Positions 1 through 54,003 of a stretch of DNA of 54,003 nucleotides are shown here, in pieces. The notes under the pieces were generated by a model. It made no database searches. It was not told the origin of the DNA and was given only the letters and a program-made list of their open reading frames with translations. This DNA comes from Candidatus Kapaibacterium sp. (GTDB taxonomy: Bacteria > Bacteroidota > Ignavibacteria > Kapaibacteriales > UBA4661): contig JANYIG010000189.1 of NCBI GenBank assembly GCA_025358765.1, positions 1-54,003 on the forward strand, in the 5' to 3' direction. The stretch's first letter is position 1, and each line of letters starts with the position of its first letter. The position numbers were made by a program, and so were the translations under genes.

Positions 1-101
1 TGAATAGAACGATGTGTATCAACGCGCCGTACAACAGAGAACCGCGATGTTGCTTTTGTTCTCGTAAAGCCTTAGACGGATGGAATAGCAACAAGGTTGA
101 C
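1..101. repeat. 101-bp direct repeat, copy 1
   Basis: These 101 bases recur without mismatch at 2119-2219, in the same orientation and 2118 bp away. The two copies bracket the sigma-factor operon. The window starts inside this copy, so its true left border is unknown. No convincing gene lies in it: the short ORFs crossing it share no family signature. On the minus strand copy 2 lies directly upstream of a small signal-peptide ORF, so the repeat may be a 5' leader or promoter unit. Confidence 0.9.
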
Positions 102-118
102 GTGAGTGAGAGTAAATC

Positions 119-231
119 GGTTCTTATTGGTTTTAGTTGGAAGTGTGTTGTCATGCCAGTCCCAGCCGGAGTTCATAGCCGCAATTTTTCTTCCTAAAAA
201 CTGGCTTTTTCAACTGAAACCAATGAGAACC
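119..231. repeat. 113-bp inverted-repeat (MITE-like) element, copy 1
   Basis: The ends are imperfect inverted repeats of about 23 bp. The left end begins ggttcttattggttttag and the right end finishes ctgaaaccaatgagaacc. A hexamer taaatc lies at 113-118 and again at 234-239, which could be an eroded target duplication. The interior (about 134-231) recurs at about 90% identity at 26933-27031. No transposase is encoded, so this fits a small non-autonomous element. It fills most of the space before the sigma-factor gene. Confidence 0.65.
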
Positions 232-344
232 AATAAATCATCAAACAATATTCACCGTCATGTAAGATTTTCCTTTTGCAGCGTAACTAACAAAAGAAAA
301 GGTTCGGTTATCTATTTCGTTCGTAGCATTTTGAACATTTTATT

Positions 345-938
345 GTGAACGCTTCCTTGCAACAGCATACCACAACACAACTAAGCCGAACGCTACAGGA
401 AGAAGACTTCTTGAGCATTCTGCATGAAAACCGCACCCGCATTATGCACGTGTGCAGCGTCTATGCTGCTTCCCGTGACGACCGCGAAGATTTGTTTCAG
501 GAAATCGCCATTCAGATTTGGCGCTCGCTCCCACATTTTCGGGGCGAGGCGAGCCTTTCCACGTGGATCTATCGCATTGCGCTCAACATTGCAATGCGTT
601 TTCAAGAAAAACAACACCGCTCCAATGCTGCTTTGCGAAGTGCGGAGGCATGGTTCACCTACGACGAATCCACGCCTGATGAAGCGCTCGACGAGCGGAT
701 TGAGCATCTTCGTCACTGCATACACAACCTTCCCGAACGCCAGCGAAATGTCGTGGTGCTGTTTATGGAAGATTGCTCACAGCGCGAAATTGCTGCCACG
801 CTCGAGCTTTCTGAAAGTAATGTTGGCGTGATGCTCTCCCGCATTAAACCTGTGCTATTGAAGTGCATGAATGCTCTCACAAAACACTATACATCAACCA
901 TAGCCAACCAGCACAACGCTGCGAAAGGAGGCACGTAA
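345..938 (+). CDS. ECF-type RNA polymerase sigma factor
   Basis: This 197-aa protein has the two-domain layout of extracytoplasmic-function sigma factors, which direct RNA polymerase to a stress or envelope regulon. Region 2 is at about residues 45-90 (DDREDLFQEI, then STWIYRIALNIA). Region 4 is at about 128-175 (LPERQRNVVVLF, SQREIAATLELSESNVG), the helix-turn-helix that contacts the -35 element. The start is a GTG; no in-frame ATG precedes region 2 at a sensible distance. The stop codon overlaps the ATG of the next gene (taATG at 936-940), so the two are translationally coupled. A coupled membrane protein downstream suggests control by a tethered anti-sigma factor. The regulon cannot be told from sequence. 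Confidence 0.9.
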   Translation: MNASLQQHTTTQLSRTLQEEDFLSILHENRTRIMHVCSVYAASRDDREDLFQEIAIQIWRSLPHFRGEASLSTWIYRIALNIAMRFQEKQHRSNAALRSAEAWFTYDESTPDEALDERIEHLRHCIHNLPERQRNVVVLFMEDCSQREIAATLELSESNVGVMLSRIKPVLLKCMNALTKHYTSTIANQHNAAKGGT

Positions 939-1960
939 TGGAACCGCTCCCAAATGACTACACAGGTGTTGACGACCTCAAACGCTTGTGGCAAAGCCAA
1001 ATGGATACAAATACGCCCACATTTTTTACACTCAACGATGAGGCAATTATCGCTCACATTCGTACCCTTTCCCAAAACCAAGACGAGCAGACAGCTTCTC
1101 GCTCAACCGACGACAGGCACAGAAGCGGCTCTGTCTTTTGGCTTCAAGCGTGGTTTCAATCATGGTTTTGGGCATTGCTTCCATTCTTTAACCGTATTTT
1201 TGAAAGGGTACAACCCATGAAAACACTTCTTGCCATTCTCCAAAACCGCACGATGTTCATTCGCAGCATCTTCACTACGCACGACCTCGCTCGGCGGGCG
1301 GTGGAACTGTTAGCAATTTCATTTGTGTCATTTTTTCTGTACGGGTTTGTGCTGGGGCTGCAACATAGCGTCGTGCAAGGCTTCGCAGCAGCATTCAAGC
1401 TCCCCTTGCTGTTTTTGCTTACCATTGTGATTACCTTCCCAACGTTGTTTATTTTTGGAAGTTTGCTCGGCACGGGGCGGTCTTTTATGCAGACCGTGGT
1501 GATTTTGCTGGCGGGAACTACCATCATCAGCCTTGTGTTGGTAGCACTTGCGCCTGTGACGCTGTTGTTCGGCATGACAACGAGCAGTTATCAGTTTTTT
1601 AAGCTGTTGAACGTGGGGATTTTTATTGTGGCGTGGTTTTTGGGGGCAGCATTTTTCCGTGCAATCTACGCGTCGGCTACGGAAGCGATGGAACGCGAAG
1701 CAACTCATGATGGTGAGACCAGTGAGGCGGTTGAATCTGAATCAGGCGACGAACATTACCGGGAAAATCGTGAAAAAGTGCAAGTGTATTTCGTGCGCTT
1801 TTGGTTTTTGCTGTATGGCTTTGTCGCCACCCAGATTGCGTGGATGCTCCGTCCGTTTGTGTGTTCGTCGTCGTTAGAGTTTGAGCTTTTTCGCGGGATG
1901 CGTGACAATGTGTATAGCGATATTTTGCACTCCATAGCGCATATCTTGGGTTTTCGGTGA
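938..1960 (+). CDS. Multi-spanning membrane protein, candidate anti-sigma partner
   Basis: This 340-aa protein starts at an ATG with a strong SD (aaaggagg at 924-931) inside the end of the sigma gene. About 75 hydrophilic N-terminal residues come first. Then come at least five hydrophobic segments around 120-265 (for example FVSFFLYGFVLGL, LPLLFLLTIVITFPTLFIF), an acidic loop around 275-295, and a last hydrophobic segment near 298-320. The central part resembles Yip1-like multispanning proteins. I see no zinc-binding anti-sigma motif. The coupling suggests that it holds or senses for the sigma factor, with the cytoplasmic N-terminus as the likely contact; this is inference. A hairpin follows at 1978-2010. 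Confidence 0.75.
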   Translation: MEPLPNDYTGVDDLKRLWQSQMDTNTPTFFTLNDEAIIAHIRTLSQNQDEQTASRSTDDRHRSGSVFWLQAWFQSWFWALLPFFNRIFERVQPMKTLLAILQNRTMFIRSIFTTHDLARRAVELLAISFVSFFLYGFVLGLQHSVVQGFAAAFKLPLLFLLTIVITFPTLFIFGSLLGTGRSFMQTVVILLAGTTIISLVLVALAPVTLLFGMTTSSYQFFKLLNVGIFIVAWFLGAAFFRAIYASATEAMEREATHDGETSEAVESESGDEHYRENREKVQVYFVRFWFLLYGFVATQIAWMLRPFVCSSSLEFELFRGMRDNVYSDILHSIAHILGFR

Positions 1961-1977
1961 ACATGTGAGGAGGAGTG

Positions 1978-2010
1978 AGGTGTAGTTCACCTTTGAGGTG
2001 GACTACACCT
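1978..2010. terminator. Hairpin terminator after sigma operon
   Basis: A 13-bp stem (aggtgtagttcac / gtggactacacct, one mismatch) encloses a 7-base loop 17 bp after the membrane-protein stop. The following T-run is weak (ttaaacc), so termination strength is uncertain. It also lies directly after the stop of the minus-strand small ORF 2011-2100 and could serve both directions. Confidence 0.55.
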
Positions 2011-2100
2011 TTAAACCTTACAGTAGTTTTGAGCGGTTTGGGCATGGAGAATACAGGCGTTGCTGGCGAGCAGCAACGCAAGAATGAATGCGTTTTTCAT
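2011..2100 (-). CDS. Small secreted-peptide ORF (29 aa)
   Basis: This short minus-strand frame encodes a 29-residue product. It begins MKNAFILALLLASNAC and continues through HAQ, an almost ideal Sec signal peptide (Lys at position 2, hydrophobic core, A-x-A-like or lipobox-like end). Only about nine residues follow before TAA. A hairpin starts one base after the stop, and the 101-bp repeat lies just upstream. It may be a genuine micro-peptide, or the 5' remnant of a longer secreted-protein gene. No clear SD is present. No homologue is recognised. Confidence 0.35.
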   Translation of the reverse strand: MKNAFILALLLASNACILHAQTAQNYCKV

Positions 2101-2118
2101 TGTAATGGCAAAAAGATG

Positions 2119-2219
2119 TGAATAGAACGATGTGTATCAACGCGCCGTACAACAGAGAACCGCGATGTTGCTTTTGTTCTCGTAAAGCCTTAGACGGATG
2201 GAATAGCAACAAGGTTGAC
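2119..2219. repeat. 101-bp direct repeat, copy 2
   Basis: This copy is identical to bases 1-101 over its full length. After 2219 only loose similarity remains to bases 102-112. It lies between the minus-strand nitroreductase gene and the 29-codon secreted-peptide ORF. Exact identity across 101 bp implies recent duplication, gene conversion or functional constraint. Confidence 0.9.
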
Positions 2220-2260
2220 ATGGATGAGGCGCGGTGAGTTCTACAAACAGCACCGCCCGA

Positions 2261-2935
2261 CTACTCCACAAATGTGGCGATTTCTTCCAACGGTTTGCGG
2301 TGAATATTCGGCACAGCGGCAGCCTCTGCTGGATAGCCCACGACAAGTAGGAGAAATGGTTTTTCGTTTTGTGGGCGACCCAAAATATCGTTCAAAAAGT
2401 TCATCGGGCTGGGCGTGTGCGTGAGCGATGCAAGACCGGCATTGTGCAGCGCTGTAATAAGCATACCCGTTGCGATGCCCACCGATTCTTGCACATAATA
2501 ATGCTTCACGCTACGTCCGTCGGGCAGAAGTCCAGTTTTTTCAGCAAAGATGGCAATCAGATACGGCGCGGTTTCTAAAAAAGGTTTATCCGAATCGGTG
2601 CCAAGCGGCGCGAGCGCATCCAACCATTCTTGCGGGGCACGGCGCTCATAAAAATCATGCTCCTCGTCTTCGGAAGCAACGCGGATGCGGCTCTTCATCT
2701 CTGGATTCGAGACGACTACAAACCGCCAAGGCTGCATATTAGCTCCGCTTGGTGCTGTTCCCGCAGCCCGTAGGCAATCCTCAATGACACCACGCGGCAC
2801 GGGTCGGTCAGAAAAATGACGTACTGTCCGGCGGCGTTGCAGTGAATCATTAAATTCCGTCGCACGGCGTTGCATATCCTCCACAGGATATTCCCGATAG
2901 CTTGTTAGCGTGATAAATTCTGGTGCTGATGACAT
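2261..2935 (-). CDS. Nitroreductase-family flavoenzyme, iodotyrosine-deiodinase-like
   Basis: This 224-aa FMN-dependent nitroreductase-fold protein is closest to the halotyrosine dehalogenase (IYD) branch. FMN-phosphate contacts are visible as RRRTVRHF near 34-41, and the AGTAPSGAN loop is at 58-66. A further family block runs [14 protein letters not shown] at 189-202. The active-site lid residues that bind the halotyrosine zwitterion in human IYD (Glu157, Tyr161, Lys182) have counterparts with identical spacing: Glu92, Tyr96 and Lys117. This supports reductive dehalogenation of iodo- or bromotyrosine more than generic nitroreduction. The human membrane anchor is absent, so the enzyme should be cytosolic. 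The acyltransferase gene upstream on the same strand ends 98 bp away. The physiological substrate is inferred. Confidence 0.85.
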
Positions 2936-3033
2936 TGTTTTTTTTGATGAATATGGATAAAAAACGTGAACTCGTCATGGGGTACGGGCTTCCGTTCGCA
3001 CTCCATGACGTAATTATTTCAGACGACTCTTGT

Positions 3034-4293
3034 TTATCCTGCGGTATTCGTTTGCGCGGCTTGCGGGAAACGTTCTTTTACCCAGGCATTTGCCCAATCC
3101 ACAAAACCGGGTGTGGTTAGCAAAAATATTGTTGCGAACAACCCCGCAAAGATGAAAATCAGACGCTTATGGCGTTTCGGTTCGCGGAGTTTGAAGTCAT
3201 GCCAAAGTAATGTCATATAATACACGGCAATCACTGTCATTATGACGACAATAATCACGGCATGGGGCTTGAAGGAAGGTCCCACAAAATAGCTTAATCC
3301 TAAATTCGCTGGTGAGCCATACACAATCATGAGATGGAAAACATACACAAATAATGATTCTTGTCCCATCAGCTGCAACCAGCCAGCGATGCGCTTCCCA
3401 AGCGCAGATGACTCCAGCTGTGCTTGATATAAATAAAGGAGAGAAAACATTAACACCGAACCGGACACACGAAACAGCGCATTTCCGGGTGAGCACAAAT
3501 ACCAATTTTGCCCCCAACCGTAGTTCAAAAGCCAGTTGTACGGCGTGAAAAATTCCAGAAATAAGGTTGCGGCGGGAGTAATGACCGCAATTATTGCCAT
3601 AATCTTCGCAAAACGCCGCCGTTGCTCGTATTCAAGCTCCATAAAAAACGCCGTTATTGCTGCACCCGCGAAAAAATACCCGCACCATGGAAACAACGGG
3701 AACGCCGCTGCTGGTGGGCGTGAAAGATACGACCCCAAAAATCGCGGCAAGAATGAATCCGGCTCCAGAGTCCACACGAAGGGCGCTCCGAAGAAAAACA
3801 CCACCGCCAAAGCCACAAACACCCAGCGTAAATATTGTGGTTTTGGTGTGAGCAGCATCGCGGTCAACGCAAAGAGTGAAGCCATAACGATAGCATGAAG
3901 CACATCACAGATGAAGAGGATATTTTGGCGCTCTGGCTGTGCCTGGAGCAATTTCCACAACGAAAACTCCGGAATGTGTAACCAATACGCTACAAGCAGG
4001 ATAAACGCAAGCCGTTTGACGTATTTTCGCAGTGACGATTGAAAACCTTTGTATTCATCCCATTTTCGCGACGCTGCAAGCCAGAACCCCGCACCTGCAC
4101 AGAAGATAAACGTTACCGAAACGTAGCCGTTCGAGGTATTGAGAAGGGTAAAAAACCAGCCGGAGCGGAAACCGTTGCTCATACAGGCGTTCACGACGTG
4201 CGTTTCAATCATCCACACGCAAGCAATGCCGCGCAGAATGTCTATGAACGTAAGCCGCCCAGACATGGGAGAAGAAGTGTTGGAAGAAGCCAT
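3034..4293 (-). CDS. Multi-pass membrane acyltransferase (HGSNAT/DUF1624-like)
   Basis: This polytopic protein of 419 aa is counted from the chosen ATG; an upstream ATG at 4341 would give 435 aa. It opens with the family signature RLTFIDILRGIACVWMIETH. About ten hydrophobic helices follow, for example FVALAVVFFFGAPFVW and LFATIFLLTTPGFV. This matches the heparan-alpha-glucosaminide N-acetyltransferase / DUF1624 group, which moves acyl groups across the membrane to sugars. The donor and acceptor cannot be told here. The nitroreductase gene follows 98 bp downstream and may be co-transcribed. Neither candidate start has a convincing SD, so the N-terminus is uncertain. Confidence 0.8.
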   Translation of the reverse strand: MASSNTSSPMSGRLTFIDILRGIACVWMIETHVVNACMSNGFRSGWFFTLLNTSNGYVSVTFIFCAGAGFWLAASRKWDEYKGFQSSLRKYVKRLAFILLVAYWLHIPEFSLWKLLQAQPERQNILFICDVLHAIVMASLFALTAMLLTPKPQYLRWVFVALAVVFFFGAPFVWTLEPDSFLPRFLGSYLSRPPAAAFPLFPWCGYFFAGAAITAFFMELEYEQRRRFAKIMAIIAVITPAATLFLEFFTPYNWLLNYGWGQNWYLCSPGNALFRVSGSVLMFSLLYLYQAQLESSALGKRIAGWLQLMGQESLFVYVFHLMIVYGSPANLGLSYFVGPSFKPHAVIIVVIMTVIAVYYMTLLWHDFKLREPKRHKRLIFIFAGLFATIFLLTTPGFVDWANAWVKERFPQAAQTNTAG

Positions 4294-4394
4294 GATTGTG
4301 CGATTGGGGGGAAGAGAAATATGTTTGCTGAAAATACACATTTTACGCCGTCAGCGCAAAAAATATGATTTCTACCCCATTTACCGACTAACGT

Positions 4395-4425
4395 TTTGGA
4401 TTTTCATAGGGGATGCTGTATTTTG
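4395..4425 (+). promoter_or_regulatory. Possible Bacteroidota-type promoter
   Basis: TTTG at 4395-4398 is followed after 20 bases by TATTTTG at 4419-4425. This is close to the Bacteroidota primary-sigma pattern TTTG-N19-21-TAnnTTTG, with one base missing in the -7 box. It lies about 50 bases before the UPF0175 start codon at 4477. It is a pattern match only. Confidence 0.35.
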
Positions 4426-4476
4426 TACTGTAATCCTTGAGTATTACAACAAATGTTTCTTGTTTGTGCTTTCGCC

Positions 4477-4737
4477 ATGACCATTACCCTCACACTACCC
4501 GACGATACCTACCCACTCTACGCTCGTGCTACCGATGTTGCTGCGGAAGTACAGTTGCATCACGCACAAATACTATACGCCGAGGGGCGAATTTCTATAG
4601 GCAAAGCCACAGAACTTGCAGGCGTGGATATGGTTGAATTTATGCGCTTGTGCGCTCAAGTTCACATTCCAGCTGTTGACTACGAATCAAGCGACCTTGC
4701 TGCCGAAATGCTTGTTCTCGCTTCGTCCCACCCATGA
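4477..4737 (+). CDS. UPF0175 family protein, probable antitoxin
   Basis: This 86-aa protein is counted from ATG 4477; an ATG at 4453 would add eight hydrophobic residues. It has the UPF0175 layout: an N-terminal strand region (MTITLTLPDD), then a helical part with AQILYAEGRISIGKATELAG near residues 32-51 and FMRLCAQVHIP near 57-67. The latter resembles a short helix-turn-helix. UPF0175 proteins are typically encoded directly upstream of DUF3368 PIN-fold proteins. Here the stop overlaps the next start in ATGA (4734-4737). I infer an antitoxin that binds the PIN protein and represses its own promoter. Confidence 0.8.
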   Translation: MTITLTLPDDTYPLYARATDVAAEVQLHHAQILYAEGRISIGKATELAGVDMVEFMRLCAQVHIPAVDYESSDLAAEMLVLASSHP

Positions 4738-5207
4738 TCCTTATTGCTGACAGTTCTGCATTGATCGCCCTTGCCGCTTGTAATGGTCTTGGGTTCCTAC
4801 CCATCCTATTTGCTCATGTGTATGTGCCTCGCTCAGTGTTTGAAGAAATATGCAACCATGAGAAACCTTTTGCCACCGTACTCCGTCACTTTCTTGAGAC
4901 CCGCATTCTTGACATTGATGCCTCTTTTCCTATCTTCATGGGCGGTTCGCTTGGCAAAGGCGAACAAGAGGCAATGGCATTGTATAAACAACAGAATGCA
5001 GATGCGCTGCTCATAGACGACCGCCACGCTCGGGGCATCGCCAAAGCCAATGATATTACGATTATTGGCAGCATTGGTGTCTTGCTTCTTGCAAAAGAGC
5101 ATCGGTTGCTTGGGGCTATTATGCCTTCTCTTCAAGCTATCGGCGCAGCAGGTATTTTCATCAGCCCATCACTTGTTCAAGAAGCCAGACGACTTTCGGG
5201 TGAATAA
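4734..5207 (+). CDS. DUF3368 PIN-domain protein, probable toxin RNase
   Basis: This 157-aa PIN-fold protein is of the DUF3368 type. The first acidic residue is in the N-terminal strand (ILIADSSALIALA; Asp5). A conserved Glu follows around 36-40 (SVFEEIC). GKGEQEAMAL near 74-83 carries the second acidic cluster, and ADALLIDDRHARGIA near 90-104 gives the last aspartates. Together these form the metal-binding site of PIN ribonucleases. It overlaps the UPF0175 gene by four bases, so translation is coupled. The RNA target is unknown. The gene converges on the giant minus-strand gene, with one hairpin between them. Confidence 0.85.
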   Translation: MILIADSSALIALAACNGLGFLPILFAHVYVPRSVFEEICNHEKPFATVLRHFLETRILDIDASFPIFMGGSLGKGEQEAMALYKQQNADALLIDDRHARGIAKANDITIIGSIGVLLLAKEHRLLGAIMPSLQAIGAAGIFISPSLVQEARRLSGE

Positions 5208-5211
5208 ACGC

Positions 5212-5251
5212 AAAAAAAAAACGGCGTTTATTCATGAAGAATATACGCCGT
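5212..5251 (-). terminator. Intrinsic terminator of the giant minus-strand gene
   Basis: On the minus strand a 13-bp stem (acggcgtatattc / gaataaacgccgt, one mismatch, 5-base loop) is followed by a ten-base T run (A run at 5212-5221). It begins 29 bp after the giant gene's stop at 5280. In the plus direction the hairpin lacks a T tract, so it is a weaker end for the PIN gene. Confidence 0.8.
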
Positions 5252-5279
5252 AAAAAGTTAAAATTCTCACACGATAACG

Positions 5280-8200
5280 TTATTTCACCACATCTATCCG
5301 CTCGGTCAGCACAGCCGATGGTGTTGTGAGCGTAAGCATATATGCGCCGCTTGGGATGGTGCGGGTGTTTATCGTTATTTGGTATTCACCCGGAGCATGG
5401 TCGCGCCGGACGAGTGTTTGCACTTTTGTGCCGGACGCATCATAGAGCGAAAGCTCCACAACGCCCTGTTCACGGACTGTGTAGGTTATCAGCGATTCAT
5501 CCTTCACCGGATTGGGTACAGGAGGTTTGATGGAGTTACCGTTCGTGGTTTTTATCAAACGCGTACCATCGGCACGACACGCACCGGAGGTAAACGTTCC
5601 CGTCGTCACATCAATAAACACACGATTTTCACCCTGCCCGCCCGACCACTTAAATTCCTCAATCTCAAGGAATGATTTATCGGTATCGCCCGCCACGGAT
5701 AAACACTGGAACTCCAGCATCACGGTGTCTTTACCGTTCCAGCGAGTAGTTGACGGAATGCCTAATCGCAATAACGAGTTTGGTTGCGGGCTGGTGGCTT
5801 GATAAACCCTACGCTCTCCGCTACCAAGGACTAACACCTGCTTGCTCACCCGAATAAATCCTTCAACAATTGGCTGAGGAATATTACGGAAAATCGTTGT
5901 AAACAGTTCAGGGTTGCTGGTTTCTGGTTTGGCAATATACAACTGTACCGTGACTGGTTGTCCGGGTTCGACATTATCTTGAACAACGCGGAGACCAACC
6001 TTCATGAAAACATCTTCAGAGGTAGGCTTGCGAGCAGAAGCCACAAGTGGCACATCTACCGTATCCACATCGAACACAAAACGCGCCACACCCCGCAAAG
6101 TTCCTTCCTTGCTTGCAACACATCGAACAGAAATCCTCATCGTATCATTCGGATTCAACGTCTGATTTTCTACTCTGCCAATGCTAAATGTACCGTCAGG
6201 GTTCACCGGCATCTGGGGGTCTTTCAGCAACTGCGCTTTACTGCTACTGCTGTTGTTGACAATCACTAATGTCGTGAAACTCGTCCTTCCCACCAGCACT
6301 GTCTTGAAATTTACCGTATCCGCTCGCAGCGCCACAACACGACCTCGCAGCGCCGCCGTTTCGCGGTATGTTTGCAGGATGCTGCTCGACGGCGTTGTGT
6401 ACGTTAGTGTGATGTTCGCTTGACGATTACCTACCGCTCCTTTCGGTATAAATTCTACCTGCAACGGGAATGTTTTCCCGGGCTGCACAACGTCATCGCT
6501 CGTGTTGCTCAACACGGTAACGCGCCGGAAATTGCTCGTTTCTTGCGATGGGTCAATGTCAATCGCTTTGAGCGTGAGTGGCTCGGTGAAAAGATTCGTG
6601 AGCGTGACAGTTCGCCGCGCCGTATCGCCCGCTACCACACGCCCCACGTCCAACGTCGTGACGCGCCATACCACGCCCGGCGGTGCAACGGTTGTGAACG
6701 GAAATGACTCCGACCAAGCACCCGTGCCGCCTTGATTGATAGCTCGCACACGCCAATAATACGTTGTCAAGTTTGCCAAATTGCCAATCGTTCGGCTCGT
6801 CGTTGCTGCCTCGAGCGTTTCGGTGAAGGTAAGCGGAATAAACGTGGCATTGGCGGACACTTGCACTTCGTACTGTTTTGCTTCCGAAAGTGCAACCCAC
6901 CGCAGCAGTGTGGCGCTCGTGCTGAGGTTGATGGAATCTCTTTTGGGGGACACAAGTGTTACTGCCCTTGGCGCATCAGGTAGCCGTGAGAACAAGCGAA
7001 TAGGCGTGGTAAACAGGACAAGTTGTGGCGCTTCGGTGTTTGTGATTTTGCAGAAATACGACCCTGTATCGCTTTGGCTAAAGGTCGTAAACCCAAGCTC
7101 CGTACTGATTCTCGCTAATGGCTGCACGGCAACGGTGTCGCCCAATTGCCGGAGTTTAAACCACTGGTTACGATTGTTCGCAAAACCACTATCAAGCCGG
7201 AACGAGAACGAAAACTTTTGGTCAATCGTCGCTAATGTATCGCTTCCAACCATTACGCTTGCTTGCGGCACGTAGGTGAAGCGTTTTTGTTTGAGGAACC
7301 GTGCTTGCGGCACGATGCTGGAAAACGTGAATACATTCCCTTCCAAACGCAACACCTCAAGGCTGTTTTTCATCGAATCTAAATTCGGTATGGAGGTGAA
7401 TTTGTTCCAACTTAAACCCAATTCTTTCAAACGAAGTTCGCCCATATGCGGCGCAACAGCGCCCGCAAGGGCGTTACTGTCTAATTGCACCACACGCAGA
7501 TTCCGCAACGTCGCAAGCTCCGGCAACGTACCCGTCAAACCAGCATTTTGCATTGCCAGCACCTCGAGGCTTTGTAAAAACACAATCCGCGATGGAATTT
7601 CGCTCGTAAAACGGTTGCCGGATAATGTCAGTTCTTTCAACCCACTAAGATTCCAAAGTTCGTTCGGCAACGCGCCGGAGAGCTTGTTGTAACTCGCGTC
7701 TAATTTCGTTAGGCTTTTTAAGCCAGCGATTTCGCCCGAGCCGCCACCGTCAGCATTTTTTGCTCGCACTGCAACCGACACACCCGCGCCAATACTTGCT
7801 GGTAGGGAACCTGTCAGTTGATTATTTGAAAGAATAAGTTCTTGCAGATTGAGTAATGCGCCAATTTCCGACGGAATAGCGCCCGTGAGCTTGTTATTAC
7901 TCAAATCCAGCACCGTAAGTCCCAACAATCCAACTATGCACGCTGGAATCTCACCCGTGAACGCATTACGCCGGAACACGAGTTCTCGCAAACTGACGAT
8001 AGTACAAATATTGGTCGGAATCGTGCCACTGAACTGGTTGCTGTCTAACCGCAATACTTGAAGATTCGTGAACCGAACGGTATTTTTGGCAGAATCTGGC
8101 AGCAATGCGGATAGCGAACCCGAAAGATTGTTATTGGTCAATCGAAGTTCCTGTAAATTCGTCATCGTCGCAATCGAAGAATTAAGCGCTCCCTCAAGCC

Positions 8201-11200
8201 GATTGCCGGACAAATCCATCACACGAAGCAACGTTAGCCCTGAAAGAAATGACGGCAAAACGCCTGTTACATTCGTTTTGGGCAAGCGCAATGCTGTAAT
8301 GCGCTTCGTTCCCGCAACTACCTCCACCGTCACACCCTTCCACTCTGCCACCGAAGTCGTGCGACTAAGCCAGTTTGTGGAATTCGTCCACGCCACACCA
8401 CCATTCAGGCGATAAAACCGTGTGATGATGCTTGAATCCTGCTCAAGCGGCGACAGAATACGCGGGATTTCAGCAGGCGGAATATAGCCGAATATCTGTG
8501 TAGAAGTCGCCGTACCAGACTTTGTAACCACTTGAACCGCTCCCGTAGAGCCTTCTGCTACAACAGCCGTGATGCGGGTTGCGGTGGAATCTACATTCAC
8601 AACCATTCCAAGCGTACCGCCAAAACTCACCGATTGCAGATAATTAAAATTTACGCCATTGATGGTAACAACTGTTCCGGGACCACCAGCTTGCGGATTA
8701 AACGTCGTTATGACCGGCGGCGGTAGTTTATCTTGTCGTAGAAAGATAAAGCGAACACCTGTTGCCGCCGTTCCTTGCGCCGTGTGGACAGCCACCGGAC
8801 CGGATGCGCCGCTCGGACCGACAACGGCATAAATTTTTGTCCCTATTGATGCCGAATCAATCGTAAATCCCACCGCCTTCACGCCGCCAAACGTCACGCT
8901 GTCAACATTAAAGAAACTATCACCCAAAATCGTTATTGTCTCGCCGGTTGTACCGGTGACAGGAATAAACGAAAGGATGGATGGCTTTGGCACGTATTGG
9001 AACGGCATTGGCGAGAGTGTAAGCGAAGAAATATTCGATACAATCAAATACCCAGAAACCGCGTTCTCCGGCACACGCACTATTATTGCGGTGGAAGAAA
9101 TTACCATCACCGAATCCGCAGGAATTGTTCCAAATTTGACCGCGATTGGTCCGATAAAATTCGCCCCCGTCACCGTCACAAACATGCCGCCCGTTCCTAT
9201 TGGGGGGCTGAAAGACGTAACAATCGGCGGATTCACAAACGTCAGCGCGGTGGTATCGGTAACTGTGCCACCAGGGGTAGTCAACGAAACAACGCCGGAG
9301 GTGGCACCACGCGGCACAATAACGGCGATCTGCGTTGGGGACAACACCTGTACAACGTTCACCGTTGCGCCAGCAATAAAGACCTTCGACACGAAGGTAA
9401 GATTTTTTCCCGTGATCACAAGCCTCGTATCGGTGGCAATCAGCGTAGGACCAACGGAATCTATGGCGGGCGGTTCAACGTAGATAAATTTAAGGCTTGC
9501 CTGAGTCGAACCGCCTATCGTCGTCAAAGAGACAGTTCCCGATGTTCCACGCCCAACGATTGCTCGGATTTGCGTATCGCCCATTATTTGATAATTTGCA
9601 GCCGTCACACCACCAAATTGGATGCTGCGAACCGCCGTAAAGTTCGCCCCCGTCACAAGAACTTCCGTACCTTTGGTTCCAAAATACGGGCTAAAACCCT
9701 CAAGCACGGGCGGTTTCACAAAATTAAACCGTTGTGTCGCATTCGTCCCTGTCGTTGCTATACCGCCCACCGTCTGCACTTCGACATCGCCCGTACTGCC
9801 AGCTCCAACACCCGCGCTTATGGTGGAGTCATTGTCTCCTTTGGCGGTACTTGCCACCGTGCCACCAAACCGCACTTGAATTGGATTGTTTGCCAAAATA
9901 TTTACTTTCGGTGCAAAATTTTGTCCTTTTACAAGCACAAGCCGCCCGCTTGCTTGATATTTTGGATAATCGACGTAGGGTTGTAAGCCATTTGTGGGGT
10001 CTAAGCCCGCAAAATCCGTAATCGCGGGCGACGGCGCAAATTCAAAACCTGCAAGGCTATCCTTATAGGCTGGGTTCCGCACATATACCGCGCCGGAGGC
10101 TCCATTGCCGACATATGCGGTTATCTGGGTGGGAGAATCCACCGTATAACTTTGTGCCGGAACACCACCAAACTTCACCGAATCCACACCATCGAACCCC
10201 GTTCCGCGAATAATCACCGGCGTACTCAAACCCTGTCCGTATTTCCCCATGTACGTTGGTGTAAACGTCGAAATCTTTGGCTTCAGGTTGCCCACACTTA
10301 CGCGAATTGTCAGGCTCGTGCTCGTCATCATCGTACCAGAAATGACATCAGCTTTTAAGAGCGCAAATGTTGAATCATCGGAAAAAGGTGCGTTCTGCCA
10401 TTTTATGCGAATATTTACTAACGAATCTAACGATGATGGTGTGAGGTACGTTCGCGTGAGCGTGGCAGATGTGGCGCTGCTTCCAGCAGTTGGCAGAAAG
10501 CAGAACCGCGCCAACGGCGAGGCTGCATCCGGCAACACGCTGAATTGCACCACCGTTGAGACAAGCGGCGGCACACGGACGCTGTCCGTGCGGAATGTGC
10601 CCAGGCGGATGGTCATCAATGTAGTATCGGTTTTCACGGCACGAGAACTCACGCCGCTTGCGTCGCTCGGCTTCAAGGCGCTGAACGCCAGATAAATCGG
10701 ATTTGGGTCAATGCCTGTGGCTGTCCACGGTATTGCTGCCGTTGTGTAAGGAAGCGAATGCAAGATAATACCCGCCGCTGTCGTCTGAGCTGTGGGTGTA
10801 AAGCGCACATATACGGTTGTTGGTGCTATTGTCACACCAACAGGATTGAGGATGAGCGAATCTTGCGCCATAAATGCCGGAGCAGCCTGGAGTGAAAATT
10901 TCAGATTCGGAACAAAACCCTGTATAGGCTTAATCACCATTGGTCCAGCCGCATTCGCGGCTGAAACCGTATAACCTAGGTCTTTAAAACCGCCAAGCGC
11001 CACTAAGCCAAACGGTAGCGTACTGGCACTTGCCGTAATTTGCGGCGAACCAATATTGAACGGCACACTCACTATCGAGAGCAATGCGCCCGATGCCGTT
11101 AGCACCTGCGCCGTGCCGCCAGTGCTGAACCGCAGCGTTGTGAAGGTCGCCACACCAAGCGTGGTGGTGGTGGATACAGGGGAGCCGATAAGTTTGCCCG

Positions 11201-14200
11201 TGAGTGCAGCGGAAATCGGCGAGATAAAACTTGTTTGCACGTTGTAATTTCCATCCACCGCTTTGATGACGGGCGAAGGCGTGAGCGTTGCTCCGACAAC
11301 CGTATTCACAGGCTGCGTCGCCAAAAAAAACTGCGTTGCCGTGACGGCGATGCGGTTATCATTTCCGACGGTCGAGCTTGGTCCGGCAGTTGTCACTGCA
11401 AACCCCGAACGATTGACGAAGGGCGTGACATTGGTCACAGAAAGGCTGAATTGGCTTTGATCCACGACGGCGGTTTTGAATGTTACTTTTACAAGAAAAT
11501 CCACCTGTCCGCCATCTGGAGCCGTCGCTAAAGGACCAAACGAGTCCAACCCAGTGAAATTGACCGTAGCGCTTGCAGGTGCTTCGCCCAATTTGGTTGT
11601 GCCGGAAGCATCGTACAAGGCAATTGTTTGGAGTGCGCTGTTTGGGTCGGTAATGGCTATTTGCAGTGCGGACACTACCGTCGGTAAAAAATCCGCATCT
11701 GCCGAACCACCGCCATCACGAACGCGGATTTGCCACACAGTTGGGTTTGCTGTTGTTACCGTTGCATTGGTATGTAACTGATACGGAATATTGGTTGGAT
11801 ACGGCGGCACAATGGATTGGACATCACTCATATTCGACTGGCAGGGTGCACCAACGATAATGGTAGCAATAGCATCCACCGCATTCGTCGAAAAATTTAC
11901 AGCGCTATAACAGGAATAATCCCACGTCCCGTTTAACGTGACGTAATAGATTCCCGGGGTCAGCGGAGCCGTTATCGGTGGGGTCGTACCCGAACCAGAA
12001 GATGATTGCGGGACATTCGCCGCAAAACAATACGTGAAGCCATTGGGAGCGGTGCCGTTATTCATACCCATATAAATCTGCGTTACACAGCCCGGACAGT
12101 ATGCGCCTGCTGGTGTGGCAGTGTAATTATATGTTATCTGGAACGGCTGCCCGCCATTCACATAGACGTTATTTGTGCCACCACCACTTGTCACGGCCGC
12201 TCCGTTAATACTGAGCGTCGTGAACTGCATATTTCGTTCAAGGACTGTTCGCGTGACGGGCAGCGTAATCGTACCCGTTGTACACACTGCCCCCGCGGGC
12301 AACGTCGTGACGGCATTGGAAAGCAACTGCGTTGTTAGATACGTTATGCCCGCGCCGAAGCCATTATACGCATAAACATCTAAGGAATAACTCGTGTTTG
12401 GCGCAAGTCCCGTTTGCGAAGGAATAACGGTTCCCACGCCAACTGCTACGACGGTGCCGAAGCTGATAGTATTTCCCGTACTATAGGTCGTGCCGTTCGT
12501 GGGCGAGGTAGCAGGATTACTACTGAGCCTTCGCACCGCAAGATAGCCCGCAGGTGCTGGTACGGCAGCCGTAAAACTTGCGTCAAATTGTGAGCTGGTA
12601 ATGCCCGAAAAAACTAATGCTGACGGGGGGCTGGTAGGCGTGGAGTTGCCAACCGCAAAAAATGCTGTTGGCGTGGGAGGCGCTCCCAAACTGGTACTCG
12701 AAACGTCCGGCGCAGCAAGAGCGCCACCCACACTTGCGTACGCTCCGGTTTGTGTTGCCGAAACCGTCGCAATAGACGATGACAGAGGCACTATTGTAGG
12801 ACGCAATTGTACTTGCCCGCCCGTCCACGTACCGCTTAAAACGTCCGTGCGCCAGTATTCCGTCGTATTGACAACACTGGTACCGATGCCAGCACTGCCG
12901 CCAGCATTGCCCAAAAAGCCCTCCACTTGCACCGTTCCCGTCCCAGCATACCCTGCCATACTAAACCGCAAATCCGTTATACCTTTTCCAATCGGAAAGA
13001 GATACGTACCACCCCCTGTCATTGTCCTCGCAAGCGGTCCATTAACGTACGATGTTGGGCTACCGCCAGACACCGCACCAACAGCAGTGTTTGCTACGGT
13101 CAACAAATTTACGGGCGTGGTAGTAATAGTTCCATTAAGTAAGGTTAATCCCGGGTTTCCTTGCGCGGCAAGCGGCGACGCAAGCGTAAGAGCGGCTCCG
13201 ACGCGGTTCAAAAACAATGTGCCTATTTGCTGCGTAGTCATGAATGAAAGACTACCGGTGATAGCGCCGGCACCAGCGATATTCAAACTACCTGTGGCGT
13301 TGCCGATAAACTGCTGCCCGTTGAAGTTTACGGGTCCATTAAACGTTAGAGCACCTGTACTTAATGTCACCGCCCCGGCTTGCATGAAGAATGTTTGATA
13401 CGCTGTAATAGAATTGAGCAGCGAAATTCCCCCGGCATTATTCAGCGTCAGATTTGAAATATTGCTCGGTCCTACAAGCCAGTTACCATCAAAGGTTGTT
13501 GTTTGTGCTACGATTGTTGACGTGCCAAGGGTATTTGCTGCTATGCGCCCCGTTGAATTCATGCTGACCGTAGTACCATTACCAAGCGTCAGCGTTCTGC
13601 CGTTCAAGTCAAAATTCCCTGCTAAATCAATGTCCAATGTTGTAGTCACCGTGAGGTTGCCGCCTATAAGCTGTACTGTTGCTGGATTGTTAATACGGAA
13701 ATGATTCACTTGATTCCCCACAAACCAGTTACCATCAACGTTTGCTCGTTCAATGAATACTCGAATGCCTCCACCATTCGGGTCTATACGTCCCGAGCTT
13801 GGCATCGAAATAGCGCCCGCGCCCGCCAAATGAATATCGGTAGCGGGTTGCATCACAAGATTGCCAGTGTTGTTTATCGTCAGATTCCCGCTCAATCCAA
13901 TATTGTGGGCGACCGTCACATTTGCACCGGGTTTGTTGACCACAACATCCCCGTTCATCATCGTTGGATGCGTAGGAAGTTCTACACTTGCTGTTTTAGG
14001 ATTTGTACCGGTAAACAATAACGTAGAAGCCGTACCGTAATTTGGCGTAGTGCCAGCAATAGCGCCCGTACCCTGTATTTCTAAAATCCCACCGGGCGCA
14101 CCAGTAGCTACATTCAGAACGCCACTGTTAGTCAACGTCTGCCCGCTGGCTACTACAACGCGACCGTTCGGGTCAATTTGCAACGTTTTCGCACCAGCTA

Positions 14201-16349
14201 TACTATGCCCCGCGCCTGCTGTCAATGTGAGGGTATTTGGTCCCGTGAAAAGCGTTCCGTTATTCACTTGGAGCTGGTTACTAATATTGAGGGCAGAACC
14301 AAGCGGCACGTTGCCAGCAGAAGGATTAACAATAAAATTTGCTAACGTATTCGCCGCATTGAAAACAAGGGGATTCGTCACCGGACCATTGATGGTCATG
14401 TTGTCGTTCGCTACCTGAAAATAGCACCCAGCGTTGTTTACAAGGAGTCCGTTAAACACAATCGTATTGCCAACGCCGTTGAGCGAATACGTCCCCGTTC
14501 CTTGCAGCGTGAATGTGCCGGCAATAGTTTTTGTTGTGCCTACACCTTGAAACACGCCACCGCTATTGCTCACTGTTACAGAGCCGGGCATAGCGTTTGG
14601 AAATTCAAAGCCTGTGCCTGTACCTACAGTGCCGCTATAGAGCAATACCGACGTTGGGGTTAGATATGTGGGCGCAGCAGGACCAGCAAAATTGGCGTTA
14701 CCTTGCTTTTCCAGCGTACCGCCAGCATTCACGTTCATCGTACCATTGTTCGTAAACGTGATTGCGTTTGGTATGACTACACGCCCTGCGTTTTGGATGT
14801 TGAGCGTTCCAGAGTTCGTGTTGGTTGCACCGTTGACGGTAAGGGTAAAAATCCCTGTGTTGAACGTTCCGCCGCCAGTGAGGTTTAGATTACCATTAAC
14901 TTGACTGCTTGCGCCCATTGTAACATTTACGCCCGCCCCACCACTATTGATGTTGCCGTTCATTATTGGTGGCAATTCTGGTAAATCAAAGATACCAACC
15001 CAATTTGCCCCCGCATTCAACTGAGCACCCGGTGTATAATTTATTGTACCCGAGCCGTTGATATTGCCACTGCCTCCGCAGCCACCTCCGGGTCCTAAAA
15101 GGTCGAGGATTCCCGCTGCGCCCACGTTCAGCGTACCATTGACGGTTAGAGTGCCGTTGCCAAGCCAGAGTTGATTGTTCAACGTATTTGTCCCGCTCGC
15201 AAGCGTTAAGTTTACTGCTCCGCAAATGTCGCAGCGACTATTTCCCGTAAATGTTCCGTTGATTTGAAGATTTGTGTTAAAACGCGTAGTGCCACCGGAA
15301 AGCAGCGTAAGGTCATTGATTTGTGCCGTTGCAATATTAAGGTTGTTCGTGTTTCCTAACGGTGGTACGGGTGTGAAAATATAGTTCGCTGCCGGAGAAT
15401 ACGTGCGTATGCCAATGTTCTGAATTGCGCCGCCATTGAAGCCATTTGTGTTGCTGGACTGTAGCGTCCCGCCTGCCTGTAAGGTAAAATTGCCCAACCC
15501 CGAGATTGTATTCGTACCGGTGTTAAGAGTGCCACCGTTATTCACAATAAGCGTAGCAGCAACGTTGATGGAATTGCTTCCGTTAGCAAGAGTAAGGATA
15601 AAGTTCGCAGTATTGAATGAGCTACTTAGTATCGTGAATGGGGCGTTGATGGTCGTGTTTGCCGTCAACGTTACACCGCCGAGATTGTTTACGGTCACAT
15701 TTCCCGGAAAACCTCCGGCATACGCCACATTCGTATTGCCATCAATAAATTCAAACGCTGTTGTGTGTGTAATGCTGCCGCTGTACAGAAGCGTCGAGCC
15801 AGGATAAAACTCCATGCCGCTGGAAATGACCGCACCATTATCAACAATATCTAATGTCCCGGCAATATTCCACCGACTTCCTCCGCCCGCACCTTGAACG
15901 GTAGCACCGGGAAGGATTCTCATGGTAGCGCCCGGCATAATTGTTATGTTCGCATTACCGCCAGCATTGCTCCCTATTCCAGCGATTGTAAGCGTTTCAC
16001 CAAAAGGGATGGTAATAACGCGCTGGAGTGTGGCTGCGTTTATGGCTCCAACGCCAGCAAGTGGAATACCTGTGAACGTAATGGGAGCGGTAGTTTCAGC
16101 CAGAAGACCAAATGTTGCCACGTCCGCCGGACCTGGATAACTTCCAGCAGGCGCACCAAAAAAACTCGTCGTTGACCAGTTATTGCCATTTATCCAAACG
16201 TTATCAACAGGAGCGGAGCGCCAGTAGTAAACGATCGCCCACGCCGTTTGAGAAAAACAGCAGAAGATTACAATACTCAAAACAACACTTCGCCGCAGAA
16301 AGCACATAAAACAAGAATGTGAAGGTAGTAGATATAGTAACGTTTTCAT
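5280..16349 (-). CDS. Giant T9SS-secreted multidomain surface protein A (3689 aa)
   Basis: The chosen ATG has a GGGGTG SD-like stretch; a TTG five codons upstream is less likely. A signal peptide (core VVLSIVIFCCF, end AWA) leads into about 1050 residues of Gly/Asn/Thr-rich beta-strand repeats typical of right-handed beta-helices. An FnIII-like domain lies near 1245-1355, Ig-like and choice-of-anchor segments near 1500-1880, and seven IPT/TIG domains near 2030-2630. Then come plant-type leucine-rich repeats (LDLSNNKLTGAIP) near 2640-3020, an Ig-like domain, FnIII near 3125-3225, HYDIN/DUF1573-like domains near 3225-3440 and a cohesin-like region. The last 85 residues, from PNPVKDESLITY, are a T9SS type A sorting domain. 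The role is probably adhesion or matrix building at the cell surface. It is a paralogue of the divergent neighbour at 16777. Confidence 0.9.
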   Translation of the reverse strand: MKTLLYLLPSHSCFMCFLRRSVVLSIVIFCCFSQTAWAIVYYWRSAPVDNVWINGNNWSTTSFFGAPAGSYPGPADVATFGLLAETTAPITFTGIPLAGVGAINAATLQRVITIPFGETLTIAGIGSNAGGNANITIMPGATMRILPGATVQGAGGGSRWNIAGTLDIVDNGAVISSGMEFYPGSTLLYSGSITHTTAFEFIDGNTNVAYAGGFPGNVTVNNLGGVTLTANTTINAPFTILSSSFNTANFILTLANGSNSINVAATLIVNNGGTLNTGTNTISGLGNFTLQAGGTLQSSNTNGFNGGAIQNIGIRTYSPAANYIFTPVPPLGNTNNLNIATAQINDLTLLSGGTTRFNTNLQINGTFTGNSRCDICGAVNLTLASGTNTLNNQLWLGNGTLTVNGTLNVGAAGILDLLGPGGGCGGSGNINGSGTINYTPGAQLNAGANWVGIFDLPELPPIMNGNINSGGAGVNVTMGASSQVNGNLNLTGGGTFNTGIFTLTVNGATNTNSGTLNIQNAGRVVIPNAITFTNNGTMNVNAGGTLEKQGNANFAGPAAPTYLTPTSVLLYSGTVGTGTGFEFPNAMPGSVTVSNSGGVFQGVGTTKTIAGTFTLQGTGTYSLNGVGNTIVFNGLLVNNAGCYFQVANDNMTINGPVTNPLVFNAANTLANFIVNPSAGNVPLGSALNISNQLQVNNGTLFTGPNTLTLTAGAGHSIAGAKTLQIDPNGRVVVASGQTLTNSGVLNVATGAPGGILEIQGTGAIAGTTPNYGTASTLLFTGTNPKTASVELPTHPTMMNGDVVVNKPGANVTVAHNIGLSGNLTINNTGNLVMQPATDIHLAGAGAISMPSSGRIDPNGGGIRVFIERANVDGNWFVGNQVNHFRINNPATVQLIGGNLTVTTTLDIDLAGNFDLNGRTLTLGNGTTVSMNSTGRIAANTLGTSTIVAQTTTFDGNWLVGPSNISNLTLNNAGGISLLNSITAYQTFFMQAGAVTLSTGALTFNGPVNFNGQQFIGNATGSLNIAGAGAITGSLSFMTTQQIGTLFLNRVGAALTLASPLAAQGNPGLTLLNGTITTTPVNLLTVANTAVGAVSGGSPTSYVNGPLARTMTGGGTYLFPIGKGITDLRFSMAGYAGTGTVQVEGFLGNAGGSAGIGTSVVNTTEYWRTDVLSGTWTGGQVQLRPTIVPLSSSIATVSATQTGAYASVGGALAAPDVSSTSLGAPPTPTAFFAVGNSTPTSPPSALVFSGITSSQFDASFTAAVPAPAGYLAVRRLSSNPATSPTNGTTYSTGNTISFGTVVAVGVGTVIPSQTGLAPNTSYSLDVYAYNGFGAGITYLTTQLLSNAVTTLPAGAVCTTGTITLPVTRTVLERNMQFTTLSINGAAVTSGGGTNNVYVNGGQPFQITYNYTATPAGAYCPGCVTQIYMGMNNGTAPNGFTYCFAANVPQSSSGSGTTPPITAPLTPGIYYVTLNGTWDYSCYSAVNFSTNAVDAIATIIVGAPCQSNMSDVQSIVPPYPTNIPYQLHTNATVTTANPTVWQIRVRDGGGSADADFLPTVVSALQIAITDPNSALQTIALYDASGTTKLGEAPASATVNFTGLDSFGPLATAPDGGQVDFLVKVTFKTAVVDQSQFSLSVTNVTPFVNRSGFAVTTAGPSSTVGNDNRIAVTATQFFLATQPVNTVVGATLTPSPVIKAVDGNYNVQTSFISPISAALTGKLIGSPVSTTTTLGVATFTTLRFSTGGTAQVLTASGALLSIVSVPFNIGSPQITASASTLPFGLVALGGFKDLGYTVSAANAAGPMVIKPIQGFVPNLKFSLQAAPAFMAQDSLILNPVGVTIAPTTVYVRFTPTAQTTAAGIILHSLPYTTAAIPWTATGIDPNPIYLAFSALKPSDASGVSSRAVKTDTTLMTIRLGTFRTDSVRVPPLVSTVVQFSVLPDAASPLARFCFLPTAGSSATSATLTRTYLTPSSLDSLVNIRIKWQNAPFSDDSTFALLKADVISGTMMTSTSLTIRVSVGNLKPKISTFTPTYMGKYGQGLSTPVIIRGTGFDGVDSVKFGGVPAQSYTVDSPTQITAYVGNGASGAVYVRNPAYKDSLAGFEFAPSPAITDFAGLDPTNGLQPYVDYPKYQASGRLVLVKGQNFAPKVNILANNPIQVRFGGTVASTAKGDNDSTISAGVGAGSTGDVEVQTVGGIATTGTNATQRFNFVKPPVLEGFSPYFGTKGTEVLVTGANFTAVRSIQFGGVTAANYQIMGDTQIRAIVGRGTSGTVSLTTIGGSTQASLKFIYVEPPAIDSVGPTLIATDTRLVITGKNLTFVSKVFIAGATVNVVQVLSPTQIAVIVPRGATSGVVSLTTPGGTVTDTTALTFVNPPIVTSFSPPIGTGGMFVTVTGANFIGPIAVKFGTIPADSVMVISSTAIIVRVPENAVSGYLIVSNISSLTLSPMPFQYVPKPSILSFIPVTGTTGETITILGDSFFNVDSVTFGGVKAVGFTIDSASIGTKIYAVVGPSGASGPVAVHTAQGTAATGVRFIFLRQDKLPPPVITTFNPQAGGPGTVVTINGVNFNYLQSVSFGGTLGMVVNVDSTATRITAVVAEGSTGAVQVVTKSGTATSTQIFGYIPPAEIPRILSPLEQDSSIITRFYRLNGGVAWTNSTNWLSRTTSVAEWKGVTVEVVAGTKRITALRLPKTNVTGVLPSFLSGLTLLRVMDLSGNRLEGALNSSIATMTNLQELRLTNNNLSGSLSALLPDSAKNTVRFTNLQVLRLDSNQFSGTIPTNICTIVSLRELVFRRNAFTGEIPACIVGLLGLTVLDLSNNKLTGAIPSEIGALLNLQELILSNNQLTGSLPASIGAGVSVAVRAKNADGGGSGEIAGLKSLTKLDASYNKLSGALPNELWNLSGLKELTLSGNRFTSEIPSRIVFLQSLEVLAMQNAGLTGTLPELATLRNLRVVQLDSNALAGAVAPHMGELRLKELGLSWNKFTSIPNLDSMKNSLEVLRLEGNVFTFSSIVPQARFLKQKRFTYVPQASVMVGSDTLATIDQKFSFSFRLDSGFANNRNQWFKLRQLGDTVAVQPLARISTELGFTTFSQSDTGSYFCKITNTEAPQLVLFTTPIRLFSRLPDAPRAVTLVSPKRDSINLSTSATLLRWVALSEAKQYEVQVSANATFIPLTFTETLEAATTSRTIGNLANLTTYYWRVRAINQGGTGAWSESFPFTTVAPPGVVWRVTTLDVGRVVAGDTARRTVTLTNLFTEPLTLKAIDIDPSQETSNFRRVTVLSNTSDDVVQPGKTFPLQVEFIPKGAVGNRQANITLTYTTPSSSILQTYRETAALRGRVVALRADTVNFKTVLVGRTSFTTLVIVNNSSSSKAQLLKDPQMPVNPDGTFSIGRVENQTLNPNDTMRISVRCVASKEGTLRGVARFVFDVDTVDVPLVASARKPTSEDVFMKVGLRVVQDNVEPGQPVTVQLYIAKPETSNPELFTTIFRNIPQPIVEGFIRVSKQVLVLGSGERRVYQATSPQPNSLLRLGIPSTTRWNGKDTVMLEFQCLSVAGDTDKSFLEIEEFKWSGGQGENRVFIDVTTGTFTSGACRADGTRLIKTTNGNSIKPPVPNPVKDESLITYTVREQGVVELSLYDASGTKVQTLVRRDHAPGEYQITINTRTIPSGAYMLTLTTPSAVLTERIDVVK

Positions 16350-16776
16350 AACGATACACCCCAAAATGGTGAGCGAAAGTAGGTTTCGTAGGCTTTACAC
16401 GAGCAACGAAAGGTCGTAAAATACGGAAGTTTTATCACGCAACAAAGTACCAGAAGTCCTATTTTTCTATGACCGAAAGTAATAGCACGGGCGATGGGGT
16501 TGATGTATGGTTTCATAGACTTCTTTCAAAAGTCACGCTTGGGACTGCGGGGTTGCCGAACTCAGTACTCGCTATCAAAATTTTGTCATGTACTTGTCAT
16601 GTACTTAGGGGTTCGTGCAAAAGGAGAAACCAGCAACCCTGACTTTTCGTCACATAAAAATGTGACATTCATTGCGTTGGATTCTGCCGTGAACTTGTGT
16701 AAATTAAACGCTATCAGCACCGCAGTACGCTTGCACAAATGCTGTTTTTCGGAGAGATTACCATTCGGGAGGATTT
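16350..16776. other. Divergent intergenic region between the two giant genes
   Basis: This 427-bp stretch without a gene must hold both promoters. It contains a perfect tandem of the 11-mer ttgtcatgtac at 16583-16604. It also has an inverted repeat gtcacat-aaaa-atgtgac at 16649-16666, shaped like a dimeric operator. A sigma70-like pair (TTGGAT, 17 bases, TAAATT) lies at about 16677-16705. The plus-strand start at 16777 has a good SD (gggagga). Shared regulation of the two genes is plausible but unproven. Confidence 0.6.
16416..16446 (-). promoter_or_regulatory. Possible promoter of giant gene A
   Basis: On the minus strand TTTG (16446-16443) is separated by 19 bases from TATTTTAC (16423-16416). 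This partly matches the Bacteroidota TTTG-N19-TAnnTTTG pattern, with the last two bases of the -7 box deviating. The predicted leader to the ATG at 16349 would be about 60 bases. It is a pattern match only. Confidence 0.35.
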
Positions 16777-19700
16777 ATGTCCACAACACCATGTACCCAT
16801 ATTGAGTATAACGCAGGAAATATGCAAGCTTCGCTCCTTCTTTTGGGAAGCTCTTCACAACAATCCAACCAACTACCAATTACCTTACGTCAATTATTTT
16901 GTGCCATTGTTCAGCGATTCATTGGTGCGGTAGTATTGTTGCTAATAGTGAGTACAAGCTCGTTATTGGCAGTGCCAAAGACTTGGAATGCTGGTTCAGG
17001 GACATTTGCTTGGAATGTAGCCGGTAACTGGAGTCCCGCCGGCATACCAGCTGGAGCAGATGACATTATTTTTCCTACAGGAGTGAACGTCGTCATTAAC
17101 GCTGGTATGCCCGGAGGTATGAATACCCTAACGTTGCAAGGAAGCGCACAAGTAGAGTTTAACATTGTGGGAGGAATAACAAATATAACTACTACGATTA
17201 GTCCTGCCTTAGACCTACAAGGCACATCTGTCCTCAAACTGAGTGGTAGCCGGATATTGCAAATTAATTCTGGAACACCAACCAATTCTTTTATTGGCGT
17301 TGGTGCAACCTTAATCGCCAATGGTGGTGGAGTACAAATAAGTGGTTCTGCTCATACACTTACCGTCAACGGAGTCTTTCAAAGAAATAGCAGTGCCATT
17401 GCGCTAAATGTGGGTGCCGGCTCAATTATTTACATGAGTGGTGCTAAACTATTTTACACTGGCACTATATCTATTAACACAGGTCCGGAGTTTCCCAACC
17501 CACTTCCTGCAGGCGTTACGCTGGAAGTAAATATGGTCGGGGTAGGTGTTGTCATAACTTCTCCGCCTCCAGCAGGCAGAATGATAAATGGACCTGTCAT
17601 AATCACACAAGGTCTTTTGAGAACGAACAATCCCGGTACGCCATTCTCGCACACGTTTGGTAGTCTTACCGTTCAAGCCACAGGGATAATGCAAATTCAA
17701 GATAATGCCCCTCTTACTGTGCTTGGAGCTGTGACGTACGCTGTTGGCGCTCAACTGCAATATTTAGGAAATAATAATTTCACATCTGGCGGGGAGTTTC
17801 CCGCGACCATGAACGGCGATGTAGTAGTCAATAAAGCACCCGGTCAAGTTCTTACGCTGGCAAATAGTAAGACAATAACCGGAACACTGAGCTTGACCGG
17901 TGGTGGTGGTGGGCTTAACATCGGTATTGGAAATACGCTACAAGTTAATGGCAGTGTATCATCAGTTGTAGGTGGTAGTCCAAACGGTATTAATGTGCCG
18001 TCTGGCGCAACCCTCCGACTCAATGGGGGTTGCTCATTAGGTGCGGCAAATGCTATTCAAGTACAAAATAACGGTGTTTTAGAGCTAAGTGGCAGCGGGG
18101 CTTCTGGCATAACGGGTAATGTGGCGGGCGTACAGTATAACTTAACCAGTACGCTACAATACACAAATTCCAGCGCAATGACGACAGGCACAGAGTTTCT
18201 GGCTGTTATGAATAATACCAATATCATTGTGGCATGTTCTGGCACAGGCTCTGTGATTCTTGGTGGCGGTAAAACAGCTAACATGGGGTTCACTTTTCAA
18301 TCAGGCACGCTGAATCTGAGTAATTTTACGCTGGCTTTAAGTGGAATTGTCAATTGCAACGGCGGTACACTTTCGGGCAATGGATCAACGGTAAGTGGAC
18401 TCTCTTTCTCAGCAGGTGCTACTGCTATTGTGAACGCACCTGGTCTGCATATTGACGTTGTGAATAATCAAATCGGATTGTTGGCAATAAACCGCACCGG
18501 TGGCAGTAACGTACTCAAATTACTTGACCCGCTTGTCCTAACGAATAGTCCGGGAATTTCACTGGTACTCACAAACGGTTTTATTGACAATGGCTCGAAT
18601 CCCATCACTATCCTTAACACCGTCAGCACGACAATTTCCGGCGGCTCAGTTACCTCGTACGTTCTTGGTGCCTTGCGGTGGCGCGTGGCGAACTCAGCCA
18701 ACTATAAATTTCCGGTGGGCAAAGGTGCGGCATTTTTGCCTGTGACCATGAAAGCTGGTGCCGCAAGCATAAGCGGCACCACCGACTTGGAAGTACAAGC
18801 GTTTACGCCGGGTTCGGGCGGTTCGTTCGCGGCGGATATTGCGCGACTAAGTGGTACCGAACATTGGCGCGTACAGGTGATGCAGGGAATGGTCTCTAAT
18901 GTAAGTTTAACGTTTACCACTACCGCTAGCGCACAACTTATTTCCGGGCTTGCTACCGCACCCGCACCTTTAGGGACATACACGGGTTTTGGGCGGTCGT
19001 TTCCGGGAAATCCAACGATAAATGATATGACAACGGATAACCTGCCAACCCTGCCGGGTACGTATTTTTCTATTGCGCTTCCAGTTTCCCCTCTGAACCT
19101 ATTGGGTGCAAGCATCGCACCCGTGAACAACAAGCGAAACATCAGTGCAACAGGAACAATAACATTGGGCTATACTACGCTCGTCACCGCCGCAACCGTA
19201 GTGAATAGCAGCCTTACGCCACAAACGGGCATAAAACTTTTCGGCGGAATGTCGGGCAAACGCACCGTGACCGGTTCGGTGATGGGGACGGGGATTTCAT
19301 TCGCGCCCGTGAAGTCGTTTTTCCCGGGCGAACAGGTGACGTTGAGCGTGACAAGCGCTCAAACAGCGCTTGGTGTGGTACAACAAAAAAGCATTGTGCT
19401 TAATTATGTTGCTGCCGCAGGTGTGGGACCGGGAACGCTTTCCAAGATAGCAGATTACCCCACAGGTGGTGGCGGTGCAAGTTCTGTCCGCTCAATCACA
19501 GGTGATTTTAACGGGGATGGAAAACTTGATGTGGTACTCATCAATCAAAACACGAATACGCTCTACCCTTGGTTCAATAATGGTGTGGGTGGTTTTACCG
19601 CTGGACCCACAACCGGGCTTGGTGCAAGCGTAGGCAGCGCTATCGAAGGGGATTTCGATGGTGACGGCGACCTCGATATTGCCGTTGCGAACAACGTGGC

Positions 19701-22700
19701 AACCAGCGTGACAATTTATTTCAACAATGGCGCGGGCAATTTCATTGCGGGGGGCGCGACAACGGTGATGGGCGGCGTAGGATTAGGTAATCTGCTCTCG
19801 GCAGACTTTGACAGTGATGGAGACTTAGATATGATGGCGTATATAACATCAATTGGTCAATGTTCTGTGCTGCTCAACAATGGCAACGGCAGCAATTTTT
19901 CCTCGCAAATACTCTCTCCGAATATTGGTGTAAATTCAATATTATTGGGATTAAAACCCGGAGATTATGACAGTGATGGTGATCCAGATGTTCTGGTGCG
20001 AAACACCATGACCGGCACACTCACTGTATGGGTGAACGATCATTCGGGAGGATTCACGAGTGGTGGCATTGTTGCCGCGCCCGGCAGTAACCTAGCAGCA
20101 GTAGGAGCAGCCGACCTAAACGGTGACAACGACCTCGATCTTGTGGCGGTGTACGACAATACGGTACAAGTTTTTTTTGGTGGAGGTGGTACAACGTTCG
20201 GTGGCGCAAACACGTACGCTTTCCCATCGGTGGGCGATGCGGCGGGCGGCAATAGTGTGACATTGGCGGATTTTGACGGTGATGGCTCGATAGACATTGC
20301 CGCAGGCGGTAAACTAAAAAACTTCGTTACTCTTTTGAAAAATAATGGCACGGGCAGCTTCAATCGTGCTTTAACTACAAGCGTGGCCTCTCCTTCCGGA
20401 CCGCTTGCTTACGGTGACTTCGACGGCGATGGTGATATTGATTTAGTCATGCCTTCGCAAGGAAATACCATGTTCTCGCTGCTTTTGAATGTTACCCCCC
20501 CCGTGCTGACCGCAACAACACCCATAAACGGCACACAAAACGTTGCCCAAAACACCAGTATTCAAACAACGTTCAACGTTGCGATGACCACCGCCACCGC
20601 CTCCGGTGGTGTGGTGAAGGTATTTGGCAGCTTAAGCGGCTTGAGTGCTGGCGCGTACTCCACAACGAGTACGGCAACTGGTCTGTTCCAGCCGACAGAG
20701 CCTTTCAAACCGGGCGAATTTGTGTCGGTGTCCGTTACGAATGCCCAATCATCGCAATTCCCTTTTACAACGCGGGCTACGGTATTCAGTTTTCGCGCGC
20801 TGGCGGGTGCGGCTCCAGCGACGTTTGCTATTGACAATACGCTTGATGTCGGAACCCAGCCGCAAAGCGTTGCTGCAGGCGACTTTAACGGCGATGGCGC
20901 GGTGGATTATGCCGTTGTGAACAACGGGAGTGATAATATCAGTATATTTTACAATCTCAACGACGGCACCGGTGGCTTCGATCCAGCTATTACGCTGATT
21001 ACGCCGAACAAGCCGGAAGCCATTATTGCGGTGGATATGAATAACGACGGTAAACTCGACCTTGTGACCACTCATCGCGCGTCAGCACTGGGCTTGGTCG
21101 TTGTTTTCAGCAATCTTGGTGCCAGCTTTTCACAGATTTCATCTACCCTCGTTAACGGACAGGGCGCAGAAACATTGGTGGCGGCAGATTTTGACGGCGA
21201 TGGCGATATGGATATAGCCGTTGCAAGCAGCGCAAGTTCTCAAATCTCCATTTTGTACAACAACGGTGCAGGTGGCTTTCCAATGGGGAACATTGCCTCG
21301 TTCACCACTTCTGAAGCCATCAAGGACATTGACGTAGCCGACCTCGACCTCGACGGCGATATGGATATTGTTGCCGCAGGTGTGAACAATTTGCTTTTGT
21401 TTATCAACAGCACACCAGGCACGAACTCCGGCTCCAATAGCGCGGCGTGGCTTCCGATAGCGCCTATTCTGACAGGATTGCCCACTCATAATGCCCTTGT
21501 TTGCGCGGATTTTAATGGCGACGGCAAACCGGATATTGCGATTGCTGGCACGAACTCGATTGCCTTTTTCCAAAACCAAGGCGGGACTGCGCTACCAACT
21601 CTTGCCGGAACTGCCAACGTACCGAACAATTCCAACATCAGAGATATGATTGTCGGCGATTTTAACGGCGACGGCAACCTCGATATTGCAACTGCCAACA
21701 AAAATAGTGATGCCGTAAGTGTGCTGCTCAATAATGGCGGTGTTTCGTTTACGAACTCTTTTACCAGCACCTTGACCACCGGCGCAAAAACACGAGCGCT
21801 TGCAACGGCTGACCTTGATGGTGATGGCGATTTGGACATCATTGCCGTTAATGAAAGCCTTAATACTTCTACTATTCTGCTGAATAAATCGGCTGCACCT
21901 ATTATCACCGCTCTTTCTCCTTTGCAATCACTTGGCAGTGGTGGTGGGTTTCTGACTATCACCGGAGCAAATCTTGACCTGATCACAACTATCGTCATTG
22001 CTGGCGTTCCCGTAACGACGATAGCCAATAAAACACCAACACAGCTCATTGTCATTATCCCACCTTCTGGAGGCGAAAGTCGTTCAGGTCTCGTTACGGC
22101 AAGCGGCACACAAGGCTCTACCAGCTCCACACAGACGTTTTTATACGTTGATGCCCCCAAAATAACGAACATTGCTCCGCTCAGTGGTGCGCCCGGAACT
22201 GCCGTGACCATCACGGGTAAAAATTTTCTTTTCATCACGTCCGCAACCTTTGGCGGCGCATTTGCAGCGGTCTCGGCAGCATCGTACACGGTGTTGTCCA
22301 CCACGCAGATTCTGGCGGTTGTGGGGAATGGGAATACTGGTGCTATCACGGTTGCGAACTTTGCCGGAGCAGACAGCTCTCTTTCTGTTTTTACGATAAA
22401 AATTGTTGCCAGCATCGACGATTTTACGCCCAAAATAGGCACGAGCGGAACCGTTGTCACTATTACGGGGCAAAATTTGGGACTCGCATCGTCCGTGCTG
22501 TTTAACGGCATTGCAGCAAGCGGTTTTACAGTACTGTCCACCACACAAGTGCAAGCCGTTGTTCCCCCAAAAGCCTCTACCGGAAATATTAGCATAGTGC
22601 TTTCTGCACTGAATTACACCGCACAATCGGTACAACCGTTCTCTATCCTGCAACCACCAACTATCACAACGTTCACACCCACCACCGGCACGTTTTCTGT

Positions 22701-25700
22701 GCCTGTAACAATCACGGGTACGAGCTTTCAGACGGTGACAAGCGTGACTGTTGGCGGGGTTCCAGTGGCGGGATTTACGATAGTTTCTCCCACACAAATC
22801 ACCGTCACTCCTGCTGCTTCTGAGCAAGGAGCCGTAAGTGGTTCCATACGAGTTCTGAACGCGGTTGGAAGTACAACAACGTCGCAACAATTTAGCTACA
22901 TCAAACAACCGTTGATTTTCAGCTACAGCCCAACGTTTGCAACCGCTGGAACGGTGCTGATTGTGACGGGCGCGAACTTCTCGGCGCTTACGGAAGTCTC
23001 GCTTGGTGGGGTTCGAGTGACGTTTGCCACTGTGTCAAATTCCCTTGTCACCGTACTTGTTTCAACCACCGCAAATTCCGGCTTTCTTCGCATTACCAAC
23101 CCCGCAGGCTCCGTCGTTGCGCTTCAACAGTTCAATTTTATAGCACCGGAGCCGGCATCACTCACGCCTATTCAACGGGATTCTAGCATTTTGGTGAAAT
23201 TTTATCTTGCTACAGGTGGCGCTACAACATGGCGCGACACCACCAACTGGCTCACTGCTACCCCTGTGAACACGTGGTTTGGCGTGGCGGCGGACACGGT
23301 GGGTGGCAGTACGAGTGGAAATCTGCGCGTGACGAGTGTTAGCCTTGCGTCTAACAATCTCACGGGGGTAATCCCTGCAATCTTGGGCGGATTAAAAGGG
23401 TTAAAAATACTCAATCTGGCGGGCAATAAATTTTCCGGTACGATTCCGTCCTCCATTGCAACACTCACGCGGCTTGAGGAATTGTATGTGAATAACAACA
23501 ACCTTACGGGCGATTTGAGCGGCTTATTTCCAGAAACGGGTACGAATTCGCTTGCAAACATCCGTGTGCTACGGCTTGACAGCAACAGCCTTTCCGGAGT
23601 ACTTCCGGCGGGCTTTTGCGGGCTTCCGAACATCCGCGAATTGCGCTTGAATGCAAACAAACTCACGGGAGAAATTCCGTCGTGCATAGGTACATTAAAA
23701 AACATTGTGGTGCTTGACCTGAGTAACAATCAATTCAGCGGGGCTATTCCGTCAACGATTGGCTCACTCGTGAATTTGCAAGAGCTGAACCTTGCGCGAA
23801 ATAATCTCACCGGAGTGCTGCCCGCCACAATTGGGAGTACGTTAGCAACACTTTCAACAACGGGTACGCCAACGTTTTTGGCGGCAAAACATCGTACAGA
23901 TGGCTCCATATCAACACTTGTGGCATTACTGAAGATAGATGTGAGCAACAATCAGCTTTCGGGAGCAATTCCGTCATCGCTTTGGAATCTCGCGGCGTTG
24001 CGCGAGGTGAATTTATCGTACAACACCTTTGACAGCACGCTTCCGTTGAATATTGGCTCCGCAAAAGCGCTCAGAACGCTCGCACTGAGGAACAATCGGC
24101 TTTCCGGTACGATTCCGGCATCGCTTGGGCAATTGGATAGTTTGCGGATTCTTACGTTGGACAGCAATCTTTTGGACGGAACCGTACCCGCCACACTCAA
24201 GAATCTAAGCGCCTTACAAGAGCTTGGGCTAAGCGGGAATCGCCTCGACACGTTGCCGGCACTTGCGCCGCTCAAACCCCAAATCCTCCGTTTGGACGGC
24301 AATCAATTTACCTTTGGAAGTATCCTTGCGAATGTTGGCATAGCATCGTCCTTCACGTACACTCGTCAGGACAGCATTGGTACGGCACGCGACACGATTG
24401 GTATCATTGGCAGGTCGTTCAAACTCACGGTGAACACTGACGGCACGGATAATCGGTATCAGTGGTACAGGCTACGGACGGCAGCGGATGGCAGCGTAAG
24501 CAAACAAACGGTTGGCTCGTTGAACCGCTCGGCGGATTTGGTGTTGCCACTGTTTGCGGCGATTGACACCGGCGCGTATCTTTGCCGTGTGACAAACAAT
24601 GCCGCGTCAAAACTTGAGCTGTGGACGCGCCCAATAACAGTCGGTGCGCGGCTGCCGGCAGCACCAACGGTACTGCCTTTGCTTATTAGCCCCGTAAGCA
24701 TTAGTACCGTTCGCACTCTTGCTACATTTAGCTGGCGCGGAGTCTCGACAGCAACGTTTTACGTGATGGAACTCGGAACAACCAGCACATTCAACACCAC
24801 TACATCGGTTGTTTCGTGGACGGTGCGCGGCACGGATACAACGGTGAACGGACTCACGCCGCTCACCACGTATTTTTGGCGGGTGCGGGCGGGCAACGAA
24901 GGTGGCTTTGGGAATTGGTCTTCCACCGCGACGTTTACCACGCTGCGCCAAGGTGTTATCTTGACGGCAAACACGGTTGATTTTGGGCGCGTTGTGTTGG
25001 GAACATCCACACGCAAATTGTTCTCGCTGACGAATTTGAGCGAAAAAGCCATTGTGCTGCAAAGCCTCACGCCAAAAGACCCCACGCCATTTACCGTGAT
25101 TGGTCAGATTGCGAACACGATCGTTGCGGCAGGGCAGACGGCGCAAGTGACCATCGAATTTGCCCCAAAAACAACAGGCAGCGTTCAGCAAGACATCACA
25201 TGCGCCTACACCACGAACGGTGTACCGTCGAGCGATACGTTTGCTGGCGTGTTGCTTGGTCGTGCGGGCTTGCTCACGGTTGGAAATACAACGTTTGACA
25301 CAACAAATGTTGGTCGCCCAATACCAACGCAAGTCGAAGTATTCAATAAAAGCGATGAAGACGTTCGTATCACTCCTTCGGTTCCGGCAGGTAGCGTGTT
25401 TAAAGTTAGCCCTCTTATGGGCGAGAATGCCCTTATCAAGGCGAACAGCTCGAAACGTTTAGATATAGCGTACACCCTTGAAGTTGCTGGCATTACAACC
25501 GACACGCTCAAAATTGCATCGGAGAAAGATACCGTTTTTGCGGTACTATCTGCCGTTGGTGTAAATCAAAAAATCGACACTTTGCAGATGACGCTTATGC
25601 TCCGCTCGGAGCGGAATAATGTTGCTCCCGGAGATACGACAACGCTTGTTCTGTCTATCACACAAGGTAATCTTGGCGATATTGTTCGCGCATTAACAAA

Positions 25701-26319
25701 TGCAACATTTTCCGCGAAACTGAGCTTTGATCACAATGTATTGGTGTTAGATGCTGGCGAGCAAAATCTCACTCTCGATCCATCTTCGACGAGTAGTGAT
25801 TACTGGCGATATACGATTAAGCCTACGCTTTGGGAAAAGGCTAAAACCAACGATATTCTGTTGCGATTTCGGTGTCTTTCGGTGGCTGGTGCAATTGACA
25901 CGACGAGACTTATCGTTGTTGATGGTAGCTTTACGTGGGCGCCGGGTGAACCACAGCCAAAAATTATCACAAATCAATTTATTATCAGCACAACAAGTGC
26001 CACCTTCACTTCCGGCGCATGTCAGGCGGGTGGTACTCGTTTGGTGCAATCAACCACAAAACTGAAACTCAGCCATTCAGCGCCAAATCCCGTGAATGAT
26101 GAAACGCTCATTAGCTATAGCATCCGCGAGCAAGGTGTGGTGGTGCTTGCACTCTATGATATGCAGGGAACGCTTGTACGCACCCTTACGAGCAGTGTTC
26201 ATGCGCCGGGCGAGTATCAAACGCTGTTGCAAACAAATAATTTGGCAAGTGGCGTGTATATGCTAACGCTGCAAACCCCATCGGCACTGCTTTCGGAGCG
26301 ATTGCACGTTGTGAAGTAG
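16777..26319 (+). CDS. Giant T9SS-secreted multidomain surface protein B (3180 aa)
   Basis: An ATG with SD gggagga opens an unusually long leader (about 48 polar residues) before the signal-peptide core AVVLLLIVSTSSLLA. Beta-helix-type repeats span about 68-610. SbsA-like Ig domains lie near 771-885 and 1241-1345. Each is followed by a block with exactly seven calcium-binding FG-GAP/VCBS motifs (DFNGDGKLD type) at 888-1238 and 1348-1705, so two seven-bladed propellers are predicted. Five IPT/TIG domains follow (1706-2125), then plant-type leucine-rich repeats (2128-2518), an Ig-like domain, FnIII (2627-2725), HYDIN/DUF1573-like domains (2726-2928) and a cohesin-like region. The T9SS sorting domain starts at PNPVNDETLISY. 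From IPT to the C-terminus the domain order copies protein A. Surface adhesion or matrix function is inferred. Confidence 0.9.
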   Translation: MSTTPCTHIEYNAGNMQASLLLLGSSSQQSNQLPITLRQLFCAIVQRFIGAVVLLLIVSTSSLLAVPKTWNAGSGTFAWNVAGNWSPAGIPAGADDIIFPTGVNVVINAGMPGGMNTLTLQGSAQVEFNIVGGITNITTTISPALDLQGTSVLKLSGSRILQINSGTPTNSFIGVGATLIANGGGVQISGSAHTLTVNGVFQRNSSAIALNVGAGSIIYMSGAKLFYTGTISINTGPEFPNPLPAGVTLEVNMVGVGVVITSPPPAGRMINGPVIITQGLLRTNNPGTPFSHTFGSLTVQATGIMQIQDNAPLTVLGAVTYAVGAQLQYLGNNNFTSGGEFPATMNGDVVVNKAPGQVLTLANSKTITGTLSLTGGGGGLNIGIGNTLQVNGSVSSVVGGSPNGINVPSGATLRLNGGCSLGAANAIQVQNNGVLELSGSGASGITGNVAGVQYNLTSTLQYTNSSAMTTGTEFLAVMNNTNIIVACSGTGSVILGGGKTANMGFTFQSGTLNLSNFTLALSGIVNCNGGTLSGNGSTVSGLSFSAGATAIVNAPGLHIDVVNNQIGLLAINRTGGSNVLKLLDPLVLTNSPGISLVLTNGFIDNGSNPITILNTVSTTISGGSVTSYVLGALRWRVANSANYKFPVGKGAAFLPVTMKAGAASISGTTDLEVQAFTPGSGGSFAADIARLSGTEHWRVQVMQGMVSNVSLTFTTTASAQLISGLATAPAPLGTYTGFGRSFPGNPTINDMTTDNLPTLPGTYFSIALPVSPLNLLGASIAPVNNKRNISATGTITLGYTTLVTAATVVNSSLTPQTGIKLFGGMSGKRTVTGSVMGTGISFAPVKSFFPGEQVTLSVTSAQTALGVVQQKSIVLNYVAAAGVGPGTLSKIADYPTGGGGASSVRSITGDFNGDGKLDVVLINQNTNTLYPWFNNGVGGFTAGPTTGLGASVGSAIEGDFDGDGDLDIAVANNVATSVTIYFNNGAGNFIAGGATTVMGGVGLGNLLSADFDSDGDLDMMAYITSIGQCSVLLNNGNGSNFSSQILSPNIGVNSILLGLKPGDYDSDGDPDVLVRNTMTGTLTVWVNDHSGGFTSGGIVAAPGSNLAAVGAADLNGDNDLDLVAVYDNTVQVFFGGGGTTFGGANTYAFPSVGDAAGGNSVTLADFDGDGSIDIAAGGKLKNFVTLLKNNGTGSFNRALTTSVASPSGPLAYGDFDGDGDIDLVMPSQGNTMFSLLLNVTPPVLTATTPINGTQNVAQNTSIQTTFNVAMTTATASGGVVKVFGSLSGLSAGAYSTTSTATGLFQPTEPFKPGEFVSVSVTNAQSSQFPFTTRATVFSFRALAGAAPATFAIDNTLDVGTQPQSVAAGDFNGDGAVDYAVVNNGSDNISIFYNLNDGTGGFDPAITLITPNKPEAIIAVDMNNDGKLDLVTTHRASALGLVVVFSNLGASFSQISSTLVNGQGAETLVAADFDGDGDMDIAVASSASSQISILYNNGAGGFPMGNIASFTTSEAIKDIDVADLDLDGDMDIVAAGVNNLLLFINSTPGTNSGSNSAAWLPIAPILTGLPTHNALVCADFNGDGKPDIAIAGTNSIAFFQNQGGTALPTLAGTANVPNNSNIRDMIVGDFNGDGNLDIATANKNSDAVSVLLNNGGVSFTNSFTSTLTTGAKTRALATADLDGDGDLDIIAVNESLNTSTILLNKSAAPIITALSPLQSLGSGGGFLTITGANLDLITTIVIAGVPVTTIANKTPTQLIVIIPPSGGESRSGLVTASGTQGSTSSTQTFLYVDAPKITNIAPLSGAPGTAVTITGKNFLFITSATFGGAFAAVSAASYTVLSTTQILAVVGNGNTGAITVANFAGADSSLSVFTIKIVASIDDFTPKIGTSGTVVTITGQNLGLASSVLFNGIAASGFTVLSTTQVQAVVPPKASTGNISIVLSALNYTAQSVQPFSILQPPTITTFTPTTGTFSVPVTITGTSFQTVTSVTVGGVPVAGFTIVSPTQITVTPAASEQGAVSGSIRVLNAVGSTTTSQQFSYIKQPLIFSYSPTFATAGTVLIVTGANFSALTEVSLGGVRVTFATVSNSLVTVLVSTTANSGFLRITNPAGSVVALQQFNFIAPEPASLTPIQRDSSILVKFYLATGGATTWRDTTNWLTATPVNTWFGVAADTVGGSTSGNLRVTSVSLASNNLTGVIPAILGGLKGLKILNLAGNKFSGTIPSSIATLTRLEELYVNNNNLTGDLSGLFPETGTNSLANIRVLRLDSNSLSGVLPAGFCGLPNIRELRLNANKLTGEIPSCIGTLKNIVVLDLSNNQFSGAIPSTIGSLVNLQELNLARNNLTGVLPATIGSTLATLSTTGTPTFLAAKHRTDGSISTLVALLKIDVSNNQLSGAIPSSLWNLAALREVNLSYNTFDSTLPLNIGSAKALRTLALRNNRLSGTIPASLGQLDSLRILTLDSNLLDGTVPATLKNLSALQELGLSGNRLDTLPALAPLKPQILRLDGNQFTFGSILANVGIASSFTYTRQDSIGTARDTIGIIGRSFKLTVNTDGTDNRYQWYRLRTAADGSVSKQTVGSLNRSADLVLPLFAAIDTGAYLCRVTNNAASKLELWTRPITVGARLPAAPTVLPLLISPVSISTVRTLATFSWRGVSTATFYVMELGTTSTFNTTTSVVSWTVRGTDTTVNGLTPLTTYFWRVRAGNEGGFGNWSSTATFTTLRQGVILTANTVDFGRVVLGTSTRKLFSLTNLSEKAIVLQSLTPKDPTPFTVIGQIANTIVAAGQTAQVTIEFAPKTTGSVQQDITCAYTTNGVPSSDTFAGVLLGRAGLLTVGNTTFDTTNVGRPIPTQVEVFNKSDEDVRITPSVPAGSVFKVSPLMGENALIKANSSKRLDIAYTLEVAGITTDTLKIASEKDTVFAVLSAVGVNQKIDTLQMTLMLRSERNNVAPGDTTTLVLSITQGNLGDIVRALTNATFSAKLSFDHNVLVLDAGEQNLTLDPSSTSSDYWRYTIKPTLWEKAKTNDILLRFRCLSVAGAIDTTRLIVVDGSFTWAPGEPQPKIITNQFIISTTSATFTSGACQAGGTRLVQSTTKLKLSHSAPNPVNDETLISYSIREQGVVVLALYDMQGTLVRTLTSSVHAPGEYQTLLQTNNLASGVYMLTLQTPSALLSERLHVVK

Positions 26320-26582
26320 CGAAGGCTTAATGTTTGTGAGTCGTAGTGCGAATTCCGTCGCCGTTGTTGGTTCGTGCTGCAACTTCTTTTTTGTAGCACT
26401 TTGCCGCACACTCCACAAGAAGAGGGAAATTGAGAAGGTGTGTTTGACATGCCTACCCATCATCAACCCGTTTTTTTATGGTTATCGTCTATCATTCGTG
26501 TATTTTTGTCTATATCGTGTTGGCACAACACTCTCACTCTCTCCGTCCTTGATTTTAAGCACGTACGCCCACTCTATGAAGA

Positions 26583-26823
26583 CAGGGCTGCTACGTTCTG
26601 AGTATATCAGGCTCGAAACAAGGCTTGTAAGGTTCCGCATCTGGAAATTCCCCTCTTTCCAAAGAGGGGTGGCTGGCGAAGCCAGACGGGGTGTTGTATT
26701 AATTGTTGTCCCACTACCCCGCCCGAGCCAGACGGAAGCCGTCAGGCTGACACCCCTTCGCCTGCCGTCTCCGCTGACGCAATGCGTCAGGCGAAAGGGA
26801 ATCTGAAGAACTTAGCAGCCCTG
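26583..26823. repeat. 241-bp dispersed inverted-repeat element, copy 1
   Basis: The outer ends are inverted repeats of about 20 bp: cagggctgctacgttctgag on the left and the complement of cagggctgctaagttcttca on the right. Inside are a 9-bp hairpin (cccctcttt / aaagagggg at 26650-26669), tggctggcgaagcca, and a near-palindrome gctgacgcaatgcgtcag. A second copy runs in reverse orientation from 53851 to the window end. It has no coding capacity, so this is a MITE- or REP-like family. Confidence 0.75.
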
Positions 26824-26838
26824 CTGTTCTTACGGGGT

Positions 26839-26878
26839 CGGGCTGTCGAATACAACGCCGAGTCAATCCGACAGCCCG
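26839..26878. repeat. Perfect 10-bp hairpin
   Basis: The arms cgggctgtcg (26839-26848) and cgacagcccg (26869-26878) are exact reverse complements around a 20-base loop. The next bases again contain a gcggacagcc motif. There is no T-run, so it is not an obvious terminator. It may be the edge of the adjacent repeat element. Confidence 0.55.
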
Positions 26879-26932
26879 CTAAGAAGCGGACAGCCGGAAA
26901 TAAAAAATAGCATTCTATCACCCAAAAGGGAA

Positions 26933-27031
26933 TAGTTGGAAGTGTTTTGTCATTCCGTCCCCCAGCCATAGTTCATTGCCGCAATGTTTCTTCCTAAAAA
27001 CTGGTTTTTTCAACTGAAACCAATGAGAACC
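26933..27031. repeat. Inverted-repeat element of the 119-231 family, copy 2
   Basis: This segment aligns with 134-231 at about 90% identity with one single-base insertion. The right terminal repeat (ctgaaaccaatgagaacc) is intact, while the left one has been lost or replaced by unrelated bases. It ends 30 bp from the stop of the minus-strand propeller gene. Confidence 0.75.
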
Positions 27032-27061
27032 TTATATACTTTGTATCTCCCTACCAAAATT

Positions 27062-28045
27062 TCACGGCGTTATCGGCAATACCCATACCGTGTGGATGTC
27101 ATGCGCCGTAACCCAGACCCGGCCGCCAGCCACCCGCACAGCACCACTGCCTGCGGGTGGTCCAAAAACAGATACCACGCGGGTTGTTGCCGGATTGATA
27201 GCAGCAAGCAATATGTTCTTCCCGCGAACCCAGACCCGATGCCCTCCCGTAGCAATATCCCCGCCCGTACCCGCCATGCCAAGCGGAAGGACGGCGGCTA
27301 CTTGATTTTTTCGTGGGTTGATGCGAGTAACGGAGCCATCTCCTTGGTTCAGCACCCAAACTGCGCCTTCGCCCGCCGCAAGAAAGCGGGGTGTTTTTCC
27401 GACCGGAATCGTGGCAACGACTGTATTGGTGGTTGGGTCTATTCGCTGAACGGAGCCTGAACCACTTGCATCGGCGGTTCCGGTATTGCTGACCCAAACG
27501 CTCTTGAATCCAAAAACAGCCGCGTACGAGTGTGGGGCAACCTTTATCCGCGCAACAACCTGATTCGTTTTGGGGGAAATACGAGAAAGGACACCACGTT
27601 TGTCCGTCAAAACCCATACAGAACCAGCGCCAGCCGCAAGACTCAGCTCACCCTCAGGGTCAGCCAATCCAGTATGGATAATGGATACGACCTCTAATGT
27701 TGTGAGATTAATACGATATACCGAGGAATCGCGGCAGTTTGCGACCCAAAGGGAGCCGAATGCGATACTCATTGCCCCAGACGGCTCTGGGACTGGTACG
27801 CTGGCTATGGGCAATGGACTGTCGTGGCGAAGTTTTTCCACTCGACCTTCGTTTGTTACCCAGACATCATCCCCATCGGCTACGAGGAAGTCGGCATTGC
27901 CGGGAATGGTGAGGGTGGCTAACGCACGTTTGGCAATGGGCGTAGGCGCGGGCATTTTTTGCGAGTGTTGCGAAAAACACGGCGTGTTGAGAAGGGTGAC
28001 GATGTCGGCACATAGACCGACAAAGGGCAAAAAAATACGGTTCAT
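27062..28045 (-). CDS. Secreted seven-bladed beta-propeller protein (YncE/Vgb-like)
   Basis: This 327-aa protein starts at an ATG preceded by gaggtg; longer upstream starts lack support. A signal peptide of about 26 residues ends near CFSQ. The rest repeats a blade motif seven times at about 40-residue spacing, each with a VWV or LWV core: DDVWVTNE, GSLWVAN, GSVWVLT, KSVWVSN, GAVWVLN, HRVWVRG, GRVWVTA. This predicts one complete seven-bladed propeller of the YVTN/Vgb class. Such proteins often bind ligands or partners in the periplasm. Virginiamycin lyase activity is not implied, and no catalytic motif was identified. A repeat element borders its 3' end. Confidence 0.75.
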   Translation of the reverse strand: MNRIFLPFVGLCADIVTLLNTPCFSQHSQKMPAPTPIAKRALATLTIPGNADFLVADGDDVWVTNEGRVEKLRHDSPLPIASVPVPEPSGAMSIAFGSLWVANCRDSSVYRINLTTLEVVSIIHTGLADPEGELSLAAGAGSVWVLTDKRGVLSRISPKTNQVVARIKVAPHSYAAVFGFKSVWVSNTGTADASGSGSVQRIDPTTNTVVATIPVGKTPRFLAAGEGAVWVLNQGDGSVTRINPRKNQVAAVLPLGMAGTGGDIATGGHRVWVRGKNILLAAINPATTRVVSVFGPPAGSGAVRVAGGRVWVTAHDIHTVWVLPITP

Positions 28046-28227
28046 ACAGCACCTCACAATAATTGCCGAAGCGTAGGATGTACGCGTGATTTCAGGTAAT
28101 CGTCCCAATAAAAATCTGCAAATAAAATCGTGCTGCCAAATTTATTTCTGTTAGAGGCGTTTGTAGTCCAACATAGTGCGGTTTTTTATTCTGTAACCTT
28201 TCTGCTGCATGCGCCACCTACACGACA

Positions 28228-28779
28228 ATGGAACCAATCACGAATGACATAATAGAGCGTCAACGACGCTTTATGGCATTGCTAACACCCGTGTATCCCA
28301 ATCTGGAGCGCTTTGTGCGGTCACTCACACGGCGCTATACCGTAGATGACGAGACAGCAAAGGATATTTTGGCGGAGACGATTGTGGTGGCGTTCGAGCG
28401 GTTTGAGCAATTACGGCATCCAGAGGCATTTTTGAGTTTTTTGTTTACCATTGCATCGCGGCTTCAACAAAAACATCATAAGCATATGGCGGTGCTGACG
28501 AGTTATGATGCGGCAGACGAGGAGTTTGAACAATATGAAAAATATGGTATTGCAAGCGCTCCAGCTGATGCTTCTGCCGATGTCTCTGTGTTGTATGCAG
28601 CGCTTGACCGATTGCCCGACAAACAGCGGGAGGCGGTGATTATGTTCGAGATTTTGGGCTATTCGATGAAGGAAATTCAAGTCGTACAAGGTGGCACGCT
28701 CGTTGCGGTGAAAGTTCGGATTTCACGCGGTCGCAAGGCATTAGCGGTAATGTTGGGGGAAGATAATCATGGAGAATAG
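28228..28779 (+). CDS. ECF-type RNA polymerase sigma factor
   Basis: This 183-aa sigma-70-like protein has region 2 near residues 30-80 (DDETAKDILAETIVVAFERF, then FLSFLFTIASRLQQ) and region 4 near 128-178 (LPDKQREAVIMFEILGYSMK, then a helix-turn-helix ending ISRGRKAL). It diverges from the sigma factor at 345, so it is not a recent copy. It overlaps the next gene by 11 bases, which implies coupled translation with a single-pass membrane protein. It presumably belongs to a sigma/anti-sigma pair sensing an envelope or metal signal; the regulon is unknown. Confidence 0.88.
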   Translation: MEPITNDIIERQRRFMALLTPVYPNLERFVRSLTRRYTVDDETAKDILAETIVVAFERFEQLRHPEAFLSFLFTIASRLQQKHHKHMAVLTSYDAADEEFEQYEKYGIASAPADASADVSVLYAALDRLPDKQREAVIMFEILGYSMKEIQVVQGGTLVAVKVRISRGRKALAVMLGEDNHGE

Positions 28780-29341
28780 AGAAATCAACGAAAAAAAGAT
28801 GAATAAACAAATGCAACGGTTAGAGCGATATTTTATGGCGGCACGGCTTGAAAGCGAACGCCAGCACGCGCCGCTTCTTTCGCATGAGGAAGTATCGTTG
28901 ATTGTTCGGGAAAGCGCACGAACACTCATGAGTGTTGAGCATACTCATCAGATTCATCACGTCCACCGTGTCCACCACACTTCTGTAATCTCCTTACCGC
29001 AAAGCTGGGGAGTGCTTCACTACGTTCTTGTGTGTATGTGTGTATGCGCTGTAGGGGTGAGTATTTGGCTCTATAGCGTTGGAATGCTTTCGCCCACGCC
29101 GATGTCACTCCCGACGGTGCTGAAAACAGATACTCTCTGTCTTGCTCCAACGCCACCAATCATGAGAATGCATGAGGCTGATGATACATTACGTTGGTTG
29201 CCTCGTCATACTTTTCATGATGTACAATTTCGGCATGAAATGATAGAACACGTACACCGGAACGGTACGAATGTGATTCATACAAATGCCACACAAACAA
29301 ACGCCATTCCAGTAAATGTAGAACCAAATCAAGAGCCGTAA
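28769..29341 (+). CDS. Single-pass membrane protein with His-rich segment, candidate anti-sigma factor
   Basis: This 190-aa protein is translationally coupled to the sigma gene. A polar N-terminal part of about 75 residues includes PLLSHEEVSLIVRESAR near 35-51. It is followed by a cluster with seven histidines in thirteen residues (58-70: HTHQIHHVHRVHH). One transmembrane helix spans about 82-104 (VLHYVLVCMCVCAVGVSIWL), leaving a C-terminal half of about 85 residues outside if the N-terminus is in. The classical zinc anti-sigma motif is absent. The position suggests an anti-sigma role, and the His cluster suggests metal sensing; both are inference. Confidence 0.7.
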   Translation: MENREINEKKMNKQMQRLERYFMAARLESERQHAPLLSHEEVSLIVRESARTLMSVEHTHQIHHVHRVHHTSVISLPQSWGVLHYVLVCMCVCAVGVSIWLYSVGMLSPTPMSLPTVLKTDTLCLAPTPPIMRMHEADDTLRWLPRHTFHDVQFRHEMIEHVHRNGTNVIHTNATQTNAIPVNVEPNQEP

Positions 29342-29491
29342 GGAAGGTATTTTTGCGTATATTGCTAAAAAATTTGTTGAAAAATCACTATTGAGTGTCT
29401 TCTTTTGTCAACCTTTTTTGTCCATCGTGCGTCTAACAACCGAAGCATCATGAATATCAATCATCATTTTTTTACGTTTTACCAATTCTAT

Positions 29492-30253
29492 ATGAAAACC
29501 TTTGTTCGCAGCGCTTTTGCGCTTTTCGCTGTTTCTGCTCTTGTTGCAATTATGACAACAGGAGCTGCTTTTGCCCAACCAAAATTGGAAATAAACAAAG
29601 GAACCGACACCTACGATTGGGGTGTGGTAACGGCTGTGGCACAACCACTTACGGCAAAAATCGAAGTTAAAAATATTGGCGATAAAGAATTGAATATTGG
29701 TGAAGTCCGCCCGGGATGTGGTTGTACGACGGCTCCACTTGAAAAAAGTGTACTCAAGCCGGGCGAATCCACGCACGTAAATATTACGCTGAATGTTGGC
29801 GCGAACAACGGACAAATTATGAAAACCGTCTCGTTCCGCAGCAATTCGCAGCCGTTGGGCGAACAAGTATTGATGCTCAAAGCATTCATCCAACGTCCGA
29901 TATTGCCAGAGCCAATGTACGTGCAGATGCCGCAAATGTTTGTGGGACGCGAAGTTGTTGGTTCCACGAAACTCAAAAACACGACAAAAGCGCCTATTAC
30001 CTTGACGAACATTATGGTAAATAGCGGCGTGACATTGAATATTAAAAGTCCTTACGTCCTTGAAGCGGGTGCAGAAATTGAGCTTATTAGTAAAGTAACC
30101 CCTAAACAAGATCAGTTGGGCTATTTTCATGCGGAAATCGTGGTGCAAACGAATCACCCCGATCAAGCAATGTTCGACGTTCGTGTTTATGGTGAGGTAA
30201 AAGCATTAGCGCAATCACCAGCATTTGCGCCGGGTGCAGGCGGAAGCAAATAA
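29492..30253 (+). CDS. Secreted DUF1573 (HYDIN-like) protein
   Basis: This 253-aa protein is counted from the ATG at 29492, the start that puts a signal peptide (SAFALFAVSALVAIM, end AFAQ) at the N-terminus. The first domain, about residues 30-130, has the DUF1573 signature: WGVVTAVAQPLTAKIEVKN, then GEVRPGCGCTTAPLEKS and KPGESTHVNITLN. A second immunoglobulin-like region covers about 140-240. DUF1573 proteins are abundant periplasmic or surface proteins of Bacteroidota whose biochemical role is largely unknown. The same fold occurs near the C-termini of both giant proteins. A two-way terminator follows. Confidence 0.85.
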   Translation: MKTFVRSAFALFAVSALVAIMTTGAAFAQPKLEINKGTDTYDWGVVTAVAQPLTAKIEVKNIGDKELNIGEVRPGCGCTTAPLEKSVLKPGESTHVNITLNVGANNGQIMKTVSFRSNSQPLGEQVLMLKAFIQRPILPEPMYVQMPQMFVGREVVGSTKLKNTTKAPITLTNIMVNSGVTLNIKSPYVLEAGAEIELISKVTPKQDQLGYFHAEIVVQTNHPDQAMFDVRVYGEVKALAQSPAFAPGAGGSK

Positions 30254-30280
30254 ACCTCCACCCAACACAAAAAATTCCTG

Positions 30281-30323
30281 AAAAAGGTCAAGCAACGGTC
30301 AAACCTGCGCTTGACCTTTTTTT
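30281..30323. terminator. Bidirectional intrinsic terminator
   Basis: The arms aaaaaggtcaag (30281-30292) and cttgaccttttt (30310-30321) pair perfectly over 12 bp, giving a T-run on each strand. It separates two convergent genes; the ABC ATPase stop codon (30299) lies inside its loop. Confidence 0.85.
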
Positions 30324-30958
30324 GTTGATGCGATTGATGGAATAGGCATTGTCGCGTCGCAGAGCATAATATCGCGTTCGTCGTTGGTGGCAAGAACCAC
30401 AATGCCGCCCTGCTGCTTGTGTTCACGAATAATAAGTTCAACCGTCGCCATGCCTTCGGCATCCAAATTTGTCATCGGTTCGTCGAAGATAAAAATTGGC
30501 GGGCGATGGAGAAGCGCAAGGGCATATTTCATCCGTTGTTTCATGCCCGATGAAAACCCCCGAATTTCATCGTTGTGTCGTCCTGCGAGCCGCACAGTTT
30601 TAAGCAAATGAAGCGCAAATTCTACATCAAACGTCTGTCCGCGCATCTTTGCGGTGATTGTAAGCAATTCCATCGGCGAAAATTCTTCGTACAGCGCCAA
30701 ATACGGTGCGACAAAGCCGATGTATTGTGGTCGCTGCTCGGCATCAATAGTCTTTCCATCCACCGAAAGTCTCACCGTGCCGCTTGTGGGCGAAAGAAGG
30801 CTCGCAAGAATCTTCACCAACGTACTTTTGCCGGAGCCATTGCTGCCTATGATGCCAGTAATAGAGCCGTTGTTTAGATTAAAATGTACGTCACGAAGGA
30901 CTTCGCGGCGGTCAAAACGTTTGCATACATTGGTAATATGGAATTCTAACGATTGCAT
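30299..30958 (-). CDS. Orphan ABC transporter ATP-binding protein (CcmA-like)
   Basis: This 219-aa nucleotide-binding domain starts at MQSLEFHITN. Walker A is GSNGSGKST at 38-46. The ABC signature is FSSGMKQRMKYALAL at 135-149. Walker B is IFIFDEP at 155-161, followed by the D-loop NLD. The H-loop position reads ATND at 190-193, so the usual catalytic histidine is an asparagine (N192). The overall shape resembles heme-exporter-type ATPases (CcmA group). No permease gene is adjacent, so the membrane partner must be elsewhere. The upstream extension to 31090 lacks support and overlaps the next gene. Confidence 0.85.
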   Translation of the reverse strand: MQSLEFHITNVCKRFDRREVLRDVHFNLNNGSITGIIGSNGSGKSTLVKILASLLSPTSGTVRLSVDGKTIDAEQRPQYIGFVAPYLALYEEFSPMELLTITAKMRGQTFDVEFALHLLKTVRLAGRHNDEIRGFSSGMKQRMKYALALLHRPPIFIFDEPMTNLDAEGMATVELIIREHKQQGGIVVLATNDERDIMLCDATMPIPSIASTKKGQAQV

Positions 30959-30998
30959 AGTGATGAAAGGTTGTGAGCAATGAAAATGGATGCTATTA

Positions 30999-32720
30999 TC
31001 AGTAGTTGCTGACGACGAATTTGCCAATCGAACGTCCGGCGCTCCATTCAAGAGTGTAAATATACACACCCTGACGAATGCGCTCGCCACCGCTTGTGAT
31101 GCCGTTCCACCGCAATACGCCGCTCGCCGCCGCGTTGATGCTATAGAGCAGCGTCATATCAACGGTGTAAATATTCAGCACAAGATTATCGGTATGTTGG
31201 ATGCCCTGCGGCTGTGGAAACGTGATGAACTCATCGTGCTGCGGCGAAAACGGATTGGGAAATACTGAGAGCGGTGGCGTAACAAGCGTTACGGGTTTTC
31301 CATTCAAGAATAAATAGCTGCATGTCGCTTGATTATTGGTTTGCAAGAGTGCGGAATAATTGGTGCCGTTCACAACAGGCGTTTTGTCGCTGCCAGATAC
31401 TTGAATAAGAGCGTCAAGACGATACTCCTGCTGCGTACTGGCAGAAAAAGGGCTTGCATACCCAATATCCAACGTATCTATAGTCATGCGTGAAACATTC
31501 AGCGGTAGTAAAAAACGTAGAAACCTTGTTTCAAGGGGCTTTAGGTCGAGGCTTGCGGAAGCGGATGGCGGCGTGAAGCGCTCTTCACGAGCAAAAGCGA
31601 GCATGGGGAAGCGGTCAGCGTTCGCAAAACGATTGGCTTGTTCCGTCAACAAAGCGCGTGACCCCGTGTAATAAAGCCATTCAGAAAACCCACACCACAC
31701 CGCCGCAAGCGACAAGCGCCCACCGGACAGTTCGGCGATGACTTCGTCCAATGCCTGATACGGAGCGGTTCCGGTGGCAGTGCGTTCCCACATTCGGCGG
31801 AGCGCACGGTCTCCGAATTGTGCATAAAGATATTGCCCAAACGTCGCAAACACATACCCCGACAGACATTCGCCGTCACCAAAACGCGGCATTCCGATGA
31901 TTAAAGCCGTGGAAAATAGTGTTGGCAAAAACTGTTCGTAGTCTCGAACATCAGGATAGAGGCGGTATTCAAGCCACGTGCTTGTAAGCTCGTGTAACGC
32001 ACATTGCGTATAGCTGTCGCCATATGAGCCAAGTTGGATGGCATGATGAAACTCGTGAACAGCCGTGATTTTGAGTGCATTCATGCCGCTTGTGTAATAG
32101 CATCGTCGGCGAGTTCCCGTGCGGTCGGTAGAGTCAAGCGGGCTGTAGTTATTATCCATCACGATGTACGACGTAAAGCGTCCACGCTGTCCACCGCTTC
32201 CAATGTGCTCCACAGGGTGCGTGATGCCGTAGAATCCGTCGTCGGCAAGGTTCAAAAGGTAAATGCTATAGACGGCTTTGCGCGTGGCTTGTAGGCGTAT
32301 TGTGTCCGCAAGCGGTGGCGCGGCATAACCCATATTTGCTATTTCAGCATTGTAGGCGAAGTCGAAAAATATACCCACCGAATCTACATAATCGGGAATA
32401 GAATTATGGTTGGCATCGAGCAGAGAAACAGCATTGATGCCACTTGTGTCGTAGTACACCGCAAAGCGTTCTGTCGGCGAAAGCGCCATAGTATGCAATG
32501 CTGGACGGTCATCGGCAATGCGCCCACCTGCGAGGCGCTTCATGACGGCGCTTGAAATACCGAAAAATCCACATTTCGGCTGTGGCGGCGGCGAAGATAC
32601 GGTTGTGGTTTGGGCATATACATTCCACGCAAGCAGGTTCAATGCGAGAACACTCCACGTAAGCATCAACGCCGTACTGCGGGAACAAAAGGCGAAAAAC
32701 ATTTTTTGTGTATTCATCAT
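30999..32720 (-). CDS. Secreted metalloprotease-like protein with C-terminal sorting domain
   Basis: This 573-aa protein is counted from ATG 32720, where the signal peptide (LMLTWSVLALNLLAWNVYAQ) begins soonest. Residues about 50-330 hold a zinc-metalloprotease-like region with an HEXXH motif (AVHEFHHAIQLG, His222-His226) and a later Glu-rich stretch (HELTSTWLEYRLYP). This layout resembles the MXAN_6640-type putative metalloproteases. An all-beta segment follows. The last 80-90 residues (VFPNPFSPQHDEF, then IRQGVYIYTLEW) look like a FlgD/T9SS type A sorting domain. The protein is predicted to be exported and anchored or released at the surface. The substrate is unknown. Confidence 0.75.
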   Translation of the reverse strand: MMNTQKMFFAFCSRSTALMLTWSVLALNLLAWNVYAQTTTVSSPPPQPKCGFFGISSAVMKRLAGGRIADDRPALHTMALSPTERFAVYYDTSGINAVSLLDANHNSIPDYVDSVGIFFDFAYNAEIANMGYAAPPLADTIRLQATRKAVYSIYLLNLADDGFYGITHPVEHIGSGGQRGRFTSYIVMDNNYSPLDSTDRTGTRRRCYYTSGMNALKITAVHEFHHAIQLGSYGDSYTQCALHELTSTWLEYRLYPDVRDYEQFLPTLFSTALIIGMPRFGDGECLSGYVFATFGQYLYAQFGDRALRRMWERTATGTAPYQALDEVIAELSGGRLSLAAVWCGFSEWLYYTGSRALLTEQANRFANADRFPMLAFAREERFTPPSASASLDLKPLETRFLRFLLPLNVSRMTIDTLDIGYASPFSASTQQEYRLDALIQVSGSDKTPVVNGTNYSALLQTNNQATCSYLFLNGKPVTLVTPPLSVFPNPFSPQHDEFITFPQPQGIQHTDNLVLNIYTVDMTLLYSINAAASGVLRWNGITSGGERIRQGVYIYTLEWSAGRSIGKFVVSNY

Positions 32721-32772
32721 TCTGGTGCAAATTTGCTGCGTCAAATTACGCACAAACAGAGAAGTTGTTTAA

Positions 32773-32881
32773 GATTTTTTACCGCAGAGGTGCAGAGGGC
32801 GCAGAGAATCGAGATTGTGGAATAAGTTTCAAAAGCTCTTTTTATCGGCTCTCTACCTCTGCGCCTCTGCGGTAAATCTCG
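32773..32881. repeat. Inverted-repeat element (accgcagagg family)
   Basis: The left arm ttaccgcagaggtgcagagg (from 32779) and the right arm cctctgcgcctctgcggtaa (to 32875) are near-perfect reverse complements around a 40-60 base core. The symmetry extends outward to agattt / aaatct. Similar accgcagagg-type repeats are widespread in bacterial genomes. It occupies the space between the divergent metalloprotease and rnhB genes. Confidence 0.75.
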
Positions 32882-32924
32882 AAGAAATATCAAACAAGTT
32901 CAGAGAAAGGATGAAGGATAAGGG

Positions 32925-33581
32925 ATGAAGAGCAAAAAAAAAGTCCACGAGCATAACACTTCTATTCCCCTGCACGGCGCTTCGTGTGGGGTGGACGAGG
33001 CAGGACGAGGAGCGCTTGCCGGACCTATTGTTGCGGCTGCGGTCGTGTTGCCCGACGAACAGCACGGCATGAAGGGTTTAACGGGTTTGAAGGGTTTAAC
33101 AGATTCAAAAATGCTGTCCGCCAAACAGCGAGAACGTTTATACAGCGAAATAACACAGAGCAAAGATATTATCTGGGCTGTGGGGGTTGTTGGTGTTGGT
33201 GTTATTGATGAAATAAACATTTTACAAGCGACCATGCTTGCCATGCACGATGCCTTAGGCGGTGTTTCGGAGAAAATGTCTCAGAAGCCGCAACACATCT
33301 GGGTTGATGGGAATTATTTTCGCAGCACGGAATTTACGAATGTGACGACAGTGGTGGAGGGAGATAAGCTCTATCCATGTATTTCTGCGGCTTCGATTGT
33401 GGCAAAAGTCACCAGAGACCATTGGATGCGCGATGTGGCGGATGTGCAGTTTCCTGATTACGGTTTTGCGCGTCATAAAGGCTACGCCACAAAAGTACAC
33501 CGCGAGGCAATTTTGCAGCACGGCGCTTGCGAGCTGCACAGGCGCTTGTTTCTGAGAAATGTGCTTGGGTTGCGTGCGTAA
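32925..33581 (+). CDS. rnhB: Ribonuclease HII
   Basis: This 218-aa enzyme hydrolyses the RNA strand of RNA/DNA hybrids and starts removal of single ribonucleotides from DNA. The first catalytic Asp-Glu pair is in VDEAGRGALAGP (Asp24, Glu25). The third carboxylate is in WVDGNYF, and the last Asp is in the helix AASIVAKVTRDHWM. FPDYGFARHKGYAT is the C-terminal signature. Just before TDSKML there is a six-residue duplication (KGLTGLKGLT), encoded by a 12-bp direct repeat at 33071 and 33089. The stop codon abuts the stop of the convergent OmpA gene. Confidence 0.95.
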   Translation: MKSKKKVHEHNTSIPLHGASCGVDEAGRGALAGPIVAAAVVLPDEQHGMKGLTGLKGLTDSKMLSAKQRERLYSEITQSKDIIWAVGVVGVGVIDEINILQATMLAMHDALGGVSEKMSQKPQHIWVDGNYFRSTEFTNVTTVVEGDKLYPCISAASIVAKVTRDHWMRDVADVQFPDYGFARHKGYATKVHREAILQHGACELHRRLFLRNVLGLRA

Positions 33582-35390
33582 TTATTGTTTCTTCAACGGT
33601 TCCGATTTTACTGGTTGTGGCGACGATATAACTTGCTTTTTGGGGTCAACACTTGTTTTTTTCTGTGCTGGAGTGGTTGATTTTACAGGTTCTACAGGTT
33701 TATCGGGTGCTTTTTTGAAGAAGCGCAATTCCACACGACGATTTTGCAAACGCCCAGCATCGTTGGTGTTGGGCGCTATCGGTTCTTCTTCGCCAAACCA
33801 TTGCAACACCATCTGCTTGCGTTCTACGCCTGTGGAAAGAAGATATTCCACAACTTCGTTCACACGGCGCTGCGACAAGCGTAAATTGTATTCGTAGGAG
33901 CCTCGGTCGTCCGCGTAGCCAAAGATTTCCACTTGATAGTCAGGGTTCGTACGGAAAAATTCCATCACTTTGTCCAATTCATCATACTCAGCTTCATCCA
34001 CGCTGAATTGGTCGCTTTCAAAAAAAATAGCGTGTAGTTTTGGTGCAATGCCCGTGCCAGCAACAACGCCTTTCGCGCCTGCTTTTGCCGTTACTGTTGC
34101 CGATGTCACTTTTGGTGGTTTGGGTGGGCGAGGCTCCATTTCGATGTCGAACACGATATTGTCGCGGTCGCTGCGGGCAACTTCAAACTCGCGGGTGAAT
34201 GTTTTGTATTTATTCACAATCACGCTTTGAATATATTTTTTGCCGGGTTTTAATATCGTAGAATATTCGCCGGAAAGAGCATTACTCCTTGCGGTAATGG
34301 TCGTGGGAGCCGCGGGTCCCGCAGATTCTTCGCCTCCGGCTTCGCTGATTTCAACGCTCGCTTCAAGTGGTTTTTTGTTTTGTTTGTCGCGTACCGTTCC
34401 GCTGATAGTAAGCATTGAGCGCGGTTTCAAATCTGCGGTTGCTAACGAAACATCCGCGTAATAAATATCTCCATTGCGAATAAAATACGCATCGTTGCCA
34501 TTGCTCGAAATAACAAATCCGTAATCATCGCCTTTGGTGTTGAACGGTTCGCCGAGATTAACAATGTCGCCCGTTGTGCCGTCGTCATTGAGCGTGGTTT
34601 TGAAGATGTCCAGTCCACCAAGCCCGCCGTAGCCATTGGAAGCAAAAAAGAGCGTTTTTCCATCGGCAGCAAGAAACACCGAACGTTCGCTTTTGGGCGT
34701 ACTAATAGGCAGCTTATTGACCGCTCCCCACGTGCCGTCAGCGCCTTTTTTGCTGATATACACATCCATCGGGATTTTGGGGTTGTTCGGACCACAGGCA
34801 ACAATAAATGTATTTCCGTCAGCCGAAACCGTTGCTCCATCGGTAGCAATAGCGCTGCTTTGCGGGTCTCCGCCGTTGTCGCGCATCATTTCTGCAAAAA
34901 ACGCCGTTATGCCGCCGCCCAAACCAATGGGATTCTCCCATTTTTTGCCGCGTAATTCTGCCAAATAATACGGACCGCCATTTGCCTCCCAAGCTGTACG
35001 CCAGCTACGAAAATAGAGCATTTGACCATCGGGAGTGGGTGTAGCATCGTCTTCGCCGTATTCTGTATTAAAATCAAGGCAGCTTGGTTGTTGCCACACG
35101 CCATTTACACGCCGTGCAAGCCAGATATCGGCATCATTACGTCCTTGCTCATCGGTGCGTGTCCATGGTTGATTGCCACGGTCGGATGTGAAGAAAAGCA
35201 TTTTGCCGTCGGGCGAAACACTTGGATTAGACTCGCGTGCAGACGACGAAAGCGCATCAACCTTTGTGACAGTTATGCTTGCTGTATTTTGTAGTGTGCG
35301 AATCTTTTTTTTCTGTGCGGTGACGACGACGGGGAGGAGACAAAAACAAGAAAGAAGCAACCAACAAATGCCAAAAAAGCGTGATTTCAT
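33582..35390 (-). CDS. OmpA-family protein with PD40 propeller, PorE-like
   Basis: The chosen ATG has an AGGA SD; an ATG five codons earlier (35405) is also possible. The protein is 602 aa. A signal peptide ends near VVTAQ. Residues about 45-320 hold at least five WD40-like PD40 units (NPSVSPDGKMLFFTSDRG, DATPTPDGQMLYFRS, VFLAADGKTLFFAS). A carboxypeptidase-regulatory-like domain follows (SGTVRDKQNKKPLEASVEIS, about 325-420). Near 455-565 comes an OmpA peptidoglycan-binding domain (AIFFESDQF, GYADDRGSYEYNLRLSQRR). This order matches T9SS protein PorE of Porphyromonas except for its TPR region. A role in anchoring the secretion or attachment complex is plausible given three T9SS cargo genes nearby. 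Confidence 0.85.
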   Translation of the reverse strand: MKSRFFGICWLLLSCFCLLPVVVTAQKKKIRTLQNTASITVTKVDALSSSARESNPSVSPDGKMLFFTSDRGNQPWTRTDEQGRNDADIWLARRVNGVWQQPSCLDFNTEYGEDDATPTPDGQMLYFRSWRTAWEANGGPYYLAELRGKKWENPIGLGGGITAFFAEMMRDNGGDPQSSAIATDGATVSADGNTFIVACGPNNPKIPMDVYISKKGADGTWGAVNKLPISTPKSERSVFLAADGKTLFFASNGYGGLGGLDIFKTTLNDDGTTGDIVNLGEPFNTKGDDYGFVISSNGNDAYFIRNGDIYYADVSLATADLKPRSMLTISGTVRDKQNKKPLEASVEISEAGGEESAGPAAPTTITARSNALSGEYSTILKPGKKYIQSVIVNKYKTFTREFEVARSDRDNIVFDIEMEPRPPKPPKVTSATVTAKAGAKGVVAGTGIAPKLHAIFFESDQFSVDEAEYDELDKVMEFFRTNPDYQVEIFGYADDRGSYEYNLRLSQRRVNEVVEYLLSTGVERKQMVLQWFGEEEPIAPNTNDAGRLQNRRVELRFFKKAPDKPVEPVKSTTPAQKKTSVDPKKQVISSPQPVKSEPLKKQ

Positions 35391-35701
35391 GCCAAATTTC
35401 CTCATGTTGAACCAAAAAATACGTTGTTCGTACCGTTGTGGTAGAGACGAACGGATACGGTGTTTATGACAGCACGCCTAAATAACAACAATCCGTATCA
35501 AACCACAAAATTCAGTGAATTTTATGACATGAAAAAATAATTTTTGTTCAGAAATCAGCGTGACAAAGGAATAGAGAGGGAATAGAGTAGGAATACGCAA
35601 CAAATTGACATCAACACGGAGTTATCGGATAAATATGGCCAGAGCTTCCATCAATAGCAATGGCGGTCTCTGCGGGCAATAACGAAGATTGTGATTGACG
35701 A
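35391..35701. other. 311-bp stretch without a gene
   Basis: It lies upstream of the OmpA gene and downstream of the small minus-strand ORF. I see an imperfect tandem of an 11-mer (ggaatagagag, ggaatagagta, ggaata) at 35568-35595 and a short inverted pair (gatacgg / ccgtatc). No RNA gene or convincing ORF is recognised. Confidence 0.5.
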
Positions 35702-35929
35702 TCAATTCGATTCGGCGTGCATTTTATAGAGCGTCCAGCCGCCATATTTAACGCGATATTCTTTGCCGCTATTTTTGCGAATTTTAATCAGCATTTCGTT
35801 GTCAAGCATAATGGCATACCAGGTGCGTCCTTCGTAAGCAACGATACCGTTGGTGAAGAACACACGGTCGCCTTCCTCACGGCGGAGTACAACTTTCCGA
35901 CCGTCTTCGATGGCAAGTTTTTTTATCAT
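35702..35929 (-). CDS. Small conserved-looking hypothetical protein (75 aa)
   Basis: The chosen ATG has SD ggag eight bases upstream; longer starts up to 36016 are unsupported. The 75-aa product is rich in charged residues and short beta strands (KKLAIEDGRKVVLRREEGD, then GIVAYEGRTWYAIMLDN and YRVKYGGWTLYKM). It has no signal peptide or membrane segment. It resembles a small beta-barrel cytosolic protein, but I recognise no family. It stands alone between two longer spacers. Confidence 0.6.
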   Translation of the reverse strand: MIKKLAIEDGRKVVLRREEGDRVFFTNGIVAYEGRTWYAIMLDNEMLIKIRKNSGKEYRVKYGGWTLYKMHAESN

Positions 35930-36087
35930 TAGGAGTCTCCAATAACAAATGAGCGTATAGGAACAGAGCGTGTGCAATCGTGTTTTCATAAATACGTTCC
36001 ACAGAAGGTATGCCAAATTTTATCAGCGAAGATTTTTTTACTATGTTTTTTTTGTAACGTCAGAAGTAAAAGAGGTATTTCTCTAAC

Positions 36088-36127
36088 AAAAAAACGCCGG
36101 AGAAGGTATAAAACCTTGCTCCGGCGT
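36088..36127 (-). terminator. Intrinsic terminator of the nagB fusion gene
   Basis: A 15-bp stem interrupted by one unpaired base (aacgccggag-aaggt / acctt-gctccggcgtt) has a short ATA-type loop. On the minus strand it is followed by a T-run (A-run 36088-36094). It starts about 50 bp after the stop at 36178. Confidence 0.85.
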
Positions 36128-36177
36128 TGTTGGACGATCGTTTGTCAATTACTTGGGCTTTTACTTAAAAATTCAAC

Positions 36178-38130
36178 TTAGAAGTGATACCGTACAAATG
36201 CCTCCATTGCTTCGTATTCTGCCAGCCCAAGTTTGTCGTACACTGCCGCCGTAGCGGTATTGCGGTCTTCGGCGCGTTCCCAAAATTCGCGCGGATCGCT
36301 GCCGGGGAAAAGTGCGCGGTCTTTTTGGGATTGATGTTTGAAGATGGCAGCTTTTTTGCGCTCCATCTCTTGCGGGCTGATGGGAACTGCCATTTCGATT
36401 TGCTCCACGCCCCATTCTTGCCAAGCGCCGCGATACAGCCACACATAACAGTCTTTAAGCCAGTCGCTCTTCGGGTTGGCTTTCAAACGTTTTAACGCCT
36501 CGAAGATTGCTGCCAAACATACGCGGTGCGTACCGTGCGGGTCGGAAAGATCGCCTGCCGCGTAAATTTGGTGTGGCTTGATGTTTTCTAATAAATCCAT
36601 GATTATCTGAATATCTTCGTCAGAAAGTGGTTTTTTCTTCACGCGCCCGGTCTCGTAAAACGGCATATCGAGGAAATGTGCCTGTTCGTCGGGAACGCCT
36701 ACATAGCGACATCCCGCCTTTGCCTCGCCGCGACGAATCAGACCTTTAATCATCTGTACGTCCGGTGTATCAATCTCCGCTGGCTTTTTATCGCGGATGT
36801 CGTTTTTCACTTTGTCGTAGATGTCTTCCGCTTGCTTGTTGCCGAGCTTAAAAAAGTCGTTAAAATCTGCCACAAAATCTGCAAACCGAATTGCATCTTC
36901 GTCGTGAACCGCGATATTACCGGACGTTTGGTATGCTACGTGTACCTCGTGACCTTGATCCACAAGACGGATGAACGTGCCGCCCATAGAAATCACATCG
37001 TCGTCGGGGTGCGGGCTGAACAGCACCACACGTTTGGGGAACGGCGTGGAACGTTCTGGACGACGCAGATCGTCGGCGTTTGGTTTGCCGCCGGGCCAGC
37101 CCGTAATCGTATTTTGCAGCTTGTTGAAGATGTCAATATTCAGGTTGTAGGCGCGACCGTATTCTACGACCAAATCCGCCATGCCGTGTTCGTTGTAATC
37201 CTCGTCAGTGAGTTTCAAAATTGGCTTGTTCACTTTTTGGCAAAGCCAAATAACGGCAGCGCGGATGCGCTCGGTCGTCCAATCGCACGGACCCATCAGC
37301 CACGGCGTTTTTACGCGACTGAGTTCCGCCGATGCTGCTTCGTCCAGCACAATCGCGGCGTTCGGGTGTTCTTGCAGGAACGTTGCAGGCACAAGGTCGG
37401 TGATACCGTCCTCGACGGTGCGACGAATGACTTTCGATTTACCTTCGCCCCACGCCATCATAATAATCCGTCGTGCGCCCAAAATCGTCCCAACACCCAT
37501 CGTTACAGCATTGCGCGGAACATAATGCTCGCTGTAAAAATCGCTTGCCGCGTCAATCCGCGTCATGCGGTCGAGCGTAATCAAGCGCGTAACGGAATCT
37601 TTGCGTGAACCCGGCTCGTTGAAGCCAATATGCCCCGTGCGACCAATGCCCAATACCTGAATGTCAATGCCGCCCGCAGCTTTAATACGCTGCTCGTACT
37701 CGCGGCAGTATGCGGCAACACCTTCTTTTAAAATAGTTCCGTCGGGAATATTGATGTTTTGTGGTTTGATGTCAATGTAGTCAAACAAATGCTCCCGCAT
37801 AAAGCGCACGTAGCTTTGTTGGCTGTCGGGCTCCATTGGATAATATTCATCAAGGTTGAAGGTTATGACATTGGCAAAACTCAAACCGTCCTCTTTGTGC
37901 ATTCGCACGAGTTCGTCGTACATGCGGGTGGGGCTGGAACCAGTTGCCAAGCCGAGAACAATCATTTTGTCCTGTCGCGCACGGTCACGAATGGCATCCG
38001 CAATTTCTTGCGCCACAGCCTTTGATGCCGATACGGAATCGGGGAAGATATGTGTCGGGATGCGCTCAGGATAGAGTTTTTCAATGCTTGCAATAGATTG
38101 TGGATGTATGTCTGTCGTTGTTGTGTTCAT
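36178..38130 (-). CDS. nagB: Glucosamine-6-phosphate deaminase fused to LmbE/PIG-L deacetylase domain
   Basis: This 650-aa two-domain protein starts at an ATG with SD ggaggg. Residues about 25-290 are NagB, which converts glucosamine 6-phosphate to fructose 6-phosphate and ammonia. Visible motifs are LATGSSPTRMY (phosphate binding), FNLDEYYPM (Asp94) and GHIGFNEPGS (His167, Glu172). From about 365 a LmbE/PIG-L domain follows, with FSPHPDDDVISMGG as the metal-binding motif and DPHGTHR later. That family deacetylates N-acetylglucosamine-type substrates. The fusion would couple deacetylation and deamination in amino-sugar catabolism; whether the second domain is active is not known. The gene stands alone with its own terminator. 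Confidence 0.93.
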   Translation of the reverse strand: MNTTTTDIHPQSIASIEKLYPERIPTHIFPDSVSASKAVAQEIADAIRDRARQDKMIVLGLATGSSPTRMYDELVRMHKEDGLSFANVITFNLDEYYPMEPDSQQSYVRFMREHLFDYIDIKPQNINIPDGTILKEGVAAYCREYEQRIKAAGGIDIQVLGIGRTGHIGFNEPGSRKDSVTRLITLDRMTRIDAASDFYSEHYVPRNAVTMGVGTILGARRIIMMAWGEGKSKVIRRTVEDGITDLVPATFLQEHPNAAIVLDEAASAELSRVKTPWLMGPCDWTTERIRAAVIWLCQKVNKPILKLTDEDYNEHGMADLVVEYGRAYNLNIDIFNKLQNTITGWPGGKPNADDLRRPERSTPFPKRVVLFSPHPDDDVISMGGTFIRLVDQGHEVHVAYQTSGNIAVHDEDAIRFADFVADFNDFFKLGNKQAEDIYDKVKNDIRDKKPAEIDTPDVQMIKGLIRRGEAKAGCRYVGVPDEQAHFLDMPFYETGRVKKKPLSDEDIQIIMDLLENIKPHQIYAAGDLSDPHGTHRVCLAAIFEALKRLKANPKSDWLKDCYVWLYRGAWQEWGVEQIEMAVPISPQEMERKKAAIFKHQSQKDRALFPGSDPREFWERAEDRNTATAAVYDKLGLAEYEAMEAFVRYHF

Positions 38131-38528
38131 TATGCCCTCCGAAAAACGTTGAATGAATAAAAATTAAGTGTAGAATTACGTGTCCATCTAAGTTTTGTGT
38201 AATACATCTCGACAATATTGAAAAAATCACGCTTTTCCGCAAATTCTTGTGCGATTTTTTCCGTCATTTGATGTAGATTTTACGGTGTACTCGTGGTTGT
38301 TTATTAAAAGAATCGTATCACAAACGAGATAAAGAGGTCAATACATCGGTTCTCTACTCGTGTACACGGAAAAATTCAGTGTGGTGTTCGATATTTTATT
38401 ATTTCTAAGCGTTGCCACATACAGATTGTTGCCTTCTGTTGTCGATCAGCAAAATCTTTGGTATTTTTAGCAGAGTTGAATTTCAGTGAATCGTCACCCT
38501 TTCGTTCATCAATTTTTTACTGCGCTTT
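38131..38528. other. 398-bp divergent spacer nagB / toxin-antitoxin
   Basis: No gene is seen. It must hold promoters for both directions. A hairpin with 9-bp exact arms (gaaaaaatc at 38220, gattttttc ending at 38261) lies about 90 bp before nagB and has A/T runs on both sides. It could attenuate or terminate, but this is only suggested by shape. Confidence 0.5.
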
Positions 38529-38798
38529 ATGTCTTCAACATATCACGTCCATGCTGACCTGTTAGACGAAAATTTCCTTGCAAGTCTGAAAGCGCTGTAC
38601 AAAGGGCGGAATGTAGAGATTACCGTCGAAGCTGAACCAGACGAGACCGAGTGGATTGTGGGAAACGTAGATTTAATGAGTCGTATAGAACAAGCCACCC
38701 AGGATATAAACGATGGCAAAGGGATTCTTATGACGCTTGAGCAATTGGAACGGCACTATAGCAATGCGGAACACCTTAAGGAAACAGGAAACGGATGA
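38529..38798 (+). CDS. Antitoxin of YoeB-type module
   Basis: This 89-aa acidic protein is encoded directly upstream of a YoeB/Txe toxin and overlaps it in ATGA (38795-38798). The N-terminal part (YHVHADLLDENFLASLKALY, KGRNVEITVEAE) looks like a strand-helix-strand dimerisation unit. The C-terminal part (LMSRIEQATQDINDGKGILM onward) matches the toxin-wrapping tails of RelB/Phd-like antitoxins. The family was assigned mainly from context. It is expected to neutralise the toxin and autorepress the operon. Confidence 0.75.
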   Translation: MSSTYHVHADLLDENFLASLKALYKGRNVEITVEAEPDETEWIVGNVDLMSRIEQATQDINDGKGILMTLEQLERHYSNAEHLKETGNG

Positions 38799-39061
38799 GA
38801 AATATTATGTTTTCACCGAAAGCCTTTGAGCAATTTAATGAATGGGGAGCAAGGAATAAACATATACACCGTAAGATCATCGAACTCCTTTCGGCAACAG
38901 CAAGGGAGCCATTTACAGGACTTGGCAACCCCGAACCACTGAAACATCAACTTCAAGGACATTGGTCGCGACGTATTGACCGAGAACACCGTCTGGTGTA
39001 TTCCGTCAGTGAAACAATGATCGAGGTAAAAAGTTGCCGCGACCATTACTCTGAATCGTAA
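38795..39061 (+). CDS. yoeB: YoeB/Txe family mRNA interferase toxin
   Basis: This 88-aa toxin of the RelE/YoeB fold cleaves mRNA at the ribosome. The YoeB signature is present almost complete: GHWSRRIDREHRLVYSV near residues 54-70 and CRDHY near 80-84. These supply the catalytic arginine and the C-terminal His-Tyr pair. Start and antitoxin stop overlap by four bases. The beta-glycosidase gene begins 27 bp downstream but is unlikely to be functionally linked. Confidence 0.92.
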   Translation: MRNIMFSPKAFEQFNEWGARNKHIHRKIIELLSATAREPFTGLGNPEPLKHQLQGHWSRRIDREHRLVYSVSETMIEVKSCRDHYSES

Positions 39062-39088
39062 CTCATTCCCGACAATATCATTCATTCT

Positions 39089-40453
39089 ATGGCATTCATC
39101 CGTTTTCCTGATGATTTCCTCTTCGGCGCATCCTCTTCGGCGCATCAAGTCGAGGGTAATAACGTTCACAATCAATGGTGGGACTTCGAGCAGCGCGAAT
39201 CCGCTGTGAAAAATGGTCATAAATCCGGTGCTGCGTGCGACCATTACAACCGTTTTGAGGAAGATTTTGACATGCTTCACGCGCTCAAACATCAGGCGCA
39301 CAGGCTTTCGTTCGAGTGGAGTCGCTTTTTTCCAGAATCCCCCAAAAAACTCAACCACGAAGCCGTTGAGCATTATCACCGAGTGGTGGATAAGCTCATT
39401 TTGCTGGGAATTACACCGTTTGTAACTACGTTTCACTTCTCGATGCCGCTTTGGTTCGCACAGATGGGCGGATTTGAACGTGAGGAAAATCTGCGTCACT
39501 ACATTGCATTTGTGGAGTTTTTGGCAGAGGAATACAAACAAGTAAAATTCTGGAATACCATCAACGAACCCAATATTTATGCGTCGTTCGCGTATTTGAT
39601 TGCCGAATATCCACCCGCCAAAAAGAATGCACGGCTGGCGCTCACCGTCCTGAAAAACCTGTTGAAGGCGCACGGTCAGGCTTATCGCGTTATCAAAGAA
39701 GTGCAACCAGACGCGCAGGTCGGGTTGGTACTCCATATGCCAGTGTTTGCGCCGCTTCGCAAGGGCGATGTGTGGCATAAGTTCGCGGCGCGTTTGGCGG
39801 ACTGGATGTTCAACGGCATTGTGTTGGAAGCGCTCAAAACGGGGAATATTCGTTTTCCGGCTGGTCTTTTCGAGCATCACGACTATCTCCGCAATTCTAA
39901 CGATTTTATTGGGTTGAATTATTATGTGCGAATGTTTGCCTCACCAAAACACACGGTTGCAACGGCATTGAACATGCTTGATGCCGACCACAGCGCGTTT
40001 GTGCGGACAGGGAACGAACGATTGACACAATCCGGCTGGGCGACGTATCCGAAAGGGCTGTACAAGTGCCTCAAACGGTTGCACAATGAACTGGGGTTGC
40101 CAATGTATATCACAGAAAACGGCATTGCCACTGATGATGACGAATGGCGTTCTCAATTTATCCGAAAGCACTTGAAACAAGTCGCAAAGGCGCATAGCAA
40201 GGGGATGGACGTGCGGGGGTATTTTTACTGGTCGAATCTTGATAATTTTGAATGGACATATGGCTTCGAGCCGACGTTTGGCTTGATTGCTGTTGATTAC
40301 GAAAACGACTTCAAACGGACGATTCGCCAAAGTGCGTGGGATTACGCGCAGATAATTGTTGACCGAGGGTTTGAGGAAGAGGAGAAACAACGTGTTGAAG
40401 AAATACAGATTGAAGCGGCATCGGGAGAAATTATCCCTCAACAAGCGAAATAG
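39089..40453 (+). CDS. Glycoside hydrolase family 1 beta-glycosidase
   Basis: This 454-aa GH1 TIM-barrel enzyme hydrolyses beta-glucosides or beta-galactosides with retention. The acid/base Glu160 is in FWNTINEPNIY and the nucleophile Glu343 is in YITENGIA. The N-terminal sugar-binding block FLFGASSSAHQVEG and the late WSNLDNFEWTYGF motif are intact. There is no signal peptide, so it acts in the cytosol on imported oligosaccharides. A charged tail of about 30 residues (EEEEKQRVEEIQIE) extends past the barrel. The last 23 bases overlap the 3' end of the convergent rsmD gene. Confidence 0.93.
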   Translation: MAFIRFPDDFLFGASSSAHQVEGNNVHNQWWDFEQRESAVKNGHKSGAACDHYNRFEEDFDMLHALKHQAHRLSFEWSRFFPESPKKLNHEAVEHYHRVVDKLILLGITPFVTTFHFSMPLWFAQMGGFEREENLRHYIAFVEFLAEEYKQVKFWNTINEPNIYASFAYLIAEYPPAKKNARLALTVLKNLLKAHGQAYRVIKEVQPDAQVGLVLHMPVFAPLRKGDVWHKFAARLADWMFNGIVLEALKTGNIRFPAGLFEHHDYLRNSNDFIGLNYYVRMFASPKHTVATALNMLDADHSAFVRTGNERLTQSGWATYPKGLYKCLKRLHNELGLPMYITENGIATDDDEWRSQFIRKHLKQVAKAHSKGMDVRGYFYWSNLDNFEWTYGFEPTFGLIAVDYENDFKRTIRQSAWDYAQIIVDRGFEEEEKQRVEEIQIEAASGEIIPQQAK

Positions 40454-41027
40454 TCGCCGAAGCGTCGGAGGAGGATTCGTTGATAAAAAATTCCACCACC
40501 GTTTCGCCAAAACTTCGGTCTGTCAGCTTTTGCCAGCCTTTCGGAACGAGTACAATCTCACGGGTATCGTGTTCGGCAACAAAAATGCCGCCTTCTGTCA
40601 TACAATTGCTCGCAATCAATGTCAAAAACACAGGATTGATGAGCTTTGCCGCGTAAGGCGGGTCACAAAAAATGAGGGAAAATGTTTTTTTTTCGGCGGC
40701 TAACAGAGGGATTCCCTTCAAGACATCAAGCGCCAGAACTCGCGCAGCATCTTGCAATCCAAGCTGTGCGAGGGTTTGTTCCAACAAACGAGCATTCGAG
40801 CGGCTTTTTTCGATGAATACTCCAGATGCAGCACCACGACTTAAGGATTCAATGCCAAGCGCCCCGCTTCCGGCGCATAAATCCAGCACGGAAGCATCCT
40901 CAACGTCGCAATGATTCGCCAGAATGTTGAATATGGTCTCGCGGGCGCGGTCGGTTGTGGGGCGAATGCCCTGAAAGCCGCTTGTGACAATAGTTCTGCC
41001 GCGTAAATCTCCGCCCGTAATTCGCAT
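40431..41027 (-). CDS. rsmD: 16S rRNA (guanine966-N2)-methyltransferase
   Basis: This 198-aa enzyme methylates G966 of 16S rRNA. The family N-terminus MRITGGDLRGRTI is intact, as is RPTTDRARETIFNIL. The SAM-binding motif I is VLDLCAGSGALGIESLSRG, and the catalytic DPPY tetrad is in FCDPPYAAKL. It is the last gene of the minus-strand run that starts with the nucleoside transporter; the preceding methyltransferase ends 26 bp upstream. The C-terminus overlaps the convergent GH1 gene. Confidence 0.93.
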   Translation of the reverse strand: MRITGGDLRGRTIVTSGFQGIRPTTDRARETIFNILANHCDVEDASVLDLCAGSGALGIESLSRGAASGVFIEKSRSNARLLEQTLAQLGLQDAARVLALDVLKGIPLLAAEKKTFSLIFCDPPYAAKLINPVFLTLIASNCMTEGGIFVAEHDTREIVLVPKGWQKLTDRSFGETVVEFFINESSSDASATISLVEG

Positions 41028-41053
41028 AGATTGTATTATACCTTCCCGCTACG

Positions 41054-41866
41054 TTATTTTTTGCGAAAGCAAATAAGATAATGATCTGCCCACGACCGAA
41101 AAGGCGGCAGATGCGAAAGTTGTTCATCAAGGCGAGCCGCAGCAGCGTACAGCCTTGGGTAACGTTTGGCAAGATGTTCCCCATGAGGCGGCGGACTGAA
41201 CGACGCTAACCCCATATGCGTAACGCGCTCAAAATTATTTCCAAATGCCTGTTCAACATACCGCGGCGAATAATAAAATGTTTTAAAATATACACCCTCA
41301 ATATGTGCTATTGCGCCGTGCTTTTGTAGTCGCCGGAAAGCGGTTGACGTATTTCCCTTTAGGACAGAAAAAATCTCATATGGGCAAATGGGTGGCATCA
41401 ACACGAGTGTTGCATAGCCAGAAGGCTTCATCAGTGCTTTTATTGAGTGAATGACCGATGCGAGGTTTTCCGCGCAGTTTAAGCCTCCAAAGTTTGAAAA
41501 AATGTGGTCATATTGATTGCCGTTGAGTGTTTGAAGCTGATTAAATGAACAACACTGCACCCGAACTTGTTTTTGAAGACCATACCGTTCCACCTTTTGC
41601 TCTATTTGTGCAAGCATTCCCTCCGCACTGTCCGTTGCGTGAACCTCAACGCCATGCTGTGCGAAAAAGACAGCATCTATACCCGTACCTGCGTTGAGTT
41701 CAAGTAACGTATTGTTGGGCTTCAAATGCGACAATACTTGTTGCTGAATGCGGTGGCGCATCCATTGTATGATTGGGTTTTCGCGCTCATTTTCGTCAAA
41801 TCCAGATGACTGTTTAGAAAATGCAGCATTGGTGCGTTGTTCCTGAATAGTCACTGCATAACTCAT
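41054..41866 (-). CDS. Class I SAM-dependent methyltransferase
   Basis: This 270-aa methyltransferase has motif I as LLELNAGTGIDAVFFAQHG near residues 54-72. The acidic residue binding the SAM ribose is in EVHATDSAEGM. A GGLNCAEN segment occupies the motif IV/post-I region, and the C-terminal half has an aromatic-rich lid (GVYFKTFYYSPRYVEQAFG). The substrate is not recognisable; the lid suggests a bulky or lipid-like acceptor. The start overlaps the stop of the radical SAM gene in ATGA, so both are made together. It belongs to the GT4/nucleotidyltransferase/radical SAM operon. Confidence 0.88.
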   Translation of the reverse strand: MSYAVTIQEQRTNAAFSKQSSGFDENERENPIIQWMRHRIQQQVLSHLKPNNTLLELNAGTGIDAVFFAQHGVEVHATDSAEGMLAQIEQKVERYGLQKQVRVQCCSFNQLQTLNGNQYDHIFSNFGGLNCAENLASVIHSIKALMKPSGYATLVLMPPICPYEIFSVLKGNTSTAFRRLQKHGAIAHIEGVYFKTFYYSPRYVEQAFGNNFERVTHMGLASFSPPPHGEHLAKRYPRLYAAAARLDEQLSHLPPFRSWADHYLICFRKK

Positions 41867-43323
41867 GGATGTTGAAGTAAAAAATGTAAACGTAGTTTGT
41901 CAATCGCGGCGGCGGGGAGGAAATATACAATTGACAGTGCCGATCGAAGCTGTGTGCTATTGAGCATGGAAGGGTGTTTAAGAACGTTTTGGAGCGATTG
42001 TATTGCCTGCCGACCCCGAAAAAGTTTGTGGACAAAACGATGCAAGCGTTTGTAGAATGCTGGTGGGTATGTGCTACGAAACATCAGAGAAAGGTCGTCT
42101 GAATCCGTCCAATTTGCTTTTGTGCGGAGGTCTTGTTTGACCGTTTCATAAAAAACCGTACCCGGCAAAGGGTACGAAACTGAAACACCAATATCTGTGG
42201 GCATAAGGTCGAGTACCATTTGAACCGTTGCATCAATATCCTCTTTCGTTTCTCCCACGTAGCCAAATTGAAGAAACAGAGCAGGTTTCATCAAATAACG
42301 TTTGATGGTTTTGGTCGCCTCATAAATTTGCTCGACAGTGATACCTTTGTCCATCGCATCCAAAATCTTCTGCGAACCAGATTCTGCTCCCATCCAAATC
42401 GTCTCACAGCCTGCTTTGGCAAGCGCTTCCACCGTGCCGCTTTTGAGCAATAAATCCGCACGGGATTGAATTTTGAAGCGAAATTTTAGCCCTGTTCGTG
42501 TCACTTCTTCTGCAAATTCTTGCACCCACGAGGGTTTTAAGCCAAATATATCATCGCAAAACCAAATATGCTCAATGCCGAATCTCCGTTGAAGCTCCAG
42601 CAATTCTTGCACAACATTTTGTGGTGAGCGCGAGTTATAGCGGTTGCCATAAATCGGTTTTGCACACCAATTGCATTTGAATGGGCATCCGCGAGTCGTG
42701 GCGACATTAAGCGAAAAATAGCCATAACGCTTGTTCCAGGTGTTTTTGTACTGTTCGACATCAATCAAATCCCAAGCAGGAAATGGCAAAGTGTCTAAAT
42801 CGTCCATCACGGCGCGTTTTGCTGTCCGTAGCGTTGTCGTTCCTCGTCGGAAGGCAATGCCGGGAATTTCCTCTAATGAGGTAGATGCTTCAAAGTGTTG
42901 AATGGTCTCTCGCAACGTTCGTTCTGCTTCGCCAAATATCACGATGTCTGCACCGTTATCCAGATACTGTTCATAGTGGTCGGTGGCATCGGAGCTTGAG
43001 ACAATCACGTTGCAACCATATTCTTTGGCAAGGCGAATCATGCGAAACGCTGCTTCGCGCATATTGGTCAGACACATTTTTGTGAGATAGTTGAAGCCAT
43101 CATCATACAAAACAACGTAGTTAGGCGTTTTGCTGTTTAGCGTTGCGACAATATCGTCAGGGGAGCGAGCAAACATTGTGTCGTGCAAGGCAATGGAAAA
43201 TCCAGCGTCACGGAGAACGGAGGCGGCATAAAGTGTACCGAGCGGCGGATATGGCTGCTGTTGTTTTAATTGCTTCGGGTCGAAGCGCAAAAAATAGGAG
43301 TGCGTAAGCAGGATTGAAGCCAT
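41863..43323 (-). CDS. Radical SAM protein with N-terminal B12-binding-like domain
   Basis: This 486-aa protein begins with a Rossmann-like domain of the cobalamin-binding type (YPPLGTLYAASVLRDAG, residues 25-41). The usual DxHxxG cobalamin ligand is missing: the site reads LHDTMF. The radical SAM barrel carries GCPFKCNWC, so Cys213, Cys217 and Cys220 bind the 4Fe-4S cluster. IWMGAESGSQKILD is the later SAM-binding signature. Relatives perform methylations, ring formations or lipid-tail modifications. It is coupled to a methyltransferase (ATGA overlap) and follows a nucleotidyltransferase-fold gene by 15 bp. The exact reaction is unknown. Confidence 0.88.
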   Translation of the reverse strand: MASILLTHSYFLRFDPKQLKQQQPYPPLGTLYAASVLRDAGFSIALHDTMFARSPDDIVATLNSKTPNYVVLYDDGFNYLTKMCLTNMREAAFRMIRLAKEYGCNVIVSSSDATDHYEQYLDNGADIVIFGEAERTLRETIQHFEASTSLEEIPGIAFRRGTTTLRTAKRAVMDDLDTLPFPAWDLIDVEQYKNTWNKRYGYFSLNVATTRGCPFKCNWCAKPIYGNRYNSRSPQNVVQELLELQRRFGIEHIWFCDDIFGLKPSWVQEFAEEVTRTGLKFRFKIQSRADLLLKSGTVEALAKAGCETIWMGAESGSQKILDAMDKGITVEQIYEATKTIKRYLMKPALFLQFGYVGETKEDIDATVQMVLDLMPTDIGVSVSYPLPGTVFYETVKQDLRTKANWTDSDDLSLMFRSTYPPAFYKRLHRFVHKLFRGRQAIQSLQNVLKHPSMLNSTQLRSALSIVYFLPAAAIDKLRLHFLLQHP

Positions 43324-43338
43324 GTTGGAGAAGCCATA

Positions 43339-44307
43339 TTAGTGAAGACGCACGTTGTGTTTGACTTCAAATGCAGCTCGTTGTTGCGTTATGGCTTGCA
43401 ACACACGGTGCTGAAAATTATTCGGGTGATGTTTGGAAACGTCTTTTTTTGAGCGTAGGGCGAGTTCAAATTCATCATCACTGAGATGAGGAAACTTTTT
43501 TTTCCATCTGTTTACCGTTACCCTAAAACAATAATCGTCCAGCCAATCGCCTACGGAGCCTTCAAGAAAATGCTCAACTGATGTTTTAAGAAGCCCTGAC
43601 CGTGCGGGGAGCGTGTCGGTGGTCGGACGCAATGGAAAATGTGGGAGGTATTCCGTAACCCAGTAGTTCTTCGCCATGAATGCGTGATAGAGCGCGTCAT
43701 TGTAGGTCGGAACAAGAAAAGCAATTTCGATTGCTGTATAAATATTTTTATCAGGAATTTCGAGGTTGTCGTTGTCAATAAAATAATTGACACAGAAAAA
43801 TTTGTGTGAATTTAAAAGGGCGATTTTTTTGAACAGAATAAGAAGCATCCGATTGAGCCATAAGCGTCCGGGCTTGGTGATAATAAAATAATCAATGTCC
43901 GACGCAGCATCCATACAGTTTTTCGATAACGACCCGGATAAAAAAACGGCTTTTGTGAAGGGAAATGCTCCAATCAACCGAGAAAAAAATCCTGCCGCTC
44001 CATGATATTTTTGTGCCAGTGCATTTTTATTCCGACGTTCTTGGACGATTAAATCATCGGCATTGACAAAATAAAAGCCTTCGCGCTCGTAAATATATCC
44101 ATTCCGCACCAGCAGTATGGCTTGTTCGTGGACATCTTCGGGTGTTGCCTGAGAACAATCATTCAACAGCCAGAGTTCATGCCCCGTCAAAGGATAACGA
44201 AAAATGTCGAAGTAGAGCAGTGTGTTCACAATGGAAGAACCCACCGCAGTTAATTCTGTTTCGGTAACGCGATATGGTGAAGTCGCAAGCATTTGAATTG
44301 CAATCAC
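43339..44307 (-). CDS. Nucleotidyltransferase-fold protein
   Basis: This 322-aa protein starts at a GTG that overlaps the previous stop (GTGA at 44304-44307); an ATG five codons later is an alternative. A winged-helix-like N-terminal part (LLYFDIFRYPLTGHELWLL) precedes a minimal nucleotidyltransferase motif. That motif is SGSLSKNCMDAASDIDYFII, with Gly125-Ser126 and catalytic-type Asp137/Asp139. A long, mainly helical C-terminal region follows. The GS...DxD pattern is that of Pol-beta-like nucleotidyltransferases, which transfer NMP groups to small molecules, RNA or proteins. No substrate can be named. Its place between a glycosyltransferase and a radical SAM enzyme suggests a biosynthetic step. 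Confidence 0.75.
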   Translation of the reverse strand: MIAIQMLATSPYRVTETELTAVGSSIVNTLLYFDIFRYPLTGHELWLLNDCSQATPEDVHEQAILLVRNGYIYEREGFYFVNADDLIVQERRNKNALAQKYHGAAGFFSRLIGAFPFTKAVFLSGSLSKNCMDAASDIDYFIITKPGRLWLNRMLLILFKKIALLNSHKFFCVNYFIDNDNLEIPDKNIYTAIEIAFLVPTYNDALYHAFMAKNYWVTEYLPHFPLRPTTDTLPARSGLLKTSVEHFLEGSVGDWLDDYCFRVTVNRWKKKFPHLSDDEFELALRSKKDVSKHHPNNFQHRVLQAITQQRAAFEVKHNVRLH

Positions 44308-45356
44308 GAACGGTGATAGAGGTGAAAATATGTCTGTGCTGTATTATCAATAGTTGGAACGGTGACAGGTGTTGCGTCAAGATTGGTTCGTTCCATATGA
44401 GCGAGAACTGCATCACTCAAACACTTGTCGTTATCACAAACGAGCATTTTCGGATGATGTAAGGTATAGCCAACGTTAAAACTTACGGTGTATGCACCAC
44501 AGTGAAGCGCCTCTGTCAGCACAAGACCCTGCCCTTCATATATTGAAGTGTGGAGCAAAAGTTTGCTGCGCGTCATGTATTCATAGACCACCGTTCGTGG
44601 AACTTCTCCAATAAGTTCGACTGTATTTTCAAGGTGAAGATTGGCAATAAGTTCTCGCAAATGCTTCAATTCCTTGCTATCCACGTGTGCGCCGACTATC
44701 AATGCTCGAACGTTCGGAAACTGGAGACGAATGCGGGCAACAATATGGACAAACAGGGAAAAATTCTTGAGTGGTATAACCGAACCAACACCTAATATAT
44801 CAATATCCCGTGTTTTATTCAAGGACACACTTGCAGTGGTATCAACGCCAAACGGGATAATATTTTGCACCGTTTTTCCTGTCCACTTGGCGAAAACTTG
44901 TGCTGCAAACTTGGAAAGCGCTACGATATGTAAAGAACGTGTGTTGATAAAGCGAAGATATTGATTGCCGCTTTTTGCGTCTTGTCCCATGATGGTTGCA
45001 ATGTGGGGTACGTTGTATTGCCGCGCCGCATATTGACCAAGCATTGTACTTTCGGAAAGCCAGAAGGAATGGATGGTTGTGATAGGCTCCTGTTTGTGAA
45101 GCCTGTGGATATGGTGTAAGGCGCGGAACCATGTTCGAGGTTTTACTATTTTACTGTTCCGCCCGCCAGCGCTATACACAGCCACGCCATGCCACGTGTA
45201 GGAACCTCCGCGAAACGGGTAATGTAACGCAATGATACTGAGCCGCAATTCAGGGTATAAGCGTAGATAGGCGTGTACAAGGTCTTGCAGTGATGGGATA
45301 CACGTTGTATCGTGTTCGTCTGCTGCAAAGCCAGGAGTGACGAAAAGAATATGCAC
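44304..45356 (-). CDS. GT4-family glycosyltransferase
   Basis: This 350-aa GT-B glycosyltransferase starts MHILFVTPGFAADEHD, a typical N-terminal Rossmann strand. The donor-binding half contains the retaining GT4 signature STSIYEGQGLVLTEALHCG region (about 275-293), with the E-x7-E-type spacing. IIPFGVDT near 164-171 and GSVIPLKNF near 192-200 are further family hallmarks. It lacks membrane segments and probably works at the inner face of the membrane. It is coupled to the downstream nucleotidyltransferase-fold gene by a GTGA overlap and follows the nucleoside transporter by 33 bp. Confidence 0.88.
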   Translation of the reverse strand: MHILFVTPGFAADEHDTTCIPSLQDLVHAYLRLYPELRLSIIALHYPFRGGSYTWHGVAVYSAGGRNSKIVKPRTWFRALHHIHRLHKQEPITTIHSFWLSESTMLGQYAARQYNVPHIATIMGQDAKSGNQYLRFINTRSLHIVALSKFAAQVFAKWTGKTVQNIIPFGVDTTASVSLNKTRDIDILGVGSVIPLKNFSLFVHIVARIRLQFPNVRALIVGAHVDSKELKHLRELIANLHLENTVELIGEVPRTVVYEYMTRSKLLLHTSIYEGQGLVLTEALHCGAYTVSFNVGYTLHHPKMLVCDNDKCLSDAVLAHMERTNLDATPVTVPTIDNTAQTYFHLYHRS

Positions 45357-45389
45357 GGATTTCAGAATATCGTTATCAAGCGTAACTAT

Positions 45390-46673
45390 TTACATCAACA
45401 TCCCTGCAATGGTCGCGGACAGATACGATGCCAAAGTGCCGCAAATTAGGGCTCGTACGCCAAGTTTTGCCAAGTCGGAACGGCGCGAAGGCGCAAGTTC
45501 GCCGATGCCGCCGATTTGGATAGCTATCGAACTCAAATTTGCAAAACCACAGAGCGCAAAACTTGCTATCACCACTGCTTTTGGTGTGAGGACACTTTTG
45601 GCGAGCATTGCCGACATGTCGGAGTATGCCACAAACTCGTTAATGACGAATTTTGTTCCGAGCAGCGAGCCAACGCGCTGTACATCAGGCATGGGAACAC
45701 CCATCACCAATGCAAAACCCGCAAACAGCGCACCCAAAATTTGCTTCAAACTGAGCGTAGCGAGATCAATGCCAATACCAGCAAACGACCAGCCCCACTG
45801 CGTTGCAGCAAAATAACCCGCGCCGCCTAATATTGCGTCCACCATCGCAATCAGGGCAATAAAACCAATCAACATTGCTATAACATTTATTGCCACTTTC
45901 ATGCCGTCGGAAGCGCCATGCGCGATAGCATCCACAAGGTTTGCGTCTTGTTTTTCGATTTGCAGTTTAACAATTCCTTTTGTCTCAGACTCTTCGGTTT
46001 CGGGATAGACAATTTTTGCAATTACGAGTGCCGCTGGAGCCGCCATGAGGCTTGCCGCAATCAGATACGGTGCGGGAACACCCATAGAGATATACACCGC
46101 CATCACGCCGCCCGCAATACAAGCCATAGAACCAGCCATGGAAGCAAGCAATTCGCTCATCGTCATGCCCGGAACATATGGGCGAATCATAATCTGCGCT
46201 TCGACCTGCCCCACAAAAGCACTTGCGACGTTCGAGAGCGCTTCCGAACCACTCACGCCCATCAACAAATACACACCTTTGGCAATTACCGCTACCACGC
46301 GCTGCATCAATCCAATGTGGTACGCAACGCTTACTAACACCGAAACGAAGATAATTGTGGGCATTACTTTGAGCGCAAAAATGAAACTGCTACCAGCGCC
46401 AAAGACTTTTTCGAGCGTTTCTTTGTGAACGAGAATACCGAACACGAACTCCGCACCTTTGTTTGAGTAATCCAACAACTGCGACACAGCCGCGCCTAAG
46501 GCTGCAAATAGCTGTTGACCAAGCGGGACTTTGAGGATAAACACCGCCAATACGAGCTGTAAACCAAGTCCCGTCAACACCAGACGGTAATTGATACGTT
46601 TGCGATTGTTGGAAAGGGCGTAGGCGAGAGCGAGGATACAAGCGATGCCAAGAAGTCCGGTAAATCGTTCCAT
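45390..46673 (-). CDS. Concentrative nucleoside transporter (CNT/NupC family)
   Basis: This 427-aa polytopic protein with about ten membrane segments is a cation-coupled nucleoside importer of the CNT family. The family signature GTKFVINEFVAYSDM (pattern GxKxxxNEFVAY) is intact near residues 333-347. EAQIMIRPYVPGMT and GVSGSEALSNVASAFVGQ are the conserved substrate-site hairpin regions. It heads the minus-strand run 46673-40431. It may simply share transcription with the glycosyltransferase operon, or supply nucleosides to it. Confidence 0.92.
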   Translation of the reverse strand: MERFTGLLGIACILALAYALSNNRKRINYRLVLTGLGLQLVLAVFILKVPLGQQLFAALGAAVSQLLDYSNKGAEFVFGILVHKETLEKVFGAGSSFIFALKVMPTIIFVSVLVSVAYHIGLMQRVVAVIAKGVYLLMGVSGSEALSNVASAFVGQVEAQIMIRPYVPGMTMSELLASMAGSMACIAGGVMAVYISMGVPAPYLIAASLMAAPAALVIAKIVYPETEESETKGIVKLQIEKQDANLVDAIAHGASDGMKVAINVIAMLIGFIALIAMVDAILGGAGYFAATQWGWSFAGIGIDLATLSLKQILGALFAGFALVMGVPMPDVQRVGSLLGTKFVINEFVAYSDMSAMLAKSVLTPKAVVIASFALCGFANLSSIAIQIGGIGELAPSRRSDLAKLGVRALICGTLASYLSATIAGMLM

Positions 46674-46730
46674 GCGGTAATTAGTTTTGAGGTTTGAGTT
46701 TTGAGGTTTAAATTAGATGCTTGTTTTGTT

Positions 46731-46829
46731 GTTCGTCATTGGTCATTAGTCATTTGTGCTTGGTCATTTGTCAGTCGTGACGTAGTGATAATCCGCACAA
46801 ATGCTCGTAAATCGCGCCCAATGACGAAC
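46731..46829. repeat. Nested inverted-repeat element before GT2 gene
   Basis: Two pairs of exact inverted arms are nested. The outer pair is gttcgtcattgg (46731-46742) with ccaatgacgaac (46818-46829). The inner pair is catttgtgc (46751-46759) with gcacaaatg (46795-46803). Degenerate ggtcatt units repeat between them and continue as ccactgacc after them. Upstream at 46685-46709 is a tandem of ttttgaggtttgag. It fills the divergent spacer between the transporter and the GT2 gene. Confidence 0.7.
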
Positions 46830-46853
46830 GACCACTGACCACTGACTTTCATA

Positions 46854-47624
46854 ATGCTACACGAAAAAAAAATTGTTGTTGTACTGCCTGCATACAACGC
46901 TCAAGCAACACTTGAACAAACCTACCGTGAAATACCGATTGGCGGCACAAATGCTATTGTGGATGAGGTAATCCTTGTGGATGATGCCAGCCGTGATAAC
47001 ACTGTCGAGGAAGCACATCGGTTGGGGATTCATCACGTTATTCGCCATGAACAGAACAAAGGTTATGGCGGCAACCAAAAAACGTGCTACTCAAAAGCCC
47101 TCGAAATCGGCGCTGATATTGTGATAATGCTGCATCCAGACTATCAATATACGCCGAAACTTATTCCTTCGATGGCATATTTGATTGCGAATGATGTGTA
47201 TCCCGTCGTGCTTGGCTCACGGATTTTGGGCAAGGGAGCGTTGCGAGGCGGAATGCCTATGTACAAATATATTGCGAACCGCCTTCTTACGCTAACGCAA
47301 AATCTTCTGATTGGGCAAAAACTCTCGGAATATCATACGGGCTACCGCGCATTTTCCCGCGAAGCGCTCGAAGCAATAGATTTTATGCGAAATTCGGACG
47401 ATTTTGTGTTCGATAATCAAATGCTCTCGCAGCTTGTGTATGCGGGGTTTGACATTGCAGAAGTGACCTGTCCGACCAAATATTTCGAGGAAGCATCGTC
47501 CATCAACTTCCGGCGCAGCGTTACCTACGGCTTTGGTGTACTTGGTGTGTCCGTTCGGCATTGGTTGCAACGCACGGGATTGGCAAAATTTGCACTGTAC
47601 GAGCCGCCAGTGAATCACATCTAA
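46854..47624 (+). CDS. GT2 glycosyltransferase, dolichyl/polyprenyl-phosphate mannosyltransferase-like
   Basis: This 256-aa GT-A enzyme has the N-terminal IVVVLPAYNAQATLEQT and the nucleotide-binding VDDASRDNT, followed by GYGGNQKTCYSKALEIGADI. HPDYQYTP stands at the DxD metal-binding position, and GSRILGKGALRGGMP is the acceptor loop. It resembles DPM1-like transferases that load a sugar onto a polyprenyl phosphate, but it lacks C-terminal membrane helices. It is followed by argS 49 bp downstream, and two further glycosyltransferases lie after argS. A surface-polysaccharide or protein-glycosylation role is likely. Confidence 0.88.
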   Translation: MLHEKKIVVVLPAYNAQATLEQTYREIPIGGTNAIVDEVILVDDASRDNTVEEAHRLGIHHVIRHEQNKGYGGNQKTCYSKALEIGADIVIMLHPDYQYTPKLIPSMAYLIANDVYPVVLGSRILGKGALRGGMPMYKYIANRLLTLTQNLLIGQKLSEYHTGYRAFSREALEAIDFMRNSDDFVFDNQMLSQLVYAGFDIAEVTCPTKYFEEASSINFRRSVTYGFGVLGVSVRHWLQRTGLAKFALYEPPVNHI

Positions 47625-47673
47625 AAATATTGATATTATTGCAAATTGCGACAAATCACAACCATCATACTCC

Positions 47674-49332
47674 ATGAAAAATTATCTAAAACCCTTTCTT
47701 GAAGCCGCAGTGCGGGCAATCGGCGTAGAAGACGTGCCTGAAATTGCCCTTGAAATCCCGCGTCAAGCCGAACACGGCGATTTATCCGCAAATGTCGCAA
47801 TGACGCTTGCCAAAACGCTCAAAAAAAATCCTCGTCAGGTCGCACAAGACATCGTTGCTGCGCTGCGGCTTGATGCTACGCTCGTTCCAAAGGTCGAGAT
47901 TGCCGGCGCTGGGTTTATCAATGTTACGTTTTCGCCGATGTTTTATGCCGTGCAGGTAGCAGAATTGCTCAAACAGGGGCAAAACATTGGTCGGTTGGAG
48001 ATTGGCAAGGGTGTGAAGGCAAACGTGGAGTACGTGAGTGCGAACCCAACGGGTTTGCTGCACGTGGGGCATGGGCGCAATGCGGCTATCGGCGACACGA
48101 TTGCGAATATTCTTGTGTGGAACGGCTACGACGTAACGCGGGAATATTATTTTAACAACGCCGGCAACCAGATGAATAATCTCGGCAAGTCCGTTCACAA
48201 GCGCTATTTGGAGCTGTTGAATCCAAGTGCAAATCCGTTCCCGACAGCAGAAGAGGACGATAGTTTATACCGCGGCGAATACATCCGCGAAATTGCTGCT
48301 GCACTCCAGAAACAGCACGGCGAGGCGCTTGCAGAGCCGACGGAAAAAACGCTCACTCTTTGCCGCAAAACCGCCGAACAATGGTGTTTTGAGACCATTG
48401 GCAAGACGATGGAGCGCATGAATATTCGCCACGATGAGTTTTTTAATGAAGATTCGCTGTACACCGACGGCAAAGTGAAGGCAACGGTCGAAGATCTGCG
48501 TTCGCGTGGTGTGGTGTATGAAAAAGACGGCGCAACATGGCTTGCACTCTCAAAAATGGGGCTGACCGATGACCGTGTTATCATCAAATCTTCCGGCGAA
48601 CCGACGTATCGTTTGCCTGACATTGCGTATCACTACGATAAACTCCATAACAGGAAATTCGACCTTGTGGTGGATATTTTTGGCGCAGACCATATAGCCA
48701 CCATCCCAGACGTGATGGCGGCTGTGGCAACGCTTGGCGAGGACAAATCCAAAGTGCGTGTGGTAATTCACCAATTCGTGACGCTTACCAAAGACGGCGA
48801 AGCCGTGAAGATGTCCAAGCGCACGGGGCGGGCTTATACGTTGGATGATTTGATTGAAGAATTGGGTGCAGACGTGACGCGATTTTTCTTTGTGATGCGT
48901 GGTGTTTCCACGCATTTGGATTTCGATCTTGGTTTGGCAGAAGAACAATCCGAAAAAAATCCGGTGTTTTATCTGCAATATGCTCACGCACGGATTTGCT
49001 CGATACTCCGCACGGCAGAAGAGCGTGGTGTGAAAGTAGATGCAGCCGCAGACACGGCATTACTTGTACATTCGGCAGAGATCGAGCTTATCAAAACGCT
49101 GCTGCGTTTCCCCGAAGTCGTCGCCAAAGCGGGTGAGACATTGGAACCGCAGACAATCGCGGAGTATTTACGCGAGGCTGCAGCTGCGTTCCACAAGTTT
49201 TACCACGAATGTCGCATTCTGGGCGAGGCAGAAGCACTGATGCAAGCACGATTTGCGCTTGCCCGCACCGCACAGATTGTGATGAAAAATGGTCTGACGA
49301 TTCTGGGCATTACCGCGCCAGAGCAGATGTGA
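47674..49332 (+). CDS. argS: Arginyl-tRNA synthetase
   Basis: This 552-aa class I synthetase charges tRNA-Arg. The N-terminal additional domain recognising the D-loop covers about 1-105. The HIGH motif appears as HVGH at 130-133 in NPTGLLHVGHGRNAAIGD. The KMSK loop is intact near 379-382 (AVKMSKRTGRAYTLDDLI). The helical anticodon-binding domain fills the C-terminal 120 residues (QYAHARICSILR at its start). The length matches bacterial ArgRS. It sits between glycosyltransferase genes, with which it need not share function. Confidence 0.97.
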   Translation: MKNYLKPFLEAAVRAIGVEDVPEIALEIPRQAEHGDLSANVAMTLAKTLKKNPRQVAQDIVAALRLDATLVPKVEIAGAGFINVTFSPMFYAVQVAELLKQGQNIGRLEIGKGVKANVEYVSANPTGLLHVGHGRNAAIGDTIANILVWNGYDVTREYYFNNAGNQMNNLGKSVHKRYLELLNPSANPFPTAEEDDSLYRGEYIREIAAALQKQHGEALAEPTEKTLTLCRKTAEQWCFETIGKTMERMNIRHDEFFNEDSLYTDGKVKATVEDLRSRGVVYEKDGATWLALSKMGLTDDRVIIKSSGEPTYRLPDIAYHYDKLHNRKFDLVVDIFGADHIATIPDVMAAVATLGEDKSKVRVVIHQFVTLTKDGEAVKMSKRTGRAYTLDDLIEELGADVTRFFFVMRGVSTHLDFDLGLAEEQSEKNPVFYLQYAHARICSILRTAEERGVKVDAAADTALLVHSAEIELIKTLLRFPEVVAKAGETLEPQTIAEYLREAAAAFHKFYHECRILGEAEALMQARFALARTAQIVMKNGLTILGITAPEQM

Positions 49333-49408
49333 TGGATTGTTATTATTGCAAATTACATGATAAAAATATTAAAGTTTTATACAACCTCCCATATCAGGAG
49401 GACACACG

Positions 49409-50617
49409 TTGCGAATCCTCGTCCATGACTATTGCGGGCATCCGTTTCAAATACAGCTTAGCCGCACACTTGCTGCTCGAAAGCATGAGGTGTTACATCT
49501 TTATTCGGGGTCACTTCAATCACCGCATGGAAATGTTTCCAATGACGGTGATAGTGAAAATCCGTATTTCCAGATTCGCGCTATTCATCTTCCCCACGAT
49601 GTTGCCAAATATTCTCCGGTGAAGCGATATTGGCAGGAACTGCGCTATGCGCGGTTGCTGCGAGCAGAAATTCATGCTTTTTCGCCGGACATCGTTCTTT
49701 CGGCAAATACCCCGCTCGCTGTTCAACGTCAGGCGTTGAAGGCAAGCAAAGCAGCTTGTGCTCAATTCGTGTTTTGGCTCCAAGATATGCTTGGCGTTGG
49801 CATCAAAAACGTAGTGGCGAGTAGCATACCGCTTATCGGAGGTGCTATCGGGAATTATTTTGTCGCGTTGGAAGAGCAGCTTTTGCACGAAAGTGATGCG
49901 GTTATTACCATTACGCATGATTTTGAGAAACAGTTGCTTCGTGCTGGTGTGCGCTCGTCGGGCATCGTGACCATTCCCAACTGGGCTCCGCTTGAGGAAA
50001 TGCCGCTTATGCCAAAAGTGAACGCGTGGTCGCAGCAGTATAGCTTTGAATCTGGATTTAATTTTATCTATTCCGGCACGTTGGGGCTGAAACACAATAC
50101 GGATATCCTTATTGACCTTGCTCGTAGGCTTGAATCCAAGCCAGATTGCCGTCTTATTGTTTGTTCGGAAGGTTTAGGCGCAGAGTGGTTGCGTGAGCAA
50201 CAACGCTTGTTGGGGTTGTCGAATCTACACGTTATGGATTATGTGGCGTACCACGAGTTGCCGCGTGTGCTGGCGGCGGCGGATGTGTTGCTGGGAATTC
50301 TTGACGTTAAAGCGGGTGTGTTTTCTGTGCCGTCCAAAGTAATGACGTATCATTGTGCGGGAAAAGCAATTCTGTTGGCGGTTCCACCAGAAAACCTTGT
50401 AAGCCGCATCGTCACTGAACACCAGACGGGTATAGCGGTTCCGCCCAACGATCATGCTGCTTTTTGCGCCGCCGCGATGAATTTGTATAACGATGAACAA
50501 CTCCGCGCAAGGTTGGGAGCCAATGCGCGACGGTATGCCGAACAGACGTTTGATATTGAAGCTATCGCCGATAGGTTTGAGGCGCTGTTTACGACACTTT
50601 CGTCACCACAAATCTAA
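49409..50617 (+). CDS. GT4-family glycosyltransferase (WcaI/WbuB-like)
   Basis: The start is a TTG with a strong SD (caggagg at 49395-49401), better placed than any ATG. The 402-aa GT-B protein opens RILVHDYCGHPFQIQLSRTL. It includes FVFWLQDMLGVGIKNV, a region typical of WcaI/WbuB-type colanic-acid or O-antigen transferases. IPNWAPLEEMPL and FIYSGTLGLKHNTDI lie at the domain interface, and the donor site is near VPSKVMTYHCAGKAILLAVP. It probably transfers a sugar (fucose- or FucNAc-like in relatives) to a lipid-linked glycan. It is followed after 26 bp by another GT4 gene. Confidence 0.9.
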   Translation: MRILVHDYCGHPFQIQLSRTLAARKHEVLHLYSGSLQSPHGNVSNDGDSENPYFQIRAIHLPHDVAKYSPVKRYWQELRYARLLRAEIHAFSPDIVLSANTPLAVQRQALKASKAACAQFVFWLQDMLGVGIKNVVASSIPLIGGAIGNYFVALEEQLLHESDAVITITHDFEKQLLRAGVRSSGIVTIPNWAPLEEMPLMPKVNAWSQQYSFESGFNFIYSGTLGLKHNTDILIDLARRLESKPDCRLIVCSEGLGAEWLREQQRLLGLSNLHVMDYVAYHELPRVLAAADVLLGILDVKAGVFSVPSKVMTYHCAGKAILLAVPPENLVSRIVTEHQTGIAVPPNDHAAFCAAAMNLYNDEQLRARLGANARRYAEQTFDIEAIADRFEALFTTLSSPQI

Positions 50618-50643
50618 CAAAAAGTCTAACGAAGCGGTGGTGT

Positions 50644-51888
50644 ATGCATATTCTCCAAATTGCGCCTCGAATCCCGTTCCCGCTTGACGACGGCGGTGCT
50701 ATTGCTGTTTACAACGTCACGAAAGCTCTTCATACTGCGGGTCACCGGATTACCTTTCTTGCGCTCAATACAAACAAGCACCATCAACCGTCAGAGGTGA
50801 TGCAAGGCGTGTGTGAGCGTATCAAAACGGTGGACATCAACACCGATATTCGACCTTACAAAGCGTTTGTGAATCTCTTCTCCACGATGCCGTATAACGC
50901 GGAGCGATATGTGTCGCAAGAATTTATTAATCTTGTTCGGAGCGAGATTTTGAGCGCTGCAGAGCTTGATGACCCGTTCGATATCATTCACATTGAGTTT
51001 GTGTATGCCGCGTATGTGATTGATGCCATTCGTGCATTGCAAACAAACACGGATATTCCGTTTGTGATTCCTCCCGTCGTCTTGCGAACACATAATGTGG
51101 AATACAAAATTCGAGAGCGGCTGGCTGCAAACGAACCGAATTTGCTCAAGCGTTGGTACATGCGGCTTTTGGCGCGACGATTAAAAGCCCTCGAACAACG
51201 CTATTTTCAGCAGATGGACGGTATTCTTGCCATCACGCCGGAGGACGCACAAACCATTCGTGCTATGGGCTACACGGGTGTAATGGCGGTGATGCCGGCG
51301 GGTGTAGATGTTGAGTTTTTTACGCCGCGAGAGCATCTGACAACACAGGAGAATACCCTTTTCTTTTTTGGCAGTTTGGATTGGATTGCGAACCAAGAAG
51401 GTGTTCATTGGTTTATGAGAGCGGTGTTTCCGCTCGTGCGGCAGAAATTTCCTACCCTTGAATTCCACATTGGCGGGAAAAATCCATTGGATGATATTCT
51501 GCGATATGCCTCTGAGCAAGGCGTGACGGTGCATCCAAACGTTCCGTCCGCACCGGAATTTATGCAACAGTTCGACATCATGCTTGTGCCGTTGCTCAGT
51601 GGCGGGGGAATGCGGGTGAAAATCGTCGAGGCAATGAGTATGGGAAAACCTATCATTTCCACGCGTATTGGCGCTGAGGGCATAGCCGCAGAGCATGGTG
51701 TAAATATCCTGCTTGCCGATACACCGGAAGAAATCCTTCATGCTATAGATACCTTGCTGAATAATCCTATCCTAAAACAGCAAATAGGAAACAATGCCCG
51801 CATAACTGCCACAGAACGCTATTCGTGGGAATCCGTTACACAAGAGGGCATCAGGTTGTATAAGCACTTGCGCCGTTCTCGAGCCTGA
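50644..51888 (+). CDS. GT4-family glycosyltransferase
   Basis: This 414-aa GT-B enzyme has N-terminal MHILQIAPRIPFPLDDGGAI, with the GG-x-x-x nucleotide-sugar loop common to GT4. VMPAGVDVEFFTPRE is the linker motif, and FFFGSLDWIANQEGVHWF opens the second Rossmann domain. LVPLLSGGGMRVKIVEAMSM has the conserved GGGxRxKxxEA donor-site motif. GTs with this signature often build surface polysaccharides. It is likely co-transcribed with the preceding GT4. No terminator was seen after it. Confidence 0.9.
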   Translation: MHILQIAPRIPFPLDDGGAIAVYNVTKALHTAGHRITFLALNTNKHHQPSEVMQGVCERIKTVDINTDIRPYKAFVNLFSTMPYNAERYVSQEFINLVRSEILSAAELDDPFDIIHIEFVYAAYVIDAIRALQTNTDIPFVIPPVVLRTHNVEYKIRERLAANEPNLLKRWYMRLLARRLKALEQRYFQQMDGILAITPEDAQTIRAMGYTGVMAVMPAGVDVEFFTPREHLTTQENTLFFFGSLDWIANQEGVHWFMRAVFPLVRQKFPTLEFHIGGKNPLDDILRYASEQGVTVHPNVPSAPEFMQQFDIMLVPLLSGGGMRVKIVEAMSMGKPIISTRIGAEGIAAEHGVNILLADTPEEILHAIDTLLNNPILKQQIGNNARITATERYSWESVTQEGIRLYKHLRRSRA

Positions 51889-52062
51889 CTCCATTCAAAA
51901 AAAATCTCTACTCGCTGCATCCCATCTCCACTTGGCAGCATTCGCCTATTCTTCTTTTCTTTCGCGCCATATATTTGCATCATAATGATTGGGGAAGCGC
52001 TGCCACAGCGTTTGGCGGCACGATCATACAACACTATTTTTTCATCTAAATTTCTTACCACT

Positions 52063-52571
52063 ATGAATTACCATATAGTCAAGGCTCGTGTTATTCGGTT
52101 TTTTCTTGTTTGTAGCCTGTGCATTGTTGCGTTCACTTTAGGAGGATGCTCAAAATCATCCGTTGTAGATACCACAGACACAAGTACCGACGTTACAAAT
52201 GAAGCCGATGTCAGTGTGCAATCGCTTGATTTTGGGGCAACGCTCGCATCATTACCGTTAGAGCTTTCCATTGCAAACCCCAAAGACCGATGGACGTTGC
52301 AGCGCGTTCGGGGTTCAAGCTGGCTTTCGCTTGACACCGAACATCGTACACAAGTTCGCGCAGCAATACCACGCTTTCCGAATATGTTTATGCGCCTACC
52401 ACGCTTGTGCTAACGTCACAATTCATCACCTTCGACGGCACAACGCAACACAACTATACCACAGCGCGTGTTGTACCGGCAAGTTCAAACGATAGCACGG
52501 CGCGGATATACGACGAATGTTGCCCAGTAATCACGGTATTTTTAATCATTTTTTTGAGGGGCTTGATATGA
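52063..52571 (+). pseudogene. Probable lipoprotein gene with a frameshift
   Basis: From ATG 52063 a 116-codon frame encodes a lipoprotein signal (FFLVCSLCIVAF, lipobox TLGGC). It continues with SVQSLDFGATLASLPLELSI and SSWLSLD, then ends early at 52413 after a low-quality tail (RFPNMFMRLPRLC). The neighbouring frame continues from about 52350 without a stop to a TGA at 52569. It reads like the missing beta-rich part (TTLSEYVYAPTTLVLTSQF) and overlaps the next ATG as ATGA. A one-base frameshift near 52340-52375 is therefore likely. The beta-sandwich look (LDFG...W...SWLSL) faintly recalls BACON domains. The alternative is a genuine short lipoprotein, 52063-52413. Confidence 0.55.
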
Positions 52572-53341
52572 TTCACCTATCGCATTCTGCCTTGCTTGCG
52601 CTGTTGGGCGTGATGAGCGTTCTGATAGCCGCCGAAATCCTCTGGAGCTGGCGCAAACACAAGCACGCGTACAACACTAAAGAAACGCTCGCTAACGTCG
52701 TGATTTTGATTGGTTTTCAAATTGCAAAAATCGGGCTGTTCAGTTATCAATTGTATTGGTCAAATCTGGCGTTTTCGCTCGCACTTGTGCCAATGCCGGA
52801 AAACCCCGGAGTGTTTATACTTACGTTTATTCTGTCGGATTTCGTGTATTATTGGCATCATCGCATCATGCACACAGTACAGTTTTTCTGGACGTTCCAC
52901 GTGGTGCATCACTCCAGCCCGTGGATGAACCTGACCACGAGCTACCGTCTGAACTGGTTTAGTGGTATTTTCGGCGTATTTTTTTATCTTCCGCTTATCA
53001 TCATCGGTTTCCCGCCGAAATTCGTTATTGCAAGTATTAGTGGAGGATTATTGTATCAATTCTTTTTGCACACTGAAGCTGTTGGAAAACTTGGATTGTT
53101 GGAAGGGTTCGTAAACACGCCATCAGCACACAGGGTGCATCACGCCACGAACCCGCAGTATTTAGACAAAAACTTCGGCGGCGTTTTTATGATATGGGAT
53201 AGAATATTCGGAACATACATCGAAGAACAAGAACAGCCTATCTATGGCATCACAACAGGTTTTGTGGGGCATAACCCCTTCAAACTTGTGTTGCATGGGT
53301 TCGTGGATTTTGCCCGCGGCACGATGAAATACAAAGGATAA
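52568..53341 (+). CDS. Fatty-acid hydroxylase / sterol desaturase family membrane enzyme
   Basis: This 257-aa membrane protein has four or five hydrophobic helices and the di-iron histidine clusters of the family. These are DFVYYWHHRIMH near residues 93-104, FHVVHHSSP near 111-119 and SAHRVHHATNP near 180-190. Such enzymes hydroxylate or desaturate lipid chains using O2. The start chosen (52568) overlaps the terminal TGA of the frameshifted upstream frame. The longer start at 52517 would prefix 17 unsupported residues. The lipid substrate is unknown. It is followed 5 bp later by the kinase remnant. Confidence 0.88.
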   Translation: MIHLSHSALLALLGVMSVLIAAEILWSWRKHKHAYNTKETLANVVILIGFQIAKIGLFSYQLYWSNLAFSLALVPMPENPGVFILTFILSDFVYYWHHRIMHTVQFFWTFHVVHHSSPWMNLTTSYRLNWFSGIFGVFFYLPLIIIGFPPKFVIASISGGLLYQFFLHTEAVGKLGLLEGFVNTPSAHRVHHATNPQYLDKNFGGVFMIWDRIFGTYIEEQEQPIYGITTGFVGHNPFKLVLHGFVDFARGTMKYKG

Positions 53342-53346
53342 CCAAA

Positions 53347-53948
53347 GTGGTAGAGTACTCACAACGACAGCTTTGGCTTGGCATTATGGGCATTGTATGT
53401 TTCTGGGCGCTTGTGACAGCCATCACCAACTCACAAATCTACGATATGCTCGTCGTGCGGCAGAATGATATTTCATTGGACCACAAATCCGCTTTCAAGA
53501 CCGTTTGCGCGTGGAATTTGCCATTGCGCCAGAGGCTGAAACCGCGCTGCTTCCCACATTTCTGTTGCAGCCGCTTGTGGAAAATGCTGTGTTGCACGGC
53601 ATTGGAGGACGCATAGGGGCTGGGTTGTTGCGAATTGAGGCAAAACGGCAGGGTGGGGAACTTGTTATTACGGTGGAAGACGATGGTGCAGGGTTTCCAG
53701 AGGGCTGGACGGTGGAACACAGCACGGGTGTGGGTTTGCGGAATGTTCGTTCACGGCTTCAGCTTCTGTATGCAGCAGCAGGGCGGCTTGAGTTTTTCGC
53801 TCGCGCTGGTGGTGGAACGGCTGCACGAATTACGATCCCCTTTCAATATGCAGGGCTGCTACGTTCTTCAGATTCCCCTTCGCCTGACGCATTGCGTCAG
53901 CGGAGACGGCAGGCGAAGGGGTGGCAGCCGGAGACGGCAGCCGTCTGA
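53347..53948 (+). pseudogene. Decayed LytS-type sensor histidine kinase
   Basis: A GTG start with SD aaagga encodes one membrane helix (LWLGIMGIVCFWALVTAI) and then quickly loses sense. In another frame, open from 53469, the C-terminal part of a LytS/YpdA-type kinase appears. It includes RFQDRLRVEF, the N-box LQPLVENAVLHGIG, the ATP-lid motif VEDDGAGFP and GVGLRNVRSRLQLLY. The remaining membrane helices and the phosphoacceptor-histidine region are missing, so a deletion plus frameshift is inferred near 53460-53475. After ARITIPFQ the frame runs into the dispersed repeat, which encodes the last 37 or so codons. It is probably non-functional. No LytTR regulator gene is visible before the window ends. 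Confidence 0.8.
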
Positions 53949-54003
53949 CTCGGGCGAGGTAGTGGGAATAGCACGTGAGACAACACCCCGTCTGGCTTCG
54001 CCA
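53851..54003. repeat. Dispersed inverted-repeat element, copy 2 (cut by window end)
   Basis: It begins cagggctgctacgttcttca and matches the reverse complement of 26583-26823. A perfect 12-bp stem (ccccttcgcctg 53875-53886 with caggcgaagggg 53910-53921) encloses the near-palindrome ctgacgcattgcgtcag. A second near-palindrome agacggcagccgtct follows. The element lies across the 3' end of the histidine-kinase remnant and is cut by the window border. Confidence 0.8.

Follow-up and report, generated by a model that had tools for sequence, protein, structure and literature searches.

Four genes on the minus strand of the window, i.e. the whole 54,003-nucleotide stretch of Candidatus Kapaibacterium sp. 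DNA analysed here, form with high probability a dedicated module. They encode a glycosyltransferase (GT4), a nucleotidyltransferase-like protein (NT), a B12-binding radical SAM enzyme (rSAM1) and a methyltransferase (MT1). A dedicated pathway is well supported because the linkage of these genes is conserved across many genomes. The combination could not be matched to a known pathway in the preliminary description, and a literature search, mostly without subscription journals, retrieved no description of it.

Gene layout and insertion site

The features of the locus are the following:

44304-45356, minus strand: GT4, retaining GT-B glycosyltransferase of a distinct subfamily (PF00534, alignment)
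43339-44307, minus strand: NT, winged helix, Pol-beta-type nucleotidyltransferase-like domain and helical C-terminus (37 relatives, AlphaFold model)
41863-43323, minus strand: rSAM1, B12-binding and radical SAM enzyme (Pfam, 34-member alignment, model)
41054-41866, minus strand: MT1, class I SAM-dependent methyltransferase (Pfam, profile search)
41028-41053, no strand: downstream junction of the block with rsmD (rsmD lies directly 3' of the CNT gene in four relatives)
45357-45389, no strand: upstream junction of the block with the CNT gene (CNT-rsmD adjacency in relatives)

All four open reading frames were recovered on the minus strand between 41054 and 45356, where the preliminary description had placed them. 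The nucleoside transporter (CNT) gene lies 33 bp upstream of them, as described, and rsmD, which scores above the cut-off of TIGR00095, lies 26 bp downstream. The tight spacing claimed for the genes stands for rSAM1 and MT1, which overlap by 4 bp (ATGA), and for NT and rSAM1, which are 15 bp apart; an overlap between GT4 and NT (GTGA), which requires a GTG start for NT, is uncertain. The closest NT homologue, in the related genome G005, begins at Met6 of the window's protein, corresponding to an ATG at 44292, 15 bases downstream of the GTG. This ATG is probably the true start of NT, so that GT4 and NT would be separated by a gap of about 11 bp instead of overlapping.

The CNT gene and rsmD are present in most genomes of the window's own family. 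Because they adjoin directly in four of these relatives (G003, G008, G004 and G009; same strand, 23-45 bp apart), the block is an insertion of exactly these four genes, 4.36 kb in length. The transporter gene is the ancestral neighbour of rsmD and gives no clue to the product; its membership in the pathway is ruled out by the same four junctions, which lack the block. GC3 of all four genes is 0.41-0.46, against 0.52 for the CNT gene and 0.50 for rsmD, and the GC content of the block is 45%, against 49% in the rest of the window. The module is best read as horizontally moving or transferable.

At the block ends, only one repeat pair reaches a junction: two inverted, imperfectly matching 18-nt arms (41864-41881 and 45389-45406). 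Its inner arm lies inside the block, and the pair is not counted as evidence. Promoter and terminator scans remained at chance level, and no cobalamin riboswitch or other Rfam RNA was detected in the window. A search of plasmid records retrieved no NT relative and no close relative of rSAM1, the matches to the latter being below 30% identity among those listed.

Elsewhere the window contains a GT2 gene (46854-47624), a plus-strand tandem of two further GT4-type genes (49409-50617 and 50644-51888) and a gene for a 650-aa protein (36178-38130) whose sequence suggests a glucosamine-6-phosphate deaminase fused to a PIG-L-type deacetylase domain. Two giant open reading frames of 3694 and 3180 aa (5280-16364 and 16777-26319) are encoded on opposite strands, nearly back to back. 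On its upstream side the CNT gene is closely preceded by a short AT-rich, repeat-like stretch with variants of 'aatgaccaatgac' (46720-46840).

The encoded proteins

The four protein families originally proposed were borne out, by Pfam for the most part and by an AlphaFold model in the case of NT. GT4 matches PF00534 (Glycos_transf_1, GT-B) with 78.6 bits (cut-off 26.4, 5e-22) and possesses the EX7E pair E274/E282, invariant in the alignment of 14 relatives; domain and motif together place it among the retaining GT4 enzymes. Its subfamily carries the N-terminal motif PGFxxDExDxxCxP.

rSAM1 combines a B12-binding domain (PF02310, 39.0 bits, cut-off 32.1) and a radical SAM domain (PF04055, 77 bits, cut-off 29.5) in one chain, with three cysteines (C213xxxC217xxC220) invariant in 34 sequences. 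Both domains and the CxxxCxxC motif assign it to the cobalamin-dependent radical SAM superfamily. Its structural model (pLDDT 80) is nearest to AprD4 (Z 24.4, rmsd 3.2, 395 residues), followed over the full length by OxsB (Z 23.3), MgmA (22.8) and TsrM (21.8). AprD4 is a dehydratase and, to our knowledge, does not use cobalamin. The protein shares with enzymes of the BchE, HpnJ, MgmA and OxsB type the B12-binding Rossmann and radical SAM domains, the CxxxCxxC motif and a full-length structural match, yet scores below the curated cut-offs of BchE (TIGR02026, 152.5 bits, cut-off 481; another member, from locus L045, reaches 160.5), HpnJ (TIGR03471, 130.9 bits, cut-off 577.6) and MgmA (TIGR04014, methyl-coenzyme M reductase glutamine methylase, 110.6 bits, cut-off 360). 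We know of no pathway of these types with NT and MT1 partners. The B12_rSAM_oligo (TIGR04295) and ladderane-type (TIGR04072) B12 radical SAM proteins belong to the same superfamily (E 1e-27 or better), but rSAM1 is a member of neither (97 bits against a cut-off of 400, and 105 against 360). It stays under every NCBIfam equivalog cut-off and, on these sequence scores, falls outside all curated radical SAM families.

NT reaches only 16.3 bits against NTP_transf_2 (PF01909), under the gathering cut-off of 21, and a PDB sequence search returned no credible relative. Its AlphaFold model (pLDDT 87.8) predicts a winged helix at residues ~17-85 (Z ~8) and a nucleotidyltransferase domain at residues 97-217. 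The latter appears nearest to the kanamycin nucleotidyltransferase ANT(4') (Z 8.6 over ~111 residues, 15% identity, with low confidence as to substrate). The motif GS..D137xD139, of which G125, D137 and D139 are invariant in 37 sequences, places NT in the Pol-beta superfamily as a GS motif and DxD on neighbouring strands within a nucleotidyltransferase fold. Motif and core are common to NT and ANT(4'); in contrast to the latter, NT has an extra winged helix, another C-terminal part and an invariant Cys-x-Asn on the third strand (C172 and N174, in all 37 relatives). Pol-beta-type nucleotidyltransferases usually hold their third metal-binding catalytic carboxylate on this strand. Either N174 or the nearby E194, conserved in 35 of the 37, may occupy the third metal position. 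The earlier suggestion of a nucleotide-linked sugar as the product is unlikely for NT, given its Pol-beta-type fold and the invariant N174 on the strand of the usual third carboxylate. NDP-sugar pyrophosphorylases have a different, PF00483-type fold, and Pol-beta-type enzymes transfer NMP to a hydroxyl.

Linkage across genomes

With NT as query, a collection of 84,980 species yielded 11 loci, all in Bacteroidota-type records. rSAM1 is present at E <= 1e-90 in 27 of the 395 genomes sampled from the phylum. The set of NT, rSAM1 and MT1, often accompanied by GT4, a further radical SAM enzyme (rSAM2), a further methyltransferase (MT2) and a GT-C enzyme, occurs in about 7% of them. NT and rSAM1 occur together in 37 of 40 loci (window included), NT lying directly upstream of rSAM1 in 31 of the 37 and overlapping it in 22. 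This linkage is far above chance, ~0.5% being expected per genome even for a distance within 11 kb.

MT1 directly follows rSAM1 in 24 of 32 cases, and by profile search the two are linked in 10 of 11 genomes tested. The exception is G009, where rSAM1 was not found in the assembly and the 3.5-kb contig with NT and GT4 breaks off within the cluster. In some loci the profile search located MT1 as an uncalled or fused open reading frame, or ~11 kb away. One genome (G033, L062:9241-11424) possesses a natural fusion of rSAM1 and MT1, 727 aa long, with radical SAM and methyltransferase domains. The GT4 subfamily occurs in 12 of 29 carriers, in all 12 as a single copy at most ~11 kb from rSAM1 or NT; GT4 is not core, because it is absent from the other 17. 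Conserved linkage in many genomes, named in the preliminary description as support for a dedicated pathway, thus holds for NT, rSAM1 and MT1, and for GT4 in those 12 carriers; the converse case, adjacency confined to this genome, was checked and does not apply.

Pairwise divergence is correlated between NT and rSAM1, rSAM1 and MT1, rSAM1 and GT4, and MT1 and GT4, shared species ancestry still being included in these values; there is no correlation for NT-MT1 and NT-GT4. Among the other nine genomes of the window's family, NT is found only in G005 and G009, at other positions. The gene order in G005 is GT4, NT, a thioredoxin/DUF3738 gene, rSAM1 and MT1, the inserted gene being of the AhpC-TSA/DUF3738 type (L071:4827-6059).

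Many loci add rSAM2 (a B12-type enzyme, ~33% identical to rSAM1), MT2 and a PMT_2-type GT-C enzyme. A second radical SAM protein of the rSAM2 kind was sought elsewhere in the window's genome, where only rSAM1 itself matches the rSAM2 query; this genome therefore holds a minimal version of the module. Nine loci (L045, L046, L047, L051, L052, L054, L055, L066 and L069) contain a ~387-aa amidohydrolase a few kb from the cluster, weakly matching the aminofutalosine deaminase family and often located next to a B12 radical SAM protein of ~500 aa, a variant of rSAM2.

Possible products of the module

We tentatively suggest, at somewhat short of an even balance, that what the module assembles or tailors is a surface glycan or glycolipid with methyl groups and a radical-based modification. 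Families GT1, GT9, GT87 and Wzy_C account for 24 of 120 proteins flanking the other copies, compared with 5-9 among 120 proteins from control regions in the carriers (Fisher test, p between 0.0001 and 0.004, a range because control families with one or two members are not all listed; related loci are not independent). This enrichment in glycosyltransferase and O-antigen-ligase genes supports a surface-glycan or glycolipid role. O-antigen and other surface glycan loci with mobile modification operons resemble the copies in other genomes in these nearby glycosyltransferases, GT-C enzymes and O-antigen ligases, and the module likewise moves as a block. It differs from them in its core of B12 radical SAM enzyme, nucleotidyltransferase and methyltransferase, and in the position of the window's block outside any glycan locus. 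That position, between a transporter gene and rsmD (though with the two further GT4 genes at 49409-51888 in the same window), speaks against this reading, as do the absence of GT4 from 17 of the 29 carriers, the uncorrelated divergence of NT with MT1 and GT4, and folds that would fit small-molecule chemistry equally well. The modified glycolipid of the preliminary description agrees with the glycan-rich neighbourhoods of other copies, the product itself being what we infer.

A soluble or secreted natural product of aminocyclitol, nucleoside or lipid type, which GT4 and MT1 would tailor and against which NT would protect the producer as a nucleotidyltransferase, is a less likely alternative. 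In the models NT appears to resemble kanamycin nucleotidyltransferase and rSAM1 the paromamine diol-dehydratase AprD4, both from aminoglycoside chemistry, and the patchy distribution and block insertion would suit a specialised metabolite. However, fold likeness at 15-20% identity says nothing of substrate, no scaffold-forming synthase, cyclitol synthase, dedicated exporter or regulator accompanies the four genes, and the flanks elsewhere are enriched in surface-glycan genes. There is a small chance that the target of the module is the glycan or lipid anchor that holds type IX secretion cargo: the translocon protein SprA is encoded by all 29 carriers, against 228 of 296 genomes (77%) of the phylum sample (p 0.0008). 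This difference is confounded by ancestry, most of the SprA-free genomes listed belonging to one family (f29), and the module is missing from most SprA-positive genomes (27 carriers among 395) and is thus not a general anchor pathway.

Modification of RNA or protein in the manner of MiaB or MgmA, NT then acting as an AMPylator comparable to MNT or DrrA, is similarly improbable. MgmA and MiaB are structural neighbours of the rSAM1 model, and DrrA and MNT antitoxins weak ones of NT, but rSAM1 scores far under the MgmA cut-off, no peptide or RNA gene recurs in the loci and the recurrent fourth partner is a glycosyltransferase. The defence library contains no match to NT or GT4 and just domain-level matches to MT1 and rSAM1, which tells against this reading as well and rules out a known anti-phage defence system. 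Chance proximity of genes from unrelated pathways is hardly credible: GT4 and MT1 do come from very large superfamilies, but conserved adjacency, overlaps, the fusion and joint insertion contradict it.

For a surface glycan or glycolipid, the following route may be proposed. rSAM1, with a 4Fe-4S cluster and presumably cobalamin, would carry out a radical change on a sugar or lipid-linked sugar. C-methylation is the likeliest but not the sole chemistry, because the cobalamin-dependent radical SAM enzymes characterised so far are mostly methylases; rearrangement or deoxygenation would be alternatives. MT1 would add an ordinary SAM-derived methyl group in a consecutive step, and GT4 would move a sugar onto or off the modified compound. 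NT might bind or nucleotidylate an intermediate or partner by means of its Pol-beta-type domain, joined to the winged helix. The end product would most likely be a methylated glycan or glycolipid, putatively located at the surface.

It is possible, if rather doubtful, that the module as a whole constitutes an undescribed, mobile B12 radical SAM pathway of Bacteroidota, in which a new subfamily of radical SAM enzymes depends on a Pol-beta-type nucleotidyltransferase with altered active site as its obligate partner, and whose product, a surface glycan or lipid with C-methylation or a rearrangement, would be new. The empty CNT-rsmD junctions of the relatives mark the exact ends of the module in its minimal form of four genes, so that this form can readily be cloned or deleted. 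NT is the constant partner of rSAM1, nucleotidyltransferase-like and with an unusual putative active site, and pairs of the NT-rSAM1 type are good entry points to new sugar or lipid chemistry.
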